Source of the DNA: Caprella mutica
Lineage: Eukaryota > Arthropoda > Malacostraca > Amphipoda > Caprellidae
Length of the DNA stretch: 64,000 bases
Direction: 5' to 3'
Assembly (NCBI GenBank): GCA_947561585.1
Contig: CANNZV010000501.1
Location: 1-64,000 of the forward strand
Positions 1 to 64,000 of this stretch are shown piece by piece. The translations under genes were made by a program, and so were the position numbers. The notes beneath the pieces are model-generated. The model did not search any database and was not told where the DNA came from. It saw nothing but the letters and a program-made list of their open reading frames with translations. Numbering within the stretch: the stretch's first letter is position 1; every line of letters starts with the position of its first letter.

Positions 1-249
1 TGTTTCAGTCCCTGAAAAGAACATTTTTTGAATATTACCAGAATATAGAAAATTACCATTATAATATAGAAAATTAGTATTGTAAAAAAGTTCCCTCTTT
101 TACACCATCTTTCCCTTGTGGTGTGCTATAGAACAAAGTGATATTTCTTACTAAATTTTGTAAATAACTTGAAGTTGAATTTTAATATAAAAATTAAATT
201 ATGTATAAATCTAACTTATAATAATTTTCCGTCACTCTTGTGGGGTAAC
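1..249. other. AT-rich flank, nothing recognised
   Basis: AT-rich sequence with stop codons in every frame. I see no gene, repeat boundary or motif here. Confidence 0.5.
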
Positions 250-709
250 GCAGGTAAATTGCGGCCCTCTAATTTTCAATTGCGGCCCCCTCAAGAAAGT
301 CTAAAATATTCTGAACCAAAAATACATTAAAATATTGCATAGCTATCAAATTAAGCACAGTGCCATGCTCTAATTCCAGACTATATTTCATGGTAAATTC
401 CACCGACTTGTCTGTGGAATTTTCCTCCATTAAAAATAATATTCTAGCAAAGTTGGTAGATTTTTAGCTAATTATCCCTATGGTGCCATCAATTTACGGT
501 GGAAAAATGGGCAAAATATTGGTGGATTACCAAAATTACTGGAAATTTATGGTGGATTTTTTCAGCTTTTTCAAAAAGTCAGTGGAATTTTGTACACCAA
601 ATACAGACTGGCTCTAATTCATTACTTTATGTTTTTAACGAGTGTTTTGAAGCTATGACATTTCTGCTGTCAGAGGCCGTAGTTAGTTAGTGGGCCGCAA
701 TTTACCTGC
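250..709. mobile_element. MITE with TIR CAGGTAAATTGCGGCCC
   Basis: The 17 bp sequence CAGGTAAATTGCGGCCC at 251-267 returns as its exact reverse complement at 692-708, giving a roughly 460 bp element with perfect terminal inverted repeats. A second, shorter relative lies at 47164-47374. The body holds no coding frame of note; about half of it is a younger 236 bp hAT-like MITE at 376-611. I could not define a target-site duplication, so the superfamily is open. Confidence 0.65.
376..611 (+). mobile_element. hAT-like MITE, copy 1
   Basis: This 236 bp element starts CCAGACTATATTT and ends AAATACAGACTGG, imperfect terminal inverted repeats. It is flanked by a perfect 8 bp direct repeat CTCTAATT (368-375 and 612-619), the duplication size expected of hAT transposons. 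The body contains the family signatures GGTGGATT and AAAGTCAGTGGAATTTT. It is nested inside the MITE at 250-709. Related copies sit at 12428-12686 and 12830-13067, with relics at about 850-1060, 2755-2900, 11700-11960 and 12190-12400. Confidence 0.8.
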
Positions 710-849
710 TTGACCGGGACCCTATAAAATTTTTCATGAAATTTTAATTTTTCAATCCACTGGAAGTCAAAGAATCCTGCAACAACTGTATTTTCAATTT
801 GTAAATATGACGCCTAAGACAGTACTCAGCCATACTAAATAAATTAAAA

Positions 850-1290
850 ATAATGCATAAAATCCTTCTGACTTTTTCAAAAACCTGAGAAAATCCACCA
901 TCAATTTCCAGTAATTTGGCTGATCCACCAACATCTTCCCAATTTATCCATCGAAAATTAATGGTACCTACTAACATAGGATGATACTGATAGGAATAAT
1001 TACTAGCTAAAAATCTGCCGACTTTGCCAGAATATTATTTTAAAAGGGGGGAAAATTCCACCGATTATATTTTTACATGTTATTATTGGAGACGCATTGA
1101 AGAAATTTGGCCATTTTGGAACAAATTAAAATTTTTTGGAGACTTACTGTCCTGAAATATGAAATCTTGGTGACAGATTTGACACACGTTGCAGACTGGA
1201 TTTTGGTCCTGGTTTTTGAAGAGAAATTTTGTCATTTTTGGAGAGAGATGAAGAGACAAATCAACTAACAAAATCCATATCATTCAAATG
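850..1290. repeat. Relics of the hAT-like MITE and a TCTCTCC repeat
   Basis: Positions 855-1060 resemble the hAT-like MITE in reverse orientation (phrases for the GGTGGATTTT and AATTCCACC signatures are recognisable) but lack clear ends. Positions 1083-1290 resemble a second dispersed repeat marked by TGGAGAGA, also seen near 11985-12060, 30640-30740 and 55010-55030. No gene is supported. Confidence 0.45.
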
Positions 1291-1435
1291 CGCAACAATT
1301 GGATGATGGTTGCCTCATTAAATATAAATAAAGTATTTTTCCAATTAAAACAAAACAATTAATTGAATGCATAACCCAAAATAATCTGTATCATTCGAAC
1401 GTGCGGAAATAGATTGATGCTTGATTGTTGCCCAT

Positions 1436-1703
1436 GTTTTAAAGTATGGTATGGACAAAGTCACCAGTATATTGGCGACTTTTGAAGGGTTAAATAAATT
1501 GGAAAACCTGTAAATAACTGGTGAATCACTCCTAAAATAGTCTCAAGAGATATACATGCATCAGGCATGAAGCATAAGGATGTTTCCAAGTGTAAAATCT
1601 TCACTAGGAAGCCAAATTTCTCCTTCAAAGTTCCTTAAATGTGGCGACCTGGATCCATTATCTCACTAAACTGGCGACTTTCCTGCCACATTTTAAAATA
1701 TGG
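1436..1703 (+). repeat. Dispersed repeat R1, first copy
   Basis: This segment matches 12687-13230 over its whole length. The shared landmarks are GTCTCAAGAGATA, AAAATCTTCACTAGGAAG and TGGCGACTTTCCTGCCACA. The second copy is interrupted by a hAT-like MITE, so this one shows the uninterrupted state. No coding potential is apparent. Confidence 0.7.
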
Positions 1704-2066
1704 ATGGTTGCACTATCGACCGATGGCTACGCTGCGCAAACTATTGATGAATCATCAATAGATTACGCAGCGAAATTGGTCAATATCGCAGATCATTCAA
1801 ACGCGCGTGACATATCCATATATTATTTATATAATAGTTAATCCAGGAGACAGAACACAGAACCAGAAGTGTTAATCTCCTAAAAAAATATATTTCAGTC
1901 CTCTGTGAGACTGTGACACTGTGCGTAGTGAAGTGTTATTTGACATTTGCTTGGTAGTTTCATTACTCATAAGTAGCACATTATTATTGAAGCTACATAA
2001 TTCTTTATAATAGTCATTACTGATCAATTTATTTATAGTCTAAGTATAGGTTATAATAGTCTAAGT
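1704..2066. other. No feature recognised
   Basis: AT-rich sequence with one short duplication of TCTAAGTATAGG at about 2037-2068. Nothing else stands out. Confidence 0.4.
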
Positions 2067-3037
2067 ATAGGGTAAGATGGGAAAATTTAATAAAAGACTT
2101 TATTTTTTATTTTTTTAAGAACCTATATTTCGAAAAGTTACCATCCGTCGTCTGATTGTTACCTCATTGGTCTCAAATGAAAGAGGACATTAGAGAGTAT
2201 TAGGAAGTGACCCCAGACTGCACAAACTGGTTCTGTTTTTCTTAGTTCCAAATGAAAGAGGACACTTGAGAGTATTATTTATTTATAAGCTGTAATGCTA
2301 AATTAATTTCCTCAAAATGATAGTGTTTTTTATAACATGAGACTCTGACAGAGAAAACAATGAAAATATTGAAAAAAATTTGATACAATTTTCTGATCCA
2401 ATTATTTTTATGTACTATCATTAACAGTTTGAGAACTCCTTTAAGGAATCTTATATAACATCTTTTGACCACTTATGTGTCATTTAAAATTAAACAATGA
2501 GGTTGTATCAAATTATCCTAAAGGTAGGGTAATTTGATACTTAATATTTTTATTTTTCAAATTATCACCTCGGATGTATGGAATAACATATTGAATAAAA
2601 TTAATACATGAATCGATAGCCAAGATGCTAAATGTGATGAATAAAAATAAAAATTGTGAAATATTTGTTAATAAGTTTTTAATTAAGCAAAAACCTCAAT
2701 TTGTATCAAATTATCCCATCTTATCCAACACTAAAACAGTTAAACCCACTGCATTTTTCCAAAAGCTAAAAAAATCTACCCACATATTTCCAATTTAGCC
2801 ACTGAAAATTAATGACAAGATAATGTAGGAATAACCGAATAAATAGCTAACATTCCACCAACTTTGCTTGAATATCTTTTTCAAAGCGGGGGAAAAGGGG
2901 TTTCAAAACAATTTTATTTAAGTTTCAAACTTGCCGAGTTGCCAATAAAATGGCAAGAAACTCATTCGAAGAAGAACAGACGGACCAGTAGAACAGTTTA
3001 CCAGTTTATTTTGTATCAAATTAACCCGTCTTACTCT
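2067..3037. repeat. Cluster of GGGTAAGATGGG / GTATCAAATTA MITE ends
   Basis: An outward-facing GGGTAAGATGGGAAAATTTA at 2068 is matched in inverse orientation by TATCAAATTATCCCATCTTA near 2703. A second facing pair occurs at 2497-2543, and a further end at about 3009-3033. The arrangement suggests two or three short elements of one MITE family inserted close together. A hAT-like MITE relic lies at 2755-2900. Exact boundaries are uncertain. Confidence 0.45.
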
Positions 3038-3195
3038 TGAGTACTCAGAAGGTATGTTAAATTCTATTGTTTTCTATTGATAATAAGGCATTAGTGGCTG
3101 CCGCATTACCTGCATTAGTTCACCTAGCAGGCACTAAGGTAGTAGCCAGAAGATTAATTAACTAAATTAAGTTAAGTAGCTACACTCCTTCCCTT
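3038..3195. other. Flank of LTR element A
   Basis: Short AT-rich stretch without a recognised feature. Its last four bases (3192-3195, CCTT) are the left target-site duplication of the LTR element that follows. Confidence 0.5.
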
Positions 3196-3606
3196 TGTCG
3201 CTACCTCTAGTTACGTAAGAGTTTATATCAGATGAAATAATATAACAGGGTTCATTGAAATAGTTAGGGAGTTTTATTAGTTTATTAATTATCCTACGTT
3301 ACAGATTAAGGTAGCTCACATATCAAAGGGATAGATAGGGTATAGAGTAGGGATCCATATCATTAGACATGATAAGAGTCCCAATGGGAGAGTGGGTATT
3401 AACACGAGCCAATGTATATCTCAAACTGAGTGTGAGCGTCACACTCTAAGTGAGTGTTGCCACTCCACTTCACACTAAACACTTCGTGAGTGTATAACTA
3501 CACTCTGCAACCTACACTCAACTAACTGACTCTCAAGGCATTGAGCACTTGCTATTTATATGCTAACTATTACAGGGTAACTGACTAATAACACATGGAC
3601 TCTACA
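3196..3606 (-). repeat. LTR element A, 3' LTR (left)
   Basis: This 411 bp LTR differs from its partner at roughly a dozen scattered positions by eye. It also lacks a short AAACAGGTTT insertion and the MITE present in the partner. The divergence suggests a moderately old insertion compared with the LTR element at 17477-28636. Confidence 0.85.
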
Positions 3607-3625
3607 TAGCTCCCATTTTCAGGCA
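3607..3625 (-). promoter_or_regulatory. Polypurine tract-like sequence of element A
   Basis: Read on the minus strand, the bases next to the 3' LTR include AAAATGGGAG. They are purine-rich, where a plus-strand primer for reverse transcription is expected. Confidence 0.5.
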
Positions 3626-6600
3626 AAGTCAACTTTGTATAATCAAAAACACAAAGTTGATTTTGCTTTTGATTTCTCTAATCAAAATTCAATTCAATTT
3701 CTTTAATTATTTAACAGGTAGGAGTATGTTCATTAAAAATTTTAGTAACTGCAAAATATGATTTAAATAGCAAGATCTCGTTTACCTTTTATCTCAAAAT
3801 AATAATTGATTATTATAATAAAGTAAAAACACGTAAAATAAAACATTGATGAAATCCAATGATAATACATTAAATCCCAATTTTAGTAAACAACATCAAA
3901 GATTAAGAATACATCAGAATAATATATGCGTAAAATGAAAGATACTTAAAATCTAGTCACTAAAACTATGTAATAATTATTCTTTTCAATCTTATCGAAA
4001 TGAAATTATTTTCAAATAATAAATTTGTAAAAATTGTAATTTAAATATGCACTCTCATATTTCAAGTTATTTTTCACTCAAATTGTTCATTAATATTCAA
4101 ACTAATTTAAAATCATAAAACTTCTAATTTAAAATTATATTAAACTTTTTCAAATATATTTAAGTTAAAATTTGAAATATTAAAATTCAAGTTATAATTT
4201 AAAATTTTGTTTGAAATTTAATGATTTATTTTCTTTCCAATTTAATTAGAATGTTCTATTGTTTTCCTATATAGTTCCTTCTATTCCCCCCTTTTTCCAA
4301 ATTTAAATTCCCGTGTTTCCATAATTTAAACTTAATGCCGCTTGTTTGGCTGCTGGAAGAAGATCATATTAGTTTAAAAATGTTCTGTAAAAGAATATTG
4401 ATAGACATGTGAATTTTAATTCGTGGGACAATTGCATTAACTAATTAAATAAATTAGTAGAATAATAACCTTGATAATTAATATTAAAAATAAATTCTAC
4501 CTAAATAATTTTTCTTAAACTTAGAATGCAAATGTCCTATATAAATAATAGATGACATGACTATCAAGAAAATTAAATAAAATTAATGAATTGATGTTGC
4601 TATAATTATAATATAAAAATTTAATAAAGTTTTGTTATGCTATGTTTCAATCAAATAATCAAAAATGAGATAAAATGTATTAATTTATTTTTTTAATCAA
4701 ATATAAATTAAATTTTATTAAGTGGTGTTTCAATTAGAATTGTCAACAATATTTTGAATTAAGATTTATATGAAATAATAATTAAAAAATATTAATCATT
4801 TATAAATTTAAATTATCAAACGAGTTAAAAATTTATTCATTCATGTTTCGTAAAATTATTTAATTTAGTCTGATTTAATATTTATATTTCAGTATCCCTT
4901 CTTGGATTTTCTATAAGTTCGTTTTCTATGCTTCACTGTGAACTAGGCGTCACTATGCTATTTCTTTTTATGTTCAATTCATACCTAAATCAAATGATTG
5001 TAATGTGTTTCTCTAGCGCTCAGCTGATTGTATACGTATCTTTAGTATACCTACTGCATGTGTATTTATTTCTACTTTAAATGCGTGTTACATACTGTAA
5101 TAAATAAGACTTAAATTTAACACAAATATAAATGAATACTTAAAATTAACACATAATTAAATTTATAGAGTAATAATATAATTTCTATATAAGTAAAAGA
5201 TGTTAATTTCACTAATAGAAAAGTTGTTTCAAATTTCAATGTAAAGAGATGTTAGCTTAATTTCATAAATTCAAAATATTTTATTCAAATTAGTTAAATG
5301 ACCGTTAATTTAATGGTAATTAATTTTTATTTATTTAAAAGATTGTAATTAAAAATTGAAATTTGATATCTTAATTTCGAGATATTTGAAAAATTAATTT
5401 TTAATTAATTAATTTAATTGTTTATCCTTTCGATTTATTTAGATCGGTCATTGAGTAGATTAATCAATCTTTAAATTAACCTTAAAAATAATGCATAATA
5501 AATTTCATTAATATTGAAATAAGATTGTAGAATGTTAGCTACTTTACTAATATAGTTTTCATTATGCAGTTTTGGCAAATACTGCTTGAATTTTATCATT
5601 TATTCATGTTCTTTATTTTTTATTTAGAAAATTAATTTAAAAACAATAATTTAACGTTAATAAGGAAATTTGAATTTTTTATTTAACTGATCAAATCTTT
5701 AAAATCATTTGATGTTCTGATTTTTTAATTTAGCAAGTCATAAACGAAAGTCTTAATAAAAAGAATAACTTTCACCAAACGCTCTTTTATACCACAAATT
5801 CTAATTTCATTATAATTATTTAAATGCGAATTGTTGACTTGTACTCTGTCAATAATTCTATATCTTTCACGGTATCAAACGTTCTTTTTCTCTCACACGT
5901 TCTTATATACTCTGTGTCCGGCGGAAGCTAAACATTATTGTCAACTAAGCAATTCTAGACTGTAACTGTTTGCAATTAATTTTAATGACTTATTGTTCTA
6001 AACTGAATACCAATATTTTGCAAATATTAATGAATGTTTATTAAGATGTTCAGAAATATTTAAAAAAATGTTTGTTTTGAAAGATATTAGTATTATTTAT
6101 TATCATTCTATTGTCAAGTTTGCATGTTTTGCAAAGCTGTTTTGATTATTCAATAAATCGAGAACTCATTTCTCTTCAATAATCAAACATTATTAATCAT
6201 ATAAATTGCTTCTTCGCAATCAGCTTGAAACTTTTCATTATCATTCAAGTTCACCAAGAACTTTTCATCATTATTAATATCAATTCGTTTTCTAAACGAT
6301 TACTTCATTTCGAAATATTTCATTTCGAACTCAACAAGGATACAAGCTTGACAGTAGAATTATCTAAGATTTCTTATCAACTGCTATTTGTTCCAGCCGT
6401 AGAATATACTCTCTTAGACTTTCGTACTTCAACTTATTCCTACCTCAATTACCATTTGCGTCACTAGTTTGAGCCTCTTCCCTCACTCACTAACTAGCCT
6501 CTTACTCCTTATATGGTAACTCCATTTATCTACCTTTCTTGCCATAGATAATTATAACTTCATATATATCATCATTATATCATATAGGTACTCCTTGACC

Positions 6601-8627
6601 TTTTATCATATATATAATATTTCATTAGTCATGTAGGTTCGCTTCAACCTTTGATAAAAATCATAAATCACTTAGTTCAATTAAAAACTTGGATATCTTT
6701 CATCCATTATAAATCTAATACTTCTCAAAATTATACTTCATCAAAATCATCACCAAAAATAATCATCAAGCTTTCTCTCAAAGCTTACTCACTTAGCTCA
6801 AACTCATTAAGCTTATTCACCAATATTATATACATACTTAAATTGCACGTACGCTTTTAAGTACCTTTTTCATAATTACATTATTTACATCTCTCTCTTA
6901 CGTCACTCCTTACATCACTTCTCCTTTTCTCTCCGTCTCTCGTCTTCTACTCTCATTCTTTACCTCTATCATATAGACTTATAGGTGATGAGTCTTTAAT
7001 TAGCATTGAACATGTTATTGTGAACATAACGTTTGTCATCTGAACTGTCATTTTAGTGGTCCTTTTCAATTAATTTTATTTAATTTATCAATACAATATA
7101 AAATGAAAATTCAGATTTACATATCAAAATTGTAATCAATGATTAAAATTAAAATATCAATTTACCGAAATATAAAATAAAGAGAAATACTATTATACTT
7201 GAAATTATGAACCTAATTAATTGTTTTAAATAAGACTACTTATAATGCAATTTGTCCAGCACGAAAAATAATTCGTTTTATCAATATCTTCTACTCACTG
7301 TGTGTATGATTTATGTAATAGGTTTGCGAGCCGTGTTGGAGGGTGTATTTTTCTGGTCTCTGAAACCATCAAGGGTTTAATGTTTCTTCAGGAGGTTGTT
7401 CTGCTCTCTCTAACCATCAATTTTTGAATTTGATGTGTCTTCACGAAGTGGTTTCGGGTCTCTCAACCATCAATTTTTTTTTAATTTGATGTATCTTCAG
7501 GTAGTAGTGGGTAAACAGATCACAGTCAATCACAGCTAGGTCAGATGTGTTTTGCTGTGGTGACTGCGCATTCAGATTGTTTTGGTTCAATCTGATGTTT
7601 CAGCTAACAATGGTTTCTTACCGGCGACTTTTGAGTCGGATTTGCTGATGCTTTGATGTTAATCACTGAGTGGGGATTTTCCACTGATTAAACTGATTAA
7701 TACTTGAGTTCATACCACAATTGGCTGTTGTCAACTGGTTATTTCTTCTTCGAAGAATTAGCACACTTCCATGAATTGCGATGAATTAGCTCAGTTGTTT
7801 CAATATCAATGATGTATCATTAGTTTCTCACTAAATGAACTCAGGATCACTGTTTGTTTTGAAATATTTTAACACTTTCTTTAAGCAAAATTATCACTTG
7901 AAAAGTTGAAACGTTTTAATTTTATTTTAACCGCTAACATTAATGTTTTAACACTATTTATTTAACACTTCACTTATTTACTATTTACACTGGATGTATT
8001 TCACCGAACTATATATTCTTATAACTTGTTCTCTTACGGAATTGAAAATGTAGAGTTTCCGTAAACGGGTCTTTTACGAGGTATCGTAAATAGCAGGGTG
8101 CACTGTGTTCATGCACTATATATCACTGTGAGTCACTCACTACATTAGATACAGCCTCGCTGTATCGTTTGATCAAATATTAATATCTTTGTGTCGTAAT
8201 ATTTCTGATCAAAAGGTTTGGCAGATCGCAAGATCTTTCTTGAAGGCCAAGCGAAATTTACTTAGGATGACTCTCACGAGTCCTCTTGAACCTTTTCGAT
8301 TTCGTCCGCTCGTGTCCACTCTCTTGCTCTATCCCTTGTCCACTCTCTTGCTCTATCCCTTGTCCTCTATCCATGTGAACTCGTTTTTGTACGTACGTGA
8401 TCACTAATTTAGTGTTCTACTTTAACACTGAAATTAATGTGCATTATTCATTCGCACTTTTCAATCAATTATTTTATATTGAGTTTGTATCACTGAATAT
8501 TTTGAAGGTGATTACAATTATCACTTCACTCAATTCAGATATTTTCACTTCTTCATATATCTTTCTCCCTCTTTTTCTGTTTTTGACGTCAGGTTTATAT
8601 CACTGATTTTTCGTCAAAAACTTATCT

Positions 8628-8639
8628 CGTTGGGCGCCA
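8628..8639 (-). promoter_or_regulatory. Primer-binding site of element A
   Basis: The minus strand reads TGGCGCCCAACG, separated from the LTR by two bases. It begins TGG, complementary to the CCA end of a tRNA, and resembles TGGCGCC-type sites. It fixes the element's orientation. Confidence 0.75.
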
Positions 8640-8641
8640 GA

Positions 8642-9477
8642 TGTCGCTACCTCTTGTTACGTAAGAGTTTATATCAGATAAAATAATATAACAGGGTTCA
8701 AACAGGTTTCATTGAAATAGTAAGGGAGTTTTATTAGTTTATTAATTATCTTACGTTACAGATTAAGGTAGCTTACATATTAAAGGGATAGATAGGGTTT
8801 GGAGTAGGGATCCATATCATTAGACATGATAGGAGTCCCAATGGGAGAGTGGGTATTAACACGAGCCAATGTATATCTCAAACTGAGTGTGAGAGTCACA
8901 CTCTAAAGGGGCCTTTACACGGTAAGTGCTCAAAGCCACTTTGTGGTGACACTGCTCTATGCCACGCCCACTTTACTACTTGCCCCACCCTTTTTGGCAA
9001 AACTTGGTGGTGACCAAGCTATCGCTCTGTGAGCGAACGCTCACCACAAAGTGCCACTGTCTGTCAGTAGCGATTGCCAGACAATCAACATCTCCTTCCA
9101 TTGGCCTAGTTAAACAGCACCCATGCCTATGGAAAATAAAATCTAAATATTATAAAGATAAAACACTAACAGCGTTAGAGCTTAATAGCAAATTAGATGC
9201 TAACCACGATACTACAGTGTCAGTGCCCACCAAAGCACATTCTGCTCGTGTAAAGGCGCTGAGCTAATTGGTGGGCAGTGTGGTGAATAGTGGCACTGAC
9301 CAGTGCTCGTGTACAGGCCCCTTAAGTGAGTGTTGCCACTCCACACTACACACTTCGTGAGTGTATAACTACACTCTGCAACCTACACTCAACTAACTGA
9401 CTCTCAAGGCATTGAGCACTTGCTATTTATATGCTAACTATTACAGGGTAACTGACTAATAACACATGGACTCTACA
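8642..9477 (-). repeat. LTR element A, 5' LTR (right), MITE-interrupted
   Basis: This copy matches the left LTR but is 836 bp long because a 416 bp MITE (8907-9322) and its duplicated TAA were added, together with a short AAACAGGTTT insertion near 8700. The MITE lies at the point where the left LTR has an uninterrupted CTCTAAGTGAG. Confidence 0.85.
8907..9322. mobile_element. Harbinger-like MITE inside the LTR
   Basis: The element starts AGGGGCCTTTACACG and ends CGTGTACAGGCCCCT, imperfect inverted repeats of about 15 bp. It is flanked by TAA (8904-8906 and 9323-9325), fitting the three-base TWA duplication of PIF/Harbinger elements. The empty site is visible in the partner LTR near 3450. A 102-codon frame at 8959-9267 inside it resembles no family I know and is probably not a gene. 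Confidence 0.75.
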
Positions 9478-9601
9478 CCTTTGTTACCAACTTTGGCAAC
9501 AGTATCTAAAAGCTGAGTGGCGCACCACATTAAAGCGCACTACAATACATCGCACCACTGTACAGTTTGTACTTTCTTTTAATGGTCTCAACGTAAATGG
9601 C

Positions 9602-9712
9602 TGTTATGTAGTGTGTTGTATCCGCTAGTTTGTTGTACTGTACTGTACACTACATGATTGTTTAATGACCTGGCAGCCGGCAGGGGGATTTGGGGGGCGT
9701 GCCACACCCTTA
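9602..9712. repeat. Dispersed repeat, inverted partner of 29268-29370
   Basis: This stretch is the approximate reverse complement of 29268-29370; shared phrases include TTTGTTGTACTG, CATGATTGTTTAATGACC and GGGGGGCGTGCC. The surrounding 9482-10146 holds no other recognised feature. Confidence 0.65.
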
Positions 9713-10156
9713 TACATATAACTGATAAGTTTTTATTAACACCTCACACTGAAAGTTTACAATAGTTACCCTTCTAACTTGTAAATTTTGGGTCAGGTCG
9801 TCTTGGAAAAAATATTTTTCCTGTCTTGCTATTAGTCTGACAAATTCCATTGTAGAATCACGTACTATAGCTTCGTGAATTCTCAAAATACTTAGAATTA
9901 TAAATCAATTATTTTTTAAGAAATTTATTTTTAACTGTCAGTTACAATAAAAATCAATTGGACAGACTTTTATATGTGTGCAAAAGAAAAAAAAATAATG
10001 TTAAGCCTTTAGAAACTGATCCTACATTAATTAATACAGTAGAACTCCTCTGTAATGAAGTCTTATTTAGTGAACCATCCTCATTAGTTGAGTCTCTAGT
10101 ATGAACTAACCACTGTAGTGAACATATTTAGTTTAGTCCGCCATAACCCAGGTAGC

Positions 10157-10455
10157 AAGCAGATATTGGGGCAATATTGTAATCTTGGGACAATATTGGA
10201 ATATTGGGACAAATATTACCCCAATATTGGGGTAATATTGTGTTATTTCTCACATTGCACGGAATATTGCCCCAATACTAAAGCAATGTTGGTTTCAATA
10301 TTAGCTTGTTGATGATATTATACATTTCTTTTTATATTGATTGGTTTCTTTCATATCCGTTAATCGTTCTAAATTTTTTATTTGATCAATTTAATATTAA
10401 TTATTAATATCGGGTTCATTATTGGGGAAACATTGCCCCAATATTCGAAATGATA
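10157..10455. repeat. Left subterminal AATATT array
   Basis: Clustered copies of GGGGCAATATTG and its reverse complement, most at 10163-10296 with an outlier at 10425-10445. The unit contains the palindrome CAATATTG, so copies read almost the same on both strands. Confidence 0.65.
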
Positions 10456-11137
10456 ATATCATTTTTGCATTGAATTATATCAATTTGACAAGTGAGTCAA
10501 ATTTAAATTGTAAAATTGTGATTTGGAAGATCTTAGTTTCAACAGTTTGAGATATTTACTATATTAAAATGGTCAAAATTTGGGCGAAATTCGTTGAAAT
10601 ATAATAACTGAAACTAAATTATCAGATATTATTTAAAAATAATAGTTAATAAATAACAACTAGATAATTAAAGTATACATATTTTTTTCATTTATTTAGG
10701 TACCTGTTTTGTTATACAATTATTCAAAAAGTGATATTGCGTCATTTCTTTGTTTAAAAACGATGAAGCTGCAACACTGCTATAGGTACCTGACCGTTTT
10801 TCCTCAATTTACAGTCAGTGTTAGTTTTGGAAAAAAAGTAGTGTGAAACATGACAGAATAAATAATATAAACTATCTTTATTTTTAATATACGTAGATAT
10901 TATTCTTTTGTGTTCTCTCTGTCATTAAAAAAATATTATTCAACTGTAGATTGCGACATTTCTTATGCTATAAACAGTAGAATGGCAACACTGCTTTATA
11001 ACCGTTTTCCGCTTTTCAAAATAGCGTTCAGTTTTTAGCCGAGATCACTGTGTCTGTGTAACATTTCGCTCTGTATTATTTCACCTGCTGCAAAACTTCT
11101 TGTGTTAAAACATTGAAAAATAATTTAAAAAGCATTT

Positions 11138-11485
11138 ATGTCTCTTAGGAAGAACTATTATACAATAAAAAAATCTTGTAGTGACATTGCAAATGAACTT
11201 TTAAGTGAAAATGCTCTTCCATCTTCCTCTCTTCTCCAAGACAATAACCCTGTCATTGAACAAAGACAAAGTGAGAGTGAATTCAGTGAATATTATGAAA
11301 ACAACACTGAAAATAATGTTGATGTGCATTCATTGAATGAACACCTTTCAGAAAGGTGTTCTTCTTCAAATTTTTCTGATCAACCAGATAAGCAGTCATT
11401 ATATTCTATGTATATACCTAAATGTGTCTTGCTTCCATACTCCCAGTCTGCAGAATATGGGACATTTTTAACATTTTCTGTGTGA
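11138..11485 (+). CDS. Hypothetical protein, possible first exon
   Basis: A 115-codon frame starting with an ATG and rich in Ser, Glu and Asn. The N-terminus is basic (Lys, Arg and Tyr within the first 15 residues) and is followed by an acidic, low-complexity middle. I recognise no domain. This composition is common at the N-terminus of uncharacterised transposon-derived proteins in insects, but that is an impression and not a match. It lies inside the candidate DNA transposon, about 1 kb from its left end, and may be the first exon of the element's gene. No downstream exon can be joined with confidence. It could also be a chance frame. Confidence 0.35.
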   Translation: MSLRKNYYTIKKSCSDIANELLSENALPSSSLLQDNNPVIEQRQSESEFSEYYENNTENNVDVHSLNEHLSERCSSSNFSDQPDKQSLYSMYIPKCVLLPYSQSAEYGTFLTFSV

Positions 11486-11689
11486 ACAATCCTTAATTTC
11501 TTCCTGTATTTACATGTATTTTACTGAGAACAAAAGCTAAAATAGAGGATTTCTTGGAGAACAGTTTACCAGTTCCTGCAGCCTGGCCATACTCTAATAA
11601 ATTCATGGTTTTTCCATTAGCTTACTCGGTCTGTATTTAGCGATCTGAACTCAGCTAATTAAGTACCTATTTGAATTAATTGGGCAAGA

Positions 11690-12410
11690 CTGTATTTTTC
11701 GGAATTTTTTCCCCTCTGTGTCTGATAATAATATTCTAGCCTAGTCGGTGGATTTCTAGCTATATATTCCTATGATACCATTATTTTTTTGTGGATAAAT
11801 AAAGAAAATGTTGGTTGACACAAAATTCCACTGACTTTACTGAAAAAAGTTTAAAAAACTGAAAAAATCCACCATAAATTTCCAGTATCTAATTCAGCTG
11901 ATCCACCAACATTTTCTCAATTTATCCACCGTAATTAATACCTCAAGTAAAATGGTATGGCTCATAAACAAAGTTAACAAACTCTCCACTTGTCTCTCCA
12001 AAAATGATCAAATTTCTCTCCAAAATGATCTAATAATCATTATTCTCTCCAAAATAAGTTAATCACATTGTAGCATAGGAGAAAATTTGATAGTTCTCAC
12101 CATTTGAAATTGAAGGGCTCCAAATAACTGTCACAAACTCACCATTAAAATGGCGAGTTTGGACATACTTTATTACCTGGGAACTTAATCGTAACATCTT
12201 AACATGGGATTAAATAGTTAAAGATCCACTGACTTTGCCAGAATATTATTTCCAAAGGGGGTTAAATTCTACTGACACGTTAATGGAATTTAGTAATTTA
12301 CCATAAAACTAAAAATAAATACTTGGTTAGATCAGCCAAATTATTGGAAATTCTTAGTGGATTTTTTCACCTTTTTGTAAAAGTCAGTGGGATTTTCAGA
12401 CCATGTTTCA
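11690..12410. repeat. Relics of hAT-like MITEs and the TCTCTCC repeat
   Basis: Imperfect, partly overlapping pieces of the hAT-like MITE occur on both strands (for example around 11740-11960 and 12230-12400). Between them, 11985-12170 carries repeated TCTCTCCAAAA and resembles 30600-30740 in the other orientation. Confidence 0.5.
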
Positions 12411-12427
12411 AACTTCAATTCAAAGTA

Positions 12428-12686
12428 CCAGTTTGTATTTGTTGCACTGAAATAAATTTGACTTTTTCAAAAATCTGAGAAATAGCTGCCAACATTTTTC
12501 ATCAATTTGTCTAGTCCTCCAACATTTTTCCAGTATCTCTTCTAAAAAGTAATGGTAATCCGTAATATAGGAATTAAAGGCTAAATATCCTCCGACAGGC
12601 GACATTGGACTTGGAGGAAATTTTTTATTAGAAAAATTGAATATCTCCCGAGATATCATTGGAATTTACCACCAAATACAATCTGG
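12428..12686 (-). mobile_element. hAT-like MITE, copy 2
   Basis: A 259 bp copy in reverse orientation, starting CCAGTTTGTATTT and ending AAATACAATCTGG. It is flanked by a perfect 8 bp duplication TCAAAGTA (12420-12427, 12687-12694). It abuts the second copy of repeat R1. Confidence 0.75.
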
Positions 12687-13230
12687 TCAAAGTATGGACA
12701 ACGTCGCCAGTGTATTAGCAACTTTTGAGGGGTGAAAACCGTGAAATAAATTGAAAAACAAGTGAATAAGTTAATAACTAGTAAATCACTCATAAAATAG
12801 TCTCAAGAGATACACATGCATCAGACATGCCAGACTGTATTTTGTGGTAAATTCCACCAACATGTCTGTGGAATTTTTTCCCTTTGAAAATAATATTCTG
12901 GCAAAGTCGGTCGTTTTTTTAGCTATTTATTCCTAAGTTACCATTAATTTTCTGTGAAAAAATGAGCAAAATTTTGGTGGATCAGACAAATTACTGGAAA
13001 TTTATAGTGGATTTTCTTCAGCTTTTTGAAAAAGTCAGTGAAATTTTGTGCACCAAATACTGACTGGCAGACATGAAGCACAACTTAGTCTGCACAAGGA
13101 TATTTACAGGTGTAAAATCTTCACTAGGAAGTCAAATTTCTTCTTTAAAGTAGCCTATCTTAAATGTGACGACCTGGATCCATTTTCTCACTAAACTGGC
13201 GACTTTCCTGCCACACTTTTAAACATGGTT
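12687..13230 (+). repeat. Dispersed repeat R1, second copy, interrupted
   Basis: Matches 1436-1703 but is split by the hAT-like MITE at 12830-13067. Removing the MITE and one CAGACATG restores collinearity with the first copy. Confidence 0.75.
12830..13067 (+). mobile_element. hAT-like MITE, copy 3
   Basis: A 238 bp copy starting CCAGACTGTATTTT and ending AAATACTGACTGG, flanked by a perfect 8 bp duplication CAGACATG (12822-12829, 13068-13075). The uninterrupted R1 copy at 1436-1703 shows the empty site, so boundaries are secure. Confidence 0.85.
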
Positions 13231-13445
13231 TTCAGATTTTGTGCACCAAATACAGACTGGATTTTTGGATACTGAAGCCAGTGTGCATTTGAATGATTTG
13301 ATGATCATAATCATATCAACTGACAATTAGGAAGATTGAAAATTTGAACTAAACTTCAGAAACATTCTATTTTGATCATTCATATATTTACTGATTATAT
13401 TGATGTTTTCCATTATATATTGTAATTTGTAAGTTACTCAATTTA

Positions 13446-13855
13446 GGTACTATCAGTCCATTCTTTATGCAACATTGGAAGTTAATTAATTAACTGTATT
13501 ATACTTCTATTAAGTAACTGGTATCGGACTTGGTAGCGGTATCGGTCACCAGAATTTTAAAGTAACTGTAATTGGTACTGGTATCAGTTACTAATATGTT
13601 ATCAGTGTATCTCTAATAAATTTACTATCAGTCTGTTCTTTTTGCAACATTGTAAGCTATTTAATTTACTATCAGTCCGTCCTTTTTGCAACATTGGAAG
13701 TTAATTAATTAACTGTATTATACTTTTAAAAAGTAACTAGCATCGGACTTGGTATCGGTTACTAATATGGTATCGGTGCATATCTAATTAATTTATTATC
13801 AGTCCGTTCTTTTCGCAACATCGGAAGTTATTTAATTTACTATCGGTCTGTTCAA
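13446..13855. repeat. Irregular tandem repeat (CTATCAGTCCGTTC unit)
   Basis: Five imperfect copies of a unit containing CTATCAGTCCGTTCTTTTTGC begin near 13450, 13622, 13668, 13793 and 13840. Two copies also share AAGTTAATTAATTAACTG and a following segment with ATCGGACTTGG. Spacing varies between about 45 and 170 bp. Confidence 0.6.
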
Positions 13856-14534
13856 ATATCTTTCAATCAGTTAGCTTATCAAATAAATTCTGATTTTTAT
13901 GCCTAGCTATTGCTTATTGGTGAAATTTTGATTAATTTATTAATTCAAGTAGCTATCATTATATAATATTAGTCATTAATATAATTGTATTTTTATGTAT
14001 ATAAATCTATGAAATCAAAATTATGTTTATATGCTATACAGGGTTGGCAAGGTAGGTTTCCCCCAAAGTGGGGAAACTGAAAACCATTTTTGGGGAAACC
14101 TAAATGAGCTATTCTTGTTACTTATCCAAGGGCTTAATGATGTCTGTATCCTCCTTTGATTTATAATTAATAACTACTTTCCCAATCAACATAGCTAAAA
14201 TTCCAATGACTTAGCTAGAATATTACTCTTAAAGGAAAAAGTTCCACCTATAAGTCACAGTTGGTGGAATTTTTAATGAATTATAGTCTGGGCTATGTCA
14301 AATCTAAATGACTGAGTGCGTCTTGCAGTGCCTGTTAACGTTTCTAGTATAATTCTTATTAATAAAGATGAAATTGATTTTGTTTTTATTAAATACTTTT
14401 ATTTAATTGAATAGTGATAACAGTTTAAATTATTTTTCATGTTTAAGGTGTTGGTGGCAATGCTCTTTGTACTACTTTATTTCTATTTTAATCCTTAATG
14501 AAGATCTAAATGTTAATTTTCTTTATTATTTCAG

Positions 14535-14683
14535 TTATGATCCTTGATGTCTGTATTCTGAACACCCATCAGCATGGCTGCTCCACCCCACCCCACTCAA
14601 CAGCAAATAGAATGGCGAATGTAGCTACAGCTTATTCGACACCTGGATATGACATCGATAGTCCTACTGCAGGAGAGATAAAT
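14535..14683 (+). other. Possible internal exon
   Basis: A 149-base stretch preceded by a pyrimidine-rich acceptor ending TTTCAG (to 14534) and followed by GTAAGAT, a good donor (from 14684). One frame is open across it, encoding Ser/Thr/Pro-rich sequence with phrases such as STANRMAN and TPGYDIDSPT. I do not recognise the protein. It lies in the candidate DNA transposon and could belong to the same gene as the ORF at 11138-11485. Confidence 0.35.
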
Positions 14684-15039
14684 GTAAGATGATGTACATT
14701 CAATGATTAACAGTCTTGGTGCTCATGATGTAACCTATTGAGATCCATGGTACCTTGTCTGTTGTTATTTGTGTACATCTCTTAACTGAACTACAAGCAG
14801 TTTCTTCATGAAAACACACATCGCTAAATATATTTCACTTGATAAGTGTAAGTATTGCAACATGAATTACTTACTTGAATCCATCAATGTATATATTTTT
14901 TGAATTATTTAAATAGCTTCCATTTTTTTCATTATTTATCTAATTTTAACATTGTTACAGCTCTTCATACTATCAAAAACCAGATGATGGATTTCTTACT
15001 TTTAATATTGTGTAGTACTTAACTACAATACATGTCAGT

Positions 15040-15420
15040 ATTAAATATTTCCCCAAAGTTATGGTAATATTGGAGTTATAAATATATGTTACCACAATAT
15101 TGTGTAGTAATTAAATACAATACTGTCCCAATGTTGGAGCAATATTGTAGTTGATATTGGGTAAATAATGTACAAAATATTGCCCCAATATTGTATAGTA
15201 CTTATATACAATATTGGGACAATACTGTCCCAATATTGGGGCAATACTGTCTCAATATCACCCCAATATTGGGGCAATATTGTGGTTAATATTGGGGCAA
15301 CACTGTACACAATATCGCCCCAAGATTACAAATCCGAGTATTGGGGCAATATTAGGATTGATATTGCCTCAATATTGGACACAATATTGGGGCAATATTG
15401 TCCCAATAAATTTTGCTACG
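15040..15420. repeat. Right subterminal AATATT array
   Basis: About a dozen imperfect copies of CCAATATTGGGGCAATATTG and its complement. Open frames here on both strands (reading as repeats of QYWGNI or similar) are by-products of the repeat and should not be taken as genes. Confidence 0.7.
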
Positions 15421-15424
15421 TGGG

Positions 15425-15797
15425 AAATTGCAATGCGTTTTCTATGCATCTCTATTGTCCGCCATAAGTGGCCATTAGTTTTCTATGAATCTCTGAGTCT
15501 ATTTAGTAAATAAGTTGCATTTCATTGAAGAGGAGTTCTACCATTACAACTCTAAAACATCTATATAAAAGGCATAGAAGTAAACCACCCTGATATCCTG
15601 TATAATGAATAGATTTAAAAAAAAGTATTTATTCATTGAAGTCTCCCATGAATAGGCCAGTTTTCTATTCATCTAGAGTAAACTAGTTGAAGTTCACTAT
15701 ATAGGAGTTCTACTTTGGTCAGTTTAAGAGTTTTTCATGGTGACCTATTAAAATGTTTAACAGTATTTTGCTCAACATTACTAAATATAATTTTCCA
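15425..15797. other. No gene; outer inverted repeat relic
   Basis: Contains GAGGAGTTCTAC at about 15531, the counterpart of GTAGAACTCCTC near 10040, and a second similar phrase near 15704. Otherwise AT-rich and featureless. Confidence 0.4.
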
Positions 15798-16230
15798 ATT
15801 CTTCAGTCAGTACTGAAGCCAGACCATTTACCTAGTTTTTTCTGTTTCACATGCATTACTATAGCTTGATAATTTCCAATCTAAATTAATTCTTCAGTCA
15901 GTACTGAAGCCAGACAATTTACCTAGTTTTTTTTTTCTATCTTTTTCATATGCATGACTATAGCTGGACATTTTCCATTCTAAATTAATTCTTCAGTCAG
16001 TACTGAAGCCTGACCATTTACCTAGTTTTTTCTATTTATTATGCATGACTATAGCTTGACATTTTCCATTCTAAATTAATTCTTCAGTCAGTACTGAAGC
16101 CTGACCGTTCTTTTTTATAATATGATATATAATAGTATAATATTGAAAAGATAAATAGAGGAAATGGTCAGGTTTCAGTACAAACTGAAGAATTAAGATA
16201 CTAGAATGGGAAATTATTAGGCTATAGTAG
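15798..16230. repeat. Stem-loop tandem repeat, 90-99 bp unit
   Basis: Four units begin AATTCTTCAGTCAGTACTG at 15798, 15888, 15987 and 16079. Each contains the hairpin CTTCAGT-CAGT-ACTGAAG (7 bp stem, 4-base loop), followed by GACCATTTACCTAGTTTTTT. An inverted, diverged copy lies at about 16160-16230. The array sits next to the Rep-like pseudogene; I see no nonanucleotide of a viral replication origin in it. Confidence 0.65.
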
Positions 16231-16469
16231 TGAATTTATAATTGGAAAAATTAATTAGATGTCAGAGATTCAGTAACTGAAAAAGAACTTTAATTCATCA
16301 ATTGACAGAGTACAAATAAAGAAAACTAAATTTATTAGTAAATTCCACAATTAAGACCTTTTCACTTTCTTCTTCCCAAATGAAGTGCCCAGTCGAAGAA
16401 TGAATCGTCGAAATCTGAATCATCAAAAAGATCCAATTCTGGTACAGGTTTGACAGTTCTCTTTGATCT

Positions 16470-16712
16470 TTATGGTTTGAAGGGAAGACTTATTGATTTC
16501 AGATTACTGAAGGATAGTGCATACTTTGCTGACGATGAGCCACCAGAAGTCATCGTCTCTGAATGTTGTGAGGATTCTATTTCTGCAACAACTTCTGGTC
16601 TTTCATAAATCGTGTATAATTCTCCCATTACTTGGATTTTTCGAAATATTCCTTAGAAAGCTTTGTTTGAGTACCTAGCTGTGAATGGTAGAGAATGGCA
16701 CCTTGGCTGTAT
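16470..16712 (-). other. Possible 3' exon region downstream of Rep-like gene
   Basis: On the minus strand a pyrimidine-rich tract ending GTTTTCAG (to 16713) is a plausible splice acceptor for the donor at 17188. If used, the Rep frame would continue for about a dozen codons and stop. Another frame begins at an ATG near 16632 and runs about 52 codons (phrases MGELYTIYERPEV and SISLPFKP), ending near 16476. Whether any of this is translated is unknown; I recognise no domain. The stretches 16231-16469 and 16713-17189 hold nothing else. Confidence 0.3.
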
Positions 16713-17189
16713 CTGAAAACACTAAAATTTAAACTTACTGAAAGAAATTAAATATTTTCTGAGAAAAAAAACAATAGACTCAAATTTGTATTTGTGCTAT
16801 GTCAAATTTCTATTTTGAACCAATTAAATATATTAATTAAAAACAACATGTACCGTATGTCCCACAAAAAACTACACTATTTTAAAATTTAACAAGCTTG
16901 TTATAAATATAAGAAATATATTTAGTCCTTTTCATTAATAAATTCAAGGTTTATAATTATTCATTATTATGCTTGCAAATTCTAATTATTTTTTTTTCAC
17001 TAGAATTAGCAAGCAAAGTAATGCATGGAAATTAAATCATTGTATTAAAGATTTGGAAAACAATATATTTATTTCTATTTTTAAGGAAAGTTTATTTAAT
17101 TTCTGAATAAAGTACTTGTGGAACTCGCTATATACAAACTTAATTTTGTAAATATTAACATAAATTTGACTATATATTAAAAACATACC

Positions 17190-17471
17190 TGATTCAATTC
17201 CGCACTGCTCTTTGGTGAAATCCCCAATATGGGAAAAGTTCCCACTTTTAGTACAATACCGGAAATTTACCAGAGCACTTTCACGGGCACAGTCCCAAAA
17301 GGCAAAACCAAAGATCTTTCGACAGTGCCCCAACTTATATGACCCATCGAATTCAACATAACACTGCAAATGCCTTGTGCCTTCATTGCTAATCTCTTTG
17401 CCCATCACTGCTCTTTTAATTTTGAAAACAGGATTACGAAGATGAGAATTGTAATCCCGTTCAACATCATA
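17190..17471 (-). pseudogene. CRESS-DNA virus Rep-like gene, main part (EVE)
   Basis: On the minus strand an uninterrupted frame of 94 codons enters from the LTR junction at 17471 and runs to 17190. It carries the second and third rolling-circle motifs of a circovirus-like replication initiator: HLQ at about 17372-17364, followed by an aromatic-rich strand, and YCTK at 17258-17247 with the catalytic Tyr and its Lys partner. The intervening pattern of basic and aromatic residues also fits the HUH endonuclease fold. Rep proteins normally have about 300 residues with an SF3 helicase domain; none is visible here. The first 15 codons, with motif I, lie at 28637-28681 beyond the LTR retrotransposon. 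After 17190 the frame meets GTATGT, a strong splice-donor-like sequence. The homology call rests on motif recognition by eye. Confidence 0.8.
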
Positions 17472-17476
17472 GTTAT
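17472..17476. repeat. Target-site duplication GTTAT (left)
   Basis: Five-base GTTAT directly before the left LTR, repeated directly after the right LTR at 28637-28641. Confidence 0.85.
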
Positions 17477-18716
17477 TATTAAATTGCCCTTTTCCTATGG
17501 GATTGATAGTAAATTATCACCTATTTTCTAAGTAGATGAGGCTTGTTAATAAACTTATCCCATAGGGCAAAATAAGTCTCCGGGTTCTTTAACAATTATT
17601 TGTATTTCTTAACTTGAAGAGACTTGGAGGTAATTGATTGAATTCTATTAAACTGACAAATGACTAAACGGTAAAAGTTTTTAGGAAGTAAATTAAACAC
17701 AAGGAAGTTTTAAATGGGTGTACTTATATTAAAGTTCGAATAGTACAGAGTTCTAAGACTTACGCACAAGTCTTTAAATAACACAACACAAGTTTTAAAT
17801 AAACTAGCGGTTGAGTAAACTTAAGGGTTTTAAATAAACAAGGGTCTGAGTTGCCAACTCACGACACCCGTGGATGGACAAGTCCGACCAGACTTGGTCC
17901 GACCAACCAGTCTTCAAGAGACCATCGCGAACTATGAACACTTTAGTTAGGTGTCAATGGTATTTAAAGGATGAACTGGAGAGTCCAACCTTCCAGTGAG
18001 TGAATAAACTTCTGTTAAGGTACTGATAGTACTTTTCAAAGATGTTTTTCTACTCACTGCAGATAGAAATAACACACAATGCATTATTCAAATTTAACAC
18101 GCTAGTGGTAATGGCTTTCTATACGATTAACATATAGATTGATCAGATTTACTAAAAGTTCATTTTAGTGAAACCTGATTTACTAATAAACATCCAAATT
18201 TAAGCATACTATTTCAGAGTCCTGTTTAACCTATACATGATCAGAAATGTTACAAGTTCCTAACTATTAATTAAGTATTTCAATTAGAATAATTGAAGTA
18301 CTTACTTAATTCTTTTTAAATTAATTAAGTATTAATTTCAATTCTATCTATAGAAAAAGAACTCAATATTCTAAGTTGTATAACTGATTTACAAAGTTCA
18401 TGAAGTTATATAACTTAGTACAAATTATAAAGTTATATTCTGAGTTACAAGTTATAGCTCTGGGTTACAAGTTATAAAGTTATGTTCTGAAGTTACAAGT
18501 TATATTAGCGGCTTACATCAAAGCTATTCGTTTATAATTATATTCGAGCTCCTAGCGAGAATAACATGACCATAAATTTAAATAGCATTTCCTTCTAATG
18601 AACAGTGTACAAGATTAAAAAGATTATGTCTGATTAAATGATTATCAAATTATAGAAATTGAAAGATTAAGTAAAAATACAAGTTCAGCGTATTAACAAT
18701 CTTTCTATTGTTAATA
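17477..18716 (-). repeat. LTR element B, 3' LTR (left)
   Basis: 1240 bp, starting TATTAAATTGCCC and ending TTGTTAATA. The ends form the inverted repeat TATTAA/TTAATA, not the usual TG/CA. It contains a small internal repeat around AGTTACAAGTTATA (about 18360-18510). Confidence 0.9.
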
Positions 18717-18732
18717 TCACTCCCCCCTTCAT
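18717..18732 (-). promoter_or_regulatory. Polypurine tract of element B
   Basis: Read on the minus strand, GAAGGGGGGAGTGA directly precedes the 3' LTR, where the second-strand primer of a retrotransposon is expected. Confidence 0.75.
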
Positions 18733-19697
18733 GTTTCAACCGACTTGTCGGTTGAATTTCAATTTCTAAACCCTTATTATCGAAATCCAATCGAAAAAAT
18801 ATCCTAACAAATTTCGAACAACACTCGGAAAACATCCTATGAAATTTCTTAAAATTTCTAAGTCCGAAACACAAATTATATCTATTAAAACAAAAGAAAT
18901 TTAATCACTCGATTCATGTATTATGAATTTCAGATTAAAATTTGATCTGCTAAATAGATCAGTCTTTTCATCATAAAATTTGTGTGTACAAAAATATGAT
19001 GACAAGACAATTCCTATCATATATGTAATCATGAATTCTACCTCTGGTCAAGATATTAAATCAAAATAGAGTAAAAATTTATAAGTTATTCTACTCATAT
19101 TCAGAAACATACATCAAAAATATATTTTCATTTTATGGAATTTTTTTAACTAATAAAGATATTCAAATATCTAACCTTGTTTATAATTATTCAAAATTGA
19201 ACCTGAAATCCCATTTCAATTAGTTCTAAAATTCAAAACATGAAACATCAAATTATAAATCTCAAATTCAATTTGAACAATCATAAAACTTCAATCTATT
19301 ACTGCTAAATTTATATTTTAATTTTTTTAAATAAAAGTAACCATTACCTTTCTAAAAATTAAATATTTATGTTCTCGTTTCTTAAACACTTAAATGGAAA
19401 TAGTATCCAGGTGAATGTCTAGTCATTGAAAACACCCTTAAAGTTTTTCTTCAAAATATAAAGTTCGTTTAATACTTTACTGCAATATAGTCCAACTATA
19501 AACATCTTACTTTCATTCAAGCACCAATATTATAATGCTTACAAATAAGATTATCAATAAAATCTAAGCATACGATTATAATATTTCTACTATTATTATA
19601 TCTTCTACTTCAAGCATCGTAATTTGAAACGTCGGAAATAAAGTTAAGTAATTTTCAAATGAAATTAATTTCAAAATCAATAGAGATTAATTACTTT

Positions 19698-19866
19698 TCA
19701 TATTTCCAATGAATATAATCTATAATCAATAGAACTTAGTTAACTTTCATATCTCAAATGAATATAATCTATAGTCAATAGAACTTAGTTAACTTTTATA
19801 TCTCAAATGAATATAAGCTATAGTCAATAGAACTTAATTAACTTTTATATCTCAAATGAATATAAT
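19698..19866. repeat. 56 bp tandem repeat, three copies
   Basis: Units contain TCAATAGAACTTAGTTAAC and ATCTCAAATGAATATAA, with a period of about 56 bp and a few substitutions. Confidence 0.7.
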
Positions 19867-22385
19867 CTTACATCAAAATCGAAACTTCATTATAGTTTAT
19901 TCTAATTCCAAAATATTCATTTCAGAATATATGAGTATAACTAAATTCGTTATTACTTATCTTAAACTTCTCTTTTCTTAAACTATGGTTATATATGTTA
20001 TGTAATATCATATGAGCTATATTATTGGTTAGTATTCATCTATACTATTGTTAGCTTTACATAACTTATTTTTATTCGTATTGAATAAACATATTCAGAT
20101 TTCGTTTAAAATATTCAATGAAATTAAAAGTTACTTTAAATCAAATGTTCAACTTCGAAATCTGTAAACTATCAAATGAAATCTTAAGTAATCCTTTAAA
20201 GAATTAATTTTCAAATAAACATCAATGATTAAATGCTCATAACCTGAATGTTTCAATAAGCAATTAGTATATAAACTTTCTTTAAAGTAAATTCAAAGTA
20301 TAGAAATCTAAGATAATTGGACTAAAGTAATAATCCAAAATTTAGAATAATAAGATCAAGGTGAAATGATCTAAATGTGTCGGTACCATCAGAGAAGACT
20401 TCTCAAAGTAGGTACATGAGAGTTGAAGCCCCCATGTTCATTCTCCTCCTTCAGAATGAATGGTTCCCTCAGGTTATCGGGCATTGGTTTGTGACGTCAC
20501 CAAGTATGACTGCGAAGTCGTCACCAAGTATGATTGTGAAGTCATCATCAAGTATGACTGTGAAGTCATCACCAAGTATGCTCCACTGATCAGCCTTCTC
20601 GTCACCAGGCGTAGCTCGGCTTATCCTTTTCGGATCAACAAGTTACTGGTGTTGGATTGGTCCAACATCTGGTTTGTTATTGCTCTGCTCCAGTTTCTCG
20701 AGAGATGTTTTTCAAGTTTTGGAAATAAAAATAAATCAGCATTAATTTAAGTATAATTAGGATTATATTTTTACCTAACTATTACTTTTAGACTTACAGT
20801 TGAAGGATAATATTACTATTTTACCATTGCTAAAACATGATTGTTTTAATTATTTCCAAAATTTTGTACAATGATTCTACAAAATTCTTTAATATTATAG
20901 TATTGTTATAATCCTTCAAGTAATATCATAGTTTGATAATATATATCTCACATAACATTTATTTCAAAATATACCTCATTCAGTTTACAATACATATTCC
21001 TATTATTATAAAACTGTAAAGAAGGGGTTAGTTTATATATATAACATATTTTTCACTTAAAACTAGGTTCATGAAAATCTTGGACACAATCAAAACTGTT
21101 ATGTTTATTTTTATTGTTACGTTACTCTACAAGATTTTCACTTATAGTGATAAATTCATAGTAAAATCAAGTAATTCACCTTCAACCGATGTCTTGCCCA
21201 TAACGTCAGATCGTCAGATGGATGGGGTTCATTGCTTTTGGTTAGCCTCCTTTACGTGTGTTTCTGCAATTACAGGTGAACTTTACTAGCTTATTCAAGA
21301 AACTTACATCTTACATAGATTATTTATCTACTATTACATTACATTTCATCAATAATTATAAGTGTTAGTCAACATAATTTTCTTAATTACTCTTAACTTA
21401 CAAACACACAGTTATTTATATATATTTTATGTTTCACTAAACATCAATGCATTATATATATAATTTACATTTCTTTAAACATCAGTGTATATTGTAGTTA
21501 CCCTGAAGAGTTAATGTTATTGATCTAACCATTGAAAGAAATTAATTGAACACAAACTATGTCGTTTTTTAGCTATTCATTATATTTCGTTATGTTCCTT
21601 TTATAATCATAAATTCTCGTACAGAATTAAATTTCATTAATTTTTTTCATTTGTTTTAACTCAGGTTTAATGTATTCATTTACTTTTTCAAGTAATAATT
21701 TAAATATCATCAAGATTCTTGTTATCATTAAACTCAATACTCAAAAATATTTTCGTAATTCCCATTTATCACTAAAGAGCCTTTTACTCTTATTTCAGTA
21801 TCATTAAACTTTTCAACAGTTTTCTTTATATTGAATCCATACATTATTTATTAAATTATTTAACTGTCCCTTTTAAACTCAAACTTTTTAATTACATTTA
21901 AACTGCTATACTGAGTTTAATTAATAAATTCATATACGTAACATGAACGTATTTTACAATTCATTTACATTTATTTTTATGAAATAAATCCGTTCTATTC
22001 GATCGCTTTTATTATTTACGATTTCATTTTAATCCTTTTTATACTCATGTAAAATCAACTACATTCATTCTTTTATAAATCTGGAAATATTACGGTTCCC
22101 CCTTGAAATTTTTCTTTAGAAGAAGATTTTCTTCTCAGGGTATTTACTGTACTCTGGTTGACCTTTGAATCTGCAATTACTGTTTTCTCTTAGTAATATT
22201 TACCCTTACAGTTTAGAATGAATATTCTTTATGTATTAGGAATATCCCTTTTTTTTCAAATATCAACATATAATTATTATACATCTTGATTTATAACTTT
22301 CTAATATATTTATCTCACAATTCCATGTATAATCACACTTAATTACACTTCAATTCATTATTGTAATCTTTTTGGGGTCTAATTT

Positions 22386-22565
22386 TATTCTTCATTCTGA
22401 GAGGAATAAATAGAATGTTCCCCTGAGATTATTCTGAAATTCTTAGAGTCTATTGTATTCTTCGTTCTGAGAGGAATAAATAGAATGTTCGCCTAACTTA
22501 TGTTTGGAAATTCTTTAGGGTCTACTTTATTCTTCATTCTGAGAGGAATAAATAGAATGTTCCCC
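22386..22565. repeat. 70 bp tandem repeat, three copies
   Basis: Each unit contains TTCTGAGAGGAATAAATAG followed by AATGTTC; copies begin near 22386, 22456 and 22527. Confidence 0.75.
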
Positions 22566-24536
22566 TTAAGATTGATTCAAACATTTCCTTCATAACAGAA
22601 TGGTTATATATTTATATATTATCATATATAAAAGTTTTAAACGAACTATATTTTTCAGCAATTATTTTATATATCATTGTACATAAACATTAGAATTGAA
22701 GTACATGTATATTATATTGCATGTTTTCATTGTTCATTATACATTCAATAGTATTCGACTATTTATTTAGAATTCATTTCTAAATTTATATATCAAGAAT
22801 TCAGTATCTTTATTTTAATTAACAAGTACAAACATTTTTATTTATCATCTTGAAAATCAAAAATTCAACATAAAATATTACACTTCTATCATAAATAAAA
22901 GAATTCAAATTAAATGTGAGATAATATTAATTGAAATATTTGCTTCGTATCTTGTTATCATTCAAATCATTCGTTAAACTCTCCATTTGTTATGGTGTTT
23001 CAAATATTAGTTCCTGCCACATCTTGGATTGTATAACAATACAGTTCATAGAGAACAGTAGATTGAATTACTTCATGTCATTTAATTATAAATAACTATT
23101 AATTCTTATTCATACATTGTTCTTACAGGTTCTAATTCCCACACAAGTAATAACTTATATAACTTCAGTTCCTCAAATTTATCATATTATTAAATTATGA
23201 TATTACACTTATTTCATGCCATTAATTCCATGATTTTATTTCGACGAAGAACCTGTAACTCATTTATTTATCAAACATTACAGTTATCATTAAAAGAAAT
23301 CATCAAGAGCTCTCTTTCAAACTCATTTATTTATCAAATAATTAATTAAATAATTAATTATTATTTCTGAGTAACCTACTGGAATAATCACATTAATTCC
23401 TATATCTTTTATTCTCCATATAATACTCATTATTTTATTCATATTATATCCTTGCTATCGTCAACTATAGTGTTACTGACTGTACCACCTCGACTAATTT
23501 TAATAGCTCTGTTGACAATAACTACCCACTTGAAAATTTACATCGCTTCCTTCAAGATTACGTTTAGTCTTGACTTTTTACTAGTCAACTATTATAAAAT
23601 CAAGTTTCGTTATATTTTTACATTAAGTTATATTAATATATATATAACGTTTGCTATATTTTATACTTTATTAATAGAAAAATAGTCTGACGATAATTGT
23701 TTTATCTCTTATACATTTATGTTCGATTGCTTGCATTTAATTCACTATTCAAATCAAGTCTTACAATTTAATTATAAAATTCAGCAAATCTTTGCTCTTA
23801 TAGTATTTTCTTTCTCAGAATTATCGTCTGACAAATACAATTGTCTGAATTCATATCGTTTTTTATACGATTATTTCGTTCATATGAACTAATCACCTAT
23901 GTGATTATTTTAAGTTATTATTCGTCACTGGAATAATTACAACAACTTCTTATTTAACAGTTAATTATTTATACTCAATATATATTCAATATACGTAAAC
24001 GGCGTTGAATCTTCCTTATATCGTTGTTTCGTTCATTATTGAGTTACTGGAGATTTTACGTTAAAGCATATAATTATTTAATTACGTTAAACAATAACCT
24101 TTAATCAAATCAATTATTTCTTACTTTTAATTATTACAGGAATATAGTTTGAAACTACATCACATATTGATTATTTAGTATCAAACCTACTTTCCCCTCT
24201 ATGTTACCACATATTACCCGATATTACATTAACTATGGTTAAGCAGTATTAACCTCTAGGTAACTTTAAATCTCATCAAAAATATTCAATATACAATATT
24301 AATATCAAAATAGTCATTTAAATATTCAAGATATATATATATCTACATCATTCCTTGTCAATCTTTAAATCTGTTTCACTCTTTTTATACTGAGTCACAC
24401 CTCTGAGTTTAATATTTACGTTATATCTTATTTACGTTAACTCATTATCTGACTTGATTGTCTTAAATCACTGAAACGATTGACAGGTTCTTCTTTCAAA
24501 CACTGCGATTATTACTATTTGAATAGGAATACATCA

Positions 24537-25057
24537 TAATTATCAATTGACTTCATCCCTGAAAATTAGGTATGATTCGTTACATATGTACGTTACGTGC
24601 ATATCATAGGTATTTCCGGTTTACCTGAAACCTTGTTTATTTTTATAAATATAAATTGACATTATAATTATCTATTGACTTCATCCCTGAAAATTAGGTA
24701 TGATTTCGTCATATATGTACAATACGTGCACATCTTAGGTATTTGCGGTTTTACCTGAAACCCTTTTTATATTTTATAATATTACAACTCAATGTTGTAT
24801 CTTAGGTATTTGCGGTTTTACCTGAAACCCTTTTTATATTTTATAATATTACAACTCAATGTTGTATCTTAGGTATTTGCGGTTTTACCTGAAACCCTTT
24901 TTATATCTTATAATATCACAACTCAATGTTGTATCTTAGGTATTTACGGTTTTGCCTGAAACCCTTTTTATATCTTATAATATCACAACTCAATGTTGTA
25001 TCTTAGGTATTTACGGTTTTACCTGAAACCTCGTCTATATTTTATAATATGACAACT
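24537..25057. repeat. 67 bp tandem repeat, five copies, plus longer variant
   Basis: Copies of CTTAGGTATTTGCGG start at 24734, 24801, 24868, 24935 and 25002, a period of exactly 67 bp. Two longer related units (about 123 bp, with CTTCATCCCTGAAAATTAGG) precede them. Confidence 0.8.
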
Positions 25058-27377
25058 CATTTGACCTTCACTGACTTAAAGGATGTTTTGACCCTATAGT
25101 CAGATATTCACATTCGTGACTGTACTTTCGGTATATTTCTATATGATATAACCGTTTCTTATGATATCAACTTCTCTCGATTTCATTTTCTCTTGATATT
25201 ACCTACTAAATAAAACAGCGTAATTTATAATTTCCAAAGATTTTAATCGACGTTATTGCTTTTTAAGCCACAAACAATAAATATCATTTCATTAAAATGT
25301 GCAAAATTAATGAAATACGAGAATGGGTTAATTACTTCCATTCCAGTACTAAAAATATGGAAAATTACCTCGTTAATATAAAATAGGTATATCGTTACTT
25401 TACCAAATTCACCTTTGGTTATTTACATGACAAATTCACAGGTTATAAGACCCATTTAATTTATCATCAACTTGGAATATTTTTATTCTCCTTATCTGTG
25501 AATATACAGTTACATATTCCATCTGTATCTCTATTTATGAGTACACAGGTTACTACTAATATATTTGCAACTATATTAGCTCATTTAAACATTGTTCTAA
25601 TGTTTTTTACTTAATACTTTAAAAATTCATACTTTCAAAATAGTATTTTAAGTTCGTTCTCGTCATTCGAACTTTCTCTCTAAGCTTCTTCGAAATTCTT
25701 ATATACGATTTTCTGAATTCTTTTATAATTCTTTATTATAATTATACTTCGCCTTTTATAGGACAACAACAGTTATTTTGTTATATAACGTGCTTTCCAC
25801 GTTATTTGCAATCTTCGTGAATTTATACAACTTTCACTTTCTGAAACATACGTTCCATTAGTTTTCAATGATTTTACTTATAGAATAATTATGCAAAATA
25901 AATTAGATTTAAATGTCGTTCTCAGTCAGATAATTATAAAAGTACTGAAATACATGGTATTTTTAGCCTATTAAAATGTAAATAGTTTTCACTATCCCGA
26001 CACATCTAAAATATTCTGTGCAATTAATATATTCCCAGATTCAATTATATCTGTTAAAAGTTTATAACCTTTAAATGATACACATTGACTAAAATTGTCA
26101 TATCATCTTACTTTACTACTAACTGCGCTATTTGAGGCTACTGGTCTTTGACACTACTTTTTACTCCACTATTTGAGACTATGATATAAATCTATCATTC
26201 CCCCCCAGGAATGTAGTGTCATAACTACACTTTATATTACTATAGGGACCTTTGTGGCAGGTTGTAACTATTTGTGTCGTATTTTGGTAAAGCCATTCTT
26301 TATTACATACTACCTTATCTAACAAAACCTTTCAATATACACTGTAAAGATTAATAATTAGTAAAGATTAATAAAGACAATATAAAATTCACAATACAAA
26401 AATATAAGTAGACATTATTATATTCCAGACACAAAATTCATTACAATATATTAACTTTAGGTTAAATAGTTAAATAGCATCACCTAATTTGCCTCTCGTT
26501 GTTTAGCTGCCTGTTTACCAGATGGTAGTGTAGATTATAAATCTCATGTAGGGTTGCCTCATAGCTCTCCCTTTTTCTGGAGTCATTCGATTTCTTCTGT
26601 TCTCCCGTTTAGATTGTAGATTTCATGAAGTATTGCCTCGTAGCTCTCCTTTTTTCTACTTGCGCTGTTTCTTGTCCTCTTCTTACTGCCTTTCCTTCGT
26701 AATCCCTTGGGTGATTACCGCCAGGTAAAAGTGAGTTTCTGTTGCGATGTATTTTTGTCGCTGTTAGTACTTTGACGCTAATGCCTAGCCACCTTCACTT
26801 AATTTGGCGTATCCGTGCCCAGCTCGAAGTTTGTGTTGCAGCTTGGATGATTGAGTTTATTTATACGCACCGCTCGTTTTATACTCAGCTCGAATTTTCT
26901 CACCGGTCTTTAGAATATTAATGGTATTCTAGAACAGTTTTTATAGTTAACTGCTGTTAACTTGAAAAGTATCCTTTCACATGTCATGTGAATCTTTTCT
27001 GTTGCTTCTCCTTCCCTCTCTTCCTTCCCTTTTTATGAAGTGCTGCAGGACTTCCGTATGTGAGTTGAAAGGGTGTGTTCTCCCATATGTGATGGAAGAG
27101 TGTGTTCTCCCATCGGCATTGTAGAGTTGCTCCCGTAATGTCCTTTTATCGGAAGGAGTGTGATTGGCTAGTTCACTCGCATTACATTCAATGCTTACCT
27201 AGTGATTAACACTGTATAACACTAGGGTTTCATAGTTCTGGTTTTGTACCCTCTTTATCACTGACACTGTCTTTCCAACTTTCCTTTTACTTCTCTAAAA
27301 ATCTTTAAACCATTTATATTATGTCAGTTCTTTTCGTTAATAGATTCTAACCTCTTTTTCCTCCCTCTTTTCTTCAA

Positions 27378-27395
27378 GACCGTTTGAAGATGCCA
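27378..27395 (-). promoter_or_regulatory. Primer-binding site candidate of element B
   Basis: One base inside the 5' LTR the minus strand reads TGGCATCTTCAAACGG. It begins TGG, as required to pair with a tRNA 3' CCA. I cannot name the tRNA. Confidence 0.55.
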
Positions 27396-27396
27396 A

Positions 27397-28636
27397 TATT
27401 AAATTGCCCTTTTCCTATGGGATTGATAGTAAATTATCACCTATTTTCTAAGTAGATGAGGCTTGTTAATAAACTTATCCCATAGGGCAAAATAAGTCTC
27501 CGGGTTCTTTAACAATTATTTGTATTTCTTAACTTGAAGAGACTTGGAGGTAATTGATTGAATTCTATTAAACTGACAAATGACTAAACGGTAAAAGTTT
27601 TTAGGAAGTAAATTAAACACAAGGAAGTTTTAAATGGGTGTACTTATATTAAAGTTCGAATAGTACAGAGTTCTAAGACTTACGCACAAGTCTTTAAATA
27701 ACACAACACAAGTTTTAAATAAACTAGCGGTTGAGTAAACTTAAGGGTTTTAAATAAACAAGGGTCTGAGTTGCCAACTCACGACACCCGTGGATGGACA
27801 AGCCCGACCAGACTTGGTCCGACCAACCAGTCTTCAAGAGACCATCGCGAACTATGAACACTTTAGTTAGGTGTCAATGGTATTTAAAGGATGAACTGGA
27901 GAGTCCAACCTTCCAGTGAGTGAATAAACTTCTGTTAAGGTACTGATAGTACTTTTCAAAGATGTTTTTCTACTCACTGCAGATAGAAATAACACACAAT
28001 GCATTATTCAAATTTAACACGCTAGTGGTAATGGCTTTCTATACGATTAACATATAGATTGATCAGATTTACTAAAAGTTCATTTTAGTGAAACCTGATT
28101 TACTAATAAACATCCAAATTTAAGCATACTATTTCAGAGTCCTGTTTAACCTATACATGATCAGAAATGTTACAAGTTCCTAACTATTAATTAAGTATTT
28201 CAATTAGAATAATTGAAGTACTTACTTAATTCTTTTTAAATTAATTAAGTATTAATTTCAATTCTATCTATAGAAAAAGAACTCAATATTCTAAGTTGTA
28301 TAACTGATTTACAAAGTTCATGAAGTTATATAACTTAGTACAAATTATAAAGTTATATTCTGAGTTACAAGTTATAGCTCTGGGTTACAAGTTATAAAGT
28401 TATGTTCTGAAGTTACAAGTTATATTAGCGGCTTACATCAAAGCTATTCGTTTATAATTATATTCGAGCTCCTAGCGAGAATAACATGACCATAAATTTA
28501 AATAGCATTTCCTTCTAATGAACAGTGTACAAGATTAAAAAGATTATGTCTGATTAAATGATTATCAAATTATAGAAATTGAAAGATTAAGTAAAAATAC
28601 AAGTTCAGCGTATTAACAATCTTTCTATTGTTAATA
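27397..28636 (-). repeat. LTR element B, 5' LTR (right)
   Basis: 1240 bp partner of 17477-18716, identical by eye except for one transition near 27801. The near identity indicates a very recent insertion, because both LTRs are copied from one template on integration. Confidence 0.9.
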
Positions 28637-28681
28637 GTTATTAAGGGTCAATACCCATCTTGATTTTTGGAGATTAGCCAT
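28637..28681 (-). pseudogene. CRESS-DNA virus Rep-like gene, N-terminal 15 codons (EVE)
   Basis: On the minus strand an ATG at 28681-28679, with an in-frame stop a few codons upstream, opens a frame whose residues 9-15 include WVLTLNN. This is rolling-circle motif I of circovirus-type Rep proteins, where FTLNN is typical. The 15th codon ends exactly at 28637, the first base of the GTTAT target duplication. The frame then runs into LTR element B. Across the element, at 17471, the frame resumes in phase. This piece alone would be unrecognisable; its meaning comes from its position and motif. Confidence 0.8.
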
Positions 28682-29263
28682 GTTGGTCCTTTAAGTGCGA
28701 AGATTACTGCTTAACTGAAATTCACATTGGTGTAACACTATTATGGCTTTTGTAGAACATGTTACTGTCGATGAGCGCAATACTTTCACCATTGTTCATA
28801 TATTTATGAGTTGATTTATTCTACCTCTTGTAATTCATTGTCTGTTCTTGACATCAAAAAGTACATTACATTATGAGTGTCATTTAATTCCAAACAGTTC
28901 ATACATTGTGGTAGCCATATAAAATTATGAATGGTTTCCTTATTCAAATATCTTAAACTTGCTATAACTCTGTTTGAAGACAATTTTCACTCGATTTTTA
29001 GAACTGTGACTCTGAAGTTATTTTGTTCAATTACGACAGCTAGCTAAATAATACATTAAGCAACAAAAACTCAATGGATATAAATCGTTAAGTTTTCAAT
29101 TACACATTTTGAATAATGATAGATATTGAGCGATCGAATCTATAAACAAAGTAATTTAACATCATTCTATGGGGTTACTATTTATTAATAAAATACTCCT
29201 TTGGTTGTGGTTAGTTTAATAGTGCAATTTATTATTGATATAACATTTATTATACTGTGTGTA
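28682..29263. other. Upstream flank of Rep-like gene, nothing else seen
   Basis: AT-rich sequence with no long frame. If the Rep-like gene had a promoter before interruption it would lie here (minus strand), but I see no clear TATA or initiator. Confidence 0.4.
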
Positions 29264-29267
29264 TATC

Positions 29268-29370
29268 GGGGGGCGTGCCGCCCCCCAAACTCCCCTGCCA
29301 GGTCATTAAACAATCATGAAGTGTGCAGTACAACAAACCAGCGGATACAACAAACTACATTACAGCTTCC
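29268..29370. repeat. Dispersed repeat with GC-rich hairpin
   Basis: Contains GGGGGGCG-TGC-CGCCCCCC at 29268-29286, an 8 bp perfect stem in AT-rich surroundings. It continues into sequence that is the reverse complement of 9602-9712. Probably the end of a MITE or Helitron-like element; a CTRR-type terminus was not found. Confidence 0.6.
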
Positions 29371-29792
29371 CATGTCTCGCAACCTTTATACTGTTTAATA
29401 TTTCACTGTTCAATGACATGACCCCAGTTATAATAAAAACTTCCAATTAATTCAGGAAGATATATAAATACCAATACATTGTTAGTACAATTAAATAAAT
29501 TCACAAGCGCTTGCCACCATTGCAATGCTATGAATTATGACCAATATTACTCTTTAAATGTCCTACTTTTATTGAACCTTTGTCTACCATCAGGCGAACT
29601 TTATCAAATAGATTATTCTCTAAAAACTATGAATTGTTATCATAGATTTCATCAATTTAGCAAATCATTAAGGTTAAAAATAGCACTTGCATAATGTGTA
29701 TAATTTATCTATGGAATCAGTAGGCATTGAAAAGTTCTGTTTAAGGCTAGAGTGTTGGGGGCTGGGGCTAGGGCTAAAGTAATATTATAAAC
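29371..29792. other. No feature recognised
   Basis: AT-rich; short frames only. A GGGGGCTGGGGCTAGGGC patch lies just before the next repeat. Confidence 0.4.
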
Positions 29793-30373
29793 TTTCATAT
29801 CCGTTACTAATCAATGTCTATTTATCATATTATGATGAAATATTTGATATGAAAATTAGACGCATCCCCTTCATATCGATAGGTAAAAAGTTAATTCATT
29901 AGTGTTTCGTGTGAAAAATATTAGAAATAGCAATTATAGATAAGAATATAGATATAGTTCAGGTGTGTTTATATTGTTCTTTTTTTACTTATCAATAAGA
30001 AATAAGGTCTTAAACATTGTAGTGAGCGACCTCTGGTGGCGAATTTGTGTGAAAAAAGTGTGGTGTCAAATAGTCATTACGATCTGTCATTGCTGGTTCG
30101 AAATTAGTCTGAATGGTGTGTTTTGGAACAATCTTTTATCTAACTCATTCAGTGAACTCATTTTCAATTTGTTCAATAATGTGTATAGTTTATTTGAGAG
30201 TTTATATAGAAGTTTATTTTTTCTTATAAATTTGATAGTTTATTCAATTGTATATTTGTTCTATTAAATTTGATGGTTTATTCAATTGTTTAATTGTTCT
30301 TTTAAATTTGATAGTTTCACTAAAAGTTATTGGTTGATAAGGATGCTTATTCTCCAGTATTTTAGTCCCTCTT
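29793..30373 (+). repeat. Partial copy of the 55-64 kb tandem unit
   Basis: About 580 bp closely matching 55245-55823 and 59861-60440, starting TTTCATATCCGTTACTAATC and ending near TTCTCCAGTATTTTAG. It includes the phrase GCGACCTCTGGTGGCGAA. A frame of 100 codons at 29965-30267 is shared with 60092-60337 but is Phe/Leu-rich, lies in repeated DNA and is broken in the 55 kb copy, so I do not call it a gene. Confidence 0.8.
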
Positions 30374-31066
30374 TTAGTTTTTAATTTTTAATTTCATCCT
30401 TGGTATTGTTGTTACCTAACTAGTTTGGCTCCGCTGCCTATGAAGCTATGGTAAGTTCACCAAGAAAAGTGATATTTCAAATTGTTGACATAAGAAACAC
30501 TCAGTCAGCCTGGCTCTGCAGTTGTAACTGCTTTTAAACAGCATTTTTTCTAGGTAACAATAAAGCATGGCTTGCTCATTATTTTCCTGAAGAGTTTGAC
30601 AATCATTTTGGGCCCTTAATTGCATATTATTTTCTCCTATGCTGCTATGTTATTTTGGAGAGAAATCATAATAATTAGATTTATGGGAAAGAAATTTTTT
30701 CTTATTTGGAGATAACTATTAAAATGGAGAGTTCTTGATCCATAATATTTCATTTGGCCATTTGTTTTTCTAATTCTTTAAAAAAAAGATAAATTTATGC
30801 AAGAGAATCAAATTATTACATATTCTTTACAAAATAGCCAGACTCCAGAAACTTTCAAGTGTTAACAGTAACTCTTTTTCTAAATTTTCTTGTAAATGTT
30901 AATACATTTCTATGGTTTATTAATTAATAATACATTGCAATTCTTTCAAAGATAAATTAAAATAACTATTTATTTGTTGAATACAAATAAATTTTGAATC
31001 TCATGCTATTGGTATGGAAATAGTTATGACAATTTTATGTAATTTAATTCAAAATATTTTCTTTAC
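30374..31066. other. No gene; repeat relic at 30600-30740
   Basis: Part of this stretch (TTATTTTGGAGAGAAAT and neighbours) resembles 11985-12170 in the opposite orientation. The rest is AT-rich and unassigned. Confidence 0.4.
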
Positions 31067-31068
31067 AG

Positions 31069-31189
31069 TGATTCAAGTTGTGAATGGTGGTACAATGAGG
31101 AAATTGTTCAGTTAAAAACCAATGTTGCCAAATTGGAAAAATGGATGGTTCATCCAAAATTTTCATACCTGCCAACCCTGTGGAAGAGT
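31069..31189 (+). other. Possible exon, coiled-coil-like
   Basis: A TTTCTTTACAG acceptor-like sequence precedes an open stretch of about 40 codons (with phrases CEWWYNEEIVQLK and NVAKLEKWM), which ends in a stop near 31189. The heptad-like spacing suggests a short coiled coil. A second acceptor/donor pair brackets about 31627-31740 (donor GTAAGT at 31741), but no single frame is open across it. These may be remnants of one host or transposon gene. Confidence 0.25.
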
Positions 31190-31741
31190 TAGACAGTTTG
31201 TCTAAAAACAGCTCTCTGGTACTTATTAATTAAAAACAAATTGGATTCCATGAAGTAGCCACTAACATAAATATTATCTAGGCATGAGATAATCATACCA
31301 TTTATCTTTTTCAGATCTCTATTCTCAATCTTATTCCTTTTAAAGTCTGGGTCACTGCAGATCATTGAGAGATAACTGATGGAAAAAACAATGCCTGAAA
31401 GACTGGCCTTCCAATTTTTTCTGACTGGGTTTGGAAAATGGAGAATTTCCTATAGTAAATTAATCTTCAGAGATCATAAGATCTTAAAATTTGTGTTAGG
31501 TTAGTATGAATGAATGTTACCAACTTATTTGTCCATCTAAACTTCTAAAGTATACGATTGTTCAAACATTTTACACAGATATCAGTTGAATTGACGTTTT
31601 TCAAATTATGTATTGCACTTTCCAGGTAGCTACTATCAAATCTACACACATATGCATCTTCTAAAGAAGAAAAATAAATCCGCGCCGATCAGGAGTTTAT
31701 GATTGGGAAGGTGGCAGGAAGTTGGATGTGTACACTACAAT

Positions 31742-32032
31742 GTAAGTTCTCGAATGAACTAATTTTTATTGAGAACTACAAACGAAATGAAAATTTGCCT
31801 ATATAGGCCGAATAGCTAATCTATAAAATTTTCATTTTACACCTAATAAATAAATAGATGAATAAATAAATACACTTAATAAATTTTCTTGCCAGCTATG
31901 TAACACAACATTTCCAAAATGATTACAAACTATGACATTTTTTGTAATTAGCAAAATTAATTTAACATATTCCTGTATTGAAATATTGTTTTTCATCTGA
32001 TAATCTTATTTAGCTTCTTCTCTTGTTCCTGA
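31742..32032. other. No feature recognised
   Basis: AT-rich intervening sequence with an AATAAATAAATA patch near 31845-31875. Confidence 0.35.
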
Positions 32033-32036
32033 ATCT

Positions 32037-32431
32037 GCAATTCACTCTGGTGCTGTGACTGCAATTCACTCTGGTGATGTCACTGCAATTCACTCTGGTG
32101 CTGCCACTGCAATTCACTCTGGTGCTGCCACTGCAATTCACTCTGGTGCTGTGACTGCAATTCACTCTGGTGCTGCCACTGCAATTCACTCTGGTGCTGT
32201 GACTGCAATTCACTCTGGTGTTGCCACTGCAATTCACTCTGGTGCTGCCACTGCAATTCACTCTGGTGCTGCCACTGCAATTCACTCTGGTGCTGCCACT
32301 GCAATTCACTCTGGTGTTGCCACTGCAATTCACTCTGGTGCTGCCACTGCAATTCACTCTGGTGCTGCCACTGCAATTCACTCTGGTGCTGTGACTGCAA
32401 TTCATTCTGGTGATGTCAGTGCAATTCACTC
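32037..32431. repeat. 24 bp minisatellite, about 16 copies
   Basis: Unit CACTCTGGTGCTGCCACTGC plus AATT, period 24 bp, with GCTGTGACTGC and GATGTCACTGC variants. Because 24 is a multiple of three and the unit lacks stops in several frames, long frames appear on both strands (eight-residue repeats such as TAIHSGAA or NCSGSTRV). I treat these as repeat artefacts, although transcription cannot be excluded. Confidence 0.9.
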
Positions 32432-32844
32432 TGTGTCACGGTGGATACCCTGATGGTATTGTTAGAACTCTGTTTTGTCCATGTAGCTAACTTCTCCCTT
32501 AGTTAGCTACATGGTAGGATTCTTTACAGCCCTACCTACCATTTTTTCTGAAGTGACTTTACATAATATGTATAATTCATATGTAAGTAGCAGGTTGAAA
32601 TTCAGTTATGATACTAGGTTGTTGGTAGGCTTTTCAAATCTCATGTAGAATATTGTATCTTTTTTATGTGGTTGAGGGCGGGGGTCTGATTATCAGACTA
32701 GGGGTTTTTGTAAACATTTTTGCCGGTCACCCAACTTGTTATCACGATGCTATCTTCTGGGTAGGCCTTCTTTTTGTTATATTGTAGTTTTTTTAATTTA
32801 GCGTCTCTTTGTATCTCTCCTCTTCCTTCTGCTTTGCTATGTCG
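32432..32844. other. Spacer; homologous to 51400-51480 at its right end
   Basis: The last 80 bases (GATACAAAGAGACGCTAAA on the minus strand) match the flank of a single inverted unit of the next minisatellite near 51440, so the array lies inside a dispersed repeat. The inverted pair GTAGCTAACT / AGTTAGCTAC occurs at about 32482-32512. Confidence 0.5.
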
Positions 32845-33379
32845 ATGGGTAAACAGACTGACTGTGTAGGTCTCTTATCCATGGGTAAGCAGACTGACAG
32901 TTTAGGTCTCTTATCCATGGGTAAGCAGACTGACTGTGTAGGTCTCTTTTCCATGGGTAAGCAGACTGACTGTGTAGGTCTCTTTTCCATGGGTAAGCAG
33001 ACTGACTGTGTAGGTCTCTTATCCATGGGTAAGAAGACTGACTGTGTAGATCTCTTATCCATGGGTAAGCAGACTGACTTTGTAGGTCTCTTATCCATGG
33101 GTAAGCAGACTGCCAGTTTAGGTCTCTTATCCATGGGTAAGCAGACTGACTGTGTAGGTCTCTTATCCATGGGTAAGCAGACTGACAGTTTAGGTCTCTT
33201 ATCCATGGGTAAGCAGACTGACTGTGTAGGTCTCTTATCCATGGGTAAGCAGACTGACAGTTTAGGTCTCTTATCCATGGGTAAGCAGACTGACTGTGTA
33301 GGTCTCTTATCCATGGGTAAGCAGACTGACTGTGTAGGTCTCTTATCCATGGGTAAGCAGACTGACTGTGTAGGTCTTA
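32845..33379. repeat. 36 bp minisatellite, 15 copies
   Basis: Fifteen units of exactly 36 bp, each starting ATGGGTAAGCAGACTGAC and ending GTCTCTTATCC. Variants differ at a few positions (TGTGTAG or AGTTTAG). The unit is open in frame on both strands, giving 12-residue repeats (plus MGKQTDCVGLLS, minus MDKRPTQSVCLP). Fewer than two units occur at 51347-51405. Confidence 0.9.
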
Positions 33380-33544
33380 AGTCTAACCCATGGATGTCTA
33401 TTTTTGTGGCATTTCATTATACATCTATTCCCTATAATTAGCAGCTATATTTCATGTGTTGAATATATCTTTGTAAATATTATTTCACAGCTTTTAATAT
33501 CATCGTAATAAATAATACTTTATATATTTTCATTTAATCCAATA

Positions 33545-33883
33545 CCCAACCAAAAAAAATTAAGGTTGGCAGAAAAGCCATTATGGTCGGGCTGCCGTAC
33601 CCAATATGGTTGGCAATATAGGTGCCAAAAGTCCGCTTTGCCAACCATAATTATGGTTGGTTAGCCAACTATAATTATGGTTGGTGAGCCAACCATACCC
33701 CACCTATGTATGTATAGGAGGAGTATGGTTGGCTCGTCACTCATATATAGGCGGCGTATGGTTGGCTTACCAACCGTAATTATGATTGGCAAAGCGGACT
33801 TTTGGCACCTATATTGGCAACCATATTGGGTACGGCAGCCCGACCATAATGGCTTTTCTGCCAACCTTAATTTTCTGATTGGG
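33545..33883. mobile_element. Foldback element with arms of about 120 bp
   Basis: The left arm (from CCCAACCAAAA at 33545) is repeated in inverse orientation up to 33883, with only a few mismatches over some 120 bases. The centre carries further copies of TATGGTTGGC in both orientations. Short open frames on both strands are mirror images of the repeat. It could form a long hairpin RNA. A target-site duplication was not identified. Confidence 0.85.
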
Positions 33884-33887
33884 AAAG

Positions 33888-33921
33888 TCAAATGAGCTGA
33901 TCTTCATGCTGGACGGACGTG
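33888..33921 (+). promoter_or_regulatory. Candidate internal LINE promoter (Inr + DPE)
   Basis: AGTCAAATG at about 33886-33894 could serve as an initiator, with GGACGTG beginning about 26-28 bases downstream. Jockey-group LINEs use such an initiator plus downstream element located inside the transcribed region. This is position and motif evidence only. Confidence 0.4.
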
Positions 33922-34046
33922 TGCTGCTTATAACGCTGTGCTAGCCTAGCCTCTGTGTTTATGCCTATAGTGTGTGTTGTGGTTGAATCAGTACATTTTG
34001 TCCACTGTACTATCTCCTTCGTCTATGGTTCTGTGATCACTTCACA

Positions 34047-34772
34047 ATGTCAAGGGGACAGAAATAAAACAATCAGGCAAATCCTCCAATCTCTGATTTG
34101 TTGTCCGGTGTCTCTGAAGAGAGTCGTCTTATATTTCAGCTTTTGTCTGACAAACTTGACCAGCTTATCGAGGCCAAAGATAAGAAAATTGAGACTCTTG
34201 AGGTTGAGAATGCCACCCTGAGAAGGGATATGGGGAGACTTGAGGAGAGAGTGGAGAGCCTGGAAATGCAAGATCGCCGCAATGACATTGTGGTGTCTGG
34301 AAACGTGCTCCCACCTCACATGATGGGAGAAAATACGACGAAGGTCATTATCGATGTACTGAAGCAACATATGAATTATGTATTGCCTAGTGAAAATATA
34401 CTTACTGCCTATCGTTTGAATGGAAAGTCTGGCGAGAAATTTGTTGGCAAAACCGTCTTGGTCAAGTTGTGCGGTGGCAATCACAAAAGAGACCTAATAT
34501 CTGCCTGCAAATCTACTAAACCTGCTCAGCTCTACATAAACGACAGTTTGACTCCGTTGCGTGCAGAGATTCTCTTCACCCTAAGAAAAGCTAAGAAGAA
34601 ATTTCCTAATAAATTTGGCGCATGTGGATCTATGGGAGGCCGAGTCTTTGTTTGGGTGAAAGCACCTCTTCCCTCCAACAGAGATTCCAGGATGTTCATC
34701 AGCTCAAAACATCAACTAGAAGATTTTTGTATGAAACAGTTAAATTGTTCTGTTACTGAACTGCTGATTTGA
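34047..34772 (+). pseudogene. LINE ORF1, RNA-binding protein, nonsense at codon 7
   Basis: ORF1p of the LINE, an RNA chaperone that coats the transcript. The natural start is probably the ATG at 34047. The frame is interrupted by TAA at 34065-34067, then open to 34772 (about 242 codons in all). After roughly 25 residues comes a coiled coil (heptads with LDQLIEAKDKKIETLEVENA at about 34150-34210). A globular region with basic patches follows (KAKKKFPNKFG). No CCHC zinc knuckle is present, resembling the L1-ORF1p-like (Transposase_22-like) class. Initiation downstream of the stop would lose only the first residues. Confidence 0.75.
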
Positions 34773-35332
34773 CGCTGTACACTGTGGTTCTGCTTTTTTT
34801 CTGAGATTTGGTTTACCTCTACTGTGTACTGGATCATGCTAATTTCTATTGGCTGTTATGAAGTATCTGCTTACTTTTTTTATTTATTGTATTTTTTCTA
34901 TACTCTAAATAGGGTAATTATTGAATGTGTTGTATATTGTGCTAGTTCACGTATTTCTAAATATGTGTTGTCTAGCATTCTTAAATATGTGACAATTAAC
35001 GGTAATCGTTTGTGTAATTTTATACACATAATGTTTTGCCGTTATTGTCTGTCTGTTACCGGAATAAGGGTTGTTTGCTCTAATCATTTTAAAATAAACA
35101 AACATCCACTTGTTAGCAACCTCTATCCGGTTTATTTATGTAAGTTTTTGGTTGCCTGTATGTATTTTTTCTCTATATTTTTCTCCTCCTTATATTTTCC
35201 TCTTTATTTTTGCTCTAAATCTTTTCCTGTTTATTTTTGCTTTAAATCTTTTCCTGTTTATTCATTGTATGTGCATTTTATTATGTCCCATGGCTTTTTT
35301 GACCCTGTCGCTCCTCCCTTCCTGACTTGAAT
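34773..35332 (+). other. T-rich spacer between LINE ORFs
   Basis: An unusually long spacer of 560 bases. A 168-codon frame (34824-35330) is rich in Phe, Tyr and Leu because the DNA is T-rich. I see no domain and do not call it a gene. A 25-base unit with CTTTTCCTGTTTATTTTTGC-like sequence is tandemly duplicated near 35218-35262. Confidence 0.5.
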
Positions 35333-38255
35333 ATGACTAATAATATGCTTAATGATGTTGATCCTGAGGATAACTTTTTTAATAGTTACTTTTCTTCTAT
35401 GCATGCCCCTCAACAATCTTGCTATTACTCTATTAATAATTTCAATAACTCTTTCTGCAATCAGAATGCAATCTTCAATTTGATAAATTATAACATTAGA
35501 AGTTTTAAAACTAACTGATACTTTTGAAGCTTTTTTACAATCGTTAAAATCTCAATTCCATGTAGTTGTACTTACAGAAACTAGATTTCAGAAGGGGCGT
35601 GGTTTGATGATTGATGGATATTATGGACATCACATGGGGAGGAGCGATAGTGGGGGAGGAGGGGTTACAGTCTACTGCTGTGACGGGTTGGTAACTAAAA
35701 AGGTGGAGCAATTATCTGTGGTTTGTAATGATATCGAATCATGTGTAGTGGAGGTAAAAACCCTTAATCGTACCTTGTATATTGTTGCCATATATCGGCC
35801 ACCAAGTGGTTCTGTTATTGCATTCTGTGAAGATTTACTTTCAATGTTAAATAGTCAATTGCTTTTTAATAGGGAAATTATAATAACTGGCGATCTTAAT
35901 ATTGACCTACTCAGATATGACTCCTCTGATCTACATGTGACTAATTTTGTACACAATATGTTTTCTTTGAATTTTGTGCCATTAATTAATAAGCCAACTA
36001 GATTCCCTTGTGGTGTTCAGAACGGTAGTCCTTCTATACTGGATCATGTTTGGTACAATAGGCGCCATAATGTTAATTCTGGAATAATTTTGTTTGACCA
36101 AACAGATCACTTACCTGTTTTTATTTTCATTCGTGATATGCCTGTTAGCAATGAGTTGATAAAAGTTACATTTCGTGATCACAGTTCTAGTAATATTGAA
36201 TCTTTTAGGAGTGAATGTAGTGGGTTAACTTGGGATAGATTTGGTGAGGATACCAATGCAGATACATTGTTGTTCACTGAGGTTATTGATGATTTGTATC
36301 GTAGGACTTTCCCATTACGAACTAAATTTGTGGGTCGCAAGAGGTTGAATAATCCCTGGCTCTCTCCTGATATATTAGATCAAATTAAAATCAAAGCAAT
36401 ATACTATAAAAAATTTAAACTGAATCTAATTTCTGAAACTATCTATAAAAAATTTAAAAACAACCTAGTAAATAAAATAAAGCGCGCTAGAAGAAAATAT
36501 TTCTTTGATTCATTTAATGCATGCAAATCTGATATAAAATCTAGTTGGAAACTGATTGGTAAATTGCTGATGAATAGAGAGTCTCGTAACACAGACTTTT
36601 CGATCAGGGTAAATGATCAGGAAGTTAGTGATAGTGCTGTCATTGCTGATCATTTTAACAATTACTTTTCTACGGTGGCAGCTAAGTTAAGTGATAGCAT
36701 CCCTCCTGCCTCACATGATCCTATTGCCAATATACCTAATGATTGTCCTAACTCAATTTTTCTCTCTTATGTGTCTAGATCAGAAATAATTAATATATTG
36801 TTGGGATTAAAAAATTCTTCTTATGGTCCTAATAGCATTCCTACCAAGATTTTAAAACTTGTTGCTGAATACTTGGCCAGTCCTCTTTCATTACTTGTAA
36901 ATGGTTCTATTCAGCGGGGTATATTCCCAGACTGTTTAAAGCATGCAATTGTTATACCAATTTATAAATCTGGCCCTGAGTCCGAAGTATGTAACTACAG
37001 ACCGATTTCGATACTACCTTTGATAAGTAAGATATTTGAAAAATGTATTTCTTCTCGATTATCTGGCTTTCTTATTAAAAATAATATCATAAGTTCCTCC
37101 CAGTTTGGTTTTTTGAAAGGCAAGAGCACGTCGGATGGTATATTGAACTTTGTAGAATGTATCTATTCTAAGCTTAACAACAAAGACCACATCATCGGAG
37201 TGGCTGTCGACCTGAGTAAAGCTTTCGACACAGTATGTCATGATATTTTAATCCGTAAGCTTAATAGGTACGGTATCCGAGGTGTCGCTTCTACTTGGTT
37301 CTGTAGTTACTTGTATGGAAGGACTCAGAGTGTTAGGGTAGGTGGTGTTATCTCTGATGAGCGACCTGTTACTCGCGGGGTCCCCCAGGGGAGTGTACTG
37401 GGTCCCCTATTGTTTCTAGTATACATCAATGATCTTGTTAATATCTCTGACAATACCCATTTCACTCTCTTTGCAGATGACACCACCATTGCCATCGGTG
37501 ATAGAAGTCTGGATGCCCTGATTCAGAAGACTAATAGAACTCTAAGTTTACTCCATACCTGGACCTTCAATAATAGACTTTCTCTGAATGCTTGTAAAAC
37601 TACCGCGTTATTCATATCGAACAGGGCAACCAGGCTGAATTTATCATCTTCTTTAAGCATTGGTGATGTGCCAATTCAGTATAGTGATGTTATCAAGTTT
37701 CTCGGTGTACAATTGGACTATAGATTGAATTTTTCACACCATATACATCATGTATGTTCTAAAGTATCAAAAGTGGCTGGTGTCCTCAGTAGGATTAATC
37801 ATTGTGCACCTATCGATATTTTGATTAGGTTATATTATAGTATTGTATATCCCTATTTGTCATATGGTATTCTTGCCTGGGGCGGAGCAGCTGACGTGCA
37901 TCTAAATCCTCTTGTAGTTATTCAAAAGCGCATAATCAGATCAATAACCTGTTCTGATTATTTGGCACCATCACAACCCTTATTTGCAAGAACTAAAATT
38001 CTCTGCATTGATGATATTTATAAACTTGCTATCGGCACTCACATGTACAAGCTTTCCTCCTCAGGCAATATTACTCTTCCCACTCATCATTATAGCACTA
38101 GATCTCGCACCAGAGCAGTTCCTACTTTTCAAAGATTGTCTCAATGCCAAAGGTCCCTAACTTTTATTGGTCCAAAAATTTGGAATAGCATTCCAGCAGA
38201 ATTACAAAACTGTCCAACCATTAAATTTTTTAAAAAGCAATATAAGCACACCTAA
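35333..38255 (+). pseudogene. LINE ORF2, APE endonuclease and reverse transcriptase, one frameshift
   Basis: ORF2 starts at ATG 35333 and is open to 35515, reaching the first endonuclease strand (NYNIRSF). It then needs a +1 shift at about 35510-35517 to continue in the frame that is open to 38255. In the long part the endonuclease shows GDLNID (35889 onward) and the final TDH (36102-36110). The reverse transcriptase shows DLSKAFD (35209-equivalent at 37209), GVPQGSVLGP (about 37378) and FADD (37470-37481). The C-terminal half has the region typical of CR1/Jockey-group elements and no RNase H. The protein nicks target DNA and primes cDNA synthesis from the nick. With only one shift, this copy is recent. 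Confidence 0.9.
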
Positions 38256-38495
38256 TCAGTTTGTATGAGCAGTGAATTGATAAATTTTGTTAATCTCTTC
38301 CCTTTGTAAAGTCCTTATGACTATCTTTTTGTTGCCCAAAAAGTTCACAACGAACTTCGAATGGGCTTGAATTTATTTATTTTCCTTTCTACATTTTTTA
38401 TTATTTTTTTTTTCACTATACTCTTTGTTAAATACTCTGATATAATGTACTGTACTGTTTATAATTCAATAAAATATTGTTATTATTATTAATTA
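38256..38495 (+). other. LINE 3' UTR and tail
   Basis: Ends with CAATAAAATATTG followed by a short TTATTATTATTA run, the microsatellite-like tail common in CR1/Jockey-type elements, instead of poly(A). Confidence 0.65.
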
Positions 38496-40234
38496 ATTGT
38501 AAAAGTGTTGCGTAGAACATGAATATAGAAAGTTACTAGTGTTAGTGAATATTGAACTCTGTAAGTATATTACTTATTAGGCTCTGTCTTTAAAAGACAA
38601 TGTTTAAAGGTCCTCTCCACTCTATATTATAAAAATTCTGGAATTGCTTTATATATGTAGAACTGAGGTTATATAACATATAACAGTAAGCAGAATTTAA
38701 ATCGATCAAGTATTCTGTTCACAATTTATTATAGGGTAAAAATAGCATGGTTGGATGAGTAATCGTCCGACCATGCGATTTTTGTTCCATTCAAAATGAT
38801 AGTGTACGCGTATTTCTGCATCTATTTAAATTCTGATGATTGAAATGTAAGCTTTAGGAATGTCGCAACATGGTGAAATATTACAGAAAAATCGATATTT
38901 CGGACAAAAATAGAAATGTTTTCAAAACTTCGGACACATGTTAAATTCGTAATTTATGATATATTTTACACCAACAAATAATTGTAAGAGCATTTATTAC
39001 GTAACATTAAGTCTTATAATAATGATGAAGTAATTTTTTTTTTCATACTGGCCCTTGGGTGCCAAATGTTGACCCCCATTGCCCTTGGTATTGGGATCCT
39101 TAGAATGGTCTCTGTGACCTTTGAACACGAGACATATCAGTCTTTTTGTTTGACTGTAGGGGAAGACGTGGACCGCAGTTGGGCACAAGTCAATTGAGCC
39201 CAGGAAAATTGAGCCCCAAGGCAATTAAGCCAAGAAAGCAGACACAATACAGTGGTGTTACTTTGTTATTACAGTATCAATGTTCTTCAATTATTTTAAT
39301 AGAAAACAGACTCTGTTGATAAAAACGGACTCTGCTACATCCCAGGATATCAATATTTTGCCTTTGTTTGAAAAGTTGCTTATTAGACTCTACGGTATTA
39401 ACTTTACTTAATTAATTGGAGACCATTTCTACTGTAATAACAAAGTAGGCCATCACTTCTTCATTTTTTCTGGTGTCACAAATTTATCTGGGCATCTTTT
39501 ATTTGGCTTAAATCTTTTGGGCACAACTATCGATGCTTCGGGGTAAAATGCCCCTATAAGATATAACATAATTTCTTTGCGCTCTATACTGCTGCTGTCA
39601 TCTACAATCGTCTAGGTTTGTTAAAGTGTTATACTTGATGCAATATTTACACTTAGAATTCCATTGTAATCAAAATCTCCCTATTATAGTAACGAAATAG
39701 TGAGCAAGAAAATAATTTTTAACACCAGTTTAGCAGTATCCGCAAACAATCTAGGCTTCAGACTTATGTATAAACCTGAGCGCAATAATCAAGATGTCAC
39801 AATTTCATCCCTCTGTAATGACAATAAATATAGTAATGACAATAAATTTAAAATATCGATAAGTGTACGATAGGAACACAAATTACGGTTTACTCTACAA
39901 AATTAATGAAACTTGATGTTTAAAACGAATTATCAACACACTATCGAAGGTTTTTAATTATTGTCGATACTGTATTGAAATTGCGCATCACATTTTAGGC
40001 GATATCTATCATTGATATCCCTTATTGATGAAGCAATTGAATTTCTTAACTTATTTTTTATGTTTTTTTTTCTTAAAACAGTTTCTTAGAAAGACTCACA
40101 AATTTGTATGCCAATCTGACCCTTATTACGTTAGGAGGAGCCCTGTACGTCATACGCTGCAGGTAGTTATTGAGGCGGAGGGATAGTTTGGACGAACCCT
40201 CACGAATTTCAGAAAGGGACGTAGGTGAATATCA
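38496..40234. other. No gene recognised
   Basis: AT-rich sequence with a short inverted pair around CATGGTTGGATGA / TCGTCCGACCATG (38748-38776) and a small internal repeat of AATTGAGCCC / AATTAAGCC at 39190-39230. The 75-codon minus frame at 38997-39224 has no domain. Nothing else is supported. Confidence 0.4.
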
Positions 40235-40541
40235 TACAGTCGCCGCAAAAAAAATGTTTACAGAATTTACGCAAAAAAAAATGTTTACATCAAAATTCGT
40301 TTGTACATACATATGTGAATTTTCACACCAGCACACCTGACACTGCGCGTAGCTTGTCTCCAGTTGGTAGGCAGTTCATAGCATGCTGTAACAGATCGGG
40401 AACAATCTGTGGGCCTTGTGATGGTGTACAGGTAGGTTGTAGTGCACGTCAATTTTCGCGGACATATTTTCTTGACATTGCCAACTTTGTCTGCCTACAA
40501 CTTTTGTTCTACTCGTTATAAGGAGTCGATGCAAACTTAAA

Positions 40542-40950
40542 ATGGAAGACAAAAGACGTGCCTTGACTTTATTAGAGCAGGGGAAGTCTGTGATAGCTGT
40601 GGCCTCAGACTTGAAAATTCCCCGGCAGTCAATTTACACACTGAAGCGAGATGCAGCGTCACTTGCCATCGTTGTCATCCCCAAACGAAAGGTAGGCTCT
40701 GGTGCACCTAGGAAGACTACACCAAGGACAGATACCATCATGAAGCGAGAAGTAATAAAGACTCCAGCTTTGACGGCCTCAGGACTGAAAAAATGCATCC
40801 TGACCTGCTGAATAGCGTATCGACTGGGACGATTCAGCATCGTCTACAAAAAGACCTGCACCTGCCTCTCGTCGCGCCGCCAAGAAGCCCATGCTGACAG
40901 AGGCCATGAAGAAGAAGAGGGTTGCTTTCTGCAAGAAGTACAAGGAATGG
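40542..40950 (+). pseudogene. Tc1 transposase, N-terminal part
   Basis: Begins MEDKRRALTLLEQGKSVI and has a helix-turn-helix of the Tc1 DNA-binding domain (residues 1-40). The first frame stops at 40811. Homologous residues continue in other frames (TIQHRLQKDL near 40835, then AAKKPMLTEAMKKKRVAF from about 40873), showing two frameshifts, one at an A-run near 40791. The gene is then interrupted by the LINE after the codons for KKYKEW. Confidence 0.85.
40933..40950. repeat. 18 bp target-site duplication of the inner LINE (left)
   Basis: AAGAAGTACAAGGAATGG directly before the LINE; the identical 18 bases follow it at 45027-45044. Confidence 0.9.
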
Positions 40951-41045
40951 CCTCGCTTGGTGGGCAGCCTCCACGTGGAGCGAGGGGGAACGCTCCGGGG
41001 TTGTCTCTGGATGCGGCCAAGAGACCACCGGGCCACCCGGAAAGG
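40951..41045 (+). ncRNA. Candidate HDV-like self-cleaving ribozyme at the LINE 5' end
   Basis: The first seven bases of the element, CCTCGCT (40951-40957), are complementary to AGCGAGG at 40979-40985, a 7 bp P1-like helix that starts exactly at the 5' nucleotide. The 21 bases between contain GGTGG, which can pair with CCACC at 41033-41037 (P2-like), and GCCTCCACGTGG, similar to a P3/L3 arrangement. GGGAAC follows the P1 strand, and a strong hairpin (GTCTCTGG against CCAAGAGAC, about 40999-41029) fits P4. I cannot locate the catalytic cytosine with certainty. HDV-like ribozymes are known at the 5' ends of R2 and several other LINEs. Confidence 0.45.
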
Positions 41046-41280
41046 AGTGGGGCGGATTCCCCGAGAGGGGAGAGGCCTCACACCCCCGGGGGGACTACGG
41101 AGGGAGGCCGGTCTAGCCAGCCTGCCAACCTCCCTAAACATTTGTACGGCGAGGGCACTTTCGGTGACCGATCCACTGGGGTACCTCTGGTGTCGGGCAG
41201 ACACTGTCGGCTGCTAGTAGAGGTAAGTCTTAGGACGATCCATCCAAACCCTGGACCTATGCCCAGGGGGAGGAGAAGTC
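41046..41280 (+). CDS. LINE N-terminal segment with 2A-like NPGP
   Basis: In the frame through 40947-41354 a GC-rich, Pro/Gly/Arg-rich segment leads to HPNPGP at 41241-41258, immediately followed by Met and a basic stretch. NPGP is the invariant core of 2A translational-skipping peptides; the acidic residue normally upstream (D-V/I-E) is not conserved here (T-I-H). 2A-like sequences near the N-terminus are documented in several APE-type LINEs. The frame changes at the 11-G run at 41337-41347 before the endonuclease. Confidence 0.5.
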
Positions 41281-41880
41281 GTGGGGAGGGAAGAAGGGTT
41301 AGAAATAGTCGTAGGTATAGAAATAGAAGGGTGGGTGGGGGGGGGGGAGAATAGGAGGGAAGCCACAATAGTCACATGGAATTTACAAAGAGTTTCATTA
41401 AGGGATCACAATAGGAGGAGGTTAGGTAGAATTTTAGATTACATAGTTAGACGGGGATGGAAGATGGTCCTGGTTTCTGAGCTTAACTCAGACCAGGAGG
41501 GGGTAATTTGGCTAGGAGATGATAGGGACCAAAAAGCTTTAGTTCACGGTAGGAAGTCAGGGATAATTCTTAGAGGGGAAGCTTTAGATAGTTGGAAGAG
41601 GGAGGGTCAGAGGAAATGGTTAGGAGAGAGGGTGACAGCAGTCACCCTCCAGGGCCTTAGATTAGTCGTTGCTTATCAGCCTATTTGGGGTAGGGATTTA
41701 GAGGGAATGGATAGATATAGAATAGATTTAGAAAATCAGGTAAGTATGACTAGCGGGGGGGATGTATTAGTAATAGGAGGGGATTTTAATGCTAATGTAG
41801 GGTCAAATAGGCAGAGAAGGGGGGTGAGTGGGAAGTTTGGGATAGGGCCAGGGGTACTGCGGGGGAAGATCTGGTTAATT
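41281..41880 (+). pseudogene. LINE endonuclease domain (APE type)
   Basis: An open frame containing the hallmarks of an exonuclease-endonuclease-phosphatase fold: TWNLQR (about 41380), SELN (about 41477, metal-binding Glu), and GGDFNAN at 41776-41796 with the catalytic Asp/Asn. The frame is left near the G-run at 41861-41865, after which homologous sequence continues in another frame. The enzyme would nick target DNA to prime reverse transcription. Confidence 0.85.
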
Positions 41881-44579
41881 GGTATGAGGAACAGGGGTTA
41901 GCGTGGGTAAATAGTTTCATGCCACATAGGAATAGGGGGACTTGGTTTAGTAACGTGTATAGGAGGTGGTATGAGTTAGATGGGTTCATGGTTAAGGGAG
42001 TAGATAGGCATAGGTTAGTTAGGAGTGTAGGGACGGTCAGAGAAAATACTTTCTCTGACCATAGGCCAAAGAAACTAGTGATAAGGTATAGGGGTAAGAG
42101 ATGGAGGGAGGTAGGGGGTAGAAGAGAAAGGGCACCTAACATTAAATGGGAGGTGTTGGGAGATGAGGGGAAGAGTAGGGAGTTTAGTAGAAGGACGGGA
42201 GAAAAGTTTAGTGAGGTAGATTGGGAGGACGGGGACTTAGGGGAAATGGAATGGGATAAGATTAGGAAATTATTAATAGAAGTAGCTGATGAGGTATGTG
42301 GTAGGAGGGATGGGAAGGTAATAAATCCATGGACAATAGGTAGAGAGGGGGAGATAGAAATAATGAGGAGGGAAATAGGTAGGTGGGTAGAGAGTAGGAA
42401 TGAGGTAGTAGGTAGGCAGGAGTATAGAGCTAGGTTAAGGAATAGAGGGGGAGATGTAGAAGATAGGTTAAATAGGGAATTAGAAGAGGTTAGACAAGGG
42501 GTACGATTAGCACGGAGTAATTTAAAGAATAGTCTTAGAGCATGGGAGAGGGAATGGTGGGAGGAGAAGATTAGGGAGTGCGAGGATGCTAGTAGGAGGG
42601 GAAAAGTAGGGGATATGTATAGAATTTTAAGGAATTTAGGGACTAGGGGATGGAAGGCACCAGCTAGCACTACAATTACAAATAGGGAATTTAAGGAACA
42701 TTTTGAGGCAGTATCGAGGGATAGGTATGAGGAAGATAGGGAAACTTTAGAAGAGGTATTAGGTAGAGTTAGGGATTTAAGAGGGAGCAGGCAAGCAGAA
42801 GAGGCTAACGAACTAATGAATGAGGAGCCGGGAGAGGAGGAGATAGAGGAGGTGATCAAGGAGATCAAAGATTCTGCGCCTGGGGAAGATGGGGTTAGGA
42901 TAAGTTATATCAGGAATGCGTGTAGGGAAGTTAAGGAAAAGGTAGTTAGGATGGTTCAGTTTATGTTTAGGGAAAGCGCAGGTAGGTGGGAAGAGGGTTT
43001 AAAGGGGGGATTAGTGGTGCCTCTACACAAGAAGGGAGATAGGAATAATAGGGATAATTATAGGGGGGTGTGTCTGTTAGCTATGGGAAGTAGGATTCTA
43101 GCTAGGGTTATTTCTAAGAGGCTTAGATGGTGGGTAGAAGAGTTAGGGTTAGTTGATGAAAATCAGGCAGGTTTTAGAAGGGGAAGGTCGACCGCAGACG
43201 CGACCCAGGTCATGGTGAGGATATGGGAAGATGTTAGTGATTATAGGCTTAGGACAGGGGGTCAAGGGGATAGGGAACCACAGGCAAGGCTTCTGGACTT
43301 GAGGAAGGCATATCCTCGAGTAAATAAGCCTTGCTTGTGGGGCATTTTAGATAGGTATGGGTTAGGTGGGAATTGTTTAAGGGTAATTAAGGATTTGCAT
43401 GAGACGACGGAATATAGGGTTAGGGGAAAGGAGGGGGTTAGTGAGAAATGGGTGCCAGCTAGGGGTTTGAGGGAGGGGTGTGCAACTTCGCCTGTTCTGT
43501 TTAACGTTTTTCACCAGGCGGTGATCAGACAGGCGGAGGAAGCTAGAAGGGAGCTAGGGGGTGAAAGGGTGGGAATAAAGTGGCACTGGATACCGGGGGG
43601 GTCTTTCGCGGGAGAAGGTAGGTGGGAAAAGGGGTGCTCGGAGGCAAAGAGTCTGACCTTGACATCGTCACTCTTTGCCGATGACACTACCATTATAGGT
43701 GAGGGGGTAGAATTAGAAGAGGGAGTAAGGAAGATTAAGGAGGTTATGGGTAAGTTTGAGGAGAGGAATAACGAAGATAAGGAAGAGGTTTTAGTTTTTG
43801 GGGATAGAGATAGTGAGGGAATTAGGGTGCTAGGATCTTGGATGGGACCTGAAGAGGATAGTAGGAATAGGATTAGACGGGCAAATGGGTTATGGGCTAA
43901 GGTTAAGGGGCAATTAAAGGGATCTAGGCTAAGCAAGAGGTGGCAGGGTAAGATTCTAGAGGGTTGTGTAGAGAGTGGGTTATTGTTTGATTGTAGTGTT
44001 AGGGTTTGGTGGGGGAAGGATATAAAGAAGTTACAGAGTTGGATAGATAGGAAGTATAGGTATGTTTGGAGTAATAGAAATGGGGAGCCACTAAGGTAAA
44101 TGGAAAGTAGGGGGGAGAATATGTGGGATGTTAGGGCCAGGTTAGGGATTAGATCGATTAGGACTAAGATAGAAGTGAGGGTACTAGAAAGGTTAGGGCA
44201 TGTGATGAGGATGGGGAACGATAGGCAGGTTAAGGCAGCTGTGTTAGGGTGGTATGAGGGACTAGAAGGATTAGGGAAAAAGAAAGGTAGGAAGAGGAAG
44301 ACGGGGCTGTATTGGAAGAGGTTACTTAGGGAGGCAGGTGTGGACTATACGGATGTTGAGAGGTTAGTGGGAGATAGGGATGGGTGGAAGAAGATTGTGA
44401 AGGAGAGGAGGGAGCATTTGGAGCTATGGGAGAGGCAGCAGGGGCATAAGTACGAATGGGGTAGACGGGAAGAAAAGGTAGATAGGGTAGTAGCTCAGGA
44501 TAGAAGGGAAGAGGTAGAGGGTTTTAGGTGTCACTGGGAAGGGTGTGACAAGGTATGTAAGTCTAGGGGGGGGGGTTAG
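41866..44579 (+). pseudogene. LINE reverse transcriptase domain, one in-frame stop
   Basis: The frame open from about 41866 (first ATG 41919) runs to a TAA at 44097-44099 and then continues open to 44577. The final endonuclease DHR-like site lies near 42058 (SDHRPK). Reverse transcriptase motifs follow in order: VPLHKKGDRNNRDNYRGV (about 43017), LLDLRKAYPRV (43290), GLREGCATSPVLFN (43465) and LFADDTTI (43673). After the stop, the segment with ENMWDVRARLGIRS and LERLGHVMRM is the conserved C-terminal region of this family. The stop is probably a recent substitution. Confidence 0.88.
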
Positions 44580-44896
44580 TGGTGCATGAGAAAAGGATGC
44601 ATAGGTTAGCTGAGGATAGGGTTAGGTTTAGTTGTGATAGGTGTGGGGTAAGCTTAGAGACTGAGGGGGCTAGGAAGAACCACATGGAAACATGTGGTGG
44701 GGGGGTAGCAGTAGATGGGAATAGGAGGGAATGCCATAAGTGTAGGAGGGTAGTTAGTCGGGCAAATTATGCTAGGCATGTAAGGAGTTGTAGGCAGGTA
44801 TGGGATCCGGGGGGACTGGTAGGGGGGGCAGGGGTAGGGTTACGGGTGGAGGGGGGGGGAAGACGTAGGGGTAGAATTAGCAGTAAGGGGTTTTAG
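44520..44896 (+). pseudogene. LINE C-terminal zinc-finger region
   Basis: Three cysteine/histidine clusters follow the reverse transcriptase. The first starts with FRCHWEGCDKVCKS in one frame and, after the 10-G run at 44566-44575, ends with HEKRMH in another (C2H2-like). The second, FSCDRCGVSLETEGARKNH, ends ETC (C2HC-like). The third, ECHKCRRVVSRANYARHV, ends RSC (C2HC-like). Such fingers may bind target DNA or the 3' UTR. The frame ends at 44894-44896. Confidence 0.75.
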
Positions 44897-45026
44897 AACT
44901 AAGAGGGTTATGTGCATTTTTTGCAGGCGGGAGCAGTCGGCGGCCAACCTCGCTCGGCACCAGAGGGGCTGCGGTGGTCGGGAGCCGGAGGAGGGACCGC
45001 GCCCCTGACGGGGGCGTTTGGTCAGG
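44897..45026 (+). other. LINE 3' UTR, GC-rich, no poly(A)
   Basis: About 130 bases; the last 100 are very GC-rich and end GTTTGGTCAGG at the duplication. Absence of a tail suggests recognition of RNA structure by the reverse transcriptase. Confidence 0.65.
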
Positions 45027-45044
45027 AAGAAGTACAAGGAATGG
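45027..45044. repeat. 18 bp target-site duplication of the inner LINE (right)
   Basis: Identical to 40933-40950; together they define the LINE's exact ends. Confidence 0.9.
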
Positions 45045-45250
45045 TTTCCTGAGCAGTGGCGGAAAGTCAGGTTCAGTGATGAAAGTACTTTTAGGCTTCT
45101 CAGGGCAGAGTCAAAGATAGTGCGTAGTCCCACTACAGTGTCACGGTATGGGTGATGATGGATGCTTCCTACTTCACTAAACTAGCCGATTCCATTCCAA
45201 AACGTATTCAGATGGTCATTCAGTTTAAGGGAAACCCTAGTAAATACTAG
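45045..45250 (+). pseudogene. Tc1 transposase, remainder after the LINE
   Basis: Resumes in the next codon with FPEQWRKVRFSDESTF, which carries the first catalytic Asp (SDEST motif). It runs to about 45142 and then jumps to a C-terminal piece (DSIPKRIQMVIQFKG) near 45185. The second Asp and the final acidic residue are missing, so the copy cannot encode an active enzyme. Confidence 0.8.
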
Positions 45251-45355
45251 GAGAAGTAGTACATGTCATTAAATGCATAGCACGTACCATATTTTGCCTT
45301 TTATTCATCCTCATTTTCTTTTTGTAAATGTAAACATTTTTTTGCGGCGACTGTA

Positions 45356-46190
45356 GATGATTATACATTTTCACATTCATTTAGACATGTAACAGAGATT
45401 TTACTTTATATTTTTTCATGAAAAGTGGCAAATGGTAAATTGCATAATGATCAGCAATGTGTTGGCACATACGAAGCGTACTTTTATGTAAAAAAAAACT
45501 CTCTAGCAATCGATTTTTGAAAACTGCATCTCTTTATATCTTTTAGTTTTTGAGATATTATATTTTTATGAATCCCACTTTTGGGGTGTGGGGAGTTGGA
45601 CAATTATTTTTCCTAAATGAAAGTTGGTGCATAAAACATGATGCAAACATGTGAGAAGTTTCAAAATTGTATCATTACAAATAAGAAAAAACCGTGACTG
45701 TCCACTTTAAATAAACCATTTTTTTCAAATCACTTAATATTTCAAAGACTATAATTAAGATTTAGTCAATCTGTTAGAATATGATTATTATTTTAGTTAT
45801 TCTATGTAAATAAATATCAGTTGGAAGGTGATGTGGTCGGTCACAGGACCAGTTCGACTCGATCAGCACATATGGTGCTGCTAGTTTTTATCGTTATTAT
45901 GTAATTGTACCCTGAGTGCAATCAATATTTTTAAGGCAAGACAACTTCAACTAGATTACGGGCACTCGGTAGAGCGCATACCTTCGCCGCTTCTTTGACC
46001 CGATTGCTCCCAAAATCTAATAAACTTGATAATGACCAATCGTTTCACCAAATTTCAGGCATTTGCTTGAACACTTTTGATGATAAATAAATAATGAATA
46101 AATGCCGGGTAAAATATGACTTTACGCAAATTTGTGAAGGTTATTAAAACATATGAATGTAAATAGTTTCAAAAACTTTTCTAATGATCA
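45356..46190. other. No gene recognised
   Basis: AT-rich. A tRNA-like phrase GGCACTCGGTAGAGCGCATA at 45960-45979 and AGTTCGACTCG near 45850 occur in the wrong order for a tRNA. Nothing else stands out. Confidence 0.4.
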
Positions 46191-46685
46191 GAATCGATTC
46201 TTCAGACAAGTAGTCCGAAGAATCGATTTGATATTTAATAGGAGATTGAAACTTCGGACAGCTGTCCGAAAAAATCTATTTACCGTAATTTTGAATCGAA
46301 TTATCGGACAAACCATTATAAAACTAGCATGCCTAAATTTTTTAAATAGTTTATTCCACAATATGGCAGCACTCCTGAAGGACCCATCCATTTTTTGTAG
46401 AGTGACATAGGTATATCGCATAGGTCATCTGTAATATATTTTGCCATACATATTGTGGTTTTATTTCTCCTAGATTCAAATAGTGACAAAAGCTATCTTT
46501 TTTCACTGTCAGTCAAATTATTTTACAAATATTCAAAAGATAGGTTCAATTTTACATCACATTGCTAAGAAAACACAACGCTACGTGACTGCCCATCACC
46601 CGGCCTCGTATGACGTGAAAATTCTTTATATTTTGGTATTTGAACTCATTTGTCCGACAAATTGGTCTGTCCGATGATTCGATAC
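46191..46685. mobile_element. Palindrome-rich MITE candidate
   Basis: The left end (AGAATCGATTCTTCAGACA) and the reverse complement of the right end (AGTATCGAATCATCGGACA) are similar. Inside are an imperfect 31 bp palindrome at about 46195-46225 and the perfect 18 bp palindrome TTCGGACAGCTGTCCGAA at 46253-46270. CGGAC cores recur near 46310 and 46650. No coding frame is credible; the opposing short frames mirror each other. Confidence 0.5.
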
Positions 46686-47163
46686 TTACCCTATAAGAAA
46701 TATTCACATTTCGCTTTTTTTCATTCTGAGATTCATAAGAAGATAAAGGCCCCATAATTGAGTAGGTATGTTCGTTCGTATATACATAGTACATACCTCT
46801 TCAAATTCAGTGTTTTAAAATGAACAGTTCTCTAGGTAGGAAAAATGTTATGATTTATGAAAACTATTTGTATGAAATACTTAATTAGGTACTTGGATTC
46901 GTTATATGGATCCATTATCTTGGAATCAGCTTTGTTATTGTTTTGAATTTGTCGAATCTAGTTAGCCTATCACACAAGAGGATTTTTCTTTGCTTGAAAT
47001 TCAGAGGTGTAGTAGAAAGAACGGAAACAAATCTTGAATTATACATATTATTAAAAAACTATAGAACCAAATTTGAAATTGTTTTCAGTTTTATAATCAG
47101 TAACCTTAATTCAAATGAATGGAGAAATAAAAAAATAGAGTGGAGGGGACCTTTAAGGTCAAT
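46686..47163. other. No feature recognised
   Basis: AT-rich intergenic sequence without repeats that I can place. Confidence 0.4.
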
Positions 47164-47374
47164 GAGGTAAATTGCGGCCATTTAACTTAAAGCACTTTTA
47201 TCAATAGATTCTAAATCCTGCTGAACTGAATTTATATTAAACTCTTACTTACCAAAGGAAGTGATATGAATTTAATAATTCATTAATTAATTATATTAGT
47301 GTTTCGTAGTTATGATTCTTATTAGTGTGTTTGTGGTTTGAGGCCAAAATTAGTGTGTCGCAATTTACCTGCTA
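47164..47374. mobile_element. Short relative of the MITE at 250-709
   Basis: GAGGTAAATTGCGGCC near 47166 and CGCAATTTACCTG near 47359 are the inverted ends of the same family as 250-709, here enclosing about 210 bp. Confidence 0.6.
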
Positions 47375-49609
47375 TACACGATTTCAAATGAATAGCTTAT
47401 AGGATAGGCTATACAGAGACCTAAGATATGAAAATAAATAGTACCAACGTAAGTAATTTATGGCAAATGTTCCTTATGCCTACATCGTTCTACGTCAATG
47501 TACATATGATCAAAAGATTTTAAATAAATGTACCTAAGATCTACAAGCATAAGATAAGGATTACTGTGAACTAATTGCTTTAAATAAACATGCCATTCCG
47601 TATAAAGCTGTAAGATAAACTAAATTTATATATAATCGTAATAATAAAAACAGTACCTAGATAACAATAAAATAGAAAAATAGTATCAATCCCTAATAAT
47701 CTACCGTAAATGAGAAAATAACGTGCAAGTTTTATTTCAAATAGTACTAAGCTATAATAAGCTCATCGAAAATGTGATTTGAAAGTAAATACTTAAATTA
47801 AGTTGGACTTTGATCAATTCATTCAATATAAATAAACTTTAGCTCAAAAGTATTTACATCAATTGTGACTGAGTTCGAAATGCCTAAGAAAAGTCGACCA
47901 CATCGATAAAATTTTAAATTAAACGTTTCTTTCGAAAGTAATTTTATAGTAAATTATTTTAACATATAAGAATTTAAAATAAAAAGATTTGACTCATAAA
48001 ATTTTAAAATAAAATGTTCTCTAGTCAAATTATTATATTACAATAATTATTAGTCTTGACATCGAAATTATTAACAAAAAGAGTTTTTTGAACTAACAGA
48101 ATAAGTTAAACATGATTTCAAACTTATAGTCAAAGCAAAAATAAGTTAATCATCAAAAGATTTTTAAAAAATGTTACCGAGCTCATAACTTTATAAAATA
48201 AGTGTCCATTGGGCATAATATCTTATCGAAAGTAGCATCTGTGAAAATGTTCCCAAGGTAAGTAGTCTTTCATTACACTAGATTTAAAAAAGCAGGAAGA
48301 ACGTAAACGTGACTCCAAGCTATAGTTATAAAGTCAGATGACTTTAGATAAGAGCCAATCAGCGATCGTCCCCTCCCCATCCCCACACCTAAAGGGGCGG
48401 AGATACTGACTCAGTCTGACTGTAACTCCGCCTTGCTATCTTCAGTGAAATTCGAGAAGTCTTGGTGGGTGGTTAACTATTTCTCGAGCTCAAATGTTTT
48501 ATTCTGTAGCCTGTAGGTGAAATAGTTTAAAGAGTTGAAACAGACCTATTGCATAATAGTACTATCTAATTATATCGGTACTTGATGCTGGAGATACAAA
48601 AGCGCATCACACATGCATTTCCTGTACGAAATTTAAACTATCCCAAAGAAGTAGTGCGGCCATTTCCATATACTTAAAAAACCGAAAGTTAAAATCCCTT
48701 TCAAATTAATTTATTGTTGTATCAATTTGAATATAGAGACGAGTAATTTGTTTGTAGCTTAGTTACTTTCTACAAAAAAGCAATTATGAGATATTTAACA
48801 GATTTTCCTCCACGGACAAGTGTGAGCAAGCCTTTATCCTTCACTACGTTTATTTGATGCATTTTCAGCTTGCCTAATAATTTTCTAACACCATCCTGTA
48901 AATATTGATGTTATGGAACTAACCAAATTCAAAATATTAAAAAAAAATTAAATTACGAAACTGTGATATTGAAAGTCTCACAATATTCATTTTTTTATAC
49001 CTATTAGCATTACAAACGACGGTCTGTCGATTCGATGGAAGAAGCAATCGTATCGATATACGTTGTTTATAGGGAGGCGTTATTCATTCGAGAGGATTTT
49101 TTAATAGTACCTTATAACTGTAGGGTTGTGACAATATGCATTTAAAATCATAAATTTGAAAATATTATAGACGAAGAAAATTAAAGAGTATCGGATGGTT
49201 CTACAGCATCGGTGTATATGTAGCCTGTAGGTAGTATTCTATACCATATGAAACGTATATTATTACAACCCTACTTATAAGTCATATAATTCTAGGTTTA
49301 TATCAAATTGTTACGAAAAATTAAATACAAATCCTTTAATATCTATAGAGAAATCTTGCAATCACTCGTCATATAGTTTCATAGGTACATACTACCGAAG
49401 TTTAACGCTTTATATTCAGAAAATAGGCTAAATCTGTTTGAATTGAAATTTGAATCCAATTCTTATGCCACTATCATTTCGGTACTATCAAGAAAAATAT
49501 GTCGTAGCCCTATCAAACACTAGAGAAGGGAAAGACAAAAATAAGTGGCAGTCCTCAGTCTGACTACCGAACACTAGAGAAGGAAAGACAGGGATTGCAA
49601 ATGAAAAAA
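47375..49609. other. AT-rich region, no gene recognised
   Basis: About 2.2 kb with no frame above 60 codons. Contains several diverged AAAATTTTAAATTAAA-like phrases at 47930-48020 and a short, less AT-rich patch at 48360-48440 with CCCCTCCCCATCCCC. The phrase AACACTAGAGAAGG is repeated at 49517 and 49568. Confidence 0.4.
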
Positions 49610-50260
49610 AAAGAGTATTATTATAAGGTGAATGAAGAGTAAACTATGAAAAAATTGTGTTTGAAGTGGAGAATGCAATAAAAGGAGTAGAATGATAAGA
49701 AAACAAAAGAGGTAATAGATCCAAGATGAATGAATTTGTCTATTAAAAAAGGTAAAATAAATACATGTATAAGAGACATTTCAATAAGAAATAAAGTGAT
49801 TGGTGATGAGCAGAATCAGTTAATGAATTAATTGGTAAGGAAAGAAAAAAAATTGAGTTTTAATATTTTGATGTGAAGAATAAGAGGAATGAAAAAAATG
49901 TGGAAAAGAGGAATAAATAATATGGAGAGGAGGTGCCACTGTGATAATAATTGAATGCTGGAGTGAAATGAATCAGAGATATGAGAATAGAGTGACTGAT
50001 GCATGGAATGAAGATAAAAGAGAAACATATGAGAAGCAAAGAAGAGAGGGTAAGAATTCAGTGATGTTCGAAAGAAGGTCAGAGAGAGACAGTGGGAAAG
50101 AAAGAGTGTATGCTGTATAGTGCTGAATGCAAGTGAAGTAAGACAAGGAGATGGACGAGTGGTTTGAGGTGTGGAGGGTGTGAAGATAGAGGAGTGGACT
50201 GTGAGGTTGGAGGAATGGACAAGAAATGATAACAAAGCCAATAGCAAAGTAAGATTACGA
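49610..50260 (+). other. Purine-rich strand, possible decayed retroelement
   Basis: The plus strand is markedly A/G-rich over about 650 bases, resembling coding DNA of Lys/Glu/Arg-rich proteins, but every plus frame is broken by stops. The 139-codon minus frame (49828-50247) is Ser/Leu/His-rich, as expected for the complement of such DNA, and is not convincing as a gene. Confidence 0.3.
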
Positions 50261-50419
50261 CTTAGATCCTGATCTAATTGGGTGCACGAAAAACTGTGAA
50301 ATGCTTAAGGATAAATAATAGTACAGAATAGTATTTGGATAAATTATGTAATGAAACAACATTAATTTTTCCGTCCTTTATTGAACATTAATTTAATTCA
50401 TTGGGGGTTCAATATCTGC

Positions 50420-50627
50420 TCAGAACATTTGTTGATCAATCGCTGACGTCAGAGGGAAATTAAATACAAGAGACTTGAAGAAGCAGTCAGAATGGGAAGT
50501 GGGGAACAAAATCACCTACCACCGTCGATAACAAGCTCATGGATGCACAACAGATACTCCGTTTATGCAGTCTCTTACCAAGTAACTTGGCTGCACTCAC
50601 GGAGGGAAGAGGAAAATGAAGAGGTTC
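50420..50627 (+). repeat. Diverged duplicate of 51605-51815
   Basis: Shared phrases include AGAGACT, AAGCAGTCAGAA, AGATACTCCG, GTACTCACGGA and GGAAAATGAAGAGGT in the same order, spaced about 1.2 kb from the second copy. Confidence 0.6.
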
Positions 50628-51019
50628 GGAGCAAGTAAAGATAACGGACCAGAAATTCATCTAGTAAAGTTAACGAACCACTAAAATTTTCAGTTTCTTT
50701 AAAAGTAATTCTTTTTAGTATTTCATAAATATACAACTGTATAAATGATAATATTAATGTTTATACATTAATTTTGCATATTTTATGCATTGTTAGAATT
50801 GATAAAAATCGTGATCCATTTTAATTTGTTTAGAACGAGTAGTAAAAAGATGGAAAAAAATTCTGCTCAAATCTTTTAATGTGGCATCTATGATTCCAAA
50901 ATTATTTTCTTACTCCAATTATTGGTCAAACATTTAATAATTTAACCAAGTAAAGATAAAGAACCAGAATTTAAGCTAGTAAAGTTAACGTACTGTGGTC
51001 CGATATCTTTACTTGCTCC
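50628..51019. mobile_element. MITE with 23 bp TIR (GGAGCAAGTAAAGATAACGG)
   Basis: The sequence GGAGCAAGTAAAGATAACGG plus ACC at 50628-50650 is matched in inverse orientation at 50997-51019 with one mismatch. The tip recurs inside (CAAGTAAAGATAAAGAACC near 50947) and the phrase CTAGTAAAGTTAACG occurs twice. No duplication was identified at the flanks. Confidence 0.65.
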
Positions 51020-51346
51020 ATAATTACTTTTAATATTTACTGAAATGAATTTAAGTATAAGTGTATGGACTTCGGAACAAAAGACCATATAAATCAAACA
51101 TTTGTACCAGTCATAGCAAACCAGTGCCAGGCAGTAAAGTGACTCATTGAACAAAGTCACTTTTCCCCAGATCAGATCTTTTCTGTATAGAGCGTAAATA
51201 AAATAAAATAAAATTACTTCATGCTTAAAGAACTAATATGATCAATCACTAATAATCACTTTTAATAAGGGCTATGTCACACGAGCATTTTTGACTCTGA
51301 GGAAATTATTTTTAAACCCATTTCATATGTATCAATGTTACATTCA
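51020..51346. other. No feature recognised
   Basis: Short AT-rich interval with no credible frame. Confidence 0.35.
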
Positions 51347-51480
51347 GTCTGCTTACCCATGGATAAGAGATCTACACAGTCAGTCTGCTCACTCATGGAT
51401 ACAGCTAGGCCAAAAGAAGATAAATAAGAAATTGAAGAAAGATACAAAGGATAGCTAAATGGTAAATTAAAAAAAAAACA
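51347..51480 (-). repeat. Inverted short copy of the 32.8 kb minisatellite locus
   Basis: On the minus strand about one and a half units of the 36 bp minisatellite (CCATGGATAAGAGA / AGTCAGTCTGC) are followed by the same flank as at 32770-32844. It shows the array's unexpanded state. Confidence 0.75.
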
Positions 51481-51604
51481 TTTATTAGGACTTGGTAGAG
51501 CTCCTCAACAAATGGAACATTCGAATTATATTTAGGGAACCGTTGAGATAAATTATTAATTTAAGTGAGTTTTTAATTACTGCTTCAGAACGAAAGGACA
51601 TAAT

Positions 51605-51815
51605 GCTGACCTCCAAAGAAATCAAGTAGCTACAAGAGACTAGAAAAAGCAGTCAGAAAGGAAAGTGGCTTCATGATAAAGGTGACTACCCAAGTCAGTG
51701 ACAAAGGTCATGGATAAAGAAAAGATACTCCGCAAAGGCAGTCACTCGTCAAAAAATGTGACGAAAAATGACAAGCATCGACTGTACTCACGGATGGAAA
51801 AGGAAAATGAAGAGG
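51605..51815 (+). repeat. Diverged duplicate of 50420-50627
   Basis: Second copy of the repeat described at 50420-50627, same orientation. Confidence 0.6.
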
Positions 51816-52027
51816 TAATAATAAATGATGCCTACTAGCCTACCTAACACAAAATCTTAGACCTCGTGGTTGTAGAGTATAACCCAAGCACTATCCTCTA
51901 AAACTGCAAGTAGCGTGAAAAATGATAAACATGGTAAAAATGAAGAAAAAAAACACATATCAAATTAGAACAGCTCGGGCACCAAGGGACGCTAACCTTC
52001 CGGGGCCATCTCTTCCATTCACCAATA
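51816..52027. other. Spacer before the compound minisatellite
   Basis: No gene; the right end passes into the first degenerate repeat units (AGACAGATGACAAT). Confidence 0.4.
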
Positions 52028-53168
52028 GACAGATGACAATAGACAGATGACAATAGACTAATGACAATGGACTAATGACAATGGACTAATGACAATGGAC
52101 TAATGACAATGGACTAATGACAATGGATATAATGACAATGGATATAATGACAATGGACTAATGACAATGGACTAATGACAATGGACTAATGACAATGGAC
52201 TAGTGACAATGGACTAGTGACAATGGACTAGTGACAATGGACTAGTGACAATGGACTAGTGACAATGGACTAGTGACAATGGACTAGTGACAATGGACTA
52301 GTGACAATGGACTAGTGACAATGGACTAGTGACAATGGACTAGTGACAATGGACTAGTGACAATGGACTAGTGACAATGGACTAGTGACAATGGACTAGT
52401 GACAATAGATCCTGGAGACAATAGATCCTGGAGACAATAGATCCTGGAGACAATAGATCCTGGAGACAATAGATCCTGGAGACAATAGATCCTGGAGACA
52501 ATAGATCCTGGAGAGAATGGATCCTGGAGAGAATGGATCCTGGAGAGAATGGATCCTGGAGAGAATGGATCCTGGAGAGGATAGATCCTGGAGAGGATAG
52601 ATCCTGGAGAGTATAGATCCTGGAGAGTATAGATCCTGGAGAGGATAGATCCTGGAGAGAATAGATCCTGGAGACAATAGATCCAGGAGACAATAGATCC
52701 TGGAGAGAATAGATCCTGGAGACAATAGATCCTGGAGACAATAGATCCTGGAGACAATAGATCCTGGAGACAATAGATCCTGGAGACAATAGATCCTGGA
52801 GACAATAGATCTTGGAGACAATAGATCTTGGAGACAATATCTTAATGACAATATCTTAATGACAATATCTTAATGACAATATCTTAATGACAATATCTTA
52901 ATGACAATATACTAATGACAATATACTAATGACACTATACTAATGACACTATACTAATGACACTATACTAATGACACTATACTAATGACACTATACTAAT
53001 GACACTATACTAATGACACTATACTAATGACACTATACTAATGACACTATACTAATGACACTATACTAATGACACTATACTAATGACACTATACTAATGA
53101 CACTATACTAATGACACTATACTAATGACACTATACTAATGACACTATACTAATGACACTATACTAAT
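52028..53168. repeat. Compound minisatellite, 14/16/14 bp units
   Basis: About 1.14 kb in three blocks. From 52028 to about 52408, 14 bp units GACAATGGACTAAT then GACAATGGACTAGT. From about 52409 to 52835, 16 bp units GACAATAGATCCTGGA, with GAGAATGGATCCTGGA and GAGGATAGATCCTGGA variants in the middle. From about 52836 to 53168, 14 bp units GACAATATCTTAAT then GACACTATACTAAT. All blocks share GACAAT or a close form. The 16 bp block is open in all three minus frames (repeats of SPGSIVSRIYCLQDLL), an artefact of its period. Confidence 0.92.
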
Positions 53169-53245
53169 GAATTAAATTTTGAAATATGAAGCCATATTAT
53201 TAGACTACAATAATTGCATCTCCATAAACAGTACTAGTTATGTGA

Positions 53246-53335
53246 TCAGCAACTTCTTCTGCTATTACCCCAACAGTCAGCTGATCTTCTGCTATTACCC
53301 GAACAGTCAGGTGATCTTCTGCTATTAGCAAATAG
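53246..53335. repeat. 30 bp tandem repeat, two and a half copies
   Basis: Units start CTTCTGCTATTACCC at 53256, 53286 and 53316. On the minus strand they encode IAEDQLTVGV-like decapeptides within a 64-codon frame (53200-53394) that could be an exon but has no recognised domain. Confidence 0.7.
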
Positions 53336-53394
53336 TGCATGTTCTCTCTTACAGAATCATTTTTTGTCCATTCAATATTAATACCTGAAATCAA

Positions 53395-54057
53395 AATAAA
53401 AATGAAATATTATATGATAAATGAAATTACTCAGAGATAGACAAAGCGCAATAACTTGTTCAACTAAAACCTGAGACACATGTGAAGATAATTAATTGAT
53501 AATAATTTAAAAAATTATATTGTTATAATCTTTAACACATTCAATACAATTTCACTTCAATAGCTATAACATAAAAAAACATTCTGGACATAAATTAGTT
53601 GAAGGTAATGCAAATGAAAATCACCTTGTAGATTAATGACTTCTGCATCATACCATTTTCCATTCTAGTATCTACATAGTTGAATCTTAATTAACATATT
53701 TTTCATTCTGATTCGTACAAAAGTAGCACTACATAAAATGCCATCTTATATAAATTTATCTTTATACATACTATCCGAAAAAGAAACATTTAGCTATTAA
53801 ATCAGTAAATGAGAATTATTCAAATAATTTTATCGAACTCAGCCAAATGGGAGATTGGGATCCTGAGCTCCTGTCTGGAAAGTATGGTACAGTTACCTGG
53901 AAATTGGTACTAACTGCCACTGTCTGGCACTGCAGAAGACATGGATCTTTGGTAACTATTTGGCTGATCAAAAAAAAACATTTTTCCCATTTTGCCACAT
54001 AAAATTTATGTTAATATAGGAATATACGGCTGAAATTTTTATGAGTTCACTAGAATA
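53395..54057. other. No gene recognised
   Basis: AT-rich; phrases such as CATTTTCCATTCTAG and CTGATTCGTAC are unassigned. The 60-codon minus frame at 53816-53998 shows no domain. Confidence 0.4.
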
Positions 54058-54065
54058 GTAGAATT

Positions 54066-54891
54066 CAGGGTTGTTAAAAACCAATTGTTTTTTCGAAAAA
54101 AACAAATAAACCATGGTTTATTTGGTTTTACATGTATTTATTTAATAAAAGTGCATATAGATACTTATTAGTTCATAACTGATCACTATACATGATTAAC
54201 ATTACAAAACATCATTCATATTTTGGTAAATTATGGAAAAAAAAATAGATTTGTTTGTGATAAATTATGAAAAAATTAATTAATGCAGATGCTATGTAAC
54301 ATTTTACTATCAATTCATGAATAATTCTTAGCTGCTAGTCTACTTTAATAAGCTCTTAAAAAATTCAAAGATCAAGTTTTAAATAATATAGCTAGGTTCA
54401 AAATTTCTTAAATTCTTATATTTCCATTGATTTACATTTCAAATGTAGCTAAATGTTCAAATTAAAATATAACATATTAGCAAATGAATATCACAGTGTG
54501 ACTCTAGACTATATTTTAATGTTTACTAAATCACTATGTAAAATATCTTTATAAAACGATAATAATACAATATGGTGAGGAGAAAACCCTGTTCATATTT
54601 CTATTTTCCTTTGGTTTTAAATTTAATGTCTTCAATGAAAAAATTACACTACTAAGATTAACTAATAAAATTTTATATAGCTACATAATATATTTATATA
54701 TTTAAATGATTTAAGAAAACTAATTTAAATAATATGAATATAATATTGATGATTTCTGATAAATTAAAAATGATTTTAGAGCTTTAAAGAATAAAAAAAC
54801 AAATAAACCATAAAAACCAAATAAACCATGTTTTTTTTAGCTTGGTTTAAACCAATGGTTTGAACCAATTGGTCTAAACCAAACCACCCTG
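54066..54891. mobile_element. hAT-like non-autonomous transposon
   Basis: Starts CAGGGTTGTTAAAAACC and ends GGTCTAAACCAAACCACCCTG, with the CAGGGT/ACCCTG tips typical of hAT elements. It is flanked by a perfect 8 bp duplication GTAGAATT (54058-54065, 54892-54899). Both subterminal regions carry repeated AAATAAACCATGG and AACCAATTG phrases. The 826 bp interior is AT-rich and encodes nothing. Confidence 0.88.
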
Positions 54892-54899
54892 GTAGAATT

Positions 54900-55036
54900 A
54901 AAATTAATACTACTTTCAAAAAGGAAAAATTCCTCTGACAAGTCGGTGAAAGCATGTCCAAAGTCGCCCTCTTAATGGCGAGTTCTTTGGATAGAAATTA
55001 TGTGATTTTTTGGAGAGAGCTGGAGAGACAAAATTC
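54900..55036. other. Flank with TGGAGAGA repeat relic
   Basis: Includes TTTTTGGAGAGAGCTGGAGAG, similar to 1240-1260; passes directly into the tandem unit. Confidence 0.4.
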
Positions 55037-56414
55037 ACTTTATTTAGTTTTATAAATTCAGTTATTTATAGCTTATTTTCAAAGATAAACAGACATTCTA
55101 TAAAGTTATAAACGTTCGAGAAGATTGTTTTGGAATGTTCTGGAAATAATGTAAGCAACGCCATCTCTTAGATGTTCGCTTAAACTTAGGTTAACTAATG
55201 AAAACTCTATTTTCTCTTAAAAGACAATGATTTGAGCTGAACTATTTCATATCCGTTACTAATCAATGTCTATTTATCATATTATGATGAAATATTTGAT
55301 ATGAAAATTAGACGCACCCCCTTGATATCGATAAGTAAAAAGTTAATAAATAAGTGTTTCGTGTGAAAAATATTAACAAATAGCAATTATAGATAATAAT
55401 ATAGATATAGTTCAGGTGTGTTTATATAGTTAGTTTATTTTACTTATCTATGAGAAATAAGGTCTTAAACATTGTAGTGAGCGACCTCTGGTGGTGAATT
55501 TGTGTGAAAAAAGTGTGGTGTCAACTAGTCATTACGCTCTGTCATTGTCGGTTCGAAATTAGTCTGAATGGCGTGTTTTGGAACAATCTGCTATCGAACT
55601 CATTCAGTGAACTCATTTTCAATTGGTTCAATAATGTGTATAGTTTATTTGAGAGTTTATATGGAAGTTAATTTTTTTTTATAAATTTGATAGTTTATTC
55701 AATTGTAAATTTGTTCTATTAAATTTGATAGTTTATTCAATTGTTTAATTGTTCTTTTGAATTTGATAGTTTCATTAAAAGTTATTGGTTGATAAGGATG
55801 CTTTTTCTCCAGTATTTTAATCACTCTTTGTGGCTAGTAATTTGTACCAAATATTCTATAATAGCTAACTCCCGTCGTATCTGATCTACGTATGGTACTG
55901 TTTCGGTAACTCTTGTTCAGAAGAGGATAGTCAAGTGACGGAATCGGTAGTACAAAGAACTCTCGTCTAAGAGATTATTGGACGGAGTTATACTTTTGTG
56001 TCTCTACGTACAGTTCAATAAATATTTAACTGAAATTTATTGTCTTCTAGATTATCAAATAGGGATATATTTTGTTGTGCATTTAAAGTTATTTTAAGTA
56101 GGAATTATCATATTTTGAATGGCCATTCTATAATGTTTATTGTTTACTATTTAGAAATAAAACTGAGTTCATGTCATTCTTAAATTTTTCCCTCTTGCAT
56201 CTTATTGTCTTTTCACGTACCAGTACCTTGTGAGAGAAAAGTAATGAACTCTAAGGCATAGTAATTATCCTATAGTATCTAACTACAATATAACATTACC
56301 TACAAGCCTAAACCGACAGTTCAGAGTGCAGTTAGGGTGGAAATTTCCATTGGATTAATTAACCTAACATTATGTAACTCACTCTGGACTTTGGAAGATT
56401 GATATAAGATGTTT

Positions 56415-57054
56415 AACATGTAAATAACAATATATGGTGATTTACCTGAACGTATATTATATGGTTTACAATAATTAAGTTCAAATGTCCAAATCTGTCC
56501 AACTTTTCCTAATCACAGTTCTACAACTTTTATTGGTTCTTAGACCAAAATATGCAATAAAGTTTTATGTGTGGAACATGTAAATAACAATATATGGTGA
56601 TTTACCTGAACGTATATTATATGGTTTACAATAATTAAGTTCAAATGTCCAAATCTGTCCAACATTTCCTAATCACAGTTATACAACTTTTATTGGTTCT
56701 TAGACCAAAATATGCAATAAAGTTTTATGTGTGGAACATGTAAATAACAATATATGGTGATTTACCTGAACGTATATTATATGGTTTACAATAATTAAGT
56801 TCAAATGTCCAAATCTGTCCAACATTTCCTAATCACAGTTCTACAACTTTTATGGGTTCTTAGACCAAAATATGCAATAAAGTTTTATATGTGGAACATG
56901 TAAATAACAATATATGGTGATTTACCTGAACGTATATTATATGGTTTACAATAATTAAGTTCAAATGTCCAAATCTGTCCAACTTTTCCTAATCACAGTT
57001 CTACAACTTTTATTGGTTCTTAGACCAAAATATGCATTAAAGTTTTATATGTGG
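56415..57054. repeat. 160 bp tandem repeat, four copies (unit 1)
   Basis: Copies start AACATGTAAATAACAATATA at 56415, 56575, 56735 and 56895, period exactly 160 bp. Copies 2 and 3 share CAACATTTCC where 1 and 4 have CAACTTTTCC. Confidence 0.92.
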
Positions 57055-57567
57055 ATATACTACTATTATTGATACAATTATAGTTAAAAAACCGAATCAT
57101 AATGATTAAAATTGAACTAGTTATTACACAAAAAGCATACTATTTACGTAGCAATAAATGCAATTTGAAATTTTCTGGTCATTAGAACATTTTATTTATA
57201 ACCATATATTTTTTTTTATCCGGTGGCCCAAGTACTAAATTGTTCATCTTTCCATCAGGACAATAAGTTCATTATATCACTTATTCCACAGATCACAGAA
57301 AGTAAGGGATAAACATTACACATGTGATGTTATTGGAAAGATTAGATTTTATTTTTGGGTGAATTAAGTAAAGAAATGAATAATATAAATATAAAAAATG
57401 TTACAACAGGGGAATTAAATTTTGATTATATTGTTTCTACAACTGAATTTCTTAATATAAAATAGGTTACCGTGAGTTTCAATAATTTTTCATTTAGTAC
57501 CAAATTTGATAGTGAATAGTAGAGTGGGATAAAATAATACAAAGTAGGTATTTAGTTATTGAAGTTT

Positions 57568-57789
57568 CTATTCAGGAATTAAAGACAGAAGGTTTTTGTA
57601 TCCAGTGGCCCGAATGCATTCAGCAGAAACTCTCCGGCAAGTAGGACAACTAAAATCATTTATGTTTCCGAACCATCTTTCGAAGCATTTCGTACAGAAG
57701 ACATGTTTGCAGCTGGATAAAATGATCATCAAGTTTTTGGGAACGTTTTCTTTTAAGCAGGCACTACATAATGTAACTGATTTCTTCAA
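57568..57789 (-). CDS. RING finger domain, unit 1
   Basis: A 73-codon frame with a C3HC4 RING: C-x2-C-x15-C-x-H-x2-C-x2-C-x12-C-x2-C (residues 8-51), including CKHVFCTKC and CPTC. RING domains bind two zinc ions and usually act as E3 ubiquitin ligases. There is no ATG at the start: the first codon as drawn is TTG, and the frame is open only about 16 codons further upstream, overlapping the end of the 249-codon ORF in another frame. It is therefore probably the C-terminal domain of that larger protein, reached by a shift, reinitiation or an ancestral indel. The domain is intact and repeated in unit 2 with only two residue differences. Confidence 0.75.
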   Translation of the reverse strand: MKKSVTLCSACLKENVPKNLMIILSSCKHVFCTKCFERWFGNINDFSCPTCRRVSAECIRATGYKNLLSLIPE

Positions 57790-57791
57790 TG

Positions 57792-58541
57792 TTATAAAGA
57801 GACTTTCGTTTCGACATAATCTTGGCTGAGGTCGTGTTTATAATCTTTAAAAAAAGAGCCATGGAATCTAATGTTCTGGGCAGAACAATTCCAATGATCG
57901 AATCCTATCGTCTTTTTCAGTATTACAGTATTGATGTCCTCCCATTCAAATTCATAGAATGAATATTGATTAGGAATTTGTTCAAAAAAGGGAGATCTTG
58001 CGTTTACTCGTTCTTGTAGAATTGTGTTGCAGAAGGAGTGAAGATTTTGAAGAGTTAAAATGATACTATAGGTTGTGTATTCAAATTGACAGCTTTTTAT
58101 ATGTTCTATGTGGTCTTCATATGTTCCGCAGTAGTTTCTACAGTAGAAATTCTCCTCAAGCAAAGTCATAATACCTTTAAGAACTAAATTGAAACTATGA
58201 ATATTATTAGTTTCTAAAGTAAAATCAGGTTCATTGTTCATTACATCATAAGTGAAGTTGGAGGTATGTATTCCTTTTAGTAAGCGATAAGTCTCGCGGG
58301 TCAATTTTACTAATTCTCGTTCGTTGGGGGATTGGGCTTCCGCGCGCAGGTTTATTTCTCCCACCACGTGCTTGATGGAAATAAGAAAAAGCAGAGATAG
58401 GGTATTATCTTGATAGTAGACGACGCAATTTTGATGGTGCTTGAGTCTTTTTAGTATTTCCCATGTAGGAATATCGGACAAGTTTTTCATATGATTTGCA
58501 AACTCCTCTATTATTTCTTGGCTTTCTTGGTGATCGATCAT
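57792..58541 (-). CDS. Unknown 249-residue protein, unit 1
   Basis: Starts at ATG 58541 and ends at TAA 57794-57792, two bases before the first RING codon. I do not recognise the fold. The protein is mixed alpha-helical in appearance, with no signal peptide or membrane segment. A Cys/His cluster (YCRNYCGTYEDHIEHIKSC, residues about 135-153) might bind zinc. Together with the RING frame it would make a protein of about 325 residues with a C-terminal RING, an architecture found among regulators in several large insect DNA viruses and in cellular E3 ligases; I cannot decide between them. It is preserved without stops in both units, with five amino-acid differences. Confidence 0.6.
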   Translation of the reverse strand: MIDHQESQEIIEEFANHMKNLSDIPTWEILKRLKHHQNCVVYYQDNTLSLLFLISIKHVVGEINLRAEAQSPNERELVKLTRETYRLLKGIHTSNFTYDVMNNEPDFTLETNNIHSFNLVLKGIMTLLEENFYCRNYCGTYEDHIEHIKSCQFEYTTYSIILTLQNLHSFCNTILQERVNARSPFFEQIPNQYSFYEFEWEDINTVILKKTIGFDHWNCSAQNIRFHGSFFKDYKHDLSQDYVETKVSL

Positions 58542-59223
58542 CTTGTCTAGGTAATCACTTATTCACAACTGACGTCTGTTCACTATGGCTGCTTCTTACA
58601 CAATGGGATGATTTCAACCGGTCGAGTGATGAGTAGTAGAATGGAACACACATCTAGGGTACCGTGACCATAAAACTGTCCTGTCAGATATTTGTTCAGA
58701 GAGCACTGAAAAAGATAAGGAACCATTGGCCTCTTGTGGTAATGTTTCAATTAATTGTGGAAAAAATATATCATAATTTGACAGTATATAAATTTATACA
58801 ATACTAATGTATACAATATATTTGAAGAAATTGAAATAAAGTTTTACATACAAACGAGTTTTTTTAAGATATATTTGTCGGACAAAATATGTCATTGATA
58901 TATGTATATTGTGATTAAGTGAAAATAGTGATATTTATTTTATTTTATCATCCAAAACGTAATAATGTTTATAATTTATGTGAATATCACATTTAAGGTT
59001 AAAGGTAAGATGTTTCAATTTTAACTTGGACTATTTTGTTAAATAAATTTTACCTATAGATACAACAATTGTTGAATTAATTAACGAAGTATAAATACAA
59101 AAATTATTATAAGAAAAAGATATCTCTTTGTAATTGAGCTTGACCTTTTACTATGAATGAAAATATATAATTATGATAGAAAAGAATGAGTTAAAACAGG
59201 ATACAGTAACATAAAAGGTATGG
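58542..59223. other. AT-rich region upstream of the unit 1 ORFs
   Basis: Probable 5' flank of the minus-strand ORF pair. TATCTTTTTCAG at about 58705-58716 on the minus strand could be a splice acceptor. No clear TATA box or initiator was identified. Confidence 0.35.
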
Positions 59224-59449
59224 TATCTACCAGAAGACGCAAAAATAGGACGTCACAGTTTTAGTTTGTGAGCCAGTTGCTCGTAATATCTCGTATTTGC
59301 ATGCTAAGTAGGGGAAGGGAAAGGTGCAGGTAAAATTATCTACCAGAAGACGCAAAAATAGGACGTCACAGTTTTAGTTTGTGAGCCAGTTGCTCGTAAT
59401 ATCTCGTATTTGCATGCTAAGTAGGGGGAGGGAAAGGTGCAGGTAAAAT
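59224..59449. repeat. 113 bp tandem duplication (unit 1 only)
   Basis: Two copies of a 113 bp segment start TATCTACCAGAAGACGC at 59224 and 59337. Unit 2 has one copy (63669-63781). Confidence 0.9.
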
Positions 59450-61029
59450 CAAACATTTGTTAATACGTGTTTTTATCTAAATAATACTTATTAAAAAAAG
59501 GATATTTAATTTATTTTGAAAAAGCGCCATCTAGTGATAAATAGCTCAAGCTTTGCACGAGTCATTGACGCCATCTAGTTGTTTTTCCATAAACGTTGTG
59601 CAAAAAAATTTTGTATTCATACGAGTAATTTATTAATTATAATTCTATAATTACTTTATTTAGTTTTATGAATTCTGTTATTTATAGCTTATTTCCACAG
59701 GTAAAAAGACATTCTATAAAGTTATGAACGTTCGTGAAGATTGTTCTGGAACGTTCTTGAAATAATATAAGCAACACCATCTAATAAATGTTCGCTTAAA
59801 CTTAGGTTTACAAATGAAAACTCTATTTTCTCTTAAAAGACAATGATTTGACCTGAACTATTTCATATCCGTTACTAATCAATGTCTATTTATCTTATTA
59901 TTTTGAAATATTTGATATGAAAATTAGACGCACCCCCTTCATATCGATAGGTAAAAAGTTAATTCATTAGTGTTTCGTGTGAAAAATATTAGAAATAGCA
60001 ATTATAGATAGGAATATAGATATAGTTCAGGTGTGTTTATATAGCTTGTTTATTTTACTTATCTATAAGAAATAAGGTCTTAAACATTGTAGTGAGCGAC
60101 CTCTGGTGGCGAATTTGTGTGAAAAAAGTGTGGTGTCAAATAGTCATTACGATCTGTCATTGCTGGTTCGAAATTAGTCTGAATGGTGTGTTTTGGAACA
60201 ATCTTTTATCGAACTCATTCAGTGAACTCATTTTCAATTTGTTCAATAATGTGTATAGTTTATTTGAGAGTTTATATAGAAGTTTATTTTTTCTTATAAA
60301 TTTGATAGTTTATTCAATTGTATATTTGTTCTATTAAATTTGATAGTTTATTCAATTGTTTGATTGTTCTTTTAAATTTGATAGTTTCATTAAAAGTTAT
60401 TGGTTGATAAGGATGCTTATTCTCCAGTATTTTAGACCCTCTTTGTGGCTAGTAATTTGAACCGAATATTCTCTAATAGCTAACTCCCGTCGTATCTGAT
60501 CTACGTATGGTACTCTTTCGGTAACTCTTGTTCAGAAGAGGATACTCAAGTGACGAAATCGGTAGTACAAAGAACTCTCGTCTAAGAGATTATTGGACGG
60601 AGTTATACTTTTGTGTCTCTACGTACAGTTCAATTAATATTTAACTGAAATTTATTGTCTTGTAGATTATCAAATAGGGATATATTTTTTTGTGCATTTA
60701 AAATAAATTTATGTAGGAATTATCATATTTTCAATGGCCATTCTTTGATGTTTATTGTTTACTATTTAGAAGTAAAACTGAGTTCATGTCATTCTTTAAT
60801 TTTTCCCACTTGCATCTTATTGTCTTTTCACGTACCAGTACCTTGTGAGAGAAAAGTAATGAACTCTAAGGCATAGTAATTATCCTATAGTATCTAACTA
60901 CAATATATCATTACCTACAAGCCTAAACCGACAGTTCAGAGTGCAGTTAGGGTGGAAATTTCCATTGGATTAATTAACCTAACATTATGTAACTCACTCT
61001 GGACTTTGGAAGATTGATATAAGATGTTA

Positions 61030-61509
61030 AACATGTAAATAACAATATATGGTGATTTACCTGAACGTATATTATATGGTTCACAATAATTAAGTTCAAA
61101 TGTCCAAATCTGTCCAACTTTTCCTAATCACAGTTCTACAACTTTTATTGGTTCTTAGACCAAAATATGCAATAAAGTTTTATGTGTGGAACATGTAAAT
61201 AACAATATATGGTGATTTACCTGAACGTATATTATATGGTTTACAATAATTAAGTTCAAATGTCCAAATCTGTCCAACATTTCCTAATCACAGTTCTACA
61301 ACTTTTATTGGTTCTTAGACCAAAATATGCAATAAAGTTTTATATGTGGAACATGTAAATAACAATATATGGTGATTTACCTGAACGTATATTATATGGT
61401 TTACAATAATTAAGTTCAAATGTCCAAATCTGTCCAACTTTTCCTAATCACAGTTCTACAACTTTTATTGGTTCTTAGACCAAAATATGCATTAAAGTTT
61501 TATATGTGG
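61030..61509. repeat. 160 bp tandem repeat, three copies (unit 2)
   Basis: Copies start at 61030, 61190 and 61350. The order of CTTTTCC/CATTTCC variants corresponds to unit 1 minus one inner copy. Confidence 0.92.
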
Positions 61510-62021
61510 ATATACTACTATTATTGATACAATTATAGTTAAAAAACCGAATCATAATGATTAAAATTGAACTAGTTATTACACAAAAAGCATACTATTT
61601 ACGTAGCAATTAATGCAATTTGAAGTTTTCTGGTCATTAGAACATTTTATTTATAACCATAGATTTTTTTTATCCGGTGGCCCAAGTACTAAATTGTTTG
61701 TCTCTCCATTAGGACAATAAGTTCATTATATCACTTAGACCACAGATCACAGAAAGTAAGGGATAAACATTACGCATGTGATGTTATTGGAAAGATTAGA
61801 TTTTATTTTTGGGTGAATTAAGTAAAGAAATGAATAATATAAATATATAAAATGTTACTACAGGGGAATTAAATTTTGATTATATTGTTTCTACAACTGA
61901 ATTTCTTAATATAAAATAGGTTACCGTGAGTTTCAATAATTTTTCATTTAGTACCAAATTTGATAGTGAATAGTAGAGTGGGATAAAATAATACAAAGTA
62001 GGTATTTTGTTATTGAAGTTT

Positions 62022-62243
62022 CTATTCAGGAATTAAAGACAGAAGGTTTTTGTATCCAGTGGCCCGAATGCATTCAGCAGAAACTCTCCGGCAAGTAGGA
62101 CAACTAATATCATATATGTTTCCGAACCATCTTTCGAAGCATTTCGTACAGAAGACATGTTTGCAGCTGGATAAAATGATCATCAAGTTTTTGGGAACGT
62201 TTTCTTTTAAGCAGGCACTACATAATGTAACTGATTTCTTCAA
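62022..62243 (-). CDS. RING finger domain, unit 2
   Basis: Same C3HC4 domain as in unit 1. It differs at residues in the loop before the last Cys pair (GNIYDIS for GNINDFS); all eight zinc ligands are retained. It also lacks an ATG and lies two bases after the stop of the 249-codon ORF in the same relative frame, so whatever links the two frames predates the duplication or is functional. Confidence 0.75.
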   Translation of the reverse strand: MKKSVTLCSACLKENVPKNLMIILSSCKHVFCTKCFERWFGNIYDISCPTCRRVSAECIRATGYKNLLSLIPE

Positions 62244-62245
62244 TG

Positions 62246-62995
62246 TTATAAAGAGACTTTCGTTTCGACATTATCTTGGCTGAGGTCGTGTTTATAATCT
62301 TTAAAGAAAGAGCCATGGAATCTAATGTTCTGGGCAGAACAATTCCAATGATCGAATCCTATCGTCTTTTTCAGTATTACAGTATTGATGTCCTCCCATT
62401 CAAATTCATAGAATGAATATTGATTAGGAATTTGTTCAAAAAAGGGAGATCTTGCGTTTACTCGTTCTTGTAGAATTGTGTTGCTGAAGGAGTGTAGATT
62501 TTGAAGAGTTAAAATGATACTATAGGTTGTGTATTCAAATTGACAGCTTTTTATATGTTCTATGTGGTCTTCATATGTTCCGCAGTAGTTTCTACAGTAG
62601 AAATTCTCCTCAAGCAAAGTCATAATACCTTTAAGAACTGAATTGAAACTATGAATATTATTAGTTTCTAAAGTAAATTCAGGTGCATTGTTCATTACAT
62701 CATAAGTGAAGTTGGAGGTATGTATTCCTTTTAGTAAGCGAAAAGTCTCGCGGGTCAATTTTACTAATTCTCGTTCGTTGGGGGATTGGGCTTCCGCGCG
62801 CAGGTTTATTTCTCCCACCACGTGCTTGATGGAAATAAGAAAAAGCAGAGAGAGAGTATTATCTTGATAGTAGACGACGCAATTTTGATGGTGCTTGAGT
62901 CTTTTTAGTATTTCCCATGTAGGAATATCGGACAAGTTTTTCATATGATTTGCAAACTCCTCTATTATTTCTTGGCTTTCTTGGTGATCGATCAT
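62246..62995 (-). CDS. Unknown 249-residue protein, unit 2
   Basis: Second copy of the unit 1 protein, ATG at 62995. Differences from unit 1 are Y to F in ETxRLLKG, EPDFT to APEFT, FNLVLK to FNSVLK, SFCNT to SFSNT and DYVE to DNVE. The putative zinc cluster is unchanged. Function unknown. Confidence 0.6.
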   Translation of the reverse strand: MIDHQESQEIIEEFANHMKNLSDIPTWEILKRLKHHQNCVVYYQDNTLSLLFLISIKHVVGEINLRAEAQSPNERELVKLTRETFRLLKGIHTSNFTYDVMNNAPEFTLETNNIHSFNSVLKGIMTLLEENFYCRNYCGTYEDHIEHIKSCQFEYTTYSIILTLQNLHSFSNTILQERVNARSPFFEQIPNQYSFYEFEWEDINTVILKKTIGFDHWNCSAQNIRFHGSFFKDYKHDLSQDNVETKVSL

Positions 62996-63668
62996 CTTGT
63001 CTAGGTAATCACTTATTCACAACTGACGTCTGTTCACTATGGCTGCTTCTTACACAATGGGATGATTTCAACCGGTCGAGTGATGAGTAGTAGAATGGAA
63101 CACACATCTAGGGTACCGTGACCATAAAACTGTCCTGTCAGATATTTGTTCAGAGAGCACTGAAAAAGATAAGGAACCATTGGCCTCTTGTGGTAATGTT
63201 TCAATTAATTGTGGAAAAAATATATCATAATTTGACAGTATATAAATTTATACAATACTAATGTATACAATATATTTGAAGAAATTGAAATAAAGTTTTA
63301 CATACAAACGAGTTTTTTAAAGATATATTTGTCGGACAAAATATGTCATTGATATATGTATATTGTGATTAAGTGAAAATAGTGATATTTATTTTATTTT
63401 ATCATCCAAAACGTAATAATGTTTATAATTTATGTGAATATCACATTTAAGGTTAAAGGTAAGATTTTAACTTGGACTATTTTGTTAAATAAATTTTACC
63501 TATAGATACAACAATTGTTGAATTAATTAACGAAGTATAAATACAAAAATTATTATAAGAAAAAGATATCTCTTTGTAATTGAGCTTGACCTTTTACTAT
63601 GAATGAAAATATATAATTATGATAGAAAAGAATGAGTTAAAACAGGATACAGTAACATAAAAGGTATG
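62996..63668. other. AT-rich region upstream of the unit 2 ORFs
   Basis: Matches 58542-59223 closely, apart from a short deletion near 63466. No gene. Confidence 0.4.
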
Positions 63669-63985
63669 GTATCTACCAGAAGACGCAAAAATAGGACGTC
63701 ACAGTTTTAGTTTGTGAGCCAGTTGCTCGTAATATCTCGTATTTGCATGCTAAGTAGGGGGAGGGAAAGGTGCAGGTAAAATCAAACATTTGTTAATACG
63801 TGTTTTTATCTAAATAATACTTATTAAAAAAAGGATATTTAATTTATTTTGAAAAAGCGCCATCTAGTGATAAATAGCTCAAGCTTTGCACGAGTCATTG
63901 ACGCCATCTAGTTGTTTTTCCATAAACGTTGTGCAAAAAAATTTTGTATTCATACGAGTAATTTATTAATTATAATTCTATAATT

Positions 63986-64000
63986 ACTTTATTTAGTTTT
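63986..64000. repeat. Start of tandem unit 3
   Basis: The last bases, ACTTTATTTAGTTTT, repeat the starts of units 1 and 2, so the array continues beyond the window. Confidence 0.7.

What the first reader, a model, noticed from the sequence alone, without database searches (positions are those of the whole stretch)
17190..28681. Endogenous CRESS-DNA virus Rep-like gene split by an LTR retrotransposon
Two minus-strand pieces, 15 codons at 28681-28637 with motif I (LTLNN) and 94 codons at 17471-17190 with motifs II (HLQ) and III (YCTK), flank an 11.2 kb LTR element. The first piece ends at the first base of the GTTAT duplication and the second resumes in phase just beyond the other copy. The Rep frame has no stops, so it was intact, and possibly used, when the retrotransposon landed. 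Only the HUH endonuclease domain is present; no SF3 helicase was seen.
Basis: partly seen in the sequence, partly recalled or inferred. Interest (0 to 1): 0.87.

Follow-up and report, generated by a model that had tools for sequence, protein, structure and literature searches.

The report
Spliced viral-type Rep transposon family
This genome holds at least 150 detected matches to a gene resembling the DNA-copying protein of small circular viruses; the family likely spreads as a jumping gene, 57 of those matches have nearby a second gene predicted to cut and rejoin DNA, and the copy in this window is split by a retroelement whose two ends are almost identical.

Summary
The two minus-strand pieces are one predicted exon of a circovirus-like Rep: the 94-codon piece hits Pfam Viral_Rep, and eight other places in the genome carry the exon unsplit. 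An 11.16 kb LTR element splits it (1,240 bp LTRs, one mismatch, GTTAT duplication, no ORF above 104 aa). But this is not a lone viral fossil. The genome (903 Mb, unnamed) returned 150 matches, a lower bound. Fuller copies lie in 7.7-8.1 kb units with unrelated flanks and encode a predicted spliced Rep (HUH nuclease, then helicase-like motifs). In 57 of 150 matches a recombinase-like gene lies upstream on the opposite strand (about 0.5 expected by chance). I read this as a likely transposon class pairing a recombinase (excision and insertion at a short core) with a Rep (predicted rolling-circle copying). No such partner was found for the window's own subfamily. The window copy shares a helicase-removing deletion with two copies that lack the LTR insert, so the gene was, by inference, already broken when the retroelement landed. 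Recombinase identity is weakly supported; splicing and activity are untested.

The parts
28637..28681 (-). Rep exon 1, first piece (15 codons, motif I region), ends with one copy of the GTTAT duplication
17189..17471 (-). Rep exon 1, second piece (94 codons plus one base; motifs II HLQ and III YCTK), to the predicted splice donor
   Evidence: Pfam PF02407; donor
16713..17188 (-). predicted intron, 476 nt (473-490 nt in the eight other loci checked)
   Evidence: not tested with RNA
16632..16712 (-). remnant of Rep exon 2, frame lost after about 12 codons (read by eye); homology then jumps over 1.2 kb holding the helicase-like exons
15533..16631 (-). 3' part of the Rep element (matches C74 unit 7631-8732, 84%)
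9765..10146 (-). right end of the Rep element (matches C74 unit 8752-9104, 83%; ends AAGGGTAA), separated from the previous part by about 5.4 kb without match to that unit
28634..29792 (-). upstream part of the Rep element, shared with L001-L008 (96-99%)
29779..29787 (-). TAATATTAC, the nonanucleotide of CRESS origins (recalled), 5 bp inside the point where window/L028 diverge from L002-L008; frequency in the window is at chance level
17477..28636 (.). LTR element inserted in exon 1, internal region without ORF above 104 aa
17477..18716 (.). LTR, left copy
27397..28636 (.). LTR, right copy (1 mismatch in 1,240 bp)
17472..17476 (+). target-site duplication GTTAT, left
28637..28641 (+). target-site duplication GTTAT, right

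Best explanation
The two pieces are one predicted exon of a circovirus-like Rep gene that belongs to a repeat family with at least 150 matches in this genome; the family is likely a transposon that moves with a predicted tyrosine recombinase and would multiply by a Rep-driven rolling-circle step, and the window's copy was split by an LTR element after it had, by inference, already lost its helicase exons. Shown: the copies, shared ends with unrelated flanks, the HUH-type Rep, helicase-like motifs in fuller copies, and a neighbouring recombinase-like gene in 57 of 150 matches. Inferred mechanism: the recombinase excises the unit as a circle and inserts it at a short core (GTGGAACT at the one clear site; GGTAA at both ends of another subfamily); Rep nicks the circle and copies it by rolling circle, so new copies can be inserted elsewhere. 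No recombinase-like gene was found in the window's subfamily, so it would depend on one supplied in trans or on Rep alone. Not shown: splicing, expression, circles, nicking, or that the second gene is an active recombinase.
For: Rep identity: Pfam 37.5 bits on the window piece; six-member profile against PDB Reps, best E 1.4e-9; predicted structure of relative P0003 (pLDDT 74) matches nanovirus and circovirus Rep nuclease structures first, E 3e-7 to 9e-7. Family: 150 matches (256 candidates, 150 scored). Units: C74 and C332 copies 7.75 kb, 99.7% identical, flanks unrelated; C19 and C1185 copies 8.1 kb, 99.3%; the left-end sequence found in 14 of 15 loci and the right-end sequence in 8 of 9. 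Fuller Reps carry helicase-type stretches. Selection: of 15 Rep pairs two distant ones gave dN/dS 0.07 (dS 1.7) and 0.10 (dS 3.2), one near-identical pair 0.38, 12 had saturated dS. Linkage: 61 of 150 Rep matches have a recombinase-like match within 12 kb, 57 of them upstream and on the opposite strand; 0.55 expected for all arrangements. Core: the C370 copy interrupts a reverse-transcriptase-like frame that reads on across the joined host flanks with one GTGGAACT. Deletion shared with L028 and L004, which have no LTR insert.
Against: Recombinase identity is weak: PF00589 in 1 of 4 members, 25.1 bits, below the 27.1 cut-off, and not in a 635 aa relative; no PDB recombinase hit; poor model, pLDDT 55; no protein-collection relative at E 0.001. 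Many linked pairs are near-identical copies, so independent cases are fewer than 57. No Pfam helicase hit in the four Reps scanned. The GTGGAACT core rests on one clear site; other insertions lie in similar minisatellites and two left ends (C301, C3732) differ. Origin hairpin no better than shuffles (z -1.0); TAATATTAC at chance frequency. In the window's subfamily the exon piece is no more conserved than non-coding upstream DNA. The genome search for the empty C370 site did not complete.
Confidence: 0.6

Rival explanations
1. Amplified endogenous virus: CRESS viruses, perhaps with spliced Reps, integrated repeatedly or once and were then copied by host duplication; there is no transposon.
For: Circovirus-type Rep; Rep copies reported in invertebrate genomes, 59 in salmon louse and 56 in Varroa, there put down mostly to repeated invasions (PMC3198968).
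Against: Units of 7.7-8.1 kb with fixed ends, a second gene, near-identical copies with unrelated flanks. No long frame besides Rep-side and recombinase-side ones in the C74 and C19 units, but I ran no capsid search. No viral relative in five scans of viral contigs, which see close relatives only.
Confidence: 0.2
2. Passenger: the Rep gene sits by chance inside other repeats (satellites, retroelements) that amplify it.
For: Several insertions lie in GTGGAATTTTCC-type minisatellite or other repeats; window and L028 share some flank.
Against: Rep frames are kept across divergent subfamilies with dN/dS about 0.1 in the two pairs where it could be estimated; Rep and recombinase-like gene keep order and orientation down to about 30% identity of the latter.
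Confidence: 0.14
3. Domesticated host gene family derived from a viral Rep.
For: Predicted intron, open frames, low dN/dS in two pairs.
Against: 150 or more dispersed matches, groups of near-identical copies, 44 of 150 with a stop in the match (my hand count).
Confidence: 0.05

Closest known systems
Circovirus and nanovirus Rep (Pfam PF02407)
   Same: HUH fold, motifs I, HLQ and YCTK, nuclease followed by helicase-like stretches
   Different: predicted to be spliced, high copy number in a host genome, no capsid gene noticed in the units (not searched for)
Endogenous circovirus-like Rep elements (PMC3198968, PMC6069186, PMC4573495)
   Same: Rep-type sequences in invertebrate genomes, sometimes dozens per genome; PMC3198968 already suggests that integrated Rep genes may act as selfish elements (section 7)
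   Different: here units of about 8 kb with defined ends and, in many, a linked recombinase-like gene; the passages I read describe no such partner
Geminivirus-like transposon of Tuber (PMC3198968)
   Same: Rep gene carried by a repeated element with a second mobility gene
   Different: there 37-bp terminal inverted repeats and two transposase ORFs, in a fungus; here a recombinase-like gene and a short shared core
Replitrons (review PMC10741241; original paper not held)
   Same: eukaryotic HUH transposon, short direct repeats at the ends, no inverted repeats
   Different: in that passage 900 bp to 4 kb, in algae and seedless plants, with 2-8 bp target duplications; here 7.7-8.1 kb, helicase-like part, recombinase-like partner
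Cryptons (recalled)
   Same: tyrosine recombinase, insertion at a short core without inverted repeats
   Different: no Rep in Cryptons that I can recall; no Crypton-specific Pfam hit

Membership tests
CRESS-type Rep (PF02407) | HUH nuclease domain with motifs I-III | tested here: met
   motif I lies in piece 1, motifs II and III in piece 2 (motif names recalled)
CRESS-type Rep (PF02407) | SF3 helicase domain | tested here: inconclusive
   not found in the window (67 of 117 ORFs scanned); Walker-like and motif-C-like stretches read by eye in fuller copies, no Pfam helicase hit
Endogenous viral element | close relative among free viruses | tested here: inconclusive
   no relative in five viral contig scans, which need exact short patterns; one weak hit in the phage collection, 27%, E 0.2
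DNA transposon | many copies with fixed ends in unrelated flanks | tested here: met
DNA transposon | empty site seen | tested here: inconclusive
   host frame across joined C370 flanks; genome search not answered
Crypton / tyrosine-recombinase element | tyrosine recombinase with R..R..H..Y catalytic pattern | tested here: inconclusive
   PF00589 in 1 of 4 members, sub-threshold; invariant R, H and Y in the later part in 4 of 4, read by eye
Replitron | 0.9-4 kb element with a 2-8 bp target duplication (as given) | tested here: not met
   7.7-8.1 kb; no duplication seen outside the shared core at C74, C332, C370
Helitron | Rep with two tyrosines fused to a Pif1 helicase, insertion between A and T (first part recalled; AT target also) | tested here: not met
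   PF02407-type Rep with one-tyrosine YCTK motif, no Helitron or Pif1 Pfam hit

The most novel reading that the evidence does not exclude
A class of eukaryotic transposon of about 8 kb that joins a tyrosine recombinase to a complete, spliced CRESS Rep: it would leave as a circle, multiply by rolling circle and return at a short core, a eukaryotic counterpart of integrating rolling-circle plasmids, with Rep-only members (such as the window's subfamily) living off the full ones.
Probability: 0.48. Interest if true: 0.88.

Novelty: new variant of a known kind. Interest (0 to 1): 0.73.

Why it matters
Rep 'fossils' in animal genomes are commonly read as traces of infection and used to assign virus hosts. 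If large sets of them belong to transposons, host assignments and copy counts need another look, and a route by which Rep moves between viruses, plasmids and transposons becomes testable. A Rep-plus-recombinase unit would also add a replicative, circle-based way of moving to the eukaryotic repertoire.

Tried and rejected
Helicase exons in the window itself: 67 of 117 minus-strand ORFs of 32 aa or more at 1-17600 were scanned with Pfam; six families matched one member each, best E 0.011, none a helicase. Close viral relatives: five viral contig scans and one genome-contig scan found none. PHROGs: no hit. Rfam at gathering score: no hit. Recombinase relatives in the protein collection: 924 candidates, none at E 0.001. 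A rolling-circle origin hairpin: a 7 bp inverted repeat frames TAATATTAC in L002, L003 and C74, but the fold is no better than shuffles (z -1.0), so it is not counted as evidence; no TA(A/G)TATTAC within the searched span of the 291, 308 and 288 aa groups. Host identity: not determined. Exon constraint within the window's subfamily: exon piece and non-coding upstream part are about equally similar between copies, the intron part less so, so it decides nothing. LTR element copy number: asked once, not answered. A search with the 396 aa Rep of L021 in the own genome: asked once, not answered. Literature: the ten searches listed, by title and start of abstract, no eukaryotic transposon joining a CRESS Rep and a tyrosine recombinase; only open-licence papers are held. 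Papers: PMC3198968 seen as outline, passages and sections 6 and 7; PMC6069186, PMC4573495, PMC11071296 and PMC10741241 as passages; PMC10288648 not held.
Full report
What was claimed and what is there. The window holds two minus-strand pieces at 28681-28637 and 17471-17190 on either side of an LTR element. The LTRs are 17477-18716 and 27397-28636, 1,240 bp each with one mismatch, and GTTAT lies at 17472-17476 and 28637-28641. No frame in the element exceeds 104 aa, so it is likely non-autonomous; near-identical LTRs suggest a recent insertion (inference). The second piece alone hits Pfam Viral_Rep, 37.5 bits against a cut-off of 26. I kept the two pieces apart. That they are one exon follows from relatives that were never split: protein P0003 shares 13 of the 15 residues of piece 1 and runs on into the equivalent of piece 2, and eight other places in the same genome (L001-L008) carry the two window flanks side by side.

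What the protein is. A profile of six family members finds eight PDB sequences at E 0.01, all named Rep or replicase, best E 1.4e-9. The predicted structure of P0003 (mean pLDDT 74) matches solved nuclease domains of a nanovirus and of circoviruses first (E about 3e-7 to 9e-7 for the first six); in the viral library 478 models match at E 0.001, and those named among the 50 shown are nearly all Reps. So this is an HUH nuclease of the circovirus/nanovirus kind. The names of motifs I-III are recalled.

It is one of many. A search of the window's own genome (903 Mb, 7,200 contigs, unnamed) with P0003 gave 150 matches; 256 candidates were found and only 150 scored, so this is a lower bound. By my hand count of that table 106 of 150 have no stop in the match and 44 have at least one. 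The window's place is row 10.

The window's subfamily. All nine loci checked (the window, L028 and L002-L008) have a splice-donor-like site at the same place, with an acceptor-like site 473-490 nt on. The similarity of P0002, P0003 and P0004 to the window also stops just past that donor. Beyond it, L002 has further frames with a GNFGKS stretch, an FDISR stretch and a PIVVFSN stretch, which I read as Walker A, Walker B and motif C of an SF3 helicase; no Pfam helicase model was hit in the four Reps of other groups scanned. The C74 and C332 copies are 7.75 kb long, 99.7% identical, with unrelated flanks on both sides and GGTAA at both ends. The window maps onto the C74 unit as 4392-5548, 5540-6409, 7631-8732 and 8752-9104. 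A 1.2 kb stretch with most of exon 2 and the next exons is missing. The same jump is present in L028 and L004, which have no LTR insert. The left part is also cut, 5 bp before a TAATATTAC, in the window and L028 but in none of L002-L008. The inferred order is: helicase deletion, left truncation, duplication to the window and C1421 sites (98-99% identical), then the LTR insertion.

A second gene. In another group (eight fetched copies 98.5-99.5% identical to a ninth over 5-6 kb) the unit is about 8.1 kb and carries a gene on the opposite strand upstream of Rep. Its last exon hits Phage_integrase at 25.1 bits, just below the cut-off of 27.1. A search of the genome with that exon gave 137 matches; 136 of 1,421 candidates were scored. 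Of the 150 Rep matches, 61 have such a match within 12 kb, and 57 of these are upstream on the opposite strand, 54 of the 57 at 4.0-7.1 kb; 0.55 in all would be expected by chance. Near-identical copies count many times here, but the partners run down to about 30% identity, so the arrangement is not one recent copy burst. I therefore call it recombinase-like.

How it seems to insert. In the group with the partner gene the left-end sequence was found in 14 of 15 loci and the right-end sequence in 8 of 9, with differing flanks. The C370 copy interrupts a reverse-transcriptase-like frame; with the insert left out and one copy of GTGGAACT kept, the host frame reads on. An 8 bp core shared by target and element is what a tyrosine recombinase would leave. 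Several other copies lie in minisatellites rich in GTGGAATTTTCC-like units, which offer a similar core but make the exact ends ambiguous; the left ends at C301 and C3732 differ from the core. The genome search for uninterrupted copies of the C370 site was asked for ten times and never answered.

Selection. Of 15 pairs of Rep frames from six loci, 12 have saturated synonymous change. Two distant pairs give dN/dS 0.07 (L018-L024, dS 1.7) and 0.10 (L009-L018, dS 3.2, close to saturation), so both are rough; the near-identical pair L021-L022 gives 0.38. This points to Rep having been kept as a working protein in those subfamilies. Within the window's subfamily the exon is no better conserved than non-coding upstream DNA, so nothing can be said there.

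Mechanism and standing. Best reading: a transposon in which the recombinase-like enzyme excises and inserts a circle and Rep copies it by rolling circle; Rep-only members such as the window's are likely mobilised by others. Shown: family, ends, gene pair, low dN/dS in two pairs. Inferred: circle, replication, order of events. The rival of amplified viral integrations remains possible, since salmon louse (59), Varroa (56) and Hydra (18) were reported with many Rep copies (PMC3198968); that paper also reports a fungal geminivirus-like transposon with transposase ORFs and suggests that integrated Rep genes may behave as selfish elements. The ten paper searches listed no Rep plus tyrosine recombinase element in eukaryotes; the library holds open-licence papers only.

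Noticed in passing
window 17477-28636: The LTR element has no ORF above 104 aa, its LTRs begin TATTAA and end TTAATA instead of TG...CA, and it holds 67-bp and 49-bp tandem repeats.
   Followed up: partly
window 35487-38255 and 41227-44099: Two LINE-like regions: a 922 aa frame with endonuclease and reverse transcriptase domains, and a second with a reverse transcriptase frame and a sub-threshold endonuclease hit.
   Followed up: no
window 55037-63969: Tandem duplication of about 4.5 kb with a 256 aa frame without Pfam hit in each unit (57792-58562, 62246-63016, minus strand) and 160-bp repeats; parts are also found at C1421.
   Followed up: no
window 31939-33485 and 51981-53154: Minisatellites with 24, 36, 14 and 16 bp units.
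   Followed up: no
G000:C501:143004-143342 and C501:171129-171395: Two further Rep matches of other subfamilies on the window's own contig.
   Followed up: no
window 29793-30334: Flank of the Rep copy is a repeat that recurs at 55245-55789 and 59861-60404 and next to the sister copy L028.
   Followed up: partly
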